From positions 54,094,859 to 54,158,858 of the forward strand of contig CM059575.1 in NCBI GenBank assembly GCA_030386875.1: DNA of 64,000 nucleotides, read 5' to 3'. The stretch comes from Morinoia aosen (Eukaryota; Arthropoda; Malacostraca; Amphipoda; Talitridae). The notes under the pieces are model-generated. The model was not told the origin of the DNA, did not search any database, and saw only the letters and a program-made list of their open reading frames with translations. This document shows, in pieces, positions 1 to 64,000 of this stretch; the stretch's first letter is position 1, and the number at the start of each line of letters is the position of its first letter. A program made the translations under genes and the position numbers.

Positions 1-181
1 TCACAACCACCGTCACTGAACTGGCGCTGGCATCAGGCGGTCACCGATATCAGGATGAGAAAGGAACTGCCACTCGGCAGTGTACTCCAAAGAACACATT
101 AGAACACTAATTTAACGAGAAATAAAATATATTGAGGTATTTTTGAGAAAAGACAGTAGTGTCCTCTCGGGCGTTAAAGGG
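1..181. mobile_element. piggyBac-type MITE, one end (cut by window edge)
   Basis: The right end reads GCGTTAAAGGG followed by TTAA at 182-185, as expected of a TTAA-targeting (piggyBac-type) element. The interior matches a second copy at 30085-30289: shared stretches include a block around gaatgaggaaggaact (here ggatgagaaaggaact), a run like aatattgaagatttttttga, and the final gcgttaaaggg. The other end lies before base 1. No coding capacity is seen, so this is a non-autonomous copy. Family assignment rests only on the TTAA target and the CCCTTTAACGC-like terminus. Confidence 0.5.
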
Positions 182-185
182 TTAA

Positions 186-3100
186 GAGTTTTGAAGCTCG
201 AGTTTAAATACACTAGCAATAGGCCGCTTTATATCAGGTTAGAATGAACAACTCGAAATGACTACCAAGCGAAAGGTCCCTTACTCGCTGAGAAACATCA
301 GTAACATTTCACATTTCGACCCACGTTGTTGCACCCGCACCTAATGCTGCTTTACAGTTGATATAATTCAAATTTATTTCTTCAAATACGAATATGATAA
401 AAGTTTTCATTCAAGCGCTTGAGAACGGTATTAGTGTTCATCATGCAGCGGCCCCCGTGTAGAATTTCCACTATAGTATAAGCATGCATCAAATGGGCCA
501 TAACGTAGGAATAATTTCTGTGGAAACTAAAAATTCCAAAATTTCCGATAGGAAAAACATTTTTGTATGCTCACTTTATAACCAAGACCTATGGAAAGTT
601 TTTGCACCCAAGATGGTTATTAAATAGTCGGCATCCATTCTTAGCGTGCTATCTCTTCAGTTCAGCGTGAGGCCTAATGTCCCGCCTGAGATCCATTACG
701 TGTCTAAACGCTTGGCTTATATTTCTTGTGGTAATTTATTCGAAACTTTGCTTAAGAATTGAAGTATAGGTTATGAGTTGTTTTTCTCATTCAGATAACT
801 GACCATAGCAGAGTTTGCAAAAATACACGTCGATTACCCTGTAAGGAATTTTCATTGCATTTTCACGTCATTATAATTAACATCATCAGGTATTTTGCCT
901 CACTTTCCTAAATTCTGTTCGGTGCTAACGCTTGTAACATTTTGCTTCACGGAGGTTTCACTATAGAGAATCTTAGTCGATGAATTGAAGTAAATAAAAT
1001 TGGTTTCGAGGTCATCCTGAAGCGTAGAATCGCAGCTCTCAAGTTAGCATGCGTCTCTCGATGACAAACTTCCTAACTGTCCGACTTTCATGATAACTGG
1101 ACTTCGGTAAGTGCCTAACTTCACTGGCGCTCTCAACACATATGTTTACTGCTTCGTCAACCGAATGATTTAGCAGCTGCAGGCTCTCCAGCTTGAGTAC
1201 CGTGCCGGCCAAAAAATAAGTGCGTTCAAATAATAAACACCAACAGCGAAACGTAACAGGAGTGAAAACAATCAAGCAGTAATGTTTGGCTGGCTTGCTG
1301 TCGAGATTCATTCATCGTTCCCTCGTGGTTCGCTAGACGTTATGTATGTAAATGAGGAGCTCTTACGTTTTTAGATCTGCCATATAGCTTGAATTGTTTC
1401 AATTTTCAAATTCATGAAATGTATTATGCTGCAAAAATCTTAAATACTTCTTAGAAACGACTTCTTTCGCTCCCCTATGCTTTAAATAATGAAGTACAAA
1501 ACATCTGAATAAATATTTCAAACTTCAATTTCTGATTTTAAATTGGTTGTGAAACAAACAGTAATACGGACGGTTTCATAACCCTCTTAGTGTAAGCAAA
1601 CAGTGGTCCAAACTTTCTTCAGAGCATGAAAACTTCAGAAAGCTAGAATATGATTATCAGTCACCTCACATTTTTCAGTCTCTGTCTCTCGTTGAGGCGC
1701 TTGAGATTCAATATTTGAGAGCAAAATAAATGTGTTGTTATAGGAAACTCTAGTGTTGGCAACTGAAGTAATATAGAACTCTTTAACGGAACAAACTTGC
1801 TTTCTGCCCACAGGATCAAAACGTCTGTACTTCATATCGATGTGAAGTCATGCCTTGGCTTCCCTACATGGGCGAGTACAGGACAAGCATATGCACAAAA
1901 AGTTGTATTGGTTTAACGGAGTCTCGGTGTTGTATCACATATTTCTCGTAAACAGTCGCGGACAGCAGTGGTGAACACCTGTTCGTAAAATATTGCACAT
2001 TTTAGTTTCCAGATCATTTAACATTCACTTCAAAGAGCTCTCAAAAATTCCTAAAGAGCTTTGCATAAACAAGCACGAGACCGATGAGTGTTTCGCAAGA
2101 ATGTAGGCAGCCAGCCCGGCGACTCCATGTTGTCTTCTGTTTTAGTTCCATACTCTCATAGAAATGTCAGAGTCCGGTCCCTTCAGTGCAGTATTTGGAG
2201 GAAGATGAGCTCTGAGAATTTTATGTTTTTAAAGCTGATGCGAAACGTGCCTCGACAACATTCTCTCTGGTGACTTCCATATCCGAAGACTCAACACCTC
2301 CATTGGGGCGTGTAAGTTTTCTTTGATTGTTCAAAATTCTGTGATGCTCTTCTACTTTTTCGAACAGCAGATGTAGGTGTGGCATCCCTGAGGGTTCCAT
2401 AAAACCATTCTTATAATCTGCACCATAGGTTGGCGTAGCCTGGTCAATGCGACGGAAATAAGGCTGCAGGCCTCAGCAAGCAGCCCCGCATAATTCGAGG
2501 CTGATTTTCAACGACTGCATGCCTTCTGAGTTGTTGGAAGGGCAGCGTACGGAACTTTATGGTCTCACCTTTTAGATAACTAAGTCGCTTATTTTTATAG
2601 AAGTATTTCGTAACATTCACATACTGTGGTTACTAGTTTTCAAAGAAAATTTTTAATTTTTAAATGCTATTTTTAGCATTTTGAATTTTAAAATTTTGTC
2701 CGGAAACTTTGGTTTTACAATAGTGAGTTCAACTGAACCTGCAATGTACAGTCAAAGGTTTTCAGCGTTCTCTACTGCATGAATTTTTGTTCGTGCGTTT
2801 AAAAGTCATTCTGTTGAAGTATATTTTTCACGTTCTAAAAAATTGCTTCAGAAAATGTTTAAGAAGAGATGCGTCGGATGACGCGAGATAAAATCACGCT
2901 TGTGTCAGTTTGTCGTTGTAAGTTCCTGGAGCTAATGGCCTATTAAGCGAGAAAAATTGCTCCTATCCTGCATCGGCCAGAAAGAAACCTGATTTATGAA
3001 GCAATCTAAGCGGCTGCAATGCGGCGTGCGCACCGTGCGATGTGTCCGGAATTCCCTTTCCGATAAATTGGATGCGCTTTCGCTAAGTTTTACCTAAATT

Positions 3101-4240
3101 TAGCCATGAAAGGCGAAGTGATGGCTGCGTAGAGTTCCAGTGACAGGCCGTAATGTTTGATCGCGAGGAAAATTTCGTTCGGGTTGCAGCAGTGAACGGT
3201 CGTAAATATATTTTCTTCTTAACTACCATGGGACATTGGAAAGAGAAGTATGGTGCATAAGTGACTACAAACTTCTTATTTCCTTTGTGTTAGAGTTAAA
3301 TCATTCTGTGCGCACCCTGCGCGGCACCACTACTGTTGAACCTTTTCCCCTTTGTCTCCAAAGGTAATGAAATTGATTAGTGGCTCAACAGTCATACTTC
3401 TGAGAGTCACCTTGGTTTTTCCTCTGTTACATTTAGTACTTGAGATATTTACACCCATTTTCTATTTGTTATGAGAGTATAAGGGAAATGTTTATACTAT
3501 GAAGGTTGACGAGTCTAAACGACATGAAGGCGGAAAGATCTTCGTAGGAATTTTTATTTGTTTTCCACATGCCGTGCCTCTCGCATGGTCAGCGTTATGC
3601 TGAGCCAGCTGGTCAACTGTAAAGTTGCCACAATAATTATTTTTCGGTATAAATGGAATTAAACTTTTTCACAAACGATAAACTTGAATTTTTTAGCAAA
3701 AAATAGCATTCTAGTAATCCTGGTCAGCAGAGGCGTGCTGTGAGCAAGGGTGCATCACATGATCGCTTGTTCTGCGGCGTATGTGTGGACAAATGAGGTC
3801 GTGGCCGTGGCGTTCTGACGCCTCGCTGGGGTATCGTATCCAACACTCAGCGTGGGCTTCTTAGAGTTACCTGCGGCTTAATTAAGGACACGTTATTGCA
3901 CCCAAAAGTGCAATTTTGTATACGGAGTTGCAGCCAATTTTTATGGTTTTCTTGTTCTCTCCTGAATTTTAGTTACTGTGCTTCAAGTAAGTTTTTTATC
4001 TATGAAGATATGACATTTATCCACAATAAATGTCCATATTATAGGGCGGCCACGATTGTACCATTTCAATGGGGTGATTTTATGTACCCCCGGACAAAAT
4101 TTTTTTTGGTTGAGGCTAAGGTAGGCCTATATCTCTGGCAGGAATGCGTCAGGCATACAGGTATGAAATTTCCTCTGGAATTGAGCTAAACAAAGCTCAG
4201 AAGCTGACTCATGCTCTGAGCGAGCGATGATTATATTTGT
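186..4240. other. Intergenic, no gene recognised
   Basis: Short open frames (none above about 100 codons) show no recognisable domain, no convincing splice signals and no supporting codon bias. Base composition is AT-rich with small GC-richer patches near 2430-2560 and 3720-3860. No tandem array or long inverted repeat was noticed. It may hold decayed repeats that would need a repeat library to name. Confidence 0.6.
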
Positions 4241-4244
4241 TTTT

Positions 4245-4375
4245 TACAGTCACTCGTGTACACTTTTTCGGCTCACTTGTGTTTTTTTATATTGACATCT
4301 ACTACTTTCTTCTCCAACTTTTATCTTGTTTCATAAACTTCTTTCCTAACTCACTGTTTCTGTGCGCAAAGGTTC
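4245..4375 (+). mobile_element. Fragment of the 361-bp SINE-like family
   Basis: The stretch containing ctactactttcttctccaa, cttttatcttgtttcataaa and ctcactgtttctgtgcgc matches, in reverse orientation, the central part of the SINE-like element best seen at 61316-61676. Only the pyrimidine-rich middle survives; neither end nor a target duplication was found, so this is an old truncated copy. Confidence 0.5.
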
Positions 4376-4652
4376 TTGTGTGAAAACACATCTTTTTCCT
4401 CCCCTTTTGGAGCACCTTGGTGGTGTTAAGGAGTTAGGTTTTAACTAACTTATCAGATGAAATCTAATAATTTACAATGTGCATGGTTTCGGCACAGGAA
4501 TACGTACAATGATACACCAACATACAATTAGTAAAACGTACATGTTCAAAAGGCTGTTTAGCGGTGCATGCTTCTTTGGCTGAATCAAAGTTTAATTAAG
4601 AGAAGAAAGATGATACAGACAGAAATCTTTGAATGAAGTACACAACAGAAAA

Positions 4653-7600
4653 GTGTGGGGCACAGATAAGTGTGGGGCAGGGAAAAGTGTGGGGCAGGGA
4701 AAAGTGTGGGGCAGAGAAAAGTGTGGGGCAGAGAAAAGTGTGGGGCAGGGAAAAGTGTGGGGCAGGGAAAAGTGTGGGGCAGGGAAAAGTGTGGGGCAGG
4801 GAAAAGTGTGGGGCAGGGAAAAGTGTGGGGCAGGGAAAAGTGTGGGGCAGGGAAAAGTGTGGGGCAGGGAAAAGTGTGGGGCAGGGAAAAGTGTGGGGCA
4901 GGGAAAAGTGTGGGGCAGGGAAAAGTGTGGGGCAGGGAAAAGTGTGGGGCAGGGAAAAGTGTGGGGCAGGGAAAAGTGTGGGGCAGGGAAAAGTGTGGGG
5001 CAGGGAAAAGTGTGGGGCAGGGAAAAGTGTGGGGCAGGGAAAAGTGTGGGGCAGGGAAAAGTGTGGGGCAGGGAAAAGTGTGGGGCAGGGAAAAGTGTGG
5101 GGCAGGGAAAAGTGTGGGGCAGGGAAAAGTGTGGGGCAGGGAAAAGTGTGGGGCAGGGAAAAGTGTGGGGCAGGGAAAAGTGTGGGGCAGGGAAAAGTGT
5201 GGGGCAGGGAAAAGTGTGGGGCAGGGAAAAGTGTGGGGCAGGGAAAAGTGTGGGGCAGGGAAAAGTGTGGGGCAGGGAAAAGTGTGGGGCAGGGAAAAGT
5301 GTGGGGCAGGGAAAAGTGTGGGGCAGGGAAAAGTGTGGGGCAGGGAAAAGTGTGGGGCAGGGAAAAGTGTGGGGCAGGGAAAAGTGTGGGGCAGGGAAAA
5401 GTGTGGGGCAGGGAAAAGTGTGGGGCAGGGAAAAGTGTGGGGCAGGGAAAAGTGTGGGGCAGGGAAAAGTGTGGGGCAGGGAAAAGTGTGGGGCAGGGAA
5501 AAGTGTGGGCAGGGAAAAGTGTGGGGCAGGGAAAAGTGTGGGGCAGGGAAAAGTGTGGGGCAGGGAAAAGTGTGGGGCAGGGAAAAGTGTGGGGCAGGGA
5601 AAAGTGTGGGGCAGGGAAAAGTGTGGGGCAGGGAAAAGTGTGGGGCAGGGAAAAGTGTGGGGCAGGGAAAAGTGTGGGGCAGGGAAAAGTGTGGGGCAGG
5701 GAAAAGTGTGGGGCAGGAAAAGTGTGGGCAGGGAAAAGTGTGGGGCAGGGAAAAGTGTGGGGCAGGGAAAAGTGTGGGGCAGGGAAAAGTGTGGGGCAGG
5801 GAAAAGTGTGGGGCAGGGAAAAGTGTGGGGCAGGGAAAAGTGTGGGGCAGGGAAAAGTGTGGGGCAGGGAAAAGTGTGGGGCAGGGAAAAGTGTGGGGCA
5901 GGGAGAAAAGTGTGGGGCAGGGAAAAGTGTGGGGCAGGGAAAAGTGTGGGGCAGGGAAAAGTGTGGGGCAGGGAAAAGTGTGGGGCAGGGAAAAGTGTGG
6001 GGCAGGGAAAAGTGTGGGGCAGGGAAAAGTGTGGGCAGGGAAAAGTGTGGGGCAGGGAAAAGTGTGGGGCAGGGAAAAGTGTGGGGCAGGGAAAAGTGTG
6101 GGGCAGGGAAAAGTGTGGGGGCAGGGAAAAGTGTGGGGCAGGGAAAAGTGTGGGGCAGGGAAAAGTGTGGGGCAGGGAAAAGTGTGGGGCAGGGAAAAGT
6201 GTGGGGCAGGGAAAAGTGTGGGGCAGGGAAGAAGTGTGGGGCAGGGAAAAGTGTGGGGCAGGGAAAAGTGTGGGGGCAGGGAAAAGTGTGGGGCAGGGAA
6301 AAGTGTGGGGCAGGGAAAAGTGTGGGGCAGGGAAAAGTGTGGGGCAGGGAAAAGTGGGGGGCAGGGAAAAGTGGGGGCAGGGAAAAGTGGGGGGCAGGGA
6401 AAAGTGGGGGGCAGGGAAAAGTGGGGGGCAGGGAAAAGTGGGGGGCAGGGAAAAGTGGGGGGGCAGGGAAAAGTGGGGGGCAGGGAAAAGTGGGGGGCAG
6501 GGAAAAGTGGGGGGCAGGGAAAAGTGGGGGGCAGGGAAAAGTGGGGGGCAGGGAAAAGTGGGGGGCAGGGAAAAGTGGGGGGCAGGGAAAAGTGGGGGCA
6601 GGGAAAAGTGGGGGGCAGGGAAAAGTGGGGGGCAGGGAAAAGTGGGGGGCAGGGAAAAGTGGGGGGCAGGGAAAAGTGGGGGGCAGGGAAAAGTGGGGGG
6701 CAGGGAAAAGTGGGGGGCAGGAAAAGTGGGGGCAGGGAAAAGTGGGGGCAGGGAAAAGTGGGGGGCAGGGAAAAGTGGGGGGCAGGGAAAAGTGGGGGGC
6801 AGGGAAAAGTGGGGGGCAGGGAAAAGTGGGGGGCAGGAAAAGTGGGGGGCAGGGAAAAGTGGGGGGCAGGGAAAAGTGGGGGGGCAGGGAAAAGTGGGGG
6901 GGCAGGGAAAAGTGGGGGGCAGGGAAAAGTGGGGGGCAGGGAAAAGTGGGGGGCAGGGAAAAGTGGGGGGCAGGGAAAAGTGGGGGGCAGGGAAAAGTGG
7001 AGGGGGCAGGGAAAAGTGGGGGGCAGGGAAAAGTGGGGGGCAGGGAAAAGTGGGGCGAGGGCAGGGAAAAGTGGGGGGCAGGGAAAAGTGGGGGGCAGGG
7101 AAAAGTGGGGGCAGGGAAAAGTGGGGGGCAGGGAAAAGTGGGGGGCAGGGAAAAGTGGGGGCAGGGAAAAGTGGGGGGCAGGGAAAAGTGGGGGGCAGGG
7201 AAAAGTGGGGGGCAGGAAAGTGGGGGCAGGGAAAAGTGGGGGGCAGGGAAAAGTGGGGGGCAGGGAAAAGTGGGGGGCAGGGAAAAGTGGGGGGCAGGGA
7301 AAAGTGGGGGGCAGGGAAAAGTGGGGGGCAGGGAAAAGTGGGGGGCAGGGAAAAGTGGGGGCAGGGAAAAGTGGGGGGCAGGGAAAAGTGGGGGGCAGGA
7401 AAAGTGGGGGGCAGGGAAAAGTGGGGGGCAGGGGAAAAGTGGGGGGCAGGGAAAAGTGGGGGGCAGGGAAAAGTGGGGGGCAGGGAAAAGTGGGGGGCAG
7501 GGAAAAGTGGGGGGCAGGGAAAAGTGGGGGGCAGGGAAAAGTGGGGGGCAGGGAAAAGTGGGGGGCAGGGAAAAGTGGGGGGCAGGGAAAAGTGGGGGGC

Positions 7601-8115
7601 AGGGAAAAGTGGGGGGCAGGGAAAAGTGGGGGGCAGGGAAAAGTGGGGGGCAGGGAAAAGTGGGGGGCAGGGAAAAGTGGGGGGCAGGGAAAAGTGGGGG
7701 GCAGGGAAAAGTGGGGGGCAGGGAAAAGTGGGGGGCAGGGAAAAGTGGGGGGCAGGGAAAAGTGGGGGGCAGGGAAAAGTGGGGGGCAGGGAAAAGTGGG
7801 GGGCAGGGAAAAGTGGGGGGCAGGGAAAAGTGGGGGGCAGGGAAAAGTGGGGGGGCAGGGAAAAGTGGGGGGCAGGGAAAAGTGGGGGGCAGGGAAAAGT
7901 GGGGGGCAGGGAAAAGTGGGGGGCAGGGAAAAGTGGGGGGCAGGGAAAAGTGGGGGGCAGGAAAAGTGGGGGGCAGGGAAAAGTGGGGGGCAGGGAAAAG
8001 TGGGGGGCAGGGAAAAGTGGGGGGCAGGGAAAAGTGGGGGGCAGGGAAAAGTGGGGGGCAGGGAAAAGTGGGGGGCAGGGAAAAGTGGGGGGCAGGGAAA
8101 AGTGGGGGGCAGGGA
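4653..8115. repeat. 17-bp G-rich minisatellite, about 200 units
   Basis: The unit is aaaagtgtggggcaggg (17 bp) repeated almost without change up to about 6350. From there to the gap every unit carries T to G, giving aaaagtggggggcaggg. Sporadic one- or two-base length variants (for example near 5509, 6131, 6239, 7006, 7053) are the main differences. Because 17 is not a multiple of three and the unit has no stop codon, all three forward frames and one reverse frame stay open for over 4 kb (counting through the Ns); these are not genes. The G-rich strand has runs of four to six and of three Gs in every unit. The array enters an assembly gap, so its true length is unknown. Confidence 0.98.
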
Positions 8116-8615
8116 NNNNNNNNNNNNNNNNNNNNNNNNNNNNNNNNNNNNNNNNNNNNNNNNNNNNNNNNNNNNNNNNNNNNNNNNNNNNNNNNNNNNN
8201 NNNNNNNNNNNNNNNNNNNNNNNNNNNNNNNNNNNNNNNNNNNNNNNNNNNNNNNNNNNNNNNNNNNNNNNNNNNNNNNNNNNNNNNNNNNNNNNNNNNN
8301 NNNNNNNNNNNNNNNNNNNNNNNNNNNNNNNNNNNNNNNNNNNNNNNNNNNNNNNNNNNNNNNNNNNNNNNNNNNNNNNNNNNNNNNNNNNNNNNNNNNN
8401 NNNNNNNNNNNNNNNNNNNNNNNNNNNNNNNNNNNNNNNNNNNNNNNNNNNNNNNNNNNNNNNNNNNNNNNNNNNNNNNNNNNNNNNNNNNNNNNNNNNN
8501 NNNNNNNNNNNNNNNNNNNNNNNNNNNNNNNNNNNNNNNNNNNNNNNNNNNNNNNNNNNNNNNNNNNNNNNNNNNNNNNNNNNNNNNNNNNNNNNNNNNN
8601 NNNNNNNNNNNNNNN
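8116..8615. other. Assembly gap (500 N)
   Basis: Exactly 500 N directly follow the 17-bp minisatellite. A round-number gap next to a satellite usually marks an array the assembler could not cross, so the real distance is not known. The sequence after the gap is unique and does not contain the 17-bp unit. Confidence 0.99.
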
Positions 8616-8827
8616 CTAAGCCCATCAATGCCTTTGGCAGACTAAAAGCTGTGAATATAAGGAGGCTGCTTTCCATTATATTTTAATGAAAATGAACGAA
8701 TATAGTAACATTACACTCATGCAAATAAAAAAGAGATTACGTAGCTACGATGCAGCAACAATATTCACACAAGCTCGTCCAATCCATATTTCAAAGCAGC
8801 AAGCCACACTGACTGGTTTTGTGCTGC

Positions 8828-9915
8828 ATGGCTGCCACTTGTGTTTGACCAAAAAATCTAGTGTGACCTCAAAAAATATCGAGAAACATCTAGATTTAAA
8901 AATAAAACATCCAAAAATTTATCTAGAAATAAATTAATTATCTACTATAATAAATTAGTTGAACAATAGCATATAAGGATATTTATATCATAAATTGCTT
9001 TATATTAGGCAATTTATCTTTATATAAATGATCTAGTATCCTGATATTTACCCTAATAAAGCTTGGTATCCAAATATTCTTCAATTCCACACGTGTTGCG
9101 GGTAGAAAGGTCAGTCTCTTTTGCATTGCAATTATCAATGCTCGGATTCCTACTTATCAACAATTGTTTCAAGGCTTTCACACCGCTATCTTCATCATTT
9201 TTAATAATTTTGCAATTACTAAAAATGATGAAGATAGCGGTGTGAAAGCCTTAAAACAATTGTTGATAAGTAGGAATCCGAGCATTGATAATTGCAATGC
9301 AATAGAGACTGACCTTACACGCCGAGAGAAGCTATTCTACAACAGCTATAAGCATTCAGTTTTATTTTCATGCGTTACTCAACTCTATTTACGCAATGCC
9401 TTGTCCCACCTACAAGAAGGGAAAACTTACATCAATCGTAACTGAACTCATTGTTACGAATATCATTGGTCATTCTTTCGTCAAAATGAGGTCACAATAC
9501 ATTCTTGATAATGTATGTGCATTTTATTCCATGATTTTTTTATATCATCACTATTTTTGCAGTTGGAGATAGTGTGCTTTAGCTTATGAACCGTGAAATA
9601 GCCGTCTTGGTGTCATTCATAATCTGAACATAACATGATCAGAATATGGTTGCTTCACTATTCAGACAATTTGCTGAAGTAAATTAACAAATATAATAAG
9701 AATGAAGTAGTAACCAACCATTAGGGTGAATTCTTAATTCGAATTTACAGTAATCTATCATGTACATAGCTTAATTGTAATTCTAGCTAGAAAATTTTTA
9801 GCATACAGAAAAACTATATAGATTTTATAGCTAATATCTAGGTTCAAAATTTTACATCTAGGCTTCAGCAAAAACATCTAGATCTAGCTATATAATATCT
9901 AGAGTGGCAGCCCTG
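8828..9915. mobile_element. hAT-like non-autonomous element
   Basis: The left end reads CATGGCTGCCACT and the right end, read inward on the minus strand, CAGGGCTGCCACT; the inner ten bases GGCTGCCACT match perfectly. CAGGG-type ends are typical of hAT transposons. The flanking octamers ttgtgctg (left) and ttgagcag (right) agree at six of eight positions, consistent with an aged 8-bp target duplication. Both subterminal regions are rich in ctaga motifs. The interior holds the long palindrome at 9107-9316 and no transposase-like frame. The weak duplication makes the exact borders provisional. Confidence 0.45.
9107..9316. repeat. Long palindrome, arms about 96 bp, 18-nt loop
   Basis: The arm beginning aaggtcagtctc returns as its reverse complement ending gagactgacctt, with only a few mismatches along about 96 bp. 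The central 18 bases (aataattttgcaattact) separate the arms. A transcript of either strand would form a long hairpin. The palindrome lies wholly inside the hAT-like element, so it probably arose within that element. Confidence 0.9.
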
Positions 9916-10178
9916 TTGAGCAGCGCGCGCTCCATGGCTCGCTCCAATGGTGTCTAGTCTAAACGCACATGGCTCTTGTGAAGCTCCACACGAGGCGTCT
10001 ACACGTGAGCCTGCAGCAAAATGTAGACCAGTGTAAACGGCCCTTAACTCGTTAGTAATGTGTTAGCTACCAGTTGCTGGGTGACTCGCATGTCCAGTCA
10101 CTTCTGAGTTGAGTCTCTCAGTTTCTTGGTAACTCTTTTATTGTATGAACGTTCTACAGAATGAACGAACAAAAACTG

Positions 10179-10295
10179 AACACAAAATTTGTCTAGGAAG
10201 TGGAAAAACACCCGTTTTTTAAACTATCAGGTTATTCCAGGATGGATGATTCAGAAATTCCACGGAGTGAAGTTGGAAAAGCTCTAAATATGAAG
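10179..10295 (+). pseudogene. MADF-domain-like remnant
   Basis: Translation of this stretch gives NTKFV, one in-frame stop, then EVEKHPFF, GYSRMDDSEIPRSEVGKAL. This resembles the start of a MADF (Myb/SANT-like) domain, where EVEKHP is followed by a YSRKDE-like turn and a W/S-EVGKA helix. MADF proteins are encoded both by hosts and by PIF/Harbinger elements. Around it, ccacacgaggcgtctac near 9990 and an inverted-looking gagtagcctcgtgtgc near 11060 and 11144 could be remains of a Harbinger-like terminus, but no clean terminal repeat was seen. Read as a decayed fragment. Confidence 0.35.
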
Positions 10296-10369
10296 GGCAA
10301 TAGATTTTTATATCGTACAATACTGATTATTATTTATTTAATTTCTTTCTAAATTTATTAAATATTATA

Positions 10370-10725
10370 CAGGGTGTTGCGTAATTCGATGTACATATTT
10401 TAACCATATACAGAAAAACGCTCAAAAACGATTTTCACGAGTGACATAAACCTGAAAATTTTCATCTTTTTTGAGAAATAACGATCTAAAATAATTTTAG
10501 ATTCTTCTTTTGGTATGCTATAGAGCGCGCCAGCAGCAGTTAGATTTTACTCAATGGCTGCATTTCAAGTCCAGCATTCTTACGGGAAACCTTCTGGATA
10601 AACATTTCTCTAACATTTCTCTAACATTTCTCTGTTCCGAGGTTCTTGTCACACATGAAAATCGTTTTATTTTACGTTTTTCTGTATATGGTTAAAATGT
10701 GTGTATCGAATTACACAACACCCTG
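10370..10725. mobile_element. Mariner-type MITE, 356 bp
   Basis: The element opens with CAGGGTGTTGCGTAATTCGA and closes with the reverse complement of nearly the same sequence, giving terminal inverted repeats of about 54 bp that continue through taaccatatacagaaaaacg. It is preceded by TA (10368-10369) and followed by CA, consistent with a TA target with one later change. CAGGGTG termini at a TA target are typical of Tc1/mariner elements. The interior has a triplicated ctaacattt motif near 10605-10632 and no coding capacity. Confidence 0.8.
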
Positions 10726-11058
10726 CATAAAATAATATATGTATTTGATAAACTATGTAGGTGGTATAATAATTTAATTTTGCATGAGTATACAATGAAT
10801 GGCTATTTTTTATACATATTTATTAATAGAGTATCCGCAAGCTGAAATTCTTTTTCAGCAACGAATAGTAGGCGGTTAAAATTTTTCTCTATGTATGGAT
10901 TCATCAAAAATTGTCTTCGTTTTCTATTTCTTCTCTGACGATAATGATTATATAGTTTTATATCTTCGCCACTTGAATCGCTATCTATGTAAAATGTAGC
11001 TGAATGATTGCATTATGCTGTCCTACTTCCACGAACACCCAGAGGAGATTACGGAATT

Positions 11059-11166
11059 TGAGTAGCCTCGTGTGCGGACCCGCATCAGTAATGAGTTAGT
11101 GACTGGTTTGTGACTTCAATCACAAACCAGTTTAGTTTCCTCAGAGTAGCCTCGTGTGCAGAGGGC
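11059..11166. repeat. Direct repeat pair flanking a hairpin
   Basis: The sequence gagtagcctcgtgtgc occurs twice (about 11059 and 11142). Between them CTGGTTTGTGA (11103-11113) and TCACAAACCAG (11120-11130) form a perfect 11-bp stem with a six-base loop. The arrangement looks like the end of a transposon with a duplicated terminus, possibly the one containing the MADF-like remnant, but this is inference. Confidence 0.5.
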
Positions 11167-11170
11167 TTTA

Positions 11171-12445
11171 GTTTCACCTGTTAAGGTATTGATGTAATCT
11201 TGGGTTCATAATTTTTCAAACCTTTGTTAAGTTCCTATAGTAATATCGGCCTATAGTTTTTCTATTGAAGAGGCTATGGGTTGGACGTAGGCAGAAATAT
11301 CATTATTGTTTTGTTTCAAGTTTGTTTGCAAAATAACATGCAACAAATGCGTGGCTTAATATCTTTTCAAAATAAGATAACATATCGTCAGGAAAATTTT
11401 TCGCGTGAAGGCAGCCAATTCCCAAGAAATCGATAACTTCTGCAAACAAGGCTTTATTGCACTTACGACTAAAGCAGAGAAAATTCCTGGGCTATGCACT
11501 ATATTAAATGCTGTCAAATATCCTGATTGGCAACTGTATGCCTCATGACTACGATTTCTCTTAAAAGTTTCTTGTGCTATTTATATGCTCCTGCTCTAAG
11601 TCGATGTTCTCGAATTTAGCGAATATTTATAGCTGGTAAGCTTTTGAAACCAGTTTTGTCTATTCTGAGATTGTTAGCAGAATGCCAGGTTTAACGTTTG
11701 TTATGAGCTTTTTTTTAACTGAAGGCCAAAATGCTTTGGTATCCACCTTCAGTTTATTTTTAAAATCAATTTCTTCCTAGTCTCGCAGTAAAGTGGCCTG
11801 AATATCCTGAGTAGTTCTTGTCTAAGCAGATCGAGCTACCTTGTATGATATCTTCTTGGACCGTGTATTGAAATTAAACTAAAAGTAGCCCTGAATCTTT
11901 CTTGAACATCTTTGATCCACTGAGGCCTTAACCATGGGCAGTCTCCTGCATTGGATTGAAAGTATAATTTCTTTGCCTGCTTTCATTACCCTCGCAGTCC
12001 AAGTGTTGATCGAAATCCCTTAGGCTTGGATAATGAAGGACGTCAGGCTATGTTCGAATAGTTCCTACTTTGTATTCGTGCCGTCAGGCATTATGAACAA
12101 AATTCGTATTTATTTTATTATAAATGGGTATAGCAGTAACAACGTTACGATGTGGCTTGCAGCCCATCAAAGAGAATTCAATGTTCAGTTTTTGAGGATC
12201 CTCTAGATTGGCGGAAATCCTACGAGAGACCGCCTCTGCGTGGGAGGAGCCATTTTCAGTTATCACACAAGTGCACGAAGATGTAAAGAATAAATAGTAA
12301 AATAGGTAATGCATATAAAAATTAAAGCAATGACTAATAAGGCCGCGGGGTGATCCCCCGAGACAAACCTAAATCGTAAATCGCTAAATATGTTCAGAGA
12401 CAGGAGTACTGAGGAAAAGTGTCTCGTGTATCACATAGGACTCAC
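11171..12445. other. Intergenic, no gene recognised
   Basis: Only short frames are present; the longest, 76 codons at 12084-12314 on the minus strand, has no recognisable domain. No tandem or inverted repeat was seen until the palindrome at 12492. Confidence 0.6.
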
Positions 12446-12491
12446 AAATTCACGTATAATTTCTTTTCTAACTTTTCAGCCCTACGAAATA

Positions 12492-12616
12492 GTTCAATTT
12501 CTTCACGTGTAAGTTGATTAAGAAATGCACCTAGCATTTTCGTACTAAATTGCTGTGTTTTAGTACGAAAATGCTAGGTGCATTTCTTAATCAACTTACA
12601 CGTGAAGAAATTGAAC
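12492..12616. repeat. Perfect palindrome, 58-bp arms, 9-nt loop
   Basis: Bases 12492-12549 return as an exact reverse complement at 12559-12616, around the loop ttgctgtgt. I checked the pairing in blocks along the arm and found no mismatch. A short direct repeat, acaaattcacgtat, lies on both sides (about 12447 and 12616). A perfect arm implies a recent origin or active correction between arms; an assembly chimera also has to be considered. Confidence 0.93.
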
Positions 12617-12894
12617 AAATTCACGTATGATAAAACAAGAAAAAAGCGTCGCCAAGCGAGGAGACGAATTCCGACGAATAACACATTATTCTGCCTCTAT
12701 AAGCACACGATAATGGAATAAAAATACAAGACATGTTCGCCTACCACATGCCGCTCATGCCTAACGTGAACAACAAACAATGTTTGAGTTCTCGCCCTTC
12801 GAATAATGCTACAACGAGAAAAACTCATCTTTCTAAAGTAAACGATATAAGAACATATAATACGCTATTATTTGTACGATATAATGCTTAAATA

Positions 12895-13250
12895 GAGGAC
12901 AATGATGTTTCGAGAGGACAATGATGTTTCGAGAGGACAATGTTGTTTCGAGAGGACAATGTTGTTTCGAGAGGACAATGTTGTTTCGAGAGGACAATGT
13001 TGTTTCGAGAGGACAATGTTGTTTCGAGAGGACAATGTTGTTTCGAGAGGACAATGTTGTTTCGAGAGGACAATGTTGTTTCGAGAGGACAATGTTGTTG
13101 CGAGAGGACAATGTTGTTTCGAGAGGACAATGTTGTTTCGAGAGGACAATGTTGTTTCGAGAGGACAATATTGTTTCGAGAGGACAATGTTGTTTCGAGA
13201 GGACAATGTTGTTTCGAGAGGACAATGTTGTTTCAAGAGGACAATGTTAG
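12895..13250. repeat. 19-bp minisatellite, about 18 units
   Basis: The unit is gaggacaatgttgtttcga. The first two units read gatgtttcga in place of gttgtttcga, one unit near 13097 has gttgttgcga, and one near 13167 has gacaatattg. The array ends exactly where transposase coding similarity begins at about 13251. All frames through it are open, so several short open frames here are artefacts. Its core gacaatgttgtttc also occurs inside the 81-bp repeats at 16950 and 18653. Confidence 0.97.
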
Positions 13251-13936
13251 GCCCTCAAGAAGAAGTCCAATGGCGAGATGTCAGGTGACCGCGCTGGCCA
13301 TCCTACTGGACCACCTCTGCCTATCCAGCGATTTAGAATTTTTAAGAACTCGCGAGCTTCACCGAAGTAATGTGCAGGCGCCCCGTCATGCTGGAACCAC
13401 ATTCACCTGCGTATCGCTAGTGGAACGACCTCCAATAATCCAGGCAAAACATCGACGCGTAGAAAAATTGTGGAAACAGGTGCCGTGAGTGGAGAAGGCA
13501 ATAGGTGCGGGCCAATTAAATTGTTGACCACGATTCCTGCCCACATGTTTACACTGAAGCGATGTTGATGACTATTTGAGCGAAAAACATGAGGAGTATT
13601 CTGAGCCCAATAATGATTATTGTGATTGTTAAAAACACCATCGCGAGTAAAATACGCTTCATCAGTTAACAGAATGAGCTTGGAGAAATTGAGATTCATT
13701 GCTTGCTGCTGCATGAATCACTCAAAAAATTACAGGAGAGGCCCAAAATCTTGTGGCAGCAGTCCTTGCATTCTTTAGAAATGATACGGATGTATCCTCT
13801 GACGACGTGGTGCCCGTCATACAGTAGTATGATCACGCATGCCTAGAAGTTGAGCAGCCGAACAAGACCTATCACGAGGATCTTGCTGAAAATGTTCCGC
13901 TATTCCTTCTTCCTCCGGGTAACGACGGCGCCCAGA
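13251..13936 (-). pseudogene. Tc1/mariner-superfamily transposase relic, DD39D-type
   Basis: On the minus strand, from 13936 down, the translation gives GRRRYPEEEG, a weak helix-turn-helix-like stretch, HPYHF, GLLPQDFGP, ILLTDEAYFTRDG, HQHRFSVNMWAG, LIGPHLLP, then WFQHDGAPAHYF, RWIGRGGP and SPDISPLDFFL. These are landmarks of an insect Tc1/mariner-like transposase. The catalytic aspartates are those of LTDEA, QHDGA and SPLDF; the last two are separated by 39 residues by my count. Several in-frame stops interrupt it, so it is dead. Both protein ends are missing: the first about 60 residues give way to the 18-bp minisatellite, and everything after LDFFL gives way to the 19-bp minisatellite. No terminal repeats remain. 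Confidence 0.85.
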
Positions 13937-15705
13937 ACTACTCCTACTCGACACCCCACTCCTACTCGACACCCCACTCCTACTCGACACCCCACTCCTA
14001 CTCGACACCCCACTCCTACTCGACACCCCACTCCTACTCGACACCCCACTCCTACTCGACACCCCACTCCTACTCGACACCCCACTCCTACTCGACACCC
14101 CACTCCTACTCGACACCCCACTCCTACTCGACACCCCACTCCTACTCGACACCCCACTCCTACTCGACACCCCACTCCTACTCGACACCCCACTCCTACT
14201 CGACACCCCACTCCTACTCGACACCCCACTCCTACTCGACACCCCACTCCTACTCGACACCCCACTCCTACTCGACACCCCACTCCTACTCGACACCCCA
14301 CTCCTACTCGACACCCCACTCCTACTCGACACCCCACTCCTACTCGACACCCCACTCCTACTCGACACCCCACTCCTACTCGACACCCCACTCCTACTCG
14401 ACACCCCACTCCTACTCGACACCCCACTCCTACTCGACACCCCACTCCTACTCGACACCCCACTCCTACTCGACACCCCACTCCTACTCGACACCCCACT
14501 CCTACTCGACACCCCACTCCTACTCGACACCCCACTCCTACTCGACACCCCACTCCTACTCGACACCCCACTCCTACTCGACACCCCACTCCTACTCGAC
14601 ACCCCACTCCTACTCGACACCCCACTCCTACTCGACACCCCACTCCTACTCGACACCCCACTCCTACTCGACACCCCACTCCTACTCGACACCCCACTCC
14701 TACTCGACACCCCACTCCTACTCGACACCCCACTCCTACTCGACACCCCACTCCTACTCGACACCCCACTCCTACTCGACACCCCACTCCTACTCGACAC
14801 CCCACTCCTACTCGACACCCCACTCCTACTCGACACCCCACTCCTACTCGACACCCCACTCCTACTCGACACCCCACTCCTACTCGACACCCCACTCCTA
14901 CTCGACACCCCACTCCTACTCGACACCCCACTCCTACTCGACACCCCACTCCTACTCGACACCCCATTCCTACTCGACACCCCATTCCTACTCGACACCC
15001 CATTCCTACTCGACACCCCATTCCTACTCGACACCCCATTCCTACTCGACACCCCATTCCTACTCGACACCCCATTCCTACTCGACACCCCATTCCTACT
15101 CGACACCCCATTCCTACTCGACACCCCATTCCTACTCGACACCCCATTCCTACTCGACACCCCATTCCTACTCGACACCCCATTCCTACTCGACACCCCA
15201 TTCCTACTCGACACCCCATTCCTACTCGACACCCCATTCCTACTCGACACCCCATTCCTACTCGACACCCCATTCCTACTCGACACCCCATTCCTACTCG
15301 TCCCTATTCCTACTCGTCCCTATTCCTACTCGTCCCTATTCCTACTCGTCCCTATTCCTACTCGTCCCTATTCCTACTCGTCCCTATTCCTACTCGTCCC
15401 TATTCCTACTCGTCCCTATTCCTACTCGTCCCTATTCCTACTCGTCCCTATTCCTACTCGTCCCTATTCCTACTCGTCCCTATTCCTACTCGTCCCTATT
15501 CCTACTCGTCCCTATTCCTACTCGTCCCTATTCCTACTCGTCCCTGTTCCTACTCGTCCCTATTCCTACTCGTCCCTATTCCTACTCGTCCCTATTCCTA
15601 CTCGTCCCTATTCCTACTCGTTCCTACTCCTACTCGTTCCTACTCCTACTCGTTCCTACTCCTACTCGTACCTATTCCTACTCGTTCCTATTCCTACTCG
15701 CTCCC
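13934..15705. repeat. 18-bp then 16-bp minisatellite
   Basis: Three blocks lie in order. From 13934 to about 14960 the unit is cctactcgacaccccact (18 bp). From about 14960 to 15290 the same unit carries one C to T change (ccattc). From about 15291 the unit shortens to 16 bp (ttcctactcgtcccta), and the last few units drift to ttcctactcctactcg. About 75 units have the 18-bp length. With 18 divisible by three, the first blocks translate as PTRHPT or PIPTRH repeats, and on the other strand GVSSRS or VGCRVG repeats; there is no sign that either is a protein. The left border abuts the transposase relic. Confidence 0.97.
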
Positions 15706-16949
15706 ATTGGCACGGCATTCGTACCTATTCCCACACTGCTGCCTGTCCGAGAAGCCAAGTTGAGGCGTCTCCCTTCAAGAGTTCCGTCTCATGTCCGTCC
15801 CAAACCTGTTGTTATTTAGCAATTACAGTTTCAAAAGCTCTGGAATTCTTGCTATTTTGCTGGCTGTAGTCCCCGAGAGGATGTTCTGGCTTCCGTATTT
15901 GGAAGTGAAGTGCATTTTGCCCATGCTTTTTCGGCGGAAGCAGTTACAGTGGAGAGTTCAGCACATTTTGTGTTTCGAACACAGTACATATGTATATGCG
16001 AGGCATTTCAACAAAATTCAACCCGCAGTATTTAAACGTGAGATTTATTTTCATTTTTTTCATTTTATTTAAGACTTTCTTGTGAAATCATAAAAACCTT
16101 AGGCCTAACGTTTGAAAATTAAAGAAGTTTAATAAATACAATGGAAATATCTTTCATCGAAGAAAATAATAAATAAAAATGTTCAATGGGAGAAAGATTA
16201 TCGCCTTACAACGAACACATCCGTAAAATTACCGAACAAATGATGTATTGCATTTTTTCGGTAATTTGAACATAACGTCCCAATTCAGAAGGTAAAAAGA
16301 AGAAATTGTTTATTCCATCACACCACATACCTTCTAAATTAATTTCATGATGTCCTGCTTACATTTGTTCCCTGCACCGCCCCAGGGAAATATCTCGGAC
16401 GTCAGGATTTAAGAAATCTTCTTTCTGTACGCGTGGTCTAAAAACGCACCGCCCAGACAGGACGGGATTAGACATAAGGCTGCCGCCAGGCTTCCGGCTT
16501 TGGGCTACGGCCTGTGCCGGTCTGAATGCAGATAGCGATGAATCGTTAAGAATTTAAAAGTTAATTTTAATATTTTACTTTCAAGCTTCTCATTAAACTT
16601 GCAGCTGATCATGAACCGATCTCAGTGGTGACGTGTTCGCGCACTCGGCAATCAACCACGAGGCAAAGCACATGCTTACGATGTCTGTCCTTACGTCAAC
16701 CGCTCTATGATAACTTGAATTAATACGTCCAGGCCTGAATCCACTTCAAATTTCCCTACCCAGATATTTTTGCTCTATAGTAAAGTTTTGCAGCTGATAA
16801 ATAAATTCTTAAATCTTACACAAATTTTTGACAAATAATAAAAATTGTACATTTTATCTTATGTATTTGCTGAAAAAACTTTATAAATGTCTCACAAAGC
16901 AAAAATTTATTTTGCTACGAAGCACTTTTCACAACAACAATACTTAAAA
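15706..16949. other. Intergenic, no gene recognised
   Basis: A 93-codon frame at 15791-16072 (+) has no recognisable domain. The sequence beside the minisatellite may once have belonged to the interrupted transposon, but I could not align it with the transposase N-terminus. The rest is AT-rich without repeats I could detect. Confidence 0.55.
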
Positions 16950-17030
16950 ATACAACCACTTCGAAAGACAATGTTGTTTCACTCTCGCTACAAACATTAT
17001 TAAAAACTCATACCTCGGAGGAACCTCCGA
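16950..17030. repeat. 81-bp repeat, copy 1 (identical copy at 18653)
   Basis: This block, from atacaaccacttcgaaagac to cggaggaacctccga, is identical base for base to 18653-18733. It ends in CGGAGG-AA-CCTCCG, a perfect six-base-pair hairpin. It includes gacaatgttgtttc, the core of the 19-bp minisatellite at 12895. The flanks of the two copies are unrelated, so this is a discrete unit that has been copied or moved. Confidence 0.95.
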
Positions 17031-18120
17031 ATATGAACTTCAAAAGCAAACCGGAGTTCCAGTTGTTGTCTTCCAAGCTCAGCCAAACAAAAGGCAAGCA
17101 AATTTGGAGAGCTGCACAGTTAGTTGAGGGATGAACTCGCGGTCCCCCGAGCCTGCAGACCGCACTCAGCGCACCGCACACACGCTCGTCACGCGGTAAA
17201 CATTTCAGCGCATGCAGGCGCCTGGGGTCGACAACGTAAAGTTTCTGTCCCCTGCATGAGTTTTTTAATTAAGGGTGGTGGCAATAACGGCTTGGCATCC
17301 CCGGCTATCGCGCTGGAAGAGGTGGACACGCCAGCATTTTTGTTTTCTGCACTTACACGCTCCAGGCGAGCTTTTGAGCGTGGAGCGATTGCGGCGGCTT
17401 GTGGCATCTGAGCTTCATGCTCGGATGTGGTATTTTTGTGAATATTTTCATGCGATTGTAATCCGATATATCTAAAACGTGTTATGAAAAATGATTTCAA
17501 AACAGCAGCGTAAATCGAAAGCCACAAATCTTACAACGAAAAAGTAAAATTCTGGAAATTTAACGCTCTGGAGAAGCACTTGAATATGTTAATCCAATTT
17601 AAAAAAATTGTCAGTACTCACCCTCCGTTGTCTCGAGCTGATGAGAACGGGTTCCTGCAGAGCAAAAGAAGTGAAGTTGAAATTCAATAAGAAGAATAAG
17701 CGAAGCTTTTCGACCTGTTCATCAGCGGAGCAAACAATACTTCAAACGAACTCCCCTCAAGTCTTCAAATTTGGCGTAACAAATGTTGGCACCTCTCCAC
17801 CATTTTTGCCAAGCCGTGTTTGGTTTAAAATGCAGGCAGCCACGATAAATTTTGAAAAAGACACCTGGCAATAGCGGAAGAAATGCTTTTGCATTGCTTT
17901 TTATTTGTTAGTTTGTCTCGTCATACAGAAAGGTATTTTTTCTGTTTTCGCAAAAACAATTACTAACAAGTCAGAAGAGAAATATTTATGATCCTAACTA
18001 TATTTTGAGAAATTTCAACAACATGACAGCTAAAAAGTCTAAAAAAAATTCTCAGAAAAAACTAAGTTTCACGGGGTGAATTTTAAATAGGGTTTAAAAA
18101 AAATACTTAGGAACTCCCAT
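17031..18120. other. GC-richer intergenic stretch, no gene recognised
   Basis: Between about 17100 and 17420 the sequence is clearly GC-richer and has more CpG than its surroundings, as promoter-proximal or exonic DNA may. A 95-codon frame on the plus strand (17124-17411) and a 112-codon frame on the minus strand (17189-17527) overlap here; neither has a domain I recognise. A further 88-codon frame at 17608-17874 (+) is also unrecognised. Confidence 0.4.
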
Positions 18121-18205
18121 ATTATAAAAAAATGAAAGAGCAAGATAAGCTACTTTCATCATTCAATCATTTGAGGTATATATTCGAATAAAACCTAATT
18201 TCAAA

Positions 18206-18230
18206 CGTTTCGGCAAGAAGCCATCATCAG
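18206..18230 (-). ncRNA. Hammerhead-like hairpin, copy 1
   Basis: On the minus strand this reads CTGATGA, T, GGC, a five-base loop, GCC, GAAACG. CTGATGA followed by a stem and GAAA is the hammerhead ribozyme core, and hammerheads are known from Penelope-like elements. One extra T before the stem departs from the consensus, and the closing stems are only weakly supported (acc with ggt outside). Activity is not shown. Confidence 0.3.
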
Positions 18231-18588
18231 TGGTAAGAATTCTGAAAAGTTTGCGAGCATTCTGGCAGGAGCTTTAGAACAGGGTGAATTTTGTCAATGC
18301 CCCTATTTTCCGCGTTCGAGAGCATTCGGACGAGTGCGATAATGCCATTTCCATCAATCAATTTTCGATCTTATAGCTAAACCACAGTTTTATACGGATA
18401 TGCGCATTTCAGAGTACTAGTACGTTTTATAACTTAAGTCGGGCTGAAACAACATTCTTAGTTCATTTCCTTTAACCATAATAAATAGATATTCGCAATT
18501 AACGTAATTTTATAGCTTGTTTTTAGGTTTGTCTTTAAAAAATAGTGTAATTTTACTTTTTACTTTGTACTTCTCAGAAATCTTACCA

Positions 18589-18613
18589 CTGATGATGGCC
18601 TGTGGCCGAAACG
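18589..18613 (+). ncRNA. Hammerhead-like hairpin, copy 2
   Basis: This reads CTGATGA, T, GGCC, TGT, GGCC, GAAACG. Compared with copy 1 both sides of the stem have changed but pairing is kept. The flanking tacc and ggta could form stem I, with TTA as the cleavage triplet; stem III would be very weak. The extra T after CTGATGA is shared by the other copies in this window. Confidence 0.35.
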
Positions 18614-18652
18614 TTTGAAATTAGGTATTTTTTCGAATATATACCTTAAATG

Positions 18653-18733
18653 ATACAACCACTTCGAAAGACAATGTTGTTTCACTCTCGCTACAAACAT
18701 TATTAAAAACTCATACCTCGGAGGAACCTCCGA
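18653..18733. repeat. 81-bp repeat, copy 2
   Basis: Identical to 16950-17030. Here it interrupts the right arm of the inverted-repeat element between aaatg and gatgaaagtag; the left arm has only a few unrelated bases at that place. The copy is therefore younger than the inverted repeat, whose arms have already diverged. Confidence 0.95.
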
Positions 18734-18819
18734 TGAAAGTAGCTGATTTTGCTCTTTCATTTTTATTACGATTGCTACGGCTCCCTAGTGACTTATGACT
18801 CCTATATTATTTAATGGAC

Positions 18820-20560
18820 AAAAAAAAAACATCATTTACGAAATTCTGGAAAATACTAGTTTTATTGTTTGTAACCAGGATACACAGTCTAATATACATG
18901 CAATGCTATAATGAAATTGCACGCCATTTTAGCGTCACCACAAAATGATAAGCGACACAAAAGAACTCATCTTCGTAACAACTGCCCAACCAAGGAAGGA
19001 AGGAAGGATTTTTTTTCTTTAGGAAACCTGAAAGGAAGAGTTTACCGTGAAACACCGACAAATCTTCACCAGCTCAAGGCATCCACCGAGGAAGATATCC
19101 AGCGAATTAGATCTGATCCCACCAACGCCTTAATGAACAGCCTCTGTAATCGTGCAGATTCTTGTCTGAACTCAAGGGGTGGCTCATGAAGAATTTTATT
19201 TTCAAAAAGTATTCAGTATTTGTATTTTTCAGGACTTCATAAATATTCGTTTCACAAATCCATTCAATAGTGTCGAACTTTTTAAACATTCTTTAAGCCC
19301 GAAATTTTAAAATCACTCCCCTCAAATTGAACGATTATGTTTATATTGTAAATTATGACACGCGTCACCAGAAAGAGAAAAAGCAAGATATTAGATCAGG
19401 CATCAATTCGCCGTTCACCTCGAAAGAGCATTCGATCTTCTTTTGTCCTCGTGGTCTACAGCGCACACTTCTTTTCTTCTATCCAAATGTCTCCTTCCAG
19501 CGACCCTAATCTGGTCAGCAACTATAACGCACTTCTCGTGCAAGTTCAGTTTAAAAAGCTACTAGGCGCTGCTTTTATCTTTTCTTTTACGCATGCTCAA
19601 ATTACCTTAAATCTTAGCGCTTGAATTCGCTACACCTTGCAAATTCGAGACCATCATCGCATCTCCTCATTTCACTCTTTATTATACGACTAGTGTATTC
19701 ACTCGACCCGTCAAAAATGACGGGATTCGAAAATTTCCTTAAATAAGCCTCGAGATATGGATGACAGACAAATATCCAGATCACTGAACACTTACATAAC
19801 TTGTATATGGTCTGTGATCCGTACTAACAGAACTTGTAGTTAAAATATTTTTTTGTACATGTGCACTGGTGAAACTTGTGTTACAGATACGGTCATTAAG
19901 CATCTCAAGAACGTGAAAGAGATGGACCAACGATGCAAGCGGTAACTGTGCATTATTATTAATTTCTGAGTGCGTAAAATTATCCACAAAACCAATGTGT
20001 TTAATAAGATTCCTATTGTAATAACGTAAAAGAAATTACGTTAAAAAACATATAACTTCATCTATTTATTAATAGTTTTTAAGGAGACACGTAACGTTTC
20101 ATTACATAAGGTATTACATGTTATGTGTTAGCCACGCACAATTCAATCTCCTCTAAAGTTTCCTTGTCCTCAAGACCGTACGCCAAAAACGTGGCAAAAC
20201 TCTCGCATACTTACGATGAGTACCATTAAATGGAGGGCCCTTTTCCTACTCTTCAATCCGAGACAGCATTATTCAGAGGATAGCAAAAAATATTTGACGC
20301 GTCGATTTTTCTTCCATAGTTTGAAAAATATTACATCAATATTGTAGAAGCACAGAAATTGTAAACGGACATTTTCCCTCCTGACGTACATAGGTGTAAA
20401 CTGAAACGACATTGCCCACAGAAAATTGTTACGGCAAAAATTAAAACTGAAAAAGTATTGGACACAGATGAAAATATGAAAAAAATCGTATTTTATAATG
20501 ATTTCCATATTATATTGATGTGATCTGCAATTTAAGCCAGTCATAACACTACTCGTTGTT
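18820..20560. other. Intergenic, no gene recognised
   Basis: Frames of 60-92 codons at 18911-19189 (+), 19355-19624 (+) and 20269-20544 (-) lack recognisable domains or splice context. No repeat arrays were seen. Confidence 0.6.
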
Positions 20561-20630
20561 CAATCGACTTGACGGCTTGATATATATAGAGTTACAGACT
20601 TCAACTACAGCTTAATTATACCTTTGCTAA

Positions 20631-21647
20631 ATGGCTGAAACTAGAAAAGAGTTATCGAATAAAACAAGAAATAAGAAAATAAAGCTTCAGAAAGAAGGAA
20701 AAGGAGCTAGAAAATTTGCTCAAGATTTAATATTTCAAGTGAGAACTGTTGTTGCTGTTGGAAAAGTGTAAAAATTAAATATAACTGAAAATATTGAAAG
20801 AAGTGGTCGTCTCCGTAAATTGGCCGAGGCAACTGAATGGTACGTAATTCGATGTGAAGAAACAACAACTCTTGACTTGCACAGAAATTCATAATGATCT
20901 GATAAATACCGGAGTTGAAGGGAATAAGGATACAATCAAGAGTTCTTGAAAAGTGGGGGCCAAAATTCAAGATCACCAAGAAAGACTCCATTATTTATTC
21001 AAAAGAAAACGCATGAATGACAGGGTGAATTTTTTCAACGTGTATCAGCTGGAATCAAACGACCACTGGAAGAAGAAAATTTGGTCTGATGAGACAAAAG
21101 TCTAGCTTTCTCGAAGAAACGGCCGGAGGACCCACGTGTGGAGGAGAAATGAGACAAAATACAAGCCTTTGAACCCATTCCCAATGTCAAACATGGAGAC
21201 GAAAATATAATATTTTGGGATTGTTTCCTTATAATGGAGTCGGAGAATTGAAAAATTAAAGGAATAATGAATACTAGAAAATAGAGGGAAATTTAACCGA
21301 CCCATCTTCCGGAAGATGGCACAGCTTTAGGATATGGGCGTGATTACGTATTCCAACAAGACAACGATCCGAAGTATAAAGCTAAAATGACTAAAGAATG
21401 GCATACTGAGAACGGCATCGTTGTTTTTCAATGGCCAAGCCAATCGCCAGATCTTAATTTGCTAGAAAATATATGGAAACAGTTGATGAGGGTACATGCG
21501 AGAGATTAAAAAAATCAAACAGCCGAAGAAAGTTTGCCAGGAAAAAGGGATGAACCTGTCAAACAGTTCATTCAAGAAACTTGTAGAAAACTTATAAAGA
21601 AGACTAGAGGCTTTAAACAGAACGAAGGCTACGCTACTAAATATTAA
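20631..21647 (+). pseudogene. Tc1-family (DD34E) transposase relic
   Basis: Starting at MAETRKELSN the plus strand keeps a Tc1 transposase in several frames: KGARKFAQDL and NIERSGRLRKL in the DNA-binding part, then IWSDETK (first Asp), [19 protein letters not shown] (second Asp) and [15 protein letters not shown] (Glu), ending GYATKY and TAA at 21645-21647. Thirty-four residues lie between the second Asp and the Glu, the DD34E spacing of Tc1. The length, about 339 codons, is normal for the family. Many stops and several frame changes make it inactive. No clear terminal inverted repeats were found on either side. Confidence 0.85.
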
Positions 21648-21719
21648 TCGTTTATGTTCAATACTTTCACAAAGGTCGTATTTCAATTTTGTCAATAAAG
21701 TTTATTTTTGAAGAATGCT

Positions 21720-24700
21720 TCTATGTGCCTCCCTGCGTACATTCGTGAGCCGAGCTAAAAGCGCTCGTCGTGTCTGAACAATCGCATTTTGACTGAGCAA
21801 TTCCCGCCGGTAGCACCTGACTAGCGAGCTCCGATCACCAGTAAACTGATAGAAACCTTCCAGCGTTTCCTTCCCTACCTGACGACAACGGTAACCCCAG
21901 TCTTGGGGCTTACATATGGTGGCCAGTATGGGGAGGAAACTTATATTTATATTTTTCTTTCAATGGTTTGTTTATTTAAATTCTTTTCGTTTGTTTCAAT
22001 ACAGTTGGTTTACTCTTTTTGGAATAATAGAAAAAATCAATGTGTAAAATACTTTCCTACGCACTGTGCATAACGCGATGAAGTTTCAAGTGCAGAAAAA
22101 TGTTACCTGGATATCCTCACGCCTCATAACGCAGCATATTGAAGTTCTCACATAAAATCATTTCCGGATGAACCTGTCTCGGTATTTGTGACACACCTTC
22201 ATGATTCGGGTTAATTATTTGGATTATAATAGACCTTATATTTTTTTCGATACGATCTAAAAAAATGTAAGGACGATGTCAGATCAAAACAATGCAAGAA
22301 GTGTCACCGAGATGTGACACCACGTACGATCGACATTTGATGAAAATATTCAGAGAAAACTATATCCACCTTCGTCGTGGTGGCATAATAATTTGAACGC
22401 CAGCCCTATAATCACAGGTAGTTGAGCCAGTTCATATATATCAAGGAGATGATCTCAAACGATCCGCTTGCCTTCTCTCCACTCCACAGAGGCAACTGTC
22501 GGTGAGCTGATGGCGCTAAATCAAGCCATTTATTACATGCTTTTTTAATCATTAACCGCCGTTGTCTCCCTTGCCTCAAGTGCTCTATCGTCACCTGAAC
22601 TTTCCGTGGGTGTCTGAGCCATTACATTCATGAGTATTGAAGAATTCTCCGCCCGTTGTTTTGTTTCGATGAAAATAACGATTATAGAATGCAAAAAATT
22701 CAACATGTGCTTATGATAAAAATTTAAGAGCAAAAACTGAAACACTTAACATTGCTTAAAAAATTCTATGTAGTCAATATTGAAACGTTTTGGGCCTCGA
22801 TGCATCATCAGCTGTAAGATCTGCAAATACACGCATAGAATTGGAAAATTTTCACTAAATAAATGGACATATTTTTATACACGACAAAAGAAGTTTGTGC
22901 TAAAATATTAGCGAAAAGACTGCGATACCCTAAAAGCTGAACAGAGGCAAAGAGAGAATGGACAAAAAGCACAGTGGGACGTAATTGAAACGTAAACAAC
23001 AGAGCGTTCCCTTGTCACGAGAAAAGGTCCCGCCTCCTTACTAATTTACATTAGTAAGAAGATCAGGCTCTCGGAATTGAGGGGTTGGCTTCACCTCCGT
23101 GAAATGCAGAGACAACAAAAAAAAATTCATGGACAATAATCAACATTATAGTACATATACTAAAAACAAAGCGTTACTCACCGATGATGGTTGACTCGAC
23201 TTACATTAGCGCCTTTCTGTGCGCTATTTTGCCTCGGTGAGCTATGATGCTAGCGTTAACGGGGTTTTTAAACGCCATTAAATGCTAAAGAAACTTTATA
23301 ATGGAACACCCTGGTACAAAGCATTAACCGTAAATTACTGGAACTGTAAGTAACACATATTGACAAATACTACTCTGCCTAATTGACCGGTCAATTTCTT
23401 CAAGTAAATTACATACCGAACACATATAATGAAATAATGCCTAACTGTCGGGTCGGCGCATTCCAACGGCACAATGGATGGCTATTTGGCCTCGGCTCAC
23501 TACTTCTTTCGCCCAAGAGCAGCTTCAGTTCAATCCCTGTTTCATACACAGTGCATATATATTCTGTCTTTGGACGTTTTCATGAAGAGGTCGTACTTAC
23601 AATAAATAGGAAAAAAAACCGCCCTCCTGTGGAGCAACAAAATTTTGACGATTACTTTGGTTCTACAATTTTCTCATACATATATATGCACATATTCCAC
23701 ATTTAATTCAACTGCACCAATTCTCTTTTACGTTATATGAACCTATCGTTTCCAGCGGTATCTATCGTAACAAAAAAACGAGTCTTACCCGCCCTGACGA
23801 CGCTACTAAAAAATTTCCTTTAAACGACCTCCTCGGTACGGGACCTTCTCCCCTCTGCAAAAACAAAAATGTAAACTTTCAATTTGTTGATTCAAGAAAA
23901 AATATATCTTAACAGGTTTCGCTTCTCACTTATTTTTAAGAGTATAACATTTTTAAGTTAACACCTATTCACGACGCACCTTATCGAGAGGCTCGCAAAA
24001 ACTCACTGACTCTTGTTTTTCTTGCTAGCCAAAGTGTTCTTTTGGGGCTACCCTCTTTCCAAACATTACCAATGGTACCTCTCCTGCACTTCCAAACACT
24101 CGCCTACTCTGTCCCATTGGCTGTTCTCGAGGTTGCACGCATCCTATTCGCTGTGAGAAGAACACGAATTCTCCCGCCCATATTTCGCGAGGTAATCTTG
24201 AAGTCAAAACCCGTTGGCGAGCAGGCTCCCCACGACTCTAACCCTACCCTTGACTGGGCCTATGGTCAATAAATTTTTCCCCTTGTGGTAACACAACACT
24301 GTCCCTCTTGTTCGAGCTCTCGAGGTCTGATTACAAAGCAAAACATTGGCCCCAACTCAAGTGCACGCTTCGCTCACACGATACATAAATCTATGTTGAA
24401 TGTAAACATTTAGGCCTACACACATGTTAGAGCGACCCACTCGTTCCGTTGGAATGCGCCTGAACACAGTTTATAAACTCACAATTTTAGCTCAAGCAAA
24501 AAAAAATGAATGCGCACAAAATTCGTTACACACAATTAAAAGATTTATTACACATGATGATTTTTTTTTTAATCCTCAGTTTTAATTGGCAAAATTCATC
24601 ATTCTTAACAGATTCTTGACACCCTAAAGCTACCGTTACCAAACCAAAAGCAAGAGATGCGCAACTCTGCAGATCATCAAGATTGAGTTGGCTCTTGTAT

Positions 24701-25100
24701 ATCTAAAGAGTTTAGAAAATTAAGTTTTGTTACAATGAAAACATATCCTGAAATCGAAAACTCGGAATGTTACTTCCTAGCATCACACTGGTTCACCGCA
24801 TGAGATATGGCAGAGTGTGGCTGGTGGCAAAACTGAGCTCCAGTTCTAGAACTACACAACTCCTGCGTGTTCCGCCTGACACGCAATGTACGGGTTGTTG
24901 AACTAAAATACGTTGATTTACACTGTGCACAACTTTATTGGTAAACAAAACATGAACGGAGACATGAAGAAATTTTTCCTTATACTGGAATAATTAACCA
25001 ATAGTGAATGTGTTAATTAGCACAACTTGAAGACATGTGGAAGAAAAGACGATATGAATGAGAACAATTCACGTTTCAACTGCGCTGACTTCTCTACAAA
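21720..25100. other. Intergenic, no gene recognised
   Basis: The longest frame (107 codons, 23383-23706 +) has no known domain. A short perfect palindrome, cttactaat/attagtaag, lies near 23036. A CpG-richer patch at 24000-24330 with two ccaat-type motifs could be promoter DNA, but no exon is recognised beside it. A minus-strand stretch near 22560-22680 looks codon-like (AQTPTESSGDDRALEARETT) but has no supporting signals. Confidence 0.5.
22784..22811 (-). ncRNA. Hammerhead-like hairpin, degenerate copy
   Basis: On the minus strand this reads GCTGATGATGC, a loop, GGCCCAAAACGTTTC. The CTGATGAT start and the ACGTTTC end match the copies at 18.2 and 18.6 kb, but the stem is short and GAAA has become CAAA. 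It is likely a dead relative. Confidence 0.25.
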
Positions 25101-25120
25101 GTATGGGATACGAATGAACA

Positions 25121-25487
25121 GCTGATTAGGTTAGATTATTAGTTAGTTTAAGCCTCCCTATCCTCAACAAATGAGATCCAAAGAGAGAAAGGAAGATGGC
25201 ACCATTTAATATGAAGTTAAGGGAACGCGGAATCTATGCACCAAGGGCATAAAAACCGTGAGATGAGAAAGAAGTTCATGAAACAAGATCAAAGTTGAAG
25301 AAGAAAGTAGTAGGTGCTGAAAAAACAGGACAGCAGTGAACCAAAAAAAGATGGTCCGTAACAAAACAAAAATCTATGTTATTTTAACAAAAATAAAGCC
25401 TACCCAACCTTTAGCTCGGGCCCTCACATTGTCCCCCTGGGAGCGCTAATTCCCATAGACACAATAGTTGAATCCCCCTGAGGGGAA
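25121..25487 (-). mobile_element. SINE-like element, 361-bp family
   Basis: On the minus strand it begins ccccTCAGGGGGATTC, continues through ATTAGCGCTCCCAGGGGG and GAGGGCCCGAGCT, and ends GGGAGGCTTAAACTAAC followed by a TAATCTAACC tail. It is nearly full length against the reference copy at 61316-61676. Flanking agctgattag and agctaattag may be its target duplication. The family has no coding capacity. Confidence 0.75.
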
Positions 25488-25689
25488 CATTTCCAGCTAA
25501 TTAGCTGTTAGATTAGATGGGGCAAAATCATAATTCTCATTCAAAAAGTTACTAATCTTGGCATTTGACATCGTAAGAGGGAAGCTAATACATGCGAAGG
25601 AATCGCGTAAAAATCAATTTCGAAATTCAGTGATTTAAAAGAAGAACAAATGATGTGTGCTCGGGACAGAAGTGTTCTAATACCATTAA

Positions 25690-25885
25690 CTTCAAACTGA
25701 AAGAGAAAAATTGAAAGAATTCATCCTAAAGTTCTATTAAAGTTTTGAATAAGGACCGCGATAGGCCCAACATCGCTCAAGATGAACCACTAAAAAGTTT
25801 CTGCATACAAATATTAAAGATTTCTTCTAAAGGTAAATCGGTGAACAAGCTTTTGATATCAAATAAGGCCGTTATATAAGTTTTT
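25690..25885 (-). pseudogene. Penelope-like reverse transcriptase relic
   Basis: On the minus strand 25881-25795 encodes YITALFDIKSLFTDLPLEEI followed by FNICMQKLF. This aligns with MTSFDVENLFTNIPLTETID...CLQQLF, the RT core motif around the first catalytic Asp in the Penelope-like elements at 36-39 kb. Further down, FKTLIEL and FFQFF match FKTLLDL and FSFFIF in the same order. The surrounding region up to about 26050 is frame-shifted and too decayed to follow. It is clearly older than, and a different lineage from, the 36-39 kb copies. Confidence 0.6.
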
Positions 25886-26639
25886 GAGTTGTCAAATTTT
25901 AACAGATTTTCTAGGTGTACGTGGATATTCTGAACAACCTTGAACATTTGACGTAGGATTTTTAGTCAAATTATCATATGTTGTGGAAAATATCAAACTA
26001 CATGCAATCCATGTAATCCTTCACAAAATTTTATAAATAATTTCTACTACGAGACCACAACAATATGCAGACATCAGGAGAAATAATTTCACTGAAAATA
26101 AGAGATGACATTACAGCACAGTATGCTCATTCGTTGGTAAATGTGTTTAAAGTACTCTGATTTGAGGAAACTTACAGGACAAATTAAACTTTCGGAAGTT
26201 GAGAGAAAATATTAGTTACCGTTTACTTTTATCCAATCGCACAATTCATAATTGTCTCCTTTTTAGAAAACCGGTGTGGATACCTTCACATCACTGTCCA
26301 CTTGGCGAGCGCTGTAATACTACATAACAGATCTACGACTCAAACAAGTAGTTTAACAAACTAGAAGCTTTCAAGCTTCCTGTCATTACAAATCAGCACG
26401 TATAACTATATTAATGTCGGAATAACTGGCGTTTGAGTTTCAGATTAAAGCCCCAGTAGTTTAGAAATAGGTTTACATAATTAATTTTATCCTATTACTA
26501 AACTCTTAATGATTGCAAAGCACAAAAAATTACCCTTTGCGTTGTCCGATGCAATTAGGTGCTATTGTCTCAGAACAGTCTACCGAGAAACAATTATTTT
26601 ACAGCTAAGTTATACAAGGGCAAATTATTCGGGAGATAG

Positions 26640-26800
26640 TTGCTCGAAGGGACCCTTGCCCAGCGGCAGTAGTTATTGATTTTGATCGGAGAACGGTCCC
26701 TTTGCTGATCCTTTGCTGAGCCACAGAGCAGCGCATGGAACATCTCAATTCATCGGTGCCAGGCCATCGGTAATAGATATCCATCCTCTCCACTTATCCT
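26640..26800 (-). repeat. Unclassified dispersed repeat, copy 1
   Basis: The part reading gcgcatggaacatctcaa ... ccatcggtaatagatatccatcc matches, in inverted orientation, 29055-29145. Shared blocks are gcatggaacatc and gatatccatcc with similar spacing. No terminal structure or coding potential identifies the family. Confidence 0.5.
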
Positions 26801-26809
26801 TCAGCGTTC

Positions 26810-27335
26810 CAACGTCCGAAAAATGATAAAAGCAACAAGGAATCCAACCTTACACAATCTAGTTTCAGCAAATTAATGCGTGCTATTGAACAAGCCTTGT
26901 GACTGGTGCTTTTGGGTATTTTGCTCATCCTTCTTCCGACTCGCATACGCAGAATTAAGCTTTCGAAACCAACTTTTTACAATTTTGATTTCAAACATAT
27001 CGTCATCAATTACCTATGTTATGTTTCACTCAGCTTTATTTGGTAATGTGACCTAACTTCTTCCCAACGTTTAACATTGTGTATAGTTGGCAAGAGTTGG
27101 CAAGGACAACGGATAATTACGTCGCATTTTTTGGAAATTTTACTATTCATGATTCATTACTTGAGTTTGGTTCCCTGATGCACTGAGTTACATTCGGCGT
27201 TGTTGCCTCATCTAGCACTGCGCGTGTCTGTACCTTCGACAACATGAGAAGAATTCATGTCCTAAATAACATTTCTCACATAATAGTAAGCAATATATTT
27301 TTCAGTTGTTACCACCTAAACCAACAATAGAACTG
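26810..27335. other. Intergenic, nothing recognised
   Basis: AT-rich sequence without a long frame, array or inverted repeat that I can see. It directly precedes, in plus coordinates, the candidate exon at 27351-27539. Confidence 0.5.
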
Positions 27336-27350
27336 TTGTTGTACATTTAC

Positions 27351-27539
27351 CTCGTGTTCCAAGAGTTAGAATCGACTAGTTGTAGGGAGCAGTCTTCCTC
27401 GGAAAGTAGATGCTTTTTTTCGGATAATAACGGGCGCTGAACTTTCCGTTCGAAGTTGGCCAGAGCTGCCTCAATATTTGTCTGATGACCAGCGGCATCT
27501 TCTTCGCTACGAGGGCGAGCTCCTCGGGTTCTTGCTCCT
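27351..27539 (-). CDS. Candidate internal coding exon, function unknown
   Basis: The minus strand is open through 62 codons reading GARTRGARPRSEED, AAGHQTNIEAALANFERK, VQRPLLSEKKHLLSEEDC and ending NSWNTR. It is bounded by a possible acceptor (cattcAG) and a possible donor (acgAG|GTAAAT) with consistent phase (1 base + 62 codons + 2 bases). The run is GC-richer than its surroundings and of hydrophilic, charged composition. No start codon lies in the frame, so it would be internal. I do not recognise the family. The acceptor has a poor pyrimidine tract, so a chance open frame or a transposon fragment remains possible. Confidence 0.35.
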
Positions 27540-27676
27540 CTGAATGTGGATTATTTCAATATTTGCGTAAAGTATTGCTTCTGGAACATAAATTTCGATA
27601 TTCAAGGTGTATTTTGAGCGCAAATTCCAGTTAGATTTTTCGTTCACGTTATGAATAGAGAAATAAAAAAGCCAGT

Positions 27677-27930
27677 GCCTCAGGGGATAAAACTATTTTA
27701 TCTAAGAAACTTAGCGCTCCCAGGAGGAAGATATGAAGTCCCAAGCTCAAGGTTGGGTAGGCCTTTCATTGAAATAGAATAGGTTTTTGTTCTTGTTTTG
27801 TTACCAACTATCGTTTACGAATCACAGCTATCTTATTTTTTTGCTACAACATCCTTCTTCTACTTTAATTATGTTTCATAGACTTATCTTCTAACTTGCC
27901 GTTTCAACGTGCTGGTATCTCATGAGGAAA
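27677..27930 (+). mobile_element. SINE-like element, 361-bp family, diverged
   Basis: On the plus strand it begins CTCAGGGGATAAAACTATT, has TTAGCGCTCCCAGG, CAAGCTCAAGGTTGGGTAGG and later CTTCTTCTACTTTAA and TGTTTCATAGACTTA. Orientation is opposite to most copies in this window. The tail half is missing or decayed beyond about 27930. Confidence 0.65.
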
Positions 27931-28016
27931 CACAGCCGTTCCCTTACTTCTGTACCAAATTGCGTCTTTCTCCTTCCTTTCTTTGGAACTCCTTTTTTGG
28001 GGTTGGGAGAGAAAAA

Positions 28017-28454
28017 TTAACTATTCAATAAGATATAAAAAGTGCTAATCCTTCTCTTAAGTGGCGTGAATAAGGATGTTCTCTTCAGGGTGTGCCGAAA
28101 ATATGCACTTTTCGATTGCCCTGTACTCCTGTATTTTTTATATAGGTATTTTTTACAAATATTAAGTCTAATAGGGAAATCAAAGAAAATAACACTGAAT
28201 TTCAGACAATAAAATGTCACAGAAGAAAATTTAGCTCCTGAAGCAAAAGAAAATAACATGAGCGATTTCTTGTTAAAAGATGAGTACATTTTTCGAGATA
28301 CCGTGAATTCTAACTTCCATATTCCTACGATCATTTGGGGACAACTAATTTTTGACTGAAGTATTTTGAATGAATTGTTAATGGCTGAGTTTGCTAAGGA
28401 AGCGTACGGGAACACGTCAATCATTGTAACCTCGACGTTATACATGCGCGGCAC
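28017..28454 (-). CDS. Unrecognised 145-codon open frame
   Basis: This is among the longest frames outside repeats and retroelements. The translation is rich in Ser, Phe, Lys and Ile, has no domain, signal peptide or motif I recognise, and no splice or promoter context. Codon composition follows the AT-rich background. A mariner-like string, cagggtgtgccgaaaatatg, occurs inside it near 28088. It is most likely a chance frame. Confidence 0.12.
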   Translation of the reverse strand: MPRMYNVEVTMIDVFPYASLANSAINNSFKILQSKISCPQMIVGIWKLEFTVSRKMYSSFNKKSLMLFSFASGAKFSSVTFYCLKFSVIFFDFPIRLNICKKYLYKKYRSTGQSKSAYFRHTLKRTSLFTPLKRRISTFYILLNS

Positions 28455-28459
28455 CGTTC

Positions 28460-30080
28460 TTGTTAGTTTACTCTAAAACAATTTGATAGAAGCAGAGATG
28501 TTCCTCTTTGCAACGAAGCATTAGGCTTTACTTTCATTTACGCAGAAGCGTCATCCATTAGTGCATTACATTCTCGAAGCAAAAAATGTTAACTTTAGAG
28601 TAGAAAAACAATAAAGTAACGTCTGATACTAATTTTCATACACCACCTTGACAGCGAGTTGTCTTGGTGGACTAACTTTTGAGATATAGATTAAGTTTCT
28701 TCACATACATACAAGTCTAAAGAGTTTTATCATAAAGATGAATATTAAACTTGAAAATACTGAATGTTATTGGCAGGTCTGTTAACTTGTCCGTACACTA
28801 GATGAATACTACTCTGAGAAAGCAAATTATTCTTCATTCAACTGAGTCTGTGAATAACTTGGCTGTTTACCATTCAGTTAATCCAGCAACAAAAATTAGT
28901 TTCAATATATACATTATCAACTAAAAAAATTAGATAACGTAGCGAAAAATTTGATTAGAGTTGGAATGGGATTATCCGTCGTATAGGAGTGGAACAAGAC
29001 AACTGCCCTCCGGACACTTAATTAACTGCCCGCCTATACTAACTGCAAAGGATGGATATCGGTTTCTGATGGTCTGACGCCGGCCGGCGAGTTGGGATGT
29101 TCCATGCGATGTTCTTTGGCTCATGCTGGTCAGCCGAAGAGATCGTTCTCCTATCGAAATCAATATGAGCAATTGAGTGGAGTCTGAATAGTAGCTGCTC
29201 ACTTCAAACGATGAAAGAGAAAAAATCGAGAGCAAATCTTGTTTACCCCTAATAGATGGCCTAATTCTACTCACCCCATAGCCATGGCCCATATAGAAAT
29301 AGGTTAAGATGCTTACGAAATACAACTCTTACAAGTCGCTCTGGTACGAGTCTCAGCAGAATTTGATAAAAGCAGATAAAATTCTTCAGTCAGCCCCTTA
29401 TGTCATGTGATTTGAGTCTCGTATCTCTGCTATTAGATATTAACTGGTCAAAACTATTGAAATTTATCGTTCTTCATGAGAAATTTGGGTTCCTTAAATT
29501 AAAATACTTATAATGATCAGCTCTTTTTATTGAAAATTCATTTACTGCCACATAAATAATTGGATTTGATGCATCCTGGACCGACAAGTTGATAGGAAGT
29601 TTTTTGAAACATTTTTCCTCATCAAAAACGGGGCCGCCTCTATTGTCTGTATAACTCGAAAGTAAGTCTGACAAGAAAATTAGCTGTCGGGACGCCAGAT
29701 GAAAATACTCAAACATTCTTGTACCGTTTCTGTTCTCTCAAATTATTCCTTCTTTGCGTAGACGGGAGTAAAATCATATGTTACGGTATAAAGAAGCCTT
29801 AACATGGCCTCAAGTCCCTTCTGTACGAGGAAGCTGGGAAAATGAACGGCTCAGGAAACTCTTCCATTGAGTGTTATGCCAGTGTTTTTTTTTATAAGGA
29901 GTTGTTTGTGTATGCAAATTAGTGAGCCTGCGATGTTGCTCTCTGCCCTGCCCAACGTCTAACTGGGATGATGGTGAGCTCTCAGATCAGGGTTGAGTGC
30001 ACACGAGTAAGAACTCTCACAAATATGAATTCTGTGGGAGCTGTAACAGGAATTCGAGCCTGAAGAATCAGCAAAGAGAT
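28460..30080. other. Intergenic, no gene recognised
   Basis: Apart from the repeat copy at 29055-29145 nothing was identified. Frames of 117 codons (28972-29325 -) and 80 codons (29474-29716 -) have no known domain; the first overlaps the repeat. Confidence 0.55.
29055..29145 (+). repeat. Unclassified dispersed repeat, copy 2 (inverted)
   Basis: The stretch from ggatggatatcgg to gatgttccatgcgatgttc is the inverted counterpart of 26640-26800. The two copies are about 2.3 kb apart and differ at many positions, so they are old. Confidence 0.5.
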
Positions 30081-30084
30081 TTAA

Positions 30085-30289
30085 CCCATTAAAGTAGGCA
30101 GTTTGTAGAGGCTCTGAAAACTACCGTTATCAGAGCCGCTGTCATTAGATTGACACCGGCAATAGATAGTCACCTACATTAGAATGAGGAAGGAACTCCC
30201 ACTAAGATGAAACAAAGTCAACATGAAATACAACATATTGAAGATTTTTTTGAAAAAAGGACTGTTCAATTTTCCAAAGCGTTAAAGGG
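30085..30289. mobile_element. piggyBac-type MITE, 205 bp
   Basis: It is preceded by TTAA (30081-30084), begins CCCATTAAAG and ends GCGTTAAAGGG; the right flank is no longer TTAA. The interior matches the element at the start of the window. No coding capacity. Confidence 0.55.
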
Positions 30290-30292
30290 ACT

Positions 30293-31290
30293 TCTTCACA
30301 GTCAACGTACCAACGTAGTCAAAGTTTCGCTCGTGAGGTGTCAGGCGGTTTGGCAATTAGTTCGCATTGATGTTCAACTTGATCACATTTGGTCTCTGCT
30401 AAATTACAACTAATTTAGATGGCGCGCAGGGCTCGGCTACCTCGACTGAATTAGATCCTATCTGTTCTTTCGACGAAGCGTTCGCATAGCTGCGTATTTG
30501 TGTGGGTATGTGTACCGTGTTTGTTGCGCCTAAATATGACGGTCATGTGTTGCGCTATTTTACCGGTATTGGAAGTGTTTTTATTTCTGATGTACATATT
30601 TTGTGCCTCCTGGTAAATTTTTGCGGATGTTGGTGATGAATAAGTATACTTCCTACAATTGTTATATATTGATTGGAGATTCAAATTGAAAGAACTCGAG
30701 AGATTTGAAGTCGAACAACGGTTCCTAAATTTGATGCTTTCTCCGATGTAGGTGGAAAATAAATTAAATAATTATAAATCAGTTTGGCCCCCTCGACAAC
30801 ATAAATATGTTTCCCAAAAGTGGAAAAAATAACACCATTTACCTTAGAATTATTAGAACAGGGGAATCTGTGAAGCATGTGAACCCAGACAAATTGCCCT
30901 TAAAAATAGCAAGATTGGATTAGGTTTAATTAAGATACACGATTAAAATTGATGAAATATGTAGTGGGTGCGAATGCAACAATAGCAGAGAACCGAAAAT
31001 GTACGTAACAAAATGAAAACAAAACTATTCTTTTCCAACAAAATCATTCCCGGCAATGGAAATAATTGAAAATGTAGGAGTGGAAGTGGAAGATTTAAGA
31101 TTTGATCACGAAGCGAAAATTCGAAAATAGGGAACCCCATGTGGACGATTTGAGAATATTTTCAAGTCTAAATCCTATTCTTGTTTCAAAGCCTGATTAA
31201 ACACTGATAGCCTCATCCGTGTTTTGGGTAAGATTATGAGACTGTATAGGTGTAGGGAAGTGGCTGCTCGGATGCGGCAAACTTGATGAG
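30293..31290. other. Intergenic, possible SINE trace
   Basis: No gene recognised. The strings gagaaccgaaaatgtacgta and acaaaatgaaaacaaaacta near 30990-31030 faintly resemble the middle of the 361-bp SINE family; this is too weak to annotate as a copy. Confidence 0.4.
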
Positions 31291-31303
31291 CTAAATTGCA
31301 CCC

Positions 31304-31507
31304 ATGAAGCCAGCTAGCCGAGCTCGTAGGGCCACATGGGACTTCTTCAACCATGTCATGCAGAATACTTGGCCTCCCAGCCCGCTCTGCGCCATTCTCA
31401 CGATCTTTGTGGGGTGCACAAAAGAGGAAGATCATCGGATTCTGTACCAATACAAAGCGCGTGCCGAGGGCCACGATGCCAAGCCTAGCAAAGCGAAACG
31501 CTGCAGG
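31304..31507 (+). CDS. Candidate short coding frame, uncertain
   Basis: This 67-codon frame starts ATGAAGCCAGCTAGC and stays in a GC-rich block that ends at a donor-like CTGCAG|GTAATC. The middle, WDFFNHVMQN then TWPPSPLCAILTIFVGC, has a short hydrophobic run and a Trp-Pro-x-Ser-Pro turn faintly like the first membrane segment of carnitine palmitoyltransferase 1. The match is too short to rely on. A 99-codon frame lies on the opposite strand over the same block, and one of the two may be real. I would not assign a function. Confidence 0.22.
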
Positions 31508-31509
31508 TA

Positions 31510-33300
31510 ATCAAAGCGTGTGGCCTCGTGACATCACCTCGAGGCTATCGTCACACCTCTACACCCGTTCATCCACTGATATATAGCTAGAATATTTCAT
31601 GAAGACGAACTGACCTATATTCAGCGAATGGATCTAATCAATTGAAATGCGTTTCTTTGCTCCACCTCCAACTTTCGATATAAAGGCCTAATGTAAAAAG
31701 AGTAACTCACAAAATATCAAATGGCAAGTTATTTAACATTTAATAATGCTTTCATTGATTATATTAGACAAATTTCATTTAGTAAATAACATGAACTCGA
31801 ACAAATGGATTTCATGCAGACGTTCAAATACGTTAAACAACCGTGCGTACAGATACCAATTACGAGATCGGATTTTTTGTGTCGAAAATCTTTTTGAACT
31901 AAATCATGCGAATATTTCTTACGCCGAAATCATCAGCAGAAGAGATATGATAATTTCCGTTTATTTAATTATTATTATTATTATTCTGTGTTTCTGGATA
32001 GAGTGGACTTCTGCACGTATTTGCCGAATAATTAGATACACGAATGTACGGCTTTTCCAAACGTTGCACCATTTTAATTGTTTAGGTTTTGTTCACATTC
32101 GCTTTACGAATCTCGTGTCCCTGAAGTACAATTAAGCGCGGCTACAGGCATTTTATCCAGGAGCTCCTGAAAATTCTATCACGTAAAGTTAACGAGTCGA
32201 CTTCGCTACGCTACGTACGGAGTTGCATGGAGCCAGCGACAATCCTTCAAATTTGGCAATGCTCGGTGCTCTTTAGCCCGTAGTGTAGCCACGTCGACTT
32301 GGGATATTTAACGCTACCAGTTCTGCCTTGACGACGGCTTAAATTGTCTGAAAATCCGAGACCAGATCGCACTTGTTAGATTCGCGGGCCTCCATGCAGA
32401 TACCCGCGGACATTCTAACATCACGTCAGCTGATGAGCACCTGCCTCGTGAGCGCTTTCTCATCACTGTATGAATTACAAAAGCTCAAAAACAATGCTAA
32501 CGAAGGAGCAAATTAAGCAGTTGCTTATGAACTAATCCATTTGTAACTTGTGTGCAAGCTGTTTGCCAAAGATTTTTTTTTAAATAGTTCATCTCTAATA
32601 AAACACACCGTGATCGTTATCGTGAAATAATAGTTATAATGGTGACTTTTTGTTTTGTTAGTAGTAAATCTATTAAATAAAATGAGGGTGAGTTTGAGCC
32701 TAAGTGAACTCATAAAAAATGCCGTGCACAAAAATATCTAATACCAGGAACCATTTAAAAGATTTATTTATTACAATTGTGCACATTAAAACAAGACATA
32801 AAATATACTTAAATAAGCATGAGTTAAAATAACCAAAAAAGCTGCTGAACTTCTGTGGCAATCTATTATGCGGATACAATGGTAAATAGCTATTGAAGGG
32901 TAGCTTTACTATTAAAGAATTATTCTGCCCATTATTTCTGGGAAAGAATAGTTCAGAAACGATATTTTACTTAATTCCAAAATTTACCAGCGTTGTTCAT
33001 TTAATTTTATCTGGTAATTTGGAAGAGTGCAAGTTTCAAGCCTACCTTTGAAGGCCGAGTAGATGTGGGAGAGGGTTGGGGGAGGGGGTAAACGTTTATA
33101 TCAAGAGGTATGAAATTCCAGAATTTGGAGAAAAGAGAAAAGCAATTTTCAAAGGCTTTGATTTTGAATGATTAGGGATTATGAGCTTATTTCGATTTCT
33201 TGTCAACTGGTCATGAAATCAGCTCGCAGTTTAATATAGAGAGTCAACATTTCCTTTAGTCTTCAATATTTTGACCGTAAAACTTCGAAGAAAAAATCTG
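31510..33300. other. Intergenic, no gene recognised
   Basis: A 129-codon frame at 31746-32135 (+) has no recognisable domain and follows AT-rich composition. A GC-rich hairpin lies at about 32379-32424: TGTTAGA pairs with TCTAACA outside, CGCGGG with CCCGCG inside. No array or transposon end was identified. Confidence 0.5.
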
Positions 33301-33309
33301 TGGAAGGTT

Positions 33310-33880
33310 TTGGTTTTTGATTGAGTTATTTGTGTAGGCGTCGTACGCTAAGTTGAAGATAGCTCTACAATAGCCTTTTATAGAGATTCGAATATTTTGT
33401 GTCATATTTTTATCAGTGCCATACCAAGCTTCAATTCCGTATTGAATATACGAATGAACCAGTAAACTGTTAAAGATTGTTCTTGCTTCTCTTGGTAGAA
33501 GGTGCTTACTTTGTGCAAAATTCCGATGAATATTGAAAGCGTTTTACGCGTATGATAAGATTTTTGGACTTAAATTTTCGTTGTGTATTATTCTCAGAAG
33601 TGTGCAGCTGTCAGTGTTCAGAATTTCTTCCCCGTTGATCAAAATACTGAGAAGCGGTGTTGTCTAATAAAAGAAGAGTGCATATTAAGTCTTCTTGATT
33701 TCCACACAGATTGCACTCACTACCAACCAGAGCGAGCGGAGCGTGATTTAATTCCCGAATTAATTTATTTGCAGGGTTCGAGGTATTTTCTCAAAAACTT
33801 TATTATAATTTACTGCCATCCACAAATAGCATAAATTTAGAGATATTGACTACACGACACCATTTGTAAAAGTCCCGAAA
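33310..33880 (-). pseudogene. LINE (non-LTR) reverse transcriptase C-terminal relic
   Basis: Reading the minus strand from 33880 down gives FYKWCRVVNISKFMLFVDG, later ILINGEEILNTDSCTLLRII, then LPREARTIFNSLLVHSYIQYGIEAWYGTD, GYCRAIFNLAYDAYTNN. This order (W-x(n)-L-N/S-x-SKF, NG-x(n)-YLGV-like strand, LP-x(n)-Y-LI-x-SYIQYGI-x-WG, then R-A-I-x-N-L) is typical of the palm-to-thumb part of Jockey/CR1-type LINE proteins. Frames change at least once, and no upstream catalytic YADD block or endonuclease is visible. It is a 5'-truncated, decayed copy. Confidence 0.55.
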
Positions 33881-33889
33881 ATAGATCCT

Positions 33890-35385
33890 TGAAAAACTCG
33901 ATGGTTTTTACCCATCTGCGATGGATTGCTAAAACTACTCACTGTTTACGATTTAAGAAGTAACCCATTCGTGAGGGACATCTCTTATACTGTATATGCC
34001 ATAGTGATAGAGCTTAGGCGAAATATGTAGTGATTTACGCAAGCAAATGCTTGTTAGGTAGTTTATCTGAAAGTTAAATGTCTTATCTGCTATCTGAAGA
34101 AGGTATAACAGTCCAAAAATACACAATTCACGTAGCGAACCCGTTTAACGACAACAAAATGTAGGAACTAGCAAATATCACAACTAGGTCTATCACAATC
34201 GGTAGCCGTGACTTCTCTTCGAGAATAATTCATTTCGTAGAATAATTCATTTTCAAATCTTATTCCGCAGCTAACAATTTTCCACCTATCTACATCAGCC
34301 ATGCACAACCAGCGATGGCTGCTCCCATCTGCATTATCTGCTACTAGAATTTCCGCAAAACCTGATAATTTTTCTCGCAGTAATACGGCAGAGTGAGCAA
34401 TGGTGTCCCGCGGTAATGAATTGCGATTGATTAGGATTCGGCGGTAATTAATACGCTGCTTTGACACGCATTGCAGGTCACAACCACGAAATTTTTTATT
34501 TTTCTCGTGTCTGACTTATGTGCACTTTAATAAACATTTTGAAGATTTTTTTTACTTCAATGCGGCAGAAATTTGTTTAGTAAAGAACTTAATGTACGAA
34601 TATTTATTTCATCCCATAGCGCGTCTTTCAAATCATTGGTATGCGTGACAGGTATTCATGGTTATTCAATCTTATCATGCCGTAGCACAGCTGTCAAATT
34701 AACTTTTGATGAGTCTATCAACCATTGCCATTCATCTCGCTGGTGTTTATGTTCAAGAAACTTCAATACTAAACGAACATTTTCACAAAGAACTACACAG
34801 CCTTCTTTAGAGAACTAGTTACTGCAATCACCAACGCTTCTGCGCTAAACGCAACTCCGTGTATCTTTTCAGAGGCAATTATTCCAACCACTGTCACTGA
34901 AACTTAAAAGCTCAGCCGAATGTTAATACAAATTTAAATTTTATGTAAGACCATTAAGATCTTGAGATAAACGTTGAGGTTCACTTCTCTTCTTTCTTTC
35001 GTCTTCAGCAAATGAGCTGGGTGGGAGTCGGAGTTATACCTTACGCTCCGAGCGAGGTAGCCGGAGTGAACCTTGGCACCTCGTAAAAAGCTAAGTTAAG
35101 GTCATCAAACCTTGACATTTCGTTACAAGATTCTCTTCACTGTCTGACACAGGTCACCTCTCTGATTCTAAATTGGGTTATATAACTCTACATTTCGTTT
35201 TGGAAAAAATTCCATCGAAGCTAGTTGAGTAAAATTAACAGTCTTTTGAATGGTTCTTCTCTTCCCACCAAATCATAAAAACTGAAAATGGCGTATGATG
35301 CGTTCATTTCTCCATCAGCTGAGAAATCTAACACACGATGCACAGCTATCATGTGCGGCCATGTCTTCATTAAAATCACTAGCAT
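33890..35385. other. Intergenic, no gene recognised
   Basis: Frames of 99 codons (34168-34467 -) and 81 codons (34573-34818 +) have no known domain. GC rises around 35000-35100 without other signals. The sequence before 35390 is the flank of the Penelope-like pair. Confidence 0.55.
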
Positions 35386-35426
35386 CACACCCAAAATCAT
35401 CGATCATCTAGACCATCGATCACAAA

Positions 35427-35450
35427 TTCGATCATCTAGACCATCATCAG
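35427..35450 (-). ncRNA. Hammerhead-like hairpin at Penelope-like 3' end
   Basis: On the minus strand it reads CTGATGA, T, GGTC, TAGAT, GATC, GAA. Pairing of GGTC with GATC gives a four-pair stem (one G-T), and CTGATGA...GAA has the hammerhead core order. Its counterpart at 40038 has GATC with GATC. Hammerheads occur in the terminal repeats of Penelope-like elements, which supports the reading; the extra T argues for caution. Confidence 0.35.
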
Positions 35451-35547
35451 CTATTCTGAAATACAAGAAATGACAAATTAAGACCGGCAATAAAAACCTT
35501 TCAGTAAGTAATACAGTATGTACACGAATGAAAATTAAAAAAGAAAA

Positions 35548-37705
35548 TTACGTAATACCTATTTTCAATGGATAGGAAGACTGAATGTCATTAAGGTTAG
35601 GTTTCAATTGGCTAATAAAGAGGGATTCAAGAATGCGTAAATTAAAACAAGAACCTGCAGAACCTAATATTGAAAAATTTTCGAGTGAGATATTTGTATT
35701 ACATTGTTCAGCATGGATTCTAATAGCGGAATGGGAAGGCCTACTTAATGGAATACCAGTCCTAAAACTTCTACCACTGTGTTCAAATACCCTCGTAGAT
35801 AGCAACCGAGATGTCGAACCGACATACACAGACCCACACAGTGGGCAACAGTACTTGTATACAACAGAGGAAAGCATTGAAATGGGTAGTCTATCTTTGA
35901 AATGAAAAAATGAACCAATTTTGAAATTATTAACCAAAATAATTTGAAGGTCAACACAGGGAAAGTATTTCACAACTAATGAGAGCAATTGTTCTTTTAA
36001 CTTCCCAGACTGAACACGGAAGCAAGGAATGGTGACGAACAATTTCTTCTTATCTACAGTCAACACAGTAGCAATGGTGGAATACTTTTTATTTAAAAAT
36101 TGCTTGAGATACTTTTGAATAAAATATAAAGGATAACCATTTTTCACAAAAAACTGCTTTAAAAATTCAAACTCATTATGCAATAATGAATAACTTGAGC
36201 ATATTTCATAAGCCCGAAATAAAAGAGTTTTCATGCTATTAATTTTAAATAAAAAAGAAGAATACGAGAAATAACTTAAACCCAAACCAGTAAAAGTGCT
36301 TTTCCTATAAACAGAGGTACAAAAAGTGGAACCTGATCGTTGGACAAGACAGTCTAAAAAAGGTAATTTATTATTTGCTTCAGTCTCCATGGTAAAATTA
36401 ATATTTCGGTGTTTACTATTAATATAGTCAAGAAACAAAAGAGTGGTTTCTATCTCGGAACAAAACAAAAGTATCATCAACGTATCTGCAGTAAAATATT
36501 GGTTTAAAATTTTTTGGACATTCAGACAGCCATATTCGTTCATGATGTGACATAAAAATATTCGCGAAAGTTGGACCCAAAGGCAGCCCCATACCCAATT
36601 CCTCTATTTCTTTGTAGTACTTGCCATTAAAAATGAAAAATGAGAACCTAACTGCAAGATCTAACAGGGTTTTAAATGCTACACGACTAAGGTTGCAAAC
36701 GGTCTGTTCCACTTCAAATAATTGCTGCAAACAAGTATCAATTGTTTCAGTTAACGGAATATTGGTAAACAAATTTTCGACATCAAATGACGTCATGTAA
36801 AATTTGTCAGCATCAGGAATACTAGCGATCTCCTCAGCAAAGGAGGATGAATTAAAAACGCTGTATTCATTGGTAGTTATGGGGTTTAAAATGGGAACTA
36901 AAAATTTAGCTAATTTATAACTCGGAGTGTTGTAGGCTGCCAAAATCGTCCTTAGTTGAAATTTGGATTTAAAATCTGCTTTATGTACTTTGGGAAGACC
37001 ATAGAGTATTCCCGGACCTGAACCGGAAACATGTAAGCTACTATATATAGTTTCAGTTATAACGGAAGATTTACTAAGTTTTCGCAAGAAATTATTTATT
37101 TTATCTTCTATACGGAGTACATATTTATGGATAGGTTCACGTATTTCCGAGAACCTACTGCTGTCTGAAATAATAGTACCCAAAGCTCGCAAATAATTAG
37201 ACCTGTCAAGTAAAACTACACCTCGACCTTTGTCCGGTCGAGTCACAACTATAGTCTTGTTTGCAGCAAGAGACTTGAGAAGAGATATATCAGATTTTGT
37301 GAATATAGCAGAAAATATCTTATACGATTTGAAATTATAATAATACTTCATTGACAATGATTTGAGATTGCTAACGAACTCATTAAAGTTAATACATGGA
37401 AGATCATTCAAAATGGTGACCAATTTTTCGAATGATAAAAAGTACTTATAAAAATTCAAATTATAAACTGGGAGATTAAAATCAAGACCAAAAGCTAATA
37501 AAAATTTCAATCTAGAAGATAAATCGAGAGAACTATAATTAAAAATTACAGAGTCAAGGTCACAAGGCTTTAGTTCATTTTGTACTCCAAGGTCGTTGAG
37601 TTTACGAGTATGGACAGATTTGGTTAAATTGGAAAAATCCCTAAGTACAGAGTTAACATTTCGTTCAATAAGAGCAACTATAATGGGCGTAAAATGCTGC
37701 ACTAT
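35548..37705 (-). pseudogene. Penelope-like RT/GIY-YIG protein, one frameshift
   Basis: The reading frame codes from 5' to 3' for the same protein as the right copy: TRPDKGRGVVLLDR (RT motif 1), YGLPKVHK (RT 2), MTSFDVENLFTNIPL (RT 3 with the first catalytic Asp), MGLPLGPTFANIF (RT 4), CRYVDDTFVLF (RT 5, YVDD), LPFLDCLVQRSG (RT 6), then a GIY-YIG endonuclease with CCPLCGSVYVGSTSR, HSGRSFRTG and RILESLFI. A single frameshift just after YVDD separates the polymerase half from the endonuclease half, so this copy cannot make the whole protein. All catalytic residues are otherwise present. The apparent first residues come from the spacer. Confidence 0.9.
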
Positions 37706-37780
37706 CTTATACAAGAGATCCACTGCAAGCGGAAAAGTATAACTAACCTGACCTCCCAGTTGATTAATGGCAAGGCTCAG
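37706..37780. other. 75-bp unique spacer between the two Penelope-like copies
   Basis: The inverted arms end at gggcgtaaaatgctgcacta on the left and begin with its exact complement on the right. The 75 bp between them match neither arm. Both long open frames run into the spacer, which supplies their apparent N-termini; those residues are different in the two frames and are not part of the element. Confidence 0.9.
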
Positions 37781-39940
37781 ATAGTGCAGCATTTTACGCC
37801 CATTATAGTTGCTCTTATTGAACGAAATGTTAACACTGTACTTAGGGATTTTTCCAATTTAACCAAATCTGTCCATACTCGTAAACTCAACGACCTTGGA
37901 GTACAAAATGAACTAAAGCCTTGTGACCCTGACTCTGTAATTTTTAATTATAGTTCTCTCGATTTATCTTTTAGATTGAAATTTTTATTAGCTTTTGGTC
38001 TTGATTTTAATCTCCCAGTTTATAATTTGAATTTTTATAAGTACTTTTTATCATTTGAAAAATTGGTCACCATTTTGACTGATCTTCCATGTATCAACTT
38101 TAATGAGTTCGTTAGCAATCTCAAATCATTGTCAATGAAGTATTATTATAATTTCAAATCGTATAAGATATTTTCTGCTATATTCACAAAATCTGATATA
38201 TCTCTTCTCAAGTCTCTTGCTGCAAACAAGACTATAGTTGTGACTCGACCGGACAAAGGTCGAGGTGTAGTTTTACTTGACAGGTCTAATTATTTGCGAG
38301 CTTTGGGTACTATTATTTCAGACAGCAGTAGGTTCTCGGAAATATGTGAACCTATCCATAAATATGTACTCCGTATAGAAGATAAAATAAATAATTTCTT
38401 GCGAAAACTTAGTAAATCTTCCGTTATCTCTGAAACTATATATAATAGCTTACATGTTTCCGGTTCAGGTCCGGGAATACTCTATGGTCTTCCCAAAGTA
38501 CATAAAGCAAATTTTAAATCCAAATTTCAACTAAGACCGATTTTTGCTGCCTACAACACTCCGAGTAATACATTAGCTAAATTTTTAGTACCTATTTTAA
38601 ACCCCATAACTACCAATGAATACAGCGTTTTTAATTCATCCTCCTTTGCTGAGGAGATCGCTAGAATTCCTGATGCTGACAAATTTTACATGACGTCATT
38701 TGATGTCGAAAATTTGTTTACCAATATTCCGTTAACTGAAACAATTGATACTTGTTTGCAGCAATTATTTGAAGTGGAACAGACCGTTTGCAACCTTAGT
38801 CGTGTAGCATTTAAAACCCTGTTAGATCTTGCAGTTAGGTTCTCATTTTTCATTTTTAATGGCAAGTACTACAAAGAAATAGAGGGATTGGGTATGGGGC
38901 TGCCTTTGGGTCCAACTTTCGCGAATATTTTTATGTCACATCATGAACGAATATGGCTGTCTGAATGTCCAAAAAATTTTAAACCAATATTTTACTGCAG
39001 ATACGTTGATGATACTTTTGTTTTGTTCCGAGATAGAAACCACTCTCTTTTGTTTCTTGACTATATTAATAGTAAACACCGAAATATTAATTTTACCATG
39101 GAGACTGAAGCAAATAATAAATTACCTTTTTTAGACTGTCTTGTCCAACGATCAGGTTCCACTTTTTGTACCTCTGTTTATAGGAAAAGCACTTTTACTG
39201 GTTTGGGTTTAAGTTATTTCTCGTATTCTTCTTTTTTATTTAAAATTAATAGCATGAAAACTCTTTTATTTCGGGCTTATGAAATATGCTCAAGTTATTC
39301 ATTATTGCATAATGAGTTTGAATTTTTAAAGCAGTTTTTTGTGAAAAATGGTTATCCTTTATATTTTATTCAAAAGTATCTCAAGCAATTTTTAAATAAA
39401 AAGTATTCCACCATTGCTACTGTGTTGACTGTAGATAAGAAGAAATTGTTCGTCACCATTCCTTGCTTCCGTGTTCAGTCTGGGAAGTTAAAAGATCAAT
39501 TGCTCTCATTAGTTGTGAAATACTTTCCCTGTGTTGACCTTCAAATTATTTTGGTTAATAATTTCAAAATTGGTTCATTTTTTCATTTCAAAGATAGACT
39601 ACCCATTTCAATGCTTTCCTCTGTTGTATACAAGTACTGTTGCCCACTGTGTGGGTCTGTGTATGTCGGTTCGACATCTCGGTTGCTATCTACGAGGGTA
39701 TTTGAACACAGTGGTAGAAGTTTTAGGACTGGTATTCCATTAAGTAGGCCTTCCCATTCCGCTATTAGAATCCATGCTGAACAATGTAATACAAATATCT
39801 CACTCGAAAATTTTTCAATATTAGGTTCTGCAGGTTCTTGTTTTAATTTACGCATTCTTGAATCCCTCTTTATTAGCCAATTGAAACCTAACCTTAATGA
39901 CATTCAGTCTTCCTATCCATTGAAAATAGGTATTACGTAA
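37781..39940 (+). CDS. Penelope-like reverse transcriptase with GIY-YIG endonuclease
   Basis: The open frame from the arm border encodes about 719 residues ending SSYPLKIGIT (counting from an ATG in the spacer at 37694 it has 748). RT motifs occur in order: RPDKGRGVVLLDR (near residue 213), GLPKVHKA (near 290), TSFDVENLFTN (near 350), GMGLPLGPTFANIF (near 420), CRYVDDTFVLF (near 455) and LPFLDCLVQRSG (near 490). The C-terminal GIY-YIG nuclease has YKYCCPLCGSVYVGSTS with the CxxC pair between the GIY-like and YVG strands and a catalytic-type Glu in RILESLF; this CxxC is a known feature of endonuclease-bearing Penelope-like elements. The frame is intact and both catalytic centres are present, so it could encode active protein, but a normal 5' end is not visible. 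Confidence 0.92.
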   Translation: MVQHFTPIIVALIERNVNTVLRDFSNLTKSVHTRKLNDLGVQNELKPCDPDSVIFNYSSLDLSFRLKFLLAFGLDFNLPVYNLNFYKYFLSFEKLVTILTDLPCINFNEFVSNLKSLSMKYYYNFKSYKIFSAIFTKSDISLLKSLAANKTIVVTRPDKGRGVVLLDRSNYLRALGTIISDSSRFSEICEPIHKYVLRIEDKINNFLRKLSKSSVISETIYNSLHVSGSGPGILYGLPKVHKANFKSKFQLRPIFAAYNTPSNTLAKFLVPILNPITTNEYSVFNSSSFAEEIARIPDADKFYMTSFDVENLFTNIPLTETIDTCLQQLFEVEQTVCNLSRVAFKTLLDLAVRFSFFIFNGKYYKEIEGLGMGLPLGPTFANIFMSHHERIWLSECPKNFKPIFYCRYVDDTFVLFRDRNHSLLFLDYINSKHRNINFTMETEANNKLPFLDCLVQRSGSTFCTSVYRKSTFTGLGLSYFSYSSFLFKINSMKTLLFRAYEICSSYSLLHNEFEFLKQFFVKNGYPLYFIQKYLKQFLNKKYSTIATVLTVDKKKLFVTIPCFRVQSGKLKDQLLSLVVKYFPCVDLQIILVNNFKIGSFFHFKDRLPISMLSSVVYKYCCPLCGSVYVGSTSRLLSTRVFEHSGRSFRTGIPLSRPSHSAIRIHAEQCNTNISLENFSILGSAGSCFNLRILESLFISQLKPNLNDIQSSYPLKIGIT

Positions 39941-40037
39941 TTTTCTTTTTTAATTTTCATTCGTGTACATACTGTATTACTTACTGAATGGTTTTTATTG
40001 CCGGTCTTAATTTGTCATTTCTTGTATTTCAGAATGG

Positions 40038-40064
40038 CTGATGATGATCTAGATGATCTAAACG
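40038..40064 (+). ncRNA. Hammerhead-like hairpin at Penelope-like 3' end
   Basis: It reads CTGATGA, T, GATC, TAGAT, GATC, TAAACG. The self-complementary GATC pair closes the hairpin. Here the GAAA position reads TAAA, a departure from the hammerhead consensus. Position and shape match the left copy and the hairpins at 18.2 and 18.6 kb. Confidence 0.3.
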
Positions 40065-40069
40065 TCCTA

Positions 40070-41235
40070 ATTTTTAATAGATATGTATTTTAAATCTATT
40101 GTCTTCGCTATAACCTTCATTTTGACTGCAAAATTTATACATATGAAAGTCAAATTAGTTTTGAGTTGTAACTTGAGCAAGATCTGCCCTCTCGAAAATA
40201 AATTGAATAATTTTAAGAGCTCAGACAGGAAGAAATTTAATTCTACTGACAATTGTGCACCATTCTCAAGCCCCTCCTAGTTAAATCAATGAAATTCTTT
40301 CGATAGTTTTAAATAATTGTTCATAGAATACTTGTTATGGTCGTTGTTTATTTCGTTTTGACCGTCGATACCCCAAGAAGCCACAAGCCCCTCACGTGGG
40401 AGGAAAATTCATAAGCTTTTGTTTTTATTGTACATATCAGTGATAGATTAGCCTACTCTTATTGCGTTATTTCCACACCTATTTATGTTGGGTTGTTTTC
40501 CGAGCGTCTCATTTTATCCTTTGTAAATATATAATTAAAAACAATTACATTACGGAATAAAGATGGGAAAATATCCTTACACTACAAAGGATCTTCTTCG
40601 CATTCACAAGCCCTATAGCGGGTAACGAAAACAAGTAAAATGTACGTTAAAATCTTATCGATATAAACAAGTGAATAGGAGGCAGCCGTTCCTTACAAGA
40701 TTCTTCCTGCTTTGGACTTACACTGAAACGTTCGTAAGACTTTTCCACAATCTACTCCCGAGAAAAAATTAAATACTTCAGTCTGTGTCATTCAAGTTTC
40801 TGCTTACGCTGGGGCAAAATGCTCCCTCTCGCAAGGCTTCTCTGAGCGAACAAAGAAGTTGGCAATAAATTAGCCTTCCGTGGTACGAGCGCCTTGCTGA
40901 ACACACCATTGCAGCACTCGAGCGGGTCGCCAAAATGGGGGAAAATGTATTGATTTCATGGTCCCTTTAACAACAAATTACCTCCAGTTACAATCCTCAG
41001 CATGACAGCGACCGGTGAGCAAGGTTCCACGATGGGGAATTAAAATTTCATTGCAAACCGGAAATCCCAATACAAGAAAACAACTCAGAAATCAATTATC
41101 TTTATAATGGTAGCTTTTCCGGGGTACATAAAATGTTCAGTGTCTCAATACAATGGAAATGCCGGGACAAATTACTCTCTTTTATGTGAAATCAGGACAA
41201 ATTGCTATTTCTCATGGGATGGCCTAATTATTTTC
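40070..41235. other. Intergenic, no gene recognised
   Basis: Flank of the Penelope-like pair followed by AT-rich sequence. No frame above 66 codons and no repeat structure seen. Confidence 0.6.
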
Positions 41236-41238
41236 AGT

Positions 41239-41368
41239 TTAAAAATAGATGAAGAATGAACTAAAACAATTAAAATCGTAGGATATTTCATGACAAACAT
41301 CAACGGTGAGACTGAGCCATGGAACGGTCTTCACACTGGCTCGCGCCTCGGCCATCAGTACGGCAGTC
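41239..41368 (-). CDS. Candidate second exon of a host gene
   Basis: On the minus strand a strong acceptor, ttttgttttgttgtgtcctAG, is followed by GACTGCCGTACTGATGGCC. Its phase fits the candidate first exon at 46866-46951: the leftover AT joins G to make ATG, giving LPLM then TAVLMAEARASVKTVPWLSL. The frame stays open to a stop at 41239. A donor may lie near 41310, but neither choice is good, so the 3' border is uncertain. The intron would be about 5.5 kb and contain the Harbinger remnant. I do not recognise the protein. Confidence 0.4.
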
Positions 41369-41449
41369 CTAGGACACAACAAAACAAAACTCAGCTCAGC
41401 CAGCATCTTTAGTTTCCTGTTGTCGCACACGAACATCACCTCAAGCGTA

Positions 41450-44400
41450 CATTAAAACTATGTAGGTACACCGAGTATAGCCAGGTCAAGCCAACATTAC
41501 TCTGAACATGGTGCCGAAGCGCTCAATCTGACCTTTGCGCTCAATACGCTCAATGAGGCCTTTGATGTTAGAACACAATCATGAAGCTACTGCACTATCT
41601 ACTCACAAAGAGATAAAATTAATGAACTAATTAGAACAAACGTAGATGAGAAAGTTAAATTGAGTCGGCATTTCACGCGTGAGGGTTTATTTGAGTTGGT
41701 GTATTGACGTTAAATTGGGTACCGAAGAAGCCATATTATAGAGAAGAATTGGATCTAGCTCGCAGCCCGTCTAAGCCGATATTCATAAGTGAACGATGGA
41801 CCCGAGCAGTTAGAGGTCATCTTTACTTTGAAATAAATCCCCTGCCGTCTCCATACGGTAATGTGAATTGTTTACCGTAAAATTATAGACATGACTGAGT
41901 AACTCGTGATGTACATTTTTTTTTTTGGTGTGATTTTTTGCGTGTGAATTATTTTCGCCAATGCCTTCATATTCTGTTCTTATGTTCTCAAATATTCAAT
42001 ACTTGAAGTTCAATTAAAAAGTGTACACTTGAGATGAATCAAAATATCTTGCTAATGCGGAAAAGTCATATTTGCGTGAATAACCCAATTTCGATACAGT
42101 AAATTCCTTGAGTGTCGAACGATGTCAATGACATAGAAGCAATAGTTACAGGTGGAATTATACTGGTAAACTTTACAGAGCGTTTAATGGAAGGCGTTTG
42201 TCGCTGAGCTGGCAATTAAACCAGGCATTCCATCCTGAGAGTCGAAAGTTCCTCTTCTGGAATCTCGCTCATCATTAATTGATCTGGCGCGAGTATTTGA
42301 CTTGTGACGGCCCTGTTTCTGATGGGATACAATAAGGACTACGGGCAGGTGAACAGCATTTCGGCGTATTTCACACTTATAGCATATAAACCATGATAGT
42401 CTATCATGATATAGACGTTGGCAAGTCGTGGACTGGCAACACCCGAGCTGGCTGCTACGGAAGCCAAACTATGCAATCAGATAAATACATATCTTCATCG
42501 ACCAGGAGTAAGTTGTAGATGGAGTCGCGGAAAAGCTAATATTCGTTTCAGTAGATTTACGAATATCGGTGTGCACATCCGACATCGTTTGTTACATGCC
42601 GCTAGAAGGTTTTTTTGCGTTGTGTTTAGTAGGAGCTAAAAGTGTCGGATTCTTGTAGCACAGGTTTCAATTTTACCTCTCCTTAGTTACACAGAGCCAA
42701 TATTCTGTAAATTATTTGTTTTTCAGTCTGAATAGACACAAAAACAGTAGCGTGCAAGCATGCGTTAGAACGTGCTACAGCGATAAGTTGCCGCTTACTC
42801 CACACAAAAGACAGCGGATACTAAATTCATAACTCCCACTCTAATTCGACGGAGGGTTTCACTTGAGTAAAAATAACTCCATAACACCAAGTAACCATTC
42901 CGATGTTCAGCCGTCGATTGACATTTAGCCATTTATGAGGAAAGTCTCACTTTTCTAACGTCAAATTTGGTTGTATTATTTTCACAAGCAACTGAATTTT
43001 TTTTACTTATTCCGAAAAACAATTTTCTGTCTCCTAGAAAGTGTCAGGAGAATTTTCAGCTTGTTGAAAAGAAGAAAATATCGCTTGTGAATCTGTCGTT
43101 GTCAGAAGGTGTGCCATTCTTATTTATGCAGTGCTCAGAATTGAGGAACTTGAGCTGATTCTCGGACCTGGCGTACCCAAATCCTGGACGATATCCTACA
43201 TGCAGTGTTTTGAGCTTATCTTAACCTCGCGACGCAGTTTGCATGACACTTTCCACGAAATCCCAATACAAGAAATCCCACCACCCAGGCTAACTAGCTA
43301 CCGTACAAAAATTCCTTAGACTTCTTGATGACATATTACACGGCCAATCTTGGGTTAACTATGTACGTGAAACTATTTTCGTTATGCCCGATTTTTGTAA
43401 TTTAAGAAATTTTTCCAGTAATCAGCGCTAGATTTTCGTCAGTATCACCAAGCCGTGTCACTACTATACCGCATCAACGGTGATGCTTTTTGCTATACCA
43501 CGTTAGCTTACTAACTATAGAACTTTCTAGAATATTATAGTATTTGTAATAATCTAGAACGTTCAACAAAGCTGAACTTTAGATGTTAAAACATAGACTT
43601 TGTAATAAAAAAAAAGTCATTCAGTAAGATTACGAGCACTAAATTATAAGAAGGGACTACCAGTATTTAATATTTGTAGGTGAACGAATGATTCCGTTGC
43701 TGAAACTAGGTACCCGTGCAGAGACGCTCAGGTTTCATGGTTCTGAGAATCTCGAAAGTTCAATCCCCATAGATACAAAGTGCGCGCTCATTGCAAGCAA
43801 TCTTTTCTCGACAAAGCTGACCAAATCTCTAACGCACCGCTTGATTAGAAGTATCATGCCGCATGAGTATGAGAACGCATAACAGGAAGAAAATATGGAC
43901 TCAGTACCTCCAAAGAGCTCAGTTCCTTTTCGACCATTCAAAAATTAACAACGGTAAGTCAGCACTTAACACAGTAGGCATACACTGTGATTTAATCCGA
44001 TTCTTTCGAGAAAAGTGTATCTACGTCTCGCGCAAATGCGAGGCTGTAGTCGAGTTACACTAATCGGCTCTCGTGGCCCATCATCCCTCTCAATAGATGA
44101 AGTCAATAGATGGGAGGCACTCATGAAGCTAGGCAGGGAGCTCAGCCCGTAAAGTTAGCGCTTAGAGTAAGCGTACATAGTGGAAAGGGAGATTTCCCTG
44201 CAAAATTAAGGTAATCTGAAAGAAAACTGTTCTCTAGATTTGTACTTTTTGATTTGTACTATTAGTAATGAACATTACACATTTAAGGAGTTCATAGATT
44301 AATCAACGTCTGATGACTTCATGTATGCGTGCAGGTATACAGAAGCAGAAATTGTTGGCTATACCAACCAAAAAATTATTGGAAAATAAATCCTAAAATG

Positions 44401-45055
44401 CCTGCCATCATCAACCAACAAAAACAAAGGCAACCAACGCACTAACGATAGATGCCTTAAGTACGTACTATACGAGTACATCTGTTGAGAGTATAATGCG
44501 ACAAATTACTTAGATGTATGATAGCAGCGATAGTTTTTCGGGTGACTACAAATTGACAATATTTAGCCCGACGAAAAAAAAAACAGGAGATAAGAAACAA
44601 TGTGAATGATTAATGCGACCACACCATGATAACGAAGATACGAATTACTTAGTGATAGAAGAAACTAAGATGCTAGCAGCGATTAAATTTGAGGAATTAA
44701 TAGTAAGTGCTTGGTTTCAAATGGAAGTGGGGGACCGAACGCATGAATAATTTAAGTGCTGTCGTGAGTGTGTGGAGAATTATAAGACCGCAACATTTTT
44801 GTGTATGATACACCACTTGTTGAGCAAGTATACGGTGTAGCGAAAATCTCTCCAAACTAACGAACTCAGAGAAATCATCTAATGCTATTTTAAGGGAAAA
44901 CCTTCACCTAATAATCAAAACATTGACACATTAACTCAATAAATACAGATATTCTACATTTCAAGGTCGATTAGGGTTGGAATCCGGACTACTGTTTGCA
45001 CGTGTGAATGCAAGATAGGCTCCCTATACCCTGTGCATAGGAGGGTCAGAGTAGC
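41450..45055. other. Intergenic or intronic, no exon recognised
   Basis: If the two candidate exons at 41239 and 46866 belong together this is intron. Frames of 60-73 codons (42418, 42967, 43131, 43688, 43735, 43863) have no known domains. No transposon ends were detected before 45060. Confidence 0.5.
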
Positions 45056-45062
45056 CGCATTA

Positions 45063-46325
45063 GGGTGCGTTCACACTACGAGCGGAGCGGCAATAATGTT
45101 TGTACAGGTTTGAATGCAGAAACGCTTGGCTGTTCACACGACAAGCGGAGCGGAGCGGCGCGGCGCGGAGCGGAGCGGCACGCTTGGGAAATTCGTTGGG
45201 ATTTTTTGACGCTCGCGTCGAGCGTTTCTCCTCGGCTCCGCCTTTGGATCGTCATATCTTACAGGGGTAGAATTGTCGTTCGAGTTAAAAAAATCTAGGA
45301 TATAACTAGTTATTTGTACAACTAATCATGTAACAATTATAACTGATAGTGTAACATGTAATATTTTAGTGTAATTTCACCCATTTGGGTTCATTAATCA
45401 TTTATTTCTATTTTCTTCTGCTTTCTCTGATAAGTTATTTTATTATTGCTTCAGTTTAAGGAATTTATTTTGCTTTTCTCGTGATGTAGTTTCATCTTTC
45501 TTGTGATGCTGTGTATTTTATTATATGATTTTGATTAAGGTATAATTATTTACGATTTTTTAATACAGTTTTCATATTTTTCGTAAAACGGGAGAAAAAG
45601 AAGCCGTATGATGATGAGGAGGACTCAATGAGTGTCAAATACACAATAAGTTGCAAAATTTTATGAGCTTGGGTGATTTTTTCCACTACTAACGGAAAGC
45701 ATATCAGTGTTTCGAGAACTATTTGGTCAGGACAAGCCAATATTTGTCAGTATTTTTCACTTAGGATTCTCTGGCACAACCCTGAATTTCTGAAGGAAAT
45801 TACTTTACGTTCACTCACGTTCAAGTCACCACAAGAATTTTTTTGTTCGTACTGGCCTACGAAAACCTGTAGTAATATATGTGATACAGCCTATATGGAA
45901 AGACTTTAATTTTGCTTAAACTACTTTGCTTTACATGTATCCTCAATAAAAATTTGTTTATTGCTAAACAGCAAATTTATCTAATCTCGTTAGAAATTTT
46001 TCTTTCTATAAGGAATTGTAGTACATCAAAAGTTGCCGGCTTCATCCATAAATACTCGTAGAATTGTGATTCATCTCTCCTCAGTGCTTCGAAGAGATAG
46101 TGGTATTCTCCATAGCGATCTCTCCTCATGTTGATGGGATGGATCCAGTGTTTCCGTTTTGCCGTCGAGCAACAGAAGCACATTCACGGAACGCTCCATA
46201 GCGACTGATGCTTGTGTAGGTCGCTCTGCTCAGCTCACATGTGAACACGCGCGCCGCGCCGCTCCGCTCCGTGCCGCGACGCTCCGCGCCGCTCCGCTCG
46301 CTCCGCTCGTAGTGTGAACGCACCC
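45063..46325 (-). mobile_element. PIF/Harbinger deletion derivative, 1263 bp
   Basis: The ends are GGGTGCGTTCACACTACGAG at 45063 and its reverse complement finishing at 46325, so the terminal repeats match exactly for more than 20 bases and then continue as GC-rich gagcggagcggcgcgg-type repeats on both sides. TTA flanks both ends (45060-45062 and 46326-46328), the expected three-base target of this superfamily. The minus strand keeps the N-terminal part of a Harbinger nuclease (45977-46183). The rest of the transposase is deleted, so the copy is non-autonomous. Confidence 0.9.
45977..46183 (-). pseudogene. Harbinger transposase N-terminal fragment
   Basis: The 68-residue frame reads KRKHWIHPINMRRDRYGEYH, YLFEALRRDESQFYEYLWMK, PATFDVLQFLIERKI. 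This is the characteristic start of PIF/Harbinger transposases (W-x-HPIN-x-RR-x-x-G-E-[FY]-x-x-L, then F-x-x-Y-x-R-M-x-x-x-x-F-D-x-L). The catalytic DDE region, which follows by more than 100 residues in full proteins, is absent: the frame stops soon after LIERKI and no later part is found inside the element. Confidence 0.85.
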
Positions 46326-46329
46326 TTAC

Positions 46330-46862
46330 ACTGCAGTACGGCAGATCCATAACTCTCACACGTGCCAGGCAAGTGAGGTACACTTGCAGATCCAAGTCGC
46401 GTAGTTTACAGGAATGAAATTTCAAGGAGAAAACGAGACTGTTATTCAATGAGCAATTATTTCAGCTACGTAATATGCTCTGGAGAATGGAATTTTCAAT
46501 GCGAAGGAAAATAAATGTGAATATAGTGGGTATCGTAAGATTGGCCTAGTCAGTTAGACATACGATGGTAGCTTGATATCTTGAAGACAAATACAAAGCC
46601 AATATTACACTCAAGTCATCGACTTCTACTCAAGTTATGAACAGTTGAACGTTGAACGTGAACTACTAACATTACAAGCACTAGGGAATCACTGAAGTCA
46701 ACAACTGATCAGACTATGCTTATGCTCCTGGAAACAAAAGCGAGGTTAAAGATGCACGACAAAATTAAAGCCTGTCCAGACCATAGATGGACCTCTCGGC
46801 ATTAGGCTGGAGTACTTAGGACGTAAGAACATCAAGTGCGCAGCGACTCAATGCTGGGTACT
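46330..46862. other. Flank or intron, nothing recognised
   Basis: Between the Harbinger remnant and the candidate first exon no feature is evident. A GTGAGT donor of that exon lies at its upper edge. Confidence 0.5.
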
Positions 46863-46865
46863 CAC

Positions 46866-46951
46866 ATCAGAGGCAGCTGGAGCTTCGACTGGAAGAGGTT
46901 GACCAAAGACGCTCGGTTGCCTTCCTCACTCGCCTCCCCACGGCCGGACAT
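46866..46951 (-). CDS. Candidate first coding exon of a host gene
   Basis: The minus strand has ATG at 46951-46949 in good context (cagcaccATGTCC), 28 codons reading MSGRGEASEEGNR, ASLVNLFQSKLQLPL, two further bases, and a good donor GTGAGTAC. The block and the 150 bp before it are GC-richer than the surroundings, as expected of a first exon with 5' untranslated region. The phase matches the exon at 41239-41368. No family is recognised from 28 residues. This is the best candidate in the window for a non-transposon gene. Confidence 0.5.
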
Positions 46952-46959
46952 GGTGCTGG

Positions 46960-48585
46960 CAGTTCTGGAAGTCTCCCTCCTCTCTACAGTTTGTCTTCTC
47001 AGACTCTGAACACTTGACCGTGCGGCAGCGCGGCGCGTCGAGAGAGTTCAAGCCACTTCACAGTTTTCGCAATCTCGTCCTAATGCATACACACTGTGAG
47101 GCGATTGCGTCACTTCACTCAGTTTATTTCAACCATCACTTGCTGTCTTTTGAAACTAATATGATTTGATTCACTCAGTAATGTTCCAATGTTAATAAAA
47201 TCACTGCACTCAGTAAAATCTAAAATGGAAGAAAAACATGAACGTTAACAAAAGCAGAGACAAATGGCGAATATTGCCCACTATTCATCAATAAGAAAAA
47301 TGTCATGTACCGCTGTGTACGACAAAACAGACAGAGTATAAACATAACTGTGCAGGTTTATTTTGACAAGTTTCACAAATTATTGAATAATCAATCCTGT
47401 GTCACTGTTGAATATCCGTGATGTCTTCCGATAACAGTCCGTCAAGAATGAATATACCCAGCACAGTGACAGTGCGCATTTCTTAACTTAACAACAGAAG
47501 ACATATGTTGTTAAATCAAAGATGAACATTTGAGCCAATTATAGGGCATGTGAGCGGAAACATAACGAGGCTGGAGGATATAACATTTGGACATGGTTCA
47601 TAGGAATACTTTCTGTACGTGCGAACCGAGACAGGAGCATACACCTCCGAAACAGATCTCCGAAAAGAAAAATTGTGTTACGGAAATTTTTTTGTAGCAA
47701 AACCTAGGCGACAATTCATGAAGCAAAACTCGTATTTTCGTATGCTGAAAAAATGTAACAAGTTTTCAAGGAAAACCATGTTATGATACAAATTGTGAAA
47801 AACAAGCTCTAACTGCCACTGAACAAGGCAGCAAAAAGTTAGAAAAAACTATTTCTAAATTAACTTTTTTGTTAGTTTCTAAGCTTCCCGATAGCCAACA
47901 AATGATCAGGGCATCGAATAATTTTAATTTTTACCTGCTTTCAAGCGATCAAGTTTGAAAGGGGAGCGATCAAGTCACATTAGAGCGCTGCTGCTGGCGG
48001 TCTGACTCAGGTCTCGTGGGGGGACACGAGCCGCTCCAGGCTACAGGAGCGTGCGGTGGGAACAAAAGAAGTCCCAAACTGCAAAGTTTGATTAAGCAAC
48101 TCAACGAGTGTTCGGGATAACTCTAAATTCTTTTAGATTCTACCAAATCATTCACTAGAAACTAACTGCAGTCATAACTCAACAACGGTAGGTGTTCAAT
48201 AATTATGAGAATCCTCTATGAAAACAACGACGTTTTACAAAATGAATACCGGCTATGGAAGTACTTTTAGAGGAAATTAGGAGAAAAGGCAAGTTTTTTG
48301 TTCCTTCCCGATGCCTCTTTCCCGATGACCTAAACCACAAGTGCGTTTGCTTTCCTAGAGCGTAAACATTTCAGAGTAAAAGATTTGCAACGAGGTTTAT
48401 CTGGGAAGAAACGAGGCTCTCCTCGAAGGATGTCGAGACGCGCAGAGATAGGGCGATCTCAAGAGAGCGAAGAGAACCATTTGATAGGGGTATACAATAC
48501 GGAGAATCTTTGCACGCACGTAGTGTGGCCTAACATCGTGGGTATAGAAAAAGCAAATCTGGAACGAAGTTTACAGTCTATGATA
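46960..48585. other. Upstream region, no gene recognised
   Basis: If the exon at 46866 is real, the part next to it is its 5' untranslated region and promoter. A GC-rich patch lies at 47990-48070. An 85-codon frame at 48385-48642 (+) runs into a SINE copy and is not convincing. Confidence 0.5.
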
Positions 48586-48589
48586 AAAG

Positions 48590-48768
48590 TAAGAGGCGCT
48601 GAGAAAAATAGATGGATGGGAACCATGAATATTGTTCCGTAACATAACAAAACCCTTTCAATTTCAAGGAAAAGAACGTCTACTAAACCTTCAGATCGTG
48701 ACCTGATAATTTCCCCCGTGGGAGCACTAACTCCAATAGATACCACAGTTTTATTCTCCTGAGGAGTC
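48590..48768 (-). mobile_element. SINE-like element, 361-bp family, 5' half
   Basis: On the minus strand it begins CTCCTCAGGAGAATAAAAC and continues through TTAGTGCTCCCACGGGGG, TCAGGTCACGATCTGAAGG and the region corresponding to ttgttatg. The tail half is missing. It stands just before two further copies. Confidence 0.65.
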
Positions 48769-48924
48769 GAGGAAGGAATAATTCCAGGTAGAGCGCTAAG
48801 GAATTAATAGCCTGAAGGAAAACATTTAAAATTTGAAAGAATTAAGTAGCTATAAAGCTAACGAAGGCTAACAGGTCTCACTCTTTTAAATTCGCTGGTG
48901 GATTTGTTCGTAAAGAATTAGACT

Positions 48925-49275
48925 GTATCTGGTTAAGTTAATAAGATGAGATTATAAAGTAGTTTAGGCCTCCCTAATCAAAAGAAAAGTGTTCCGACGA
49001 GAGAAAGGATTAAGGCACAATTTAGTATGAAGTCAAGCGAGCTCGGAATCTATACTCCAATTAAGTTCCCACGCAAGATCGATCCTCTGCGCATTAAAAC
49101 CGTTTGCCTTGAAGGAAGTTCATAGATCAGGATAAAACTTGAAAACGAAAGTGATATGCGCTTAGAAGAAAGACGGCAGTGATAAAAAAAAAGATGGTCT
49201 TTAACAAAAAAAAACGTTCGATTTCAACAAGAAGACCTAAATCACTTTCAAATCGGGATCTCTCTTTTTCACCTT
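48925..49275 (-). mobile_element. SINE-like element, 361-bp family, diverged
   Basis: In plus orientation it opens gatgagattataaagtagtt, taggcctccctaatc and runs through agtatgaagtcaagcg, ggaatctatactcc, agttcatagatc and aagatggtcttt. Almost the full length is present with many substitutions, so it is one of the older copies. Confidence 0.65.
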
Positions 49276-49525
49276 GCTAAGTCAATACAGCGCAACCGTT
49301 AGTGATGATTGAATTAAATTAGATTAGTCGTTAGTTTTAGCCTCCCTATCCGCAGCAACAAATGCGATACAAAGAGAGGAAGGAAGAAGGTACCAATTAG
49401 TATGTAGTAAAAGGAACGTGGAATCTATGACCGGCAGGCCTCAGCCGAAACGGTTCAAGAAACGGTTTGTGAAGAGTACAGGAATTTCTGAAGAATTTCT
49501 TGAGTCCACCTCGCGCGACTTTACA

Positions 49526-50131
49526 CTTCAGTTTCCCACTCGTAACTTTAGAAAGAATGTACCTATTAACTTCAAATTGCTCTCAAACGAAAGAGCGAAA
49601 CATTCTCTATCTAGCTAGTATAAGCAACACCCTCAAGGTATTCTGAAAGTTACAAAAATTCTTCGATAAACCTTGCAAACATGCGCGCACTAAAAACACT
49701 TCAGTTTCCCACTCGTAACTTTAGAAAGAATGTACCTATTAACTTCAAATTGCTCTTAAACGAAAGAGCAAAACATTCTCTATCTAGCTAGTATAAGCAA
49801 CACCCTCAAGGTATTCAGAAAGTTACAAAAATTCTTCGATAAACCTTGCAAACATGCGCGCACTAAAAACACTTCAGTTTCCCACTCGTAACTTTAGAAA
49901 GAATGTACCTATTAACTTCAAATTACTTTCAAACGAAAGAGCGAAACATTCTCTATCTAGCTAGTATAAGCAACACCCTCAAGGTATTCTGAAAGTTACA
50001 AAAATTCTTCAATAAACCTTGCAAACATGCGCGCACTAAAAACACTTCAGTTTCCCACTCGTAACTTTAGAAAGAATGTACCTATTAACTTCAAATTGCT
50101 CTCAAACGAAAGAGCGAAACATTCTCTATTA
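49526..50131 (+). repeat. Left arm, 173-bp tandem array, about 3.5 units
   Basis: The marker cttcagtttcccactcg recurs at 49526, 49699, 49872 and 50045, exactly 173 bp apart. Units differ by only a few bases. The array follows the 96-bp terminal block and ends inside a unit at about 50131, where unique core sequence starts. Confidence 0.95.
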
Positions 50132-51032
50132 GCATATTATTAATAAAACCTAAACAGTTTTCTGAAAACAACAGTATATTTCACCTGCTGGTGAAATGTT
50201 CGTATGTGAGTTATATGAAATACAGTGTAATTTCATAATATGATAACCTCAAGAAGAATACATTAAATGGGGCCTGTACCAAAAACTTTCCGCGGAAATC
50301 GCAGCGGAGGCAGATGCATCAACGCTCAAAGTACCTGTTTCACATTTGAAAGACTAAAAAAAAGACATGCCCCAAATCTAAAAAACTGACATAATTTTAT
50401 GATAAATAGTTGAAAGTAAATATCACTAATTATAATGTGAGAATTGGTACAAAACAAACCGAAGTGTAGAAATAAGCATTTCAATGGTTGAACATATAAA
50501 TGAAAAAATAAGAAAACCAAGGTAACACAAAAACATATTTTGAGATAATACCCATGAGCATAAGACAAATAGTCAGGTAATGGGTTTAGGAAATGCTAAA
50601 TGAGTTTCGTTGTAGTCTTGACAATTTTAAGAAACAATGGATGCGTGACAGATTTCAGCTTTCGCATTTGAAACTGTAAACGTTTCATTAGAAATAAACG
50701 ATTATTTTTTAATTCATATTCAGAGTGAGAGTCTTAATCCTACTCATAATCAATGACCCAGCTAGACGACGTGGTTGTTTTGCTGACACGGCAAGCGCCT
50801 GCTGAGTAGCCCTCACACTGTTTAGGAATCACAGACCTGCGTTGGTATATAGTCTTGCTCCGTGCATGCCTACAACGTTAGTTCTATTTTAAGGGTTTTC
50901 GTGTAAGGTTGGTCCTTTTCATTGGCCACAGGAGACCTTAATTGGAAATTCAGCTGATCAACGATCAAAACTTGTGGCTCTTAAGCGTATAGAAAACTGA
51001 ACGTGTATTATTTTGTGCATTGTTTTGTGAAA

Positions 51033-51215
51033 ATGGAGAGGGAACTCGAGCTCTTGAAATCGTTGCCGAGCAAAAGCTATAAAAGCAAACGTGAACTTTT
51101 TAAACGATTATCTCGCAGTTTAGGAAGTCAGCGATACGAACGAAACCGAGCTAGATTCCGAAAATTAGAAGGGACGAGTGCAGCGTTCAACTACCAAGTA
51201 TCCAGAATAGTTCAA
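51033..51215 (+). CDS. Short basic ORF, first exon inside the foldback element
   Basis: An ATG in good context (gtgaaaATGG) opens 61 codons: MERELELLKSLPSKSYKSKR, ELFKRLSRSLGSQRYERNRA and RFRKLEGTSAAFNYQVSRIVQ. The frame ends in phase 0 at CAA|GTAAGT, a near-perfect splice donor. The product is strongly basic (Lys/Arg rich) with heptad-like helices, as in a DNA-binding or oligomerisation region, but I recognise no family. Sequence before it has a ccaat-type motif near 50920. It may be spliced to the protease-like exon at 52.2 kb; no acceptor there is fully convincing. Confidence 0.5.
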
Positions 51216-51221
51216 GTAAGT

Positions 51222-52150
51222 TGATAAGCTTAAATTACTTTTACTCAAATCTAGTTGCTGTCAAAAGTAGTTACAAAGATAGGCCTTCCCGACTATAGCA
51301 TAAGATACAATTCCCGGCCTTCCCGACTATGCGTAAAAGATACAATTACTCTCTGTTGTAAAGCTAAATAAAAAACCAGTCCAATATCGCACCTCGAGAT
51401 TATTACATGTTTGAAAACTGAGATTAAACTATAATCTCAATAGTGCGAGGATCACTCCTGCAAAATCTAAGTCCGATCCCAAGCCCGGCCTTAACCAAAA
51501 AATTGAAATAAAACGAAAGAAGAAAAAAAGAACAACAGTTTATTTCCAATAAAGTGCAAAGAAGAAATGTTGATACATTGGTTTTTAAAATATCTTAACA
51601 TTAACATCCTTAACTGATAATTATTCATTGGTATCGTAATAATGAAGTAAAATGTCAAAACAAAAAGTGACTGACAGAAAAGCACAACAAAAATGAGTTC
51701 CTTTCGTTGCTTAATCTGATTTCGAGAGTGCATTTAAGTAAGAGTAACTTAGAAAACACAATCCTCGTAACGCTTAGTTGAAAACATTCTCGTTAGTGCG
51801 CACATGTATCGAAATAAATGCGAAAAACGCATTCAAATACCTTTACCTTGAGATCCTCAATTGCTATTCACACATGGTTATCGTAGTACCCATGATAATT
51901 GTCGAAACATGATTCGGAGAAAAGCATGAAAAAAAGCGTTTCTCTTTCCTGCGGTCGTCGGATTTTGGTAATGCATTTAATACAAGCTTCTAAGAAAACA
52001 TAGTTCATGTGACGCATTGCTGAAAAACCCTCTCGGTAGTGCGTACTCGAATTGAAATATGATCATAAGAACATAGGAAATAGTGATACGAGCGTGAGGG
52101 ATTGATGTTAGGGGTAAAATGAGCAGATTTGATTCATTTTGCGTGTAGAA
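51222..52150. other. Possible intron of the foldback element's gene
   Basis: This AT-rich stretch lies between the donor at 51216 and the protease-like frame. It contains an imperfect duplication of ggccttcccgactat (about 51282 and 51316). No other coding frame was recognised. Confidence 0.4.
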
Positions 52151-52156
52151 CTATGA

Positions 52157-52708
52157 GGTCGACAGTCGGGATTTGGGACAATGTTTGTGCAAGTCATTAA
52201 CACAAGGTATAATGACTGTAAGTTAATACTGGACAACGATGGTTACGCAAGTGCGCATGACAGCGGGAGCCATTGGGTCGTTGTCACAAACGCAATGTGT
52301 CACAGAGCTGCTGAAGAAGGTGTGGCGTACGTGCAACACATCTGTTCGCTGAACGGTGACCCCAGTCCAGATGTTATCAAGTATATGAAGAAGGTGTACG
52401 AAGGCACTAATGCCATTAAAAAACTTGTGTTACAGTGCCTGAATGTACAACACCAAATGGACGGTTCAAGTTGTGGTCTATTCGCTCTAGCATTCTCTAC
52501 GTCTGTAGTGAAAGGAAAAGACCCATGTTTTCTCGACTACGACGTACGCAAGATGAGGAAACATCTTATTTCGTGCTTCGAAGAAAATTCGTTGATGGAA
52601 TTTCCACTCATGGCAACGTCTGAAAGCGTCAGCTTCGGAAACGGAAAACTTCTCGGGCTCCATGGACCACGAATCCGCAAGGAAATAATCATCACATGCG
52701 ACAGCTAA
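52157..52708 (+). CDS. Ulp1/C48-type cysteine protease-like protein
   Basis: From the first ATG (52181) there are 175 residues; the frame is open from 52157. The fold landmarks are FVQVINT, GSHWVVVTN with the catalytic His (residue 31), SLNGDPSPDVI, and QMDGSSCGLFALAF with the oxyanion Gln (92) and nucleophile Cys (98), followed by MRKHLISCFEENSLMEFP. This is the arrangement of SUMO-protease-like C48 peptidases, often carried by DNA transposons. The Asp expected in a YDSL-type motif before NG is replaced: the sequence reads HICSLNG. The N-terminal part of the domain is missing, and may lie in an upstream exon. Loss of the Asp would weaken or abolish proteolysis, so decay or a non-catalytic role are both possible. 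Confidence 0.75.
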   Translation, partial: GRQSGFGTMFVQVINTRYNDCKLILDNDGYASAHDSGSHWVVVTNAMCHRAAEEGVAYVQHICSLNGDPSPDVIKYMKKVYEGTNAIKKLVLQCLNVQHQMDGSSCGLFALAFSTSVVKGKDPCFLDYDVRKMRKHLISCFEENSLMEFPLMATSESVSFGNGKLLGLHGPRIRKEIIITCDS

Positions 52709-52714
52709 ATGTTT

Positions 52715-53815
52715 TACTATAAAATACATGCATTTTCATTTTGAACACGTTCCCCGCGATTCCAAGGCTGTAAACGGTTGGTTTTGTCTGGTTGTATCAG
52801 AATAGGGAAATCGATTTCCAAGTTGGATATATTTTAATAGTTCCTGATGAATACGGAAAATACAACTGCATGGTAAGATTTCAATTAGTATGGTAACAAT
52901 TATCTGTAAAAAAGTTGCAAAACGGATACAATGTCGTGCATTCATATCGGTACGTAAATTGGCAATTTACCTTTTGGTTTACATGTGGCCCGATACGCGG
53001 GGAACGTGTTAGAGATCCAATTACCGTTTTTTGATTGACTAGATCTAGGAAGCTTTACATCCAATGATATTTAAACTGTGCGATAAAGTCATGAATGTGG
53101 ATCATGTACGTTATGTCATGTTATGCTATGAATATTGATAAGTTATAAATGTTAATTATATTATCATGTATATTTAATGAAATTCCACGATTTCATTGGT
53201 TGGTTAATTTAATATTTTAACTTGAGCTCAAATAAAGGCCTGTAAGTGTTGCCCAACAAGTGGACAAGGCCCAAATTTTAGTCCCACTGCTCGGATTAAC
53301 TGAAAACAGCAGCTGGTCTGAGTGGTGGGGCTGGAATCGAAAGCCACAACTCAACGAACCCACAGAAGAGAAAGACCAACTGAACTTCATGGCAGCCCTC
53401 GACGTCTTTCAGATATTCTCTTATTGGGATTAGTTACTTCGTTGAAAAGTAAAGCAGAAGAAGCAAATGGGAGCTGCGCTTTTTCCCACGGTAAGTGTGC
53501 GCAAAACATTTATGTAGTAGCGAGTCTGTTGGAGAAGTGTATGAGCTGTAATTCTAATGTAAATTAAAGCCTCAAGGAAACACATGTTATCTGAGAATTA
53601 GGAGCTAACGCTAGCGTTTCCCCCTTTTGTAGGTGAGTGCTCAAGAATTTTGGCCTCCACGATTTCCCCTCAAGAATGTTTTAATTTTTAGTTTTAGATT
53701 ACTTTTAATTCGATAGGTGCATTATTTCGAAAGTTACGTGAATGTGAACGTAGAATCGCGACAATATGGGGCTCATCGAAAAAATAAACCGATAGGGTTT
53801 TGTTTATGATAAGAA
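52715..53815. other. Foldback core, 3' part, no certain gene
   Basis: AT-rich sequence with an aataaa signal at 53232-53237 that could end the protease transcript. An 81-codon frame at 53322-53567 (+) has no recognised domain. Confidence 0.4.
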
Positions 53816-55113
53816 GATAGAAAATGTTTCGCTCTTTCGTTTGAGAGCAATTTGAAGTTAATAGGTACATTCTTTCTAAAGTTACGAGTGGGAAACTGAA
53901 GTGTTTTTAGTGCGCGCATGTTTGCAAGGTTTATCGAAGAATTTTTATAACTTTCAGAATACCTTGAGGGTGTTGCTTATACTAGCTAGATAGAGAATGT
54001 TTCGCTCTTTCGTTTGAGAGCAATTTGAAGTTAATAGGTACATTCTTTCCAAAGTTACGAGTGGGAAACTGAAATGTTTTTAGTGCGCGCATGTTTGCAA
54101 GGTTTATCGAAGAATTTTTATAACTTTCAGAAAACCTTGAGGGTGTTGTTTATACTATATAGTTAGAGAATGTTTCGCTCTTTCGTTTGAGAGCAATTTG
54201 AAGTTAATAGGTACATTCTTTCCAAAGTTACGAGTGGGAAACTGAAGTGTTTTTAGTGCGCGCATGTTTGCAAGGTTTATCGAAGAATTTTTGTAACTTT
54301 CAGAATACCTTGAGGGTGTTGTTTATACTATATAGTTAGAGAATGTTTCGCTCTTTCGTTTGAGAGCAATTTGAAGTTAATAGGTACATTCTTTCCAAAG
54401 TTACGAGTGGGAAACTGAAGTGTTTTTAGTGCGCGCATGTTTGCAAGGTTTATCGAAGAATTTTTGTAACTTTCAGAATACCTTGAGGGTGTTGTTTATA
54501 CTATATAGATAGAGAATGTGTCGCTCTTTCGTTTGAGAGCAATTTGAAGTTAATAGGTACATTCTTTCCAAAGTTACGAGTGGGAAACTGAAGTGTTTTT
54601 AGTGCGCGCATGTTTGCAAGGCTTATCGAAGAATTTTCGTAACTTTCAGAATACCTTGAGGGTGTCGTTTATGCTATATAGATATAGAATGTTTCGCTCT
54701 TTCGTTTGAGAGCAATTTGAAGTTAATAGGTACATTCTTTCCAAAGTTACGAGTGGGAAACTGAAATGTTTTTAGTGCGCGCATGTTTGCAAGGTTTATC
54801 GAAGAATTTTCGTAACTTTCAGAATACCTTGAGGGTGTCGTTTATGCTATATAGATATAGAATGTTTCGCTCTTTCGTTTGAGAGCAATTTGAAGTTAAT
54901 AGGTACATTCTTTCCAAAGTTACGAGTGGGAAACTGAAGTGTTTTTAGTGCGCGCATGTTTGCAAGGCTTATCGAAGAATTTTTGTAACTTTCAGAATAC
55001 CTTGAGGGTGTTGTTTATACTATATAGATAGAGAATGTTTTGCTCTTTCGTTTGAGAGCAATTTGAAGTTAATAGGTACATTCTTTCCAAAGTTACGAGT
55101 GGGAAACTGAAGT
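53816..55113 (-). repeat. Right arm, 173-bp tandem array, about 7.5 units
   Basis: The marker gggaaactgaa(g/a)tg recurs at 53890, 54063, 54236 and onward every 173 bp. It is the reverse complement of the left-arm unit. Units are very alike, with a few shared variants (for example tccaaagtt in place of tctaaagtt) that mark right-arm units as a separate expansion. Confidence 0.95.
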
Positions 55114-55511
55114 GTAAAATCACGCGAGGTGGACTCAAGAAATTCTCCAGAAATTCCTGTACTTCTCGCAAAGTGTTTCTTGAAATGTCTCCGCTGCGGC
55201 CTGCCGGTGAATCTATGCAGAAAGGGCATAGAAACAGTAAGATGAGAAAAAAGTTCATGAAACAAGATCAAAGTTGAAGAAGAAAGTAGTAGGTGCTGAA
55301 AAAAACAAGATAGCAGTGAACCGAAAAAGATGGTCCGTAACAAAGCAAAAACCTATTCTATTTTAACAAAAAAGAAGCCTACCTAACTTTCAGCTCGGGC
55401 CCTCACATTTTTCCCCTGGGAGCGCTAATTCCCATAGATACAATAGTTGTATCCCCCTGAGGGGTGATTGAATTTGTCTCACTCACAATCGTACTTTCTC
55501 AATAGTATAAA

Positions 55512-55625
55512 ATGAAGCCAGACATTCGACTAAAGGAAACATTGGAAGCTGTGCAAATGCCAAGTCAATCGCCGCAGCAGACCGCCATGCAGGCGGCGCA
55601 GCCAACTGCCTGGAGTCCCTGCTAA
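55512..55625 (+). CDS. Small open frame, 37 residues, uncertain
   Basis: Just beyond the split SINE, an ATG opens MKPDIRLKETLEAVQMPSQS then PQQTAMQAAQPTAW and stops. Codon use is less AT-rich than the background and the product is Gln/Ala rich. There is a tataaa-like string directly before the ATG, which is too close to be a promoter for it. No family is recognised; an exon fragment or chance are equally likely. Confidence 0.15.
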   Translation: MKPDIRLKETLEAVQMPSQSPQQTAMQAAQPTAWSPC

Positions 55626-55629
55626 TTCC

Positions 55630-56585
55630 ACTCACATTCCCAGGGCAACATATTCTGACTTCACGCTAGGAGTTACCACGAAGGTACTAATCATGTTACA
55701 TGAGATGGGAGGTTCTCGGGGAAAAAAACTACTCAAAATGAAATCTCCGATGAAAGCCGCGGACTACGGCTGTCGCCTGCGCCAAGGCCTCTCACATCTT
55801 TAGGACTGCTTATAGAAATGGAGCTCTCACTAGTGGTCCGACATTTCTCGCCATTTGTGATGAATCGGAATAAAATTAAGTTAGCTCAAATATTACGTTG
55901 ATTTCTCTCGGAGCTGACCAGGGTTTAGAAAATCTCTGTAGATAAATAGTGATACTCTTCTGTCGAAAAGAGAATAAAATGTTCATATTCTCATCATTTT
56001 GTTTGACACGACAGAACATAGATGTGTAATCGCGCTTGTTTGCGCACAACATTAGCCTGCGCCATGAAATTAGAGTATTTATAATAAGGAAAATTGCACT
56101 CGAACATTCTCTAGCTACAGCATTCGCTTAGGGTCCACAGTTCAACAGCTCAACACGAGAGTTATATAAGATAGAGTTTTTTCAGCCCATTTTCCTTTTT
56201 TGTTGGTCCTATACAAGATAGGTCTCCATAAATCATCAAAGTTTAGCACACTGTAAAAAATTTAAGCACATGTCTACAGACCGACATAAATCTCTTTTAA
56301 CAGGACATTATCATTAAAAAACACGCAGACGTAGGCCAGGATATTTCAAGTTTAATGTATCACATATCAACTGGGATTCCCTCATTTCAGTCGTATACAG
56401 ATAAGAAAATATACAATGAAAAAGTCGAATAATTTAACTCTATAGGACTCCGTATATCTTTATACAAGTTTTTATTTATAACTCACAGTATGATGAAATT
56501 TGACTGCCAAAAAATTGACACTAATGTTAACATCAGTGGTGTGGCCTCATTATTCATGTACCAAGCTTAGAATTAGATTTACCAA
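55630..56585. other. Intergenic, no gene recognised
   Basis: No frame, array or transposon end was identified in this stretch. Confidence 0.55.
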
Positions 56586-56589
56586 GTTG

Positions 56590-56960
56590 GTATAGAGCCT
56601 CGAATACCATAACCAACGAGTTCCAGAGAAAGGAAGGCAGAAGACGCCAGTTAGCGTCAAGTGAACGGAATAGGAGGATCTACATACAAAGTTTGCTCCC
56701 ACGCAAGATCCCCTGCGCATAGAAACATGAAGTTAAGAAGCAAGTTCATGAAACAAGGCAAAATTTCATCAAGAAAGAAATATGTGCTTATAAACAGGAC
56801 TTCAGTGGACTAAACAAAAAGCGAGTCCGTTACCTAACAAAAATCCTACTCTACGTACATCGAAGCAAAGCCCAACCCAAGCTTCAGCTCGGGGCCTCGC
56901 ATTTCCCCCTTGGAGTGCTAATTCCCACTGATAAAAAAATTGTATTCTCTGAAGGGACCT
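56590..56960 (-). mobile_element. SINE-like element, 361-bp family
   Basis: In plus orientation it holds agagaaaggaaggcagaaga, agttcatgaaacaaggc, acttcagtggactaaac, gcttcagctcggggcctcgc and ggagtgctaattcccac, ending tctctgaaggga. The order matches the family throughout, with many substitutions. Confidence 0.7.
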
Positions 56961-57149
56961 TGGAAAAAGATAGTACAAATAGATGAACTGAAAATTCAAC
57001 AAAAACAATCCCAATCACACATCTATTAAAATAAAACCTATTCCAACAATTGTGAAAATGATGAAACCAAAAGAATTCAATTCATTGTAGTTTACGTTTT
57101 TTCTAAATTATCTATGAACTCTGTAGTGCTATAACATAGCATAATAGTG

Positions 57150-57298
57150 AACATAAAAAACGGTCCGTACCTAAATAAAGGCCTGCTTTACTTCAAGGAA
57201 ATGAAAGCTTACCCAACTTCAGGCTGAGGACCTCACATGTTCCCTATGGGAGCGGCAATTTTCAATGCCACAATAGTTGTTTTCGCGCGAGGGGATTG
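57150..57298 (-). mobile_element. SINE-like element, 361-bp family, 5' part
   Basis: It covers only the 5' portion: ggtccgtacctaaataaagg, cccaacttcaggctgagg, cctatgggagcggcaat and ttgttttcgcgcgaggggat in plus orientation. Confidence 0.6.
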
Positions 57299-57299
57299 C

Positions 57300-58310
57300 C
57301 AAGTCGAACATCAATCAGCCCTGCAGAAATATGAGAGGCATTGCATGCCCTCAAAGAGCAGCCCCGAAGGCTTTCATTCCAAGAGATCCATAGCGATGCA
57401 GTTGTCAGACATATAACCGGGCGTGAACAATGCTTTCCGTTAATATGACGACCACAATCTACCTATGTTGTAAGAAAATACGTTGGCTCAATATTTTATT
57501 ACTTTAGATATTGACGCAGGTTAATGCACGACCCAAGCAAGTCCAATTACCTTGTTATTTGTTGTCCTGTGTGAAGTAATTAAGAGAAAATTGATTTTTT
57601 TAATCACCTATTCGAAATTGAAAGCATCGGTGCAGATTGACTAGGATTTTCGATCCCCTGGTCAGCCCCGTTCTATGGGAAATCAGCGATAGGCTGGAGC
57701 TAACTCAATTTCCCTGCTTCAACTCAGCTTGAGCCTTGCAAAATCTCGGACCGCTAGTTCGACCTCTCTCTTTCTATGAGCAGGCCAGTAAATGTTACGG
57801 GCTTTGGTTGTATAGCATCAACGTGAAAAGAAAAATTCACTCGCATGCACTAGTGATAAAAAGAGGATCCTAAACTTCTAATGTCAGAATATACGTGAAT
57901 GCAAAATTTACTTGATTAATTAAAAGTGTTTTATCTAATAGTGAACGAAAATGCCAAACCAATACCCAGCTCGACTATATTTCTATTTTCTGTCTCATAA
58001 GAAAAACTATAAAAAACATTTTTCATTCACTCATCTGACAGAAAAAGTATCACTGCATCCTTCAAAGATTGTTCAAAACCTAGTTAGCCCATTTCTATAT
58101 GGAACGAACAATAGATGGGAGCCAGCTTAATTTCGCCTCTGCATTCATCATAAATGGCACGAAATTTCCAACCACAACTGTGCTGTCACAATTTTTATGC
58201 GTAACCAAATCTAAAACATAGAAGGCATTACTTGTAATATTCAAGATTGCCTCACGTGCTCAAAAGAGCAAAAAAAAACAATGGAACACAATCCGTAAGC
58301 AGCCAACAAA
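57300..58310. other. Intergenic, no gene recognised
   Basis: No convincing coding frame. Two stretches with gatgggagc and taatttc motifs near 57660-57710 and 58090-58140 resemble each other and may be remains of one repeat. Confidence 0.45.
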
Positions 58311-58439
58311 AACTCAATTCCCGTAGATACTATCTTTCTCGAAAACATTGCTCGCTTCGTTTCGGGTTGAAAGAATCGAGTCGCAAAGGATTTTTCTCAG
58401 CTTCTCATCCTTAGGAGAGTGATTGAGCGAGTGAAGTGC

Positions 58440-58620
58440 AACTAAATAAGTAGAGGAGTTCCTCGTCTTACCTTTTCTACCCGTCTTTTCTGTTTGTGAC
58501 TTTAACCCGAGTGTCTGCACAGTCTGATGGAGACTGCCTGAGCTAGTCGTACAGGGATCGAACACCATGCATGACCTTCACGGAACTAAAGTAACGCTTA
58601 GCTACTCGCGCTACGAAGAC
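58440..58620 (-). mobile_element. tRNA-derived SINE-like fragment
   Basis: On the minus strand GTAGCGCGAGTAGCTAAGCG resembles a tRNA A box and GGTGTTCGATCCCTG about 40 bases later a B box (GTTCGATCC). The spacing suits an RNA polymerase III promoter. No full cloverleaf can be drawn, and the sequence continues into unrelated DNA, so a tRNA-headed SINE is more likely than a tRNA gene. An 84-codon frame across it is probably not real. Confidence 0.45.
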
Positions 58621-58624
58621 TACG

Positions 58625-59720
58625 ATGTTTTCCAATAACAACTCATCATCACGTCACACTTTCCAGCGTATTTCTCGGGACAACAACGCACTCGACTTGT
58701 ATTTTTAGGAGGAGCAAAAATAACGTCTTTTGCTACTGCAACCTGCACATGTTATAAGCATTGCCTTCACTCGGCATCACCTTGAAGTAAATGATAAAAA
58801 TTATTTATGAATAAAATCTGAAATGAAATGTAGTGTATGACTTAGGGCAATCTCAATACCTAGCGTCAAATTCGAATTCCGGTATAAATAAAAGTAAAAA
58901 GTGCAACTGAAAGGGCAGAAACAATTAGATTTAATTTTTAGTTAACTTTCAAAGAGTCGGTGATATCGTTATTTCCATTCTAAATTAACAACGAGTCTTC
59001 TCACACAAAATTCTTATAATCGAACATTTTCCCCCAAATCCACCCGAAGGTCTCTGCACCAGATTCATTAACATCTTCAACGACACAAAAAATTCGAATG
59101 CCGACAAAATTTATGTTCTGGAAGGAACGCATCAAAGAGTCTGCATCAAAAATGTTCGCTTGTGTATGAATTTGAGGATTCATTAGAGTGAAGCCTTATT
59201 TTGTGAGAGAGCGCACGGGCACGGGAGCGTAGGTCACAAGACCACACCAGCGGGCACCCGCCAACACAAGGCAGTAATTGCATCCCACACGCCGCGCTGA
59301 CAGCCCGCTAATTAGCGGCACGGGGTCTTGTGCTCCAGGCTTTTTTTAAGGAGAGAAAACGGTGTGCCTGCATCGTGTGTGTGTGTATCCTTTTCATTTT
59401 TTATTTTAGAGCTGGCAAGTTTCTGTAACACAATTCCAAAATTCTCTCTTTTACCTTCCACGCACGGTTCTTCTTTACCAGCTTGTATTTTCATTGTTAT
59501 AGTAGTTATTCTAAGGCTCGGTTTCCACTGCAAAAATGATTTTATAGAGGAAGGAAAAATAACCATTTAGTTTGGCATGTAGAAAACAAGAAATCTAACC
59601 AAAAAGCATATTCCCAGACACAATACTTTGCGCATAGCAACGTAAAATATCGAAGAGGAAAAACAGACGATGAAAATGTAGGTAGAGAAGAAAGTATGAA
59701 AACAGAAGAAATAAAATTCA
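58625..59720. other. Intergenic, no gene recognised
   Basis: A GC-rich block at 59210-59335 contains acaagacc and its complement ggtcttgt about 90 bp apart, possibly a transposon end. Overlapping frames of about 80 codons on both strands (59312-59570) have no known domains; a short tg repeat lies at 59375-59385. Confidence 0.45.
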
Positions 59721-59726
59721 TATTAA

Positions 59727-60085
59727 ATTCAGATTAGATGTTAGTTTAAGCTTCCCTAACCGCCAACAAAGACGTTCCAAAAAGAGGAAGGAAGAATGCA
59801 CCATTTATTATGGACTTAGCGAACACAAAATCAATGTACACGGTGCGTAAAAACAGTAAAATGAGAGCAAAGTTTTTGAAAAAAGATAAAACTCGAAGAA
59901 AAAGTGCAAGGTTCTGAAAAACAAGATAACACAATGAACTGAAAAAACACGGTCCGTAACAAAATAAAAAATACTCTATTTCAACACAGGAAGGCCTACC
60001 TACCCTTAAACTCAGGACCTCATATATAATCCCTCAGAGTATTAATCCCCATAGATACAATAGTTTTACCCCCTCTGAGGGAACA
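59727..60085 (-). mobile_element. SINE-like element, 361-bp family, near full length
   Basis: In plus orientation it opens gattagatgttagtttaagc and ends accccctctgaggga. All internal blocks are present. The flanks aacagaagaaa and aacagaaaaaa may be a target duplication. Confidence 0.75.
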
Positions 60086-60089
60086 GAAA

Positions 60090-60890
60090 AAAAGAGGAAA
60101 CGAAAGATATAGAAGTCTTAAAAGCCAATCTACAGTATACCTGGGGCTACCCAACCGTATCCCCTCTAAGGGTGTCAGACCCCATTGCATAAGATGGACA
60201 AACCTTATTGCTCGCGAGTGTGTCTGAGTATAAAAATGAAATACTGCAACAAATTGTGTTTACCATCTTAATTGCAATGAATTGCTCATCTTTCACGCCT
60301 TTTTCTAATACCATTTTGGTGTAGTACAAACTTAATTCGTAAAACGAGCCTAGCCATTTTTTCAGGATGGAAAGGTGTCTAATCCCTACCAGCTCTTCGC
60401 AACGGTATGAAGCTATGACTCCAACGCAGCCCCAGGAATTACAGGCACTTTTTCGTTCCAAACCAACAGCCGATCCTTCCGATTGCAGAGTCGGATGCTC
60501 CAGGCCGAGATGCAGCCATCGTCGCTAGCAGTGCCGCATTTACAGCCTAAGCTAACTGCACCCGCGAGCTGGAGAATAAACCCGTCCAGGTTTGTCTCCC
60601 TTCTGCTATTGAGGTTACACTTAAGACTGTGGCACAATATTATCTTAAATTAAAGCAAGTAGCTTCTCATATGGCCGCAATGTTCTAGCATTTACTTCGC
60701 TAACGAGGTTACACAGGAACTGAGCACCTTACTTCAGTATTATCTCTAATGCTTGTTACGAGTGTCTCATAAGACCGTCATGTCATGAACGCACGTCCTT
60801 AGGAATTGTGAGTATAAATTCTACGCGTAGATTACATCTGCATTTGGGCGTACGGTATTCGTAGGGGTAAGTTTTGAAACCATTTCCAAC
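60090..60890. other. Intergenic, no gene recognised
   Basis: Two overlapping minus-strand frames (104 codons at 60147-60461; 74 codons at 60413-60637) sit in a slightly GC-richer patch. Neither shows a recognised domain. Confidence 0.4.
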
Positions 60891-60894
60891 AGAT

Positions 60895-61170
60895 CAGTTA
60901 GTTTAAGACTCACTAGCCGAAACATAGGCGATATTACAAGAGCAATGAGAAGGGACCAGATAGTATGGACCGTAGGCAACAAAGAATCTATGCACGAAAT
61001 ATCTTCCCGCACATGATATTAAGCGAATACAAACACAAAGTTAGGAAGGAAGATGAAGTAAAAACAGAGAAAAGATAGCGTAAAATCCATGAAAAGTCAA
61101 AGAAGCATATTGAGCACGAAAGCTAAAGCCCCGAAAGTCTATCTATGGCTGAGGTATCTTATGTAACAGT
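60895..61170 (-). mobile_element. SINE-like element, 361-bp family, very diverged
   Basis: The order gttagtttaagactcac, agatagtatggacc, caaagaatctatgcac, agttaggaaggaag and aaaacagagaaaagatagc follows the family, but identity is low and the 5' part is missing. Confidence 0.45.
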
Positions 61171-61201
61171 CTCCCCTGTGCCACATTCATGAAAAATAAG
61201 G

Positions 61202-62123
61202 GGTAAATCTGAAGGAGATGACAGTTGTCGATTTTGTAAATTTCGATGCCTTAGCACAGTTAATTAGATCGAAATAAACAAGTTTTCTTCTATGCACTTT
61301 TTGTCTCAAATGAGATTAGATTAGATTATAAGTTAGTTTAAGCCTCCCTAACCGCTGCAAAAAAAGAGCGTATCGAAGAGAGGAAGGAGGAAGGCACCAT
61401 TTAGTATGGAGATAAGGAAATTGGGAATCTATGCAGAACTGGCATAGAAACAGTAAGATGGGAAAGAAGTTCATGAAATAAGATAAAAGTTGAAGAAGAA
61501 AGTCAGAGGTGCTGAAAAACAGGACAGTAGTGAACCGAAAAAAGGTGGTCCTTAACATAACAAAAAACATTTTATTTCAACAAAAAGAAGGCCTACCTAA
61601 CTCAGCTCGGGCCCTCACATTTTTCCCCTGGGAGCGCTAATTCCCATAGATACAATAGTTGTATCCCCCTGAGGGATGTCTCAAATGAGTATTTTATTAG
61701 TTATAGCGGTAAATGACTTACCGCAACTCCAGTCTTTGAAGCGGAAAGAAATTCTTTGATCGAGTTGTATGGCAATACTGCAATGGCGTCTCGCTTCCAG
61801 CGCTCTGTCTTGAAAGACGAAACCAAACCTACCGCTATACCTCGTTAAATACTCATTTGACGAAAAAAGTGTATGGAATAAAAGTTGTTTATTTCGATGT
61901 TATTACCATGTTTCAAGCAACAAAAATTCGAAAATCGATGAGTAGCTGTTTATTCGAGCGCATTCGTCATCAATGACGAAACTAAACTTACCGCTATAAA
62001 TCGTAAAATACTCATTTGAGACGAAAAAAGAATAGAAGAAAACTTGTTTATTTTGATTCAATTAATTAGGTTCAGGCACCAAAAAGTGGAAAATCGACAA
62101 CTGTCATCTCCTTCAGATTTACC
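61202..62123. mobile_element. TIR element with 8-bp duplication, split by a SINE
   Basis: The ends are GGTAAATCTGAAGGAGATGA and its reverse complement, continuing as inverted repeats through cagttgtcgatttt and on to the block ataaacaagttttcttctat. The flanking octamer AAATAAGG is duplicated exactly (61194-61201 and 62124-62131). Without the SINE and its duplication the element is about 548 bp. The inside repeats a tgagtatttta...atagcggtaa block in both orientations, including a perfect gcggtaa/ttaccgc stem near 61710. No coding capacity. An 8-bp duplication fits hAT, P or Mutator-like elements; the ends do not let me choose. Confidence 0.85.
61316..61676 (-). mobile_element. SINE-like element, reference copy, 361 bp
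   Basis: A perfect 13-bp duplication, TGTCTCAAATGAG, flanks it (61303-61315 and 61677-61689). On the minus strand it starts TCCCTCAGGGGGATACAAC, passes TTAGCGCTCCCAGGGG and GAGGGCCCGAGCTGAG, and ends GGCTTAAACTAACTTATAAT then CTAATCTAAT. Variable duplications of 10-13 bp and a short-repeat tail indicate retroposition. The 5' boxes are only weakly like an RNA polymerase III promoter. It has no coding capacity. Confidence 0.9.
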
Positions 62124-62326
62124 AAATAAGGTTTAACACTAGGATCAGTACTTGTAACGCAAATGCGTACTGTTGAAGAAAAATAATTACCAATTTTCAC
62201 ATTTAACACATGAACAAGTTTATTTCAAACTTTACGCTGCTGCAAAAAAAAAACTAAAGTATATTACTAACGATTCTCTCAGCGAGGATTCCACCTGCCC
62301 GCACGAGACTAAGCCTTCAGCTAGAG

Positions 62327-63020
62327 CAGTGGTTCCCAACCTTTTTCAGCTTGTTACCCAATTTAGCATGCCACATTAAGCATGTTACCCCATTCACAAA
62401 ATGTTGTCAACATTAATATATATATGGCTAAACTAAAGCACTAGAGATATTTTCTTTTCTCTATTGTATTAGTACATTTTGCATCTCTAATGACTTACCA
62501 AAGATGTCATGAGCATCTGTGAAATGGTTGGAGTTGCATATTTGAAGCTATTTGTGGAATTCTTGGCTTCGTGGTTGAAAGTTACAGCCTGGCATCGTTT
62601 GCAACATTCAAGCGAGTCCTCTTTTTTGTTTTCATCCCCAGCACAGTTGAGAACCCCTTCTCGCACAGATACGTTGTTGAGAATGATACCAACAACTTCA
62701 AGGCTCTCTTTGACTTGTGTCTTGAAGCATACTTGTGAAAATACTTTTCGGTTACCACACACTTAGCTATGCATTTTTTCTTTTCTAATACTGTATATTA
62801 GTTTTTGATATTCATTGTTATTTGGTTTAGCTTTGTTACTTCCTTATAATAGGTTTACTTTACAACTTAAAATACTAAGACTAAGTTTACATTAATCTTA
62901 ATACCAATGCTGACTTGATTTTCAGAATTCTTAACATTTTTCTATCACCCCTCCATTACCCCCGAAAAATTGCTAAATTACCCCCAGGAGGTAATTTACC
63001 CCCCAGGTTGGGAACCAATG
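62327..63020. mobile_element. hAT-type non-autonomous element, 694 bp
   Basis: The ends are CAGTGGTTCCCAACCT and, read inward, CATTGGTTCCCAACCT (one mismatch in 16). The octamer AGCTAGAG is duplicated exactly at 62319-62326 and 63021-63028. CAGTGGTTCCCAACC is a common hAT terminus. Overlapping frames of 85-91 codons inside (62487-62766) are too short for a transposase, though the stretch around EKPFSHRYVVEND could be a transposase remnant. Confidence 0.92.
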
Positions 63021-63028
63021 AGCTAGAG

Positions 63029-63600
63029 AATAGCGCATATCGATTCAGTCAGAAATGAAGAAGTAAAATGAATGTATATCACATCTATTTCCAATAATTT
63101 TATGTAATAGCTTGATATGTAATAGAAATTTAGCCGATGTTATTAAAATAATATGCAAAATGCGGCGGGTTAAACTGAAGTTAAATATCCAACTCACATT
63201 AAAGATATTTTTAGAGATCATTTTGAATGTAACGAACATTAAATAGATCCTGCCTCTATTGATTTTCATCAAGCATTTATGAAAATTGAGTCGGTGGCTG
63301 CTGGTCGGTCGGCAGCATAATGAAAACCCCCTCAATGACCACCGGTGGGTCGCGTAGCACCCAACGGGTTAAATATGCAAAATAATCCACACATTAAAAA
63401 TCCACCCCTCGTAACGGTCCTTGTAACTTACGTACCACGTATCGCTAGGTGTTCTCGATGGAGCCCTGTTCAGCTCTGTTGCTCTAACGCTAATCTATTC
63501 ACGAGAAACAGTAAATTGAGAATGTTCTTGAAAGAAGGTGTGATTTTTGTTTACCACCGGACACTTATCGATTTTCCAATTTCTGTTGCTGTACAAAAGT
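63029..63600. other. Intergenic, no gene recognised
   Basis: A 96-codon minus-strand frame (63045-63335) and an 85-codon plus-strand frame (63345-63602) have no known domain. The string accggtgggtcgcg ... caacgggttaa at 63340-63374 may be another piggyBac-type end. Confidence 0.45.
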
Positions 63601-63604
63601 AATG

Positions 63605-63875
63605 AGATGGAAATAAACAAATTTTCTTCTATGCACTTTCCGTCGTAAATCAGTATTCAGCGTGTTAAAGCTGTATTTTAATTTTCGTTTTTCATGGCCG
63701 GAATGAACTTTTACGTAAGTGTGGTATTTTTAGGTAAGCTTGGTGAATGTGAAGGAGAGGACAATAAACGATTTTCCAATTTTTGGTCCTTGAATGTAGG
63801 TCATTAGATCTATTTAAACAATTTTTCTTCTATGCACTTCCCATCTTAAATGAGTATTTAACGAGTTATAGCGGT
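63605..63875 (+). repeat. Two partial copies of the 61.2-62.1 kb TIR-element block
   Basis: The blocks aaataaacaaattttcttct + atgcactttccgtcg (63611) and atttttcttctatgcacttc + aaatgagtatttaacgag + ttatagcggt (63820-63872) match the internal repeated block of the element at 61202-62123. cgattttccaatttttggtc at 63770 matches it too. Ends were not found. Confidence 0.65.
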
Positions 63876-64000
63876 GACGTAATGTAACGTAACTAAGCTA
63901 ATGTAACCTAGAGAGGCCTAGAGCAAAGTAACCTAAAGTAATGATCACTCGAGCGCATTACAGCCGTCGGAAGGGAGAGTCCATTAAGGGTCCTCCCCTC

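What the first reader, a model, noticed from the sequence alone, without database searches (positions are those of the whole stretch)
49306..55474. Foldback transposon nested in a SINE, both with readable target duplications
A 5779-bp element with 11-bp complementary tips, tandem-repeat arms and a 9-bp duplication (GAATCTATG) splits a 361-bp SINE-like copy that has its own 10-bp duplication (TGATTGAATT). The two SINE pieces add up to exactly the length of an unbroken copy. The sequence shows this directly. Combining foldback arms with a C48 protease-like gene and no visible transposase is the least expected feature of this window and may be an undescribed lineage.
Basis: partly seen in the sequence, partly recalled or inferred. 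Interest (0 to 1): 0.85.

Follow-up and report, generated by a model that had tools for sequence, protein, structure and literature searches.

The report
Deletion-shortened foldback transposon inside a SINE
A jumping DNA element with long repeat-built mirror-image ends sits inside an older short repeat; it is a shortened copy of a larger element, present elsewhere in the same genome, whose single long coding exon joins a transposase-like region to a protease-like region.

Summary
A 5,779-bp foldback element (49430-55208; 9-bp duplication; arms of 173-bp tandem units) splits a 361-bp SINE-like copy that has its own 10-bp duplication. The reading 'no visible transposase, perhaps an undescribed lineage' is mostly wrong: the window copy lost about 6.9 kb relative to a longer copy on contig C9. 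Other copies carry one long open exon (1,140-1,490 aa in the three read) with acidic repeats, a DDE-like core (D, D, CxxH, E) and a C-terminal Ulp1/C48-like region. A second family (core 55% identical) has 182-bp arm units 70% like the 173-bp unit, ACCGGC tips and 9-bp duplications. A 23-base terminal pattern occurs 558 times (control 0). Likely mechanism: cut-and-paste by a Mutator-like transposase, the window copy movable only in trans. The parts have printed precedents: Rehavkus-1_TC, Tm1, Ulp1-bearing Mutator elements. The core scores below Pfam's MULE cut-off (best E 0.11), the C48 match is also below cut-off, and both AlphaFold models failed, so superfamily and protease activity rest on motifs. 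New variant of a known kind.

The parts
49306..49315 (.). Left target duplication TGATTGAATT of the SINE-like copy
49316..49429 (.). Left piece (114 bp) of the SINE-like copy, ending in one copy of GAATCTATG
   Evidence: unbroken copies at 25131-25485, 61320-61675, 59725-60081
49421..49429 (.). Left 9-bp target duplication GAATCTATG of the foldback element
49430..50167 (+). Left arm (738 nt, 92% complementary to 54471-55208): 93-bp terminal domain with tip ACCGGCAGGCC, then the tandem array
49523..50133 (+). Left array, 3.5 units of 173 bp
51033..51215 (+). Predicted coding exon 1 (61 aa, MERELELL...RIVQ), followed by splice donor GTAAGT; in the 20 fetched neighbourhoods open in 20 of 21 full-length matches (1 partial match dropped), donor GT in 21 of 21
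   Evidence: splicing itself is inferred
52181..52182 (.). Internal-deletion junction with a 2-bp overlap (AT); about 6.9 kb present in copy E9 (2751 to 9698) are missing here
52157..52708 (+). 183-aa ORF; from about 52181 on it is the C-terminal remnant of the transposase-C48 exon (HW, Q and CG motifs kept, N-terminal part lost)
53794..55115 (-). Right array, 7.6 units of 173 bp, inverted relative to the left array
54471..55208 (-). Right arm pairing with the left arm; terminal domain and tip GGCCTGCCGGT at its outer end
55209..55217 (.). Right 9-bp target duplication GAATCTATG
55218..55464 (.). Right piece (247 bp) of the SINE-like copy
55465..55474 (.). Right target duplication TGATTGAATT of the SINE-like copy

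Best explanation
The window element is a non-autonomous internal-deletion copy of a probably recently active cut-and-paste DNA transposon lineage with foldback arms. Shown: relatives in the same genome share tips, arms and 9-10-bp duplications; relatives with long open frames carry one large exon with acidic tandem repeats, a conserved core with D, D, CxxH and E motifs, and a C48-like C terminus; the window copy joins noncoding sequence at about 52181 to the last part of that exon. Inferred: the core is a Mutator-like (MULE-type) DDE transposase that cuts at the ACCGGC ends and makes 9-bp staggered cuts; the arm units, conserved between two families, are repeated transposase-binding sites that help to bring the ends together; the window copy moved in trans or was shortened after it moved; the C48-like domain deconjugates SUMO or a similar modifier from the transposase or from host proteins.
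For: Borders and duplications: 7 of 8 A-type tip pairs, six of 9 bp and one of 10 bp, and 2 of 2 B-type pairs of 9 bp. Ends: 558 matches of a 23-base terminal pattern (up to 2 mismatches) against 0 in the control; of the first 100 listed, 66 form 33 convergent + then - pairs 1.9-24.4 kb apart, and no neighbours under 30 kb are in the wrong order. Transposase-C48 exon: one search scored 56 of 1,424 candidates and listed 62 rows; 15 rows at 83-100% and 15 rows at 56% identity span nearly all of the 809-aa query without a stop; three were read through (L033, L034, L036). Selection: dN/dS over the core 0.33, 0.17 and 0.14 in three pairs, the latter two rough because dS exceeds 2. The deletion is seen directly against E9. 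Family-B arm units are 182 bp and 70% like the 173-bp unit, with blocks conserved. A distinct gene in the same genome joins MULE (E 1.8e-11), C48 (1.5e-8) and a C-terminal PHD finger (2.9e-8) in one ORF. Recent activity is inferred from interior identities of about 97-98% for many copies and from the open frames.
Against: The core is below Pfam's MULE cut-off: best E 0.11, in 1 of 4 members; the only other Pfam hit of the full-length proteins was PSII_Pbs27 at E 0.012 in 2 of 4, below cut-off and taken as chance. The C48 match is below cut-off too (E 0.37 in the window ORF, where YopJ-type acetyltransferase scores E 0.24 over an overlapping stretch; none in the full-length proteins; none in two isolated C-terminal regions). 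Search of solved structures gives SENP1 at E 0.17 (window ORF) and 0.1 (profile). Profile alignment with the bona fide MULE-C48 protein of this genome is not significant (probability 0.2%, E 0.34), although its best path falls on the protease motifs; there the triad Asp is replaced by Cys in this family. AlphaFold models failed: mean pLDDT 43 (core) and 34 (C48 region), and Foldseek on the first found nothing with E <= 0.001. In the closest pair the C48 region has dN/dS 0.69, weak constraint. No expression, excision or binding data exist here.
Confidence: 0.8

Rival explanations
1. It is a member of the Rehavkus group (MULE-related; 9-bp TSD, tandem repeats in inverted termini, PHD finger). 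This is a narrower version of the best explanation, not its opposite.
For: [quoted passage not shown] Rehavkus has a 9-bp TSD (PMC6446971 table 1).
Against: Rehavkus is described with a PHD finger and TIRs of 26-400 bp; no PHD match in any of 4 members scanned, and the arms here are 738 nt or more. No Rehavkus sequence was available for comparison. I lowered this from 0.35 to 0.25 on re-check, because the printed TIR range is a second feature not met.
Confidence: 0.25
2. A Phantom/Tm1-type MULE foldback element with an added protease domain (also a narrower version of the best explanation).
For: Tm1 has composite foldback TIRs and mostly 9-bp TSDs with a Phantom-like transposase (PMC3169594 passages); Phantom TIRs range from 18 to 613 bp (PMC6446971 table 1).
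Against: Tm1-A matches FLYWCH and MULE Pfam models clearly; this family shows no FLYWCH match, and MULE only at E 0.11 in 1 of 4 members.
Confidence: 0.15
3. A KDZ (Kyakuja-Dileera-Zisupton) element, a group I recall as carrying Ulp1-like domains.
For: Transposase-like core and C48-like region in one protein.
Against: No KDZ Pfam match in 4 members; 9-10-bp duplications rather than the 8 bp that I recall for Zisupton.
Confidence: 0.04
4. The C48-like segment is a captured host gene fragment riding in a foldback element (Pack-MULE-like passenger).
For: In the window it stands alone as a 183-aa ORF.
Against: In the three copies read through it is continuous with the transposase-like core in one exon, in two families, and it is conserved between them (dN 0.37-0.39 with dS too high to compute).
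Confidence: 0.04
5. One reading: an undescribed foldback lineage that uses a protease and no transposase.
For: The window copy lacks a transposase.
Against: Longer copies with the same ends carry a transposase-like core.
Confidence: 0.01

Closest known systems
Rehavkus-1_TC (Tribolium castaneum, Repbase 2006)
   Same: 9.5-kb element with 164-bp tandem units in its inverted termini in short arrays (PMC10218199 passages); 9-bp TSD for the group (PMC6446971 table 1)
   Different: Group described with a PHD finger and TIRs of 26-400 bp, neither met here; sequence relation untested; nothing on a C48 domain in the passages and sections seen
Tm1 / Phantom (Mutator/foldback, root-knot nematodes)
   Same: Composite foldback TIRs, 8-10-bp (mostly 9) TSDs, many non-autonomous derivatives (PMC3169594 passages)
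   Different: Small 496-aa transposase with FLYWCH and clear MULE domain; no protease mentioned in the passages seen
Ulp1-bearing Mutator elements (hydra, lancelet, Arabidopsis, maize, rice, melon)
   Same: Ulp1/C48 domain encoded by a Mutator-type transposon, in a figure legend aligned with Ginger1 transposases for both Ulp1 and PHD (PMC2836005 passages); plant KIU genes (PMC13317346 passages)
   Different: Plant KIU elements are described as non-TIR MULEs with KIU as one of three genes; foldback arms are not mentioned in the passages seen
Ginger1
   Same: DDE transposase with a C-terminal Ulp1 or OTU protease domain (PMC2836005 passages)
   Different: Gypsy-integrase-like transposase; kinship with the core here was not tested beyond the Pfam scan, which gave no integrase match
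Tetris (Drosophila virilis) and Galileo
   Same: Foldback arms with about 220-bp tandem units and 8-10-bp TSDs (Tetris, PMC4079207 passages); arm repeats shown to hold transposase-binding sites (Galileo, PMC3688188 abstract and passages)
   Different: No transposase-bearing Tetris copy was found; Galileo belongs to the P superfamily
FARE (Arabidopsis)
   Same: Foldback element with a MULE transposase (as stated in PMC3169594); its 9-bp TSD and imperfect palindromic ends are recalled
   Different: Plant; the paper itself is not held

Membership tests
Mutator/MULE superfamily | 8-11-bp (mostly 9-bp) target duplication | tested here: met
   7 of 8 A-type pairs (six 9 bp, one 10 bp) and 2 of 2 B-type pairs (9 bp)
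Mutator/MULE superfamily | DDE core recognised by the MULE profile PF10551 | tested here: inconclusive
   E 0.11, 13.4 bits against a cut-off of 27.6, in 1 of 4 members
Mutator/MULE superfamily | Order D, D, C..H, E in the core | tested here: met
   D820, D892, C934/H937 and E1093 invariant in 4 of 4 members, two of which are 99% identical; that this order marks MULEs is recalled
Mutator/MULE superfamily | RNase H fold | tested here: inconclusive
   AlphaFold core model mostly below pLDDT 50
Rehavkus | 9-bp TSD | tested here: met
Rehavkus | Tandem (minisatellite) repeats in or next to the terminal repeats | tested here: met
   173-bp and 182-bp arrays in the arms
Rehavkus | PHD finger in the transposase | tested here: not met
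   No match in 4 members (HMMER's filters drop most matches above E 0.1); present in the distinct L037/L041 protein
Rehavkus | TIR of 26-400 bp (printed range) | tested here: not met
   738-nt arms (range)
Rehavkus | Sequence kinship of the DDE core | not testable with these tools
   No Rehavkus sequence held
Rehavkus | Host an arthropod or annelid (printed range) | not tested
   Host species not identified
Phantom / Tm1 | FLYWCH zinc finger and MULE domain | tested here: not met
   No FLYWCH match and MULE only at E 0.11 in 1 of 4; some Phantom members lack FLYWCH (table), so this bears on Tm1 more than on Phantom
KDZ | KDZ transposase profile | tested here: not met
   No match in 4 members
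Peptidase C48 (Ulp1/SENP) | Profile match above cut-off | tested here: not met
   E 0.37, 11 bits against 20.7 in the window ORF; none in the full-length proteins or in two isolated C-terminal regions
Peptidase C48 (Ulp1/SENP) | His-Asp-Cys triad and Gln | tested here: inconclusive
   H92-W93, Q153 and C159-G160 invariant in 4 of 4; the Asp position aligns with Cys
SINE (host repeat) | Variable-length target duplications, several copies | tested here: met
   10 bp in the window copy; 13 and 14 bp read by eye from the flanks printed (copies at 61320 and in L027); no clear one for the copies at 25131 and 59725
SINE (host repeat) | Pol III (tRNA/5S/7SL) head | tested here: inconclusive
   No tRNA or Rfam match in the window; A and B boxes were not scanned

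The most novel reading that the evidence does not exclude
A deep, still active transposon lineage, sister to rather than inside the known MULE groups, in which foldback arms of about 175-bp units and a transposase-protease fusion have evolved together; the protease has exchanged the triad Asp for Cys and may act on something other than SUMO or serve only as a binding module; the arm units form a multi-site synapsis array that is conserved between families whose cores are 55% identical.
Probability: 0.2. Interest if true: 0.6.

Novelty: new variant of a known kind. Interest (0 to 1): 0.42.

Why it matters
Foldback elements are often known only from defective copies (general knowledge; for Tetris, PMC4079207 reports that no transposase-bearing copy was found). 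Here one genome holds many copies with long open transposase-like frames, two families with related arm units, and hundreds of ends, so it offers direct material for asking what the arm repeats do and why transposases repeatedly join Ulp1-like domains. It also shows how an internal deletion can make an element look as if it carried a protease and no transposase.

Tried and rejected
Reading the element as transposase-free: rejected after finding longer copies.

Passenger-gene reading of the C48-like ORF: judged unlikely, because it is one exon with the core in two families.

KDZ and FLYWCH profiles: no match. The whole-protein profile against solved structures matched only acidic stretches (E 0.011 and 0.12), taken as low complexity.

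Relatives in viral contigs (alignment query) and in prokaryote contigs (one protein): none confirmed.

Homology of the 93-bp terminal domain with the 173-bp unit (a shared stretch is reported for Tetris): not found; direct score reached by 694 of 1000 shuffles, inverted by 55 of 1000.

Two early notes of mine are wrong or loose: one search gave a 10-nt microhomology at the deletion junction, and one search shows 2 bp; one search calls the L011 pair 'different elements', which was not shown.

I first took ACCGGCAGGC as the family-B tip; flanks of 5 B copies are themselves inverted repeats, and the true tip lies about 80 bp further out.

AlphaFold: 2 of 2 jobs run, both too poor to use; Foldseek on the first gave nothing useful; no fold search was made with the second.

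Host species: not identified; no eukaryote sequence collection was available.
Full report
Observation. The foldback element runs 49430-55208 (5,779 bp). Its ends are inverted arms of 738 nt, 92% complementary, which contain 173-bp tandem arrays of 3.5 and 7.6 units. GAATCTATG abuts both ends. TGATTGAATT bounds a host repeat whose two pieces sum to 361 bp; three near-full-length unbroken copies in the window span 355-357 bp. The host repeat has duplications of 10, 13 and 14 bp where I could read them (and by eye; two further copies show no clear one), which fits a retroposed SINE better than a DNA transposon; no tRNA or Rfam match supports a known SINE head, so 'SINE-like' is the right strength.

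Other copies. The window lies on contig C20 of an unnamed 1.99-Gb genome, a eukaryote by its size and content (inference). A 201-base query from the element's interior matched 40 scored places out of 283 candidates, the window among them. I fetched 20 of those neighbourhoods, and a further stretch for 4 of them. Eight exact tip pairs could be examined; 7 have a direct duplication, six of 9 bp and one of 10 bp; the pair in L011 has none and was not resolved. A 23-base terminal pattern with up to 2 mismatches occurs 266 times forward and 292 times reverse, 0 in the control. Not all copies are independent insertions: L013, L014 and L015 share the same 20-bp flank, so they look like duplicated segments.

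What was lost. Copy E9 (contig C9, 11,693 bp, duplication ATCAAGTAT) has, beyond the part shared with the window, two overlapping open frames of 368 and 809 aa. Against E9 the window copy lacks about 6.9 kb (2751 to 9698 of E9), joined at a 2-bp overlap. Three other copies examined in whole (E6, E3, E15) lack the transposase end instead.

The gene. Searching the genome with the 809-aa frame scored 56 of 1,424 candidates and gave 62 rows; 15 at 83-100% identity and 15 at 56% span nearly the whole query without a stop, and the rest are partial or broken. Three were read through: 1,490 aa (L033), 1,260 aa (L036) and, from the second family, 1,140 aa (L034). They have an N-terminal acidic region of near-identical tandem repeats (a 72-bp DNA period in L032), a conserved core with HLDSTGG, VVD, CxAH and TNGLVEGWH, a basic linker, and a C-terminal region with HW, Q and SSCG. 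dN/dS over the core is 0.33, 0.17 and 0.14 in three pairs, the latter two rough because dS exceeds 2; over the C48-like region it is 0.69 in the closest pair, and in the other two dS is too high to compute with dN 0.37-0.39. A predicted first exon at 51033-51215 with donor GTAAGT is open in 20 of 21 full-length matches in the fetched neighbourhoods, with GT in 21 of 21; one partial match was dropped. An in-frame acceptor-like sequence (TTTCAG) lies near the start of the large frame in L033 (seen by eye in the output). Splicing is inferred.

Second family. Downstream of the L034 gene there is an array of 182-bp units 70% identical to the 173-bp unit, with blocks such as TTTGAGAG.AATTTGAAG and AAAGTTACGAGT kept, and the outer terminal domain is also alike. 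Its tips are ACCGGCGTGC...GCACGCCGGT, with 9-bp duplications TCACGGAAG and GTGCTATAT in the 2 copies tested; the A-type tip sits about 80 bp inside. The C26 copy spans about 19.9 kb (coordinates). That arm units and terminal domain survive between families whose cores are 55% identical is the main reason to think the arms are functional. By analogy with Galileo, where arm repeats hold transposase-binding sites (PMC3688188 abstract and passages), I infer binding sites.

How sure is the family. Profile evidence is weak: PF10551 at E 0.11 in 1 of 4 members; PF02902 at E 0.37 in the window ORF, not at all in the full-length proteins or in two isolated C-terminal regions; SENP1 at E 0.1 by profile search. 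The order D, D, C..H, E, the 9-bp duplication and the long arms all point to the Mutator side, but the fold was not shown: AlphaFold gave mean pLDDT 43 and 34, and only about the first 130 residues of the core model reached block means of 58-86. Foldseek gave no match with E <= 0.001. A distinct gene in the same genome (contig C21, 1,039 aa) joins MULE 1.8e-11, C48 1.5e-8 and PHD 2.9e-8. This shows that a transposase-C48 fusion exists here in a second, recognisable form, but profile alignment with it is not significant. In that alignment the protease Asp aligns with a Cys in this family, so activity is open.

Comparison with print. [quoted passage not shown] Tm1 is a Mutator/foldback family with mostly 9-bp TSDs (PMC3169594 passages). 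Ulp1 domains in Mutator elements of hydra, lancelet and plants are in print (PMC2836005 passages). Two MULE surveys do not use the words protease, peptidase or foldback, nor ULP or Ulp1 (PMC6446971; PMC13359780). The searches 'foldback + Mutator-like + Ulp1' and 'foldback + Ulp1 + transpos' found 0 papers in the held library, which lacks most subscription journals and, as far as I know, Repbase reports, so this says little about whether the combination has been described.

Verdict. A sound observation and a mostly mistaken surprise: the copy is a deletion derivative. The lineage behind it is a divergent, probably Mutator-related foldback transposon with a transposase-C48 fusion. That makes it a new variant of a known kind, useful because open genes and hundreds of ends sit in one genome.

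Noticed in passing
35548-37858 (-) and 37628-39940 (+): Two inverted, overlapping, very similar stretches of long ORFs (351+476 aa and 770 aa) that look by eye like a Penelope-like reverse transcriptase with a GIY-YIG-type end; not tested with profiles.
   Followed up: no
4648-8115, 12894-13248, 13940-15705: Long short-period arrays (17 bp x 204, 19 bp x 19, 18 bp x 76 running into a 16-bp array); part of the stretch beside the first array reads N.
   Followed up: no
L037/L041 (G000:C21:40583398-40586514): A distinct 1,039-aa gene joining MULE, weak SWIM (E 0.027, below cut-off), C48 and PHD domains, Rehavkus-like in its PHD finger; the other rows of its genome search are mostly partial or hold stops.
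   Followed up: partly
L043:1225-1304, L044: Second-family elements carry two nested ACCGGC tips about 80 bp apart, the inner one like the window element's tip.
   Followed up: partly
G000:C7:3959337-4152523: Five same-strand terminal-pattern matches 42-64 kb apart, suggesting a tandem segmental duplication that carries one element end.
   Followed up: no
L013, L014, L015 (G000:C12, 88.95-89.42 Mb): Three copies share the same 20-bp flank, so they are probably duplicated segments, not independent insertions.
   Followed up: no
L033, L034, L036, L032: The large exon carries an in-frame coding minisatellite (acidic repeats) of variable copy number, which probably accounts for much of the spread in open-frame length among full-span rows.
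   Followed up: partly
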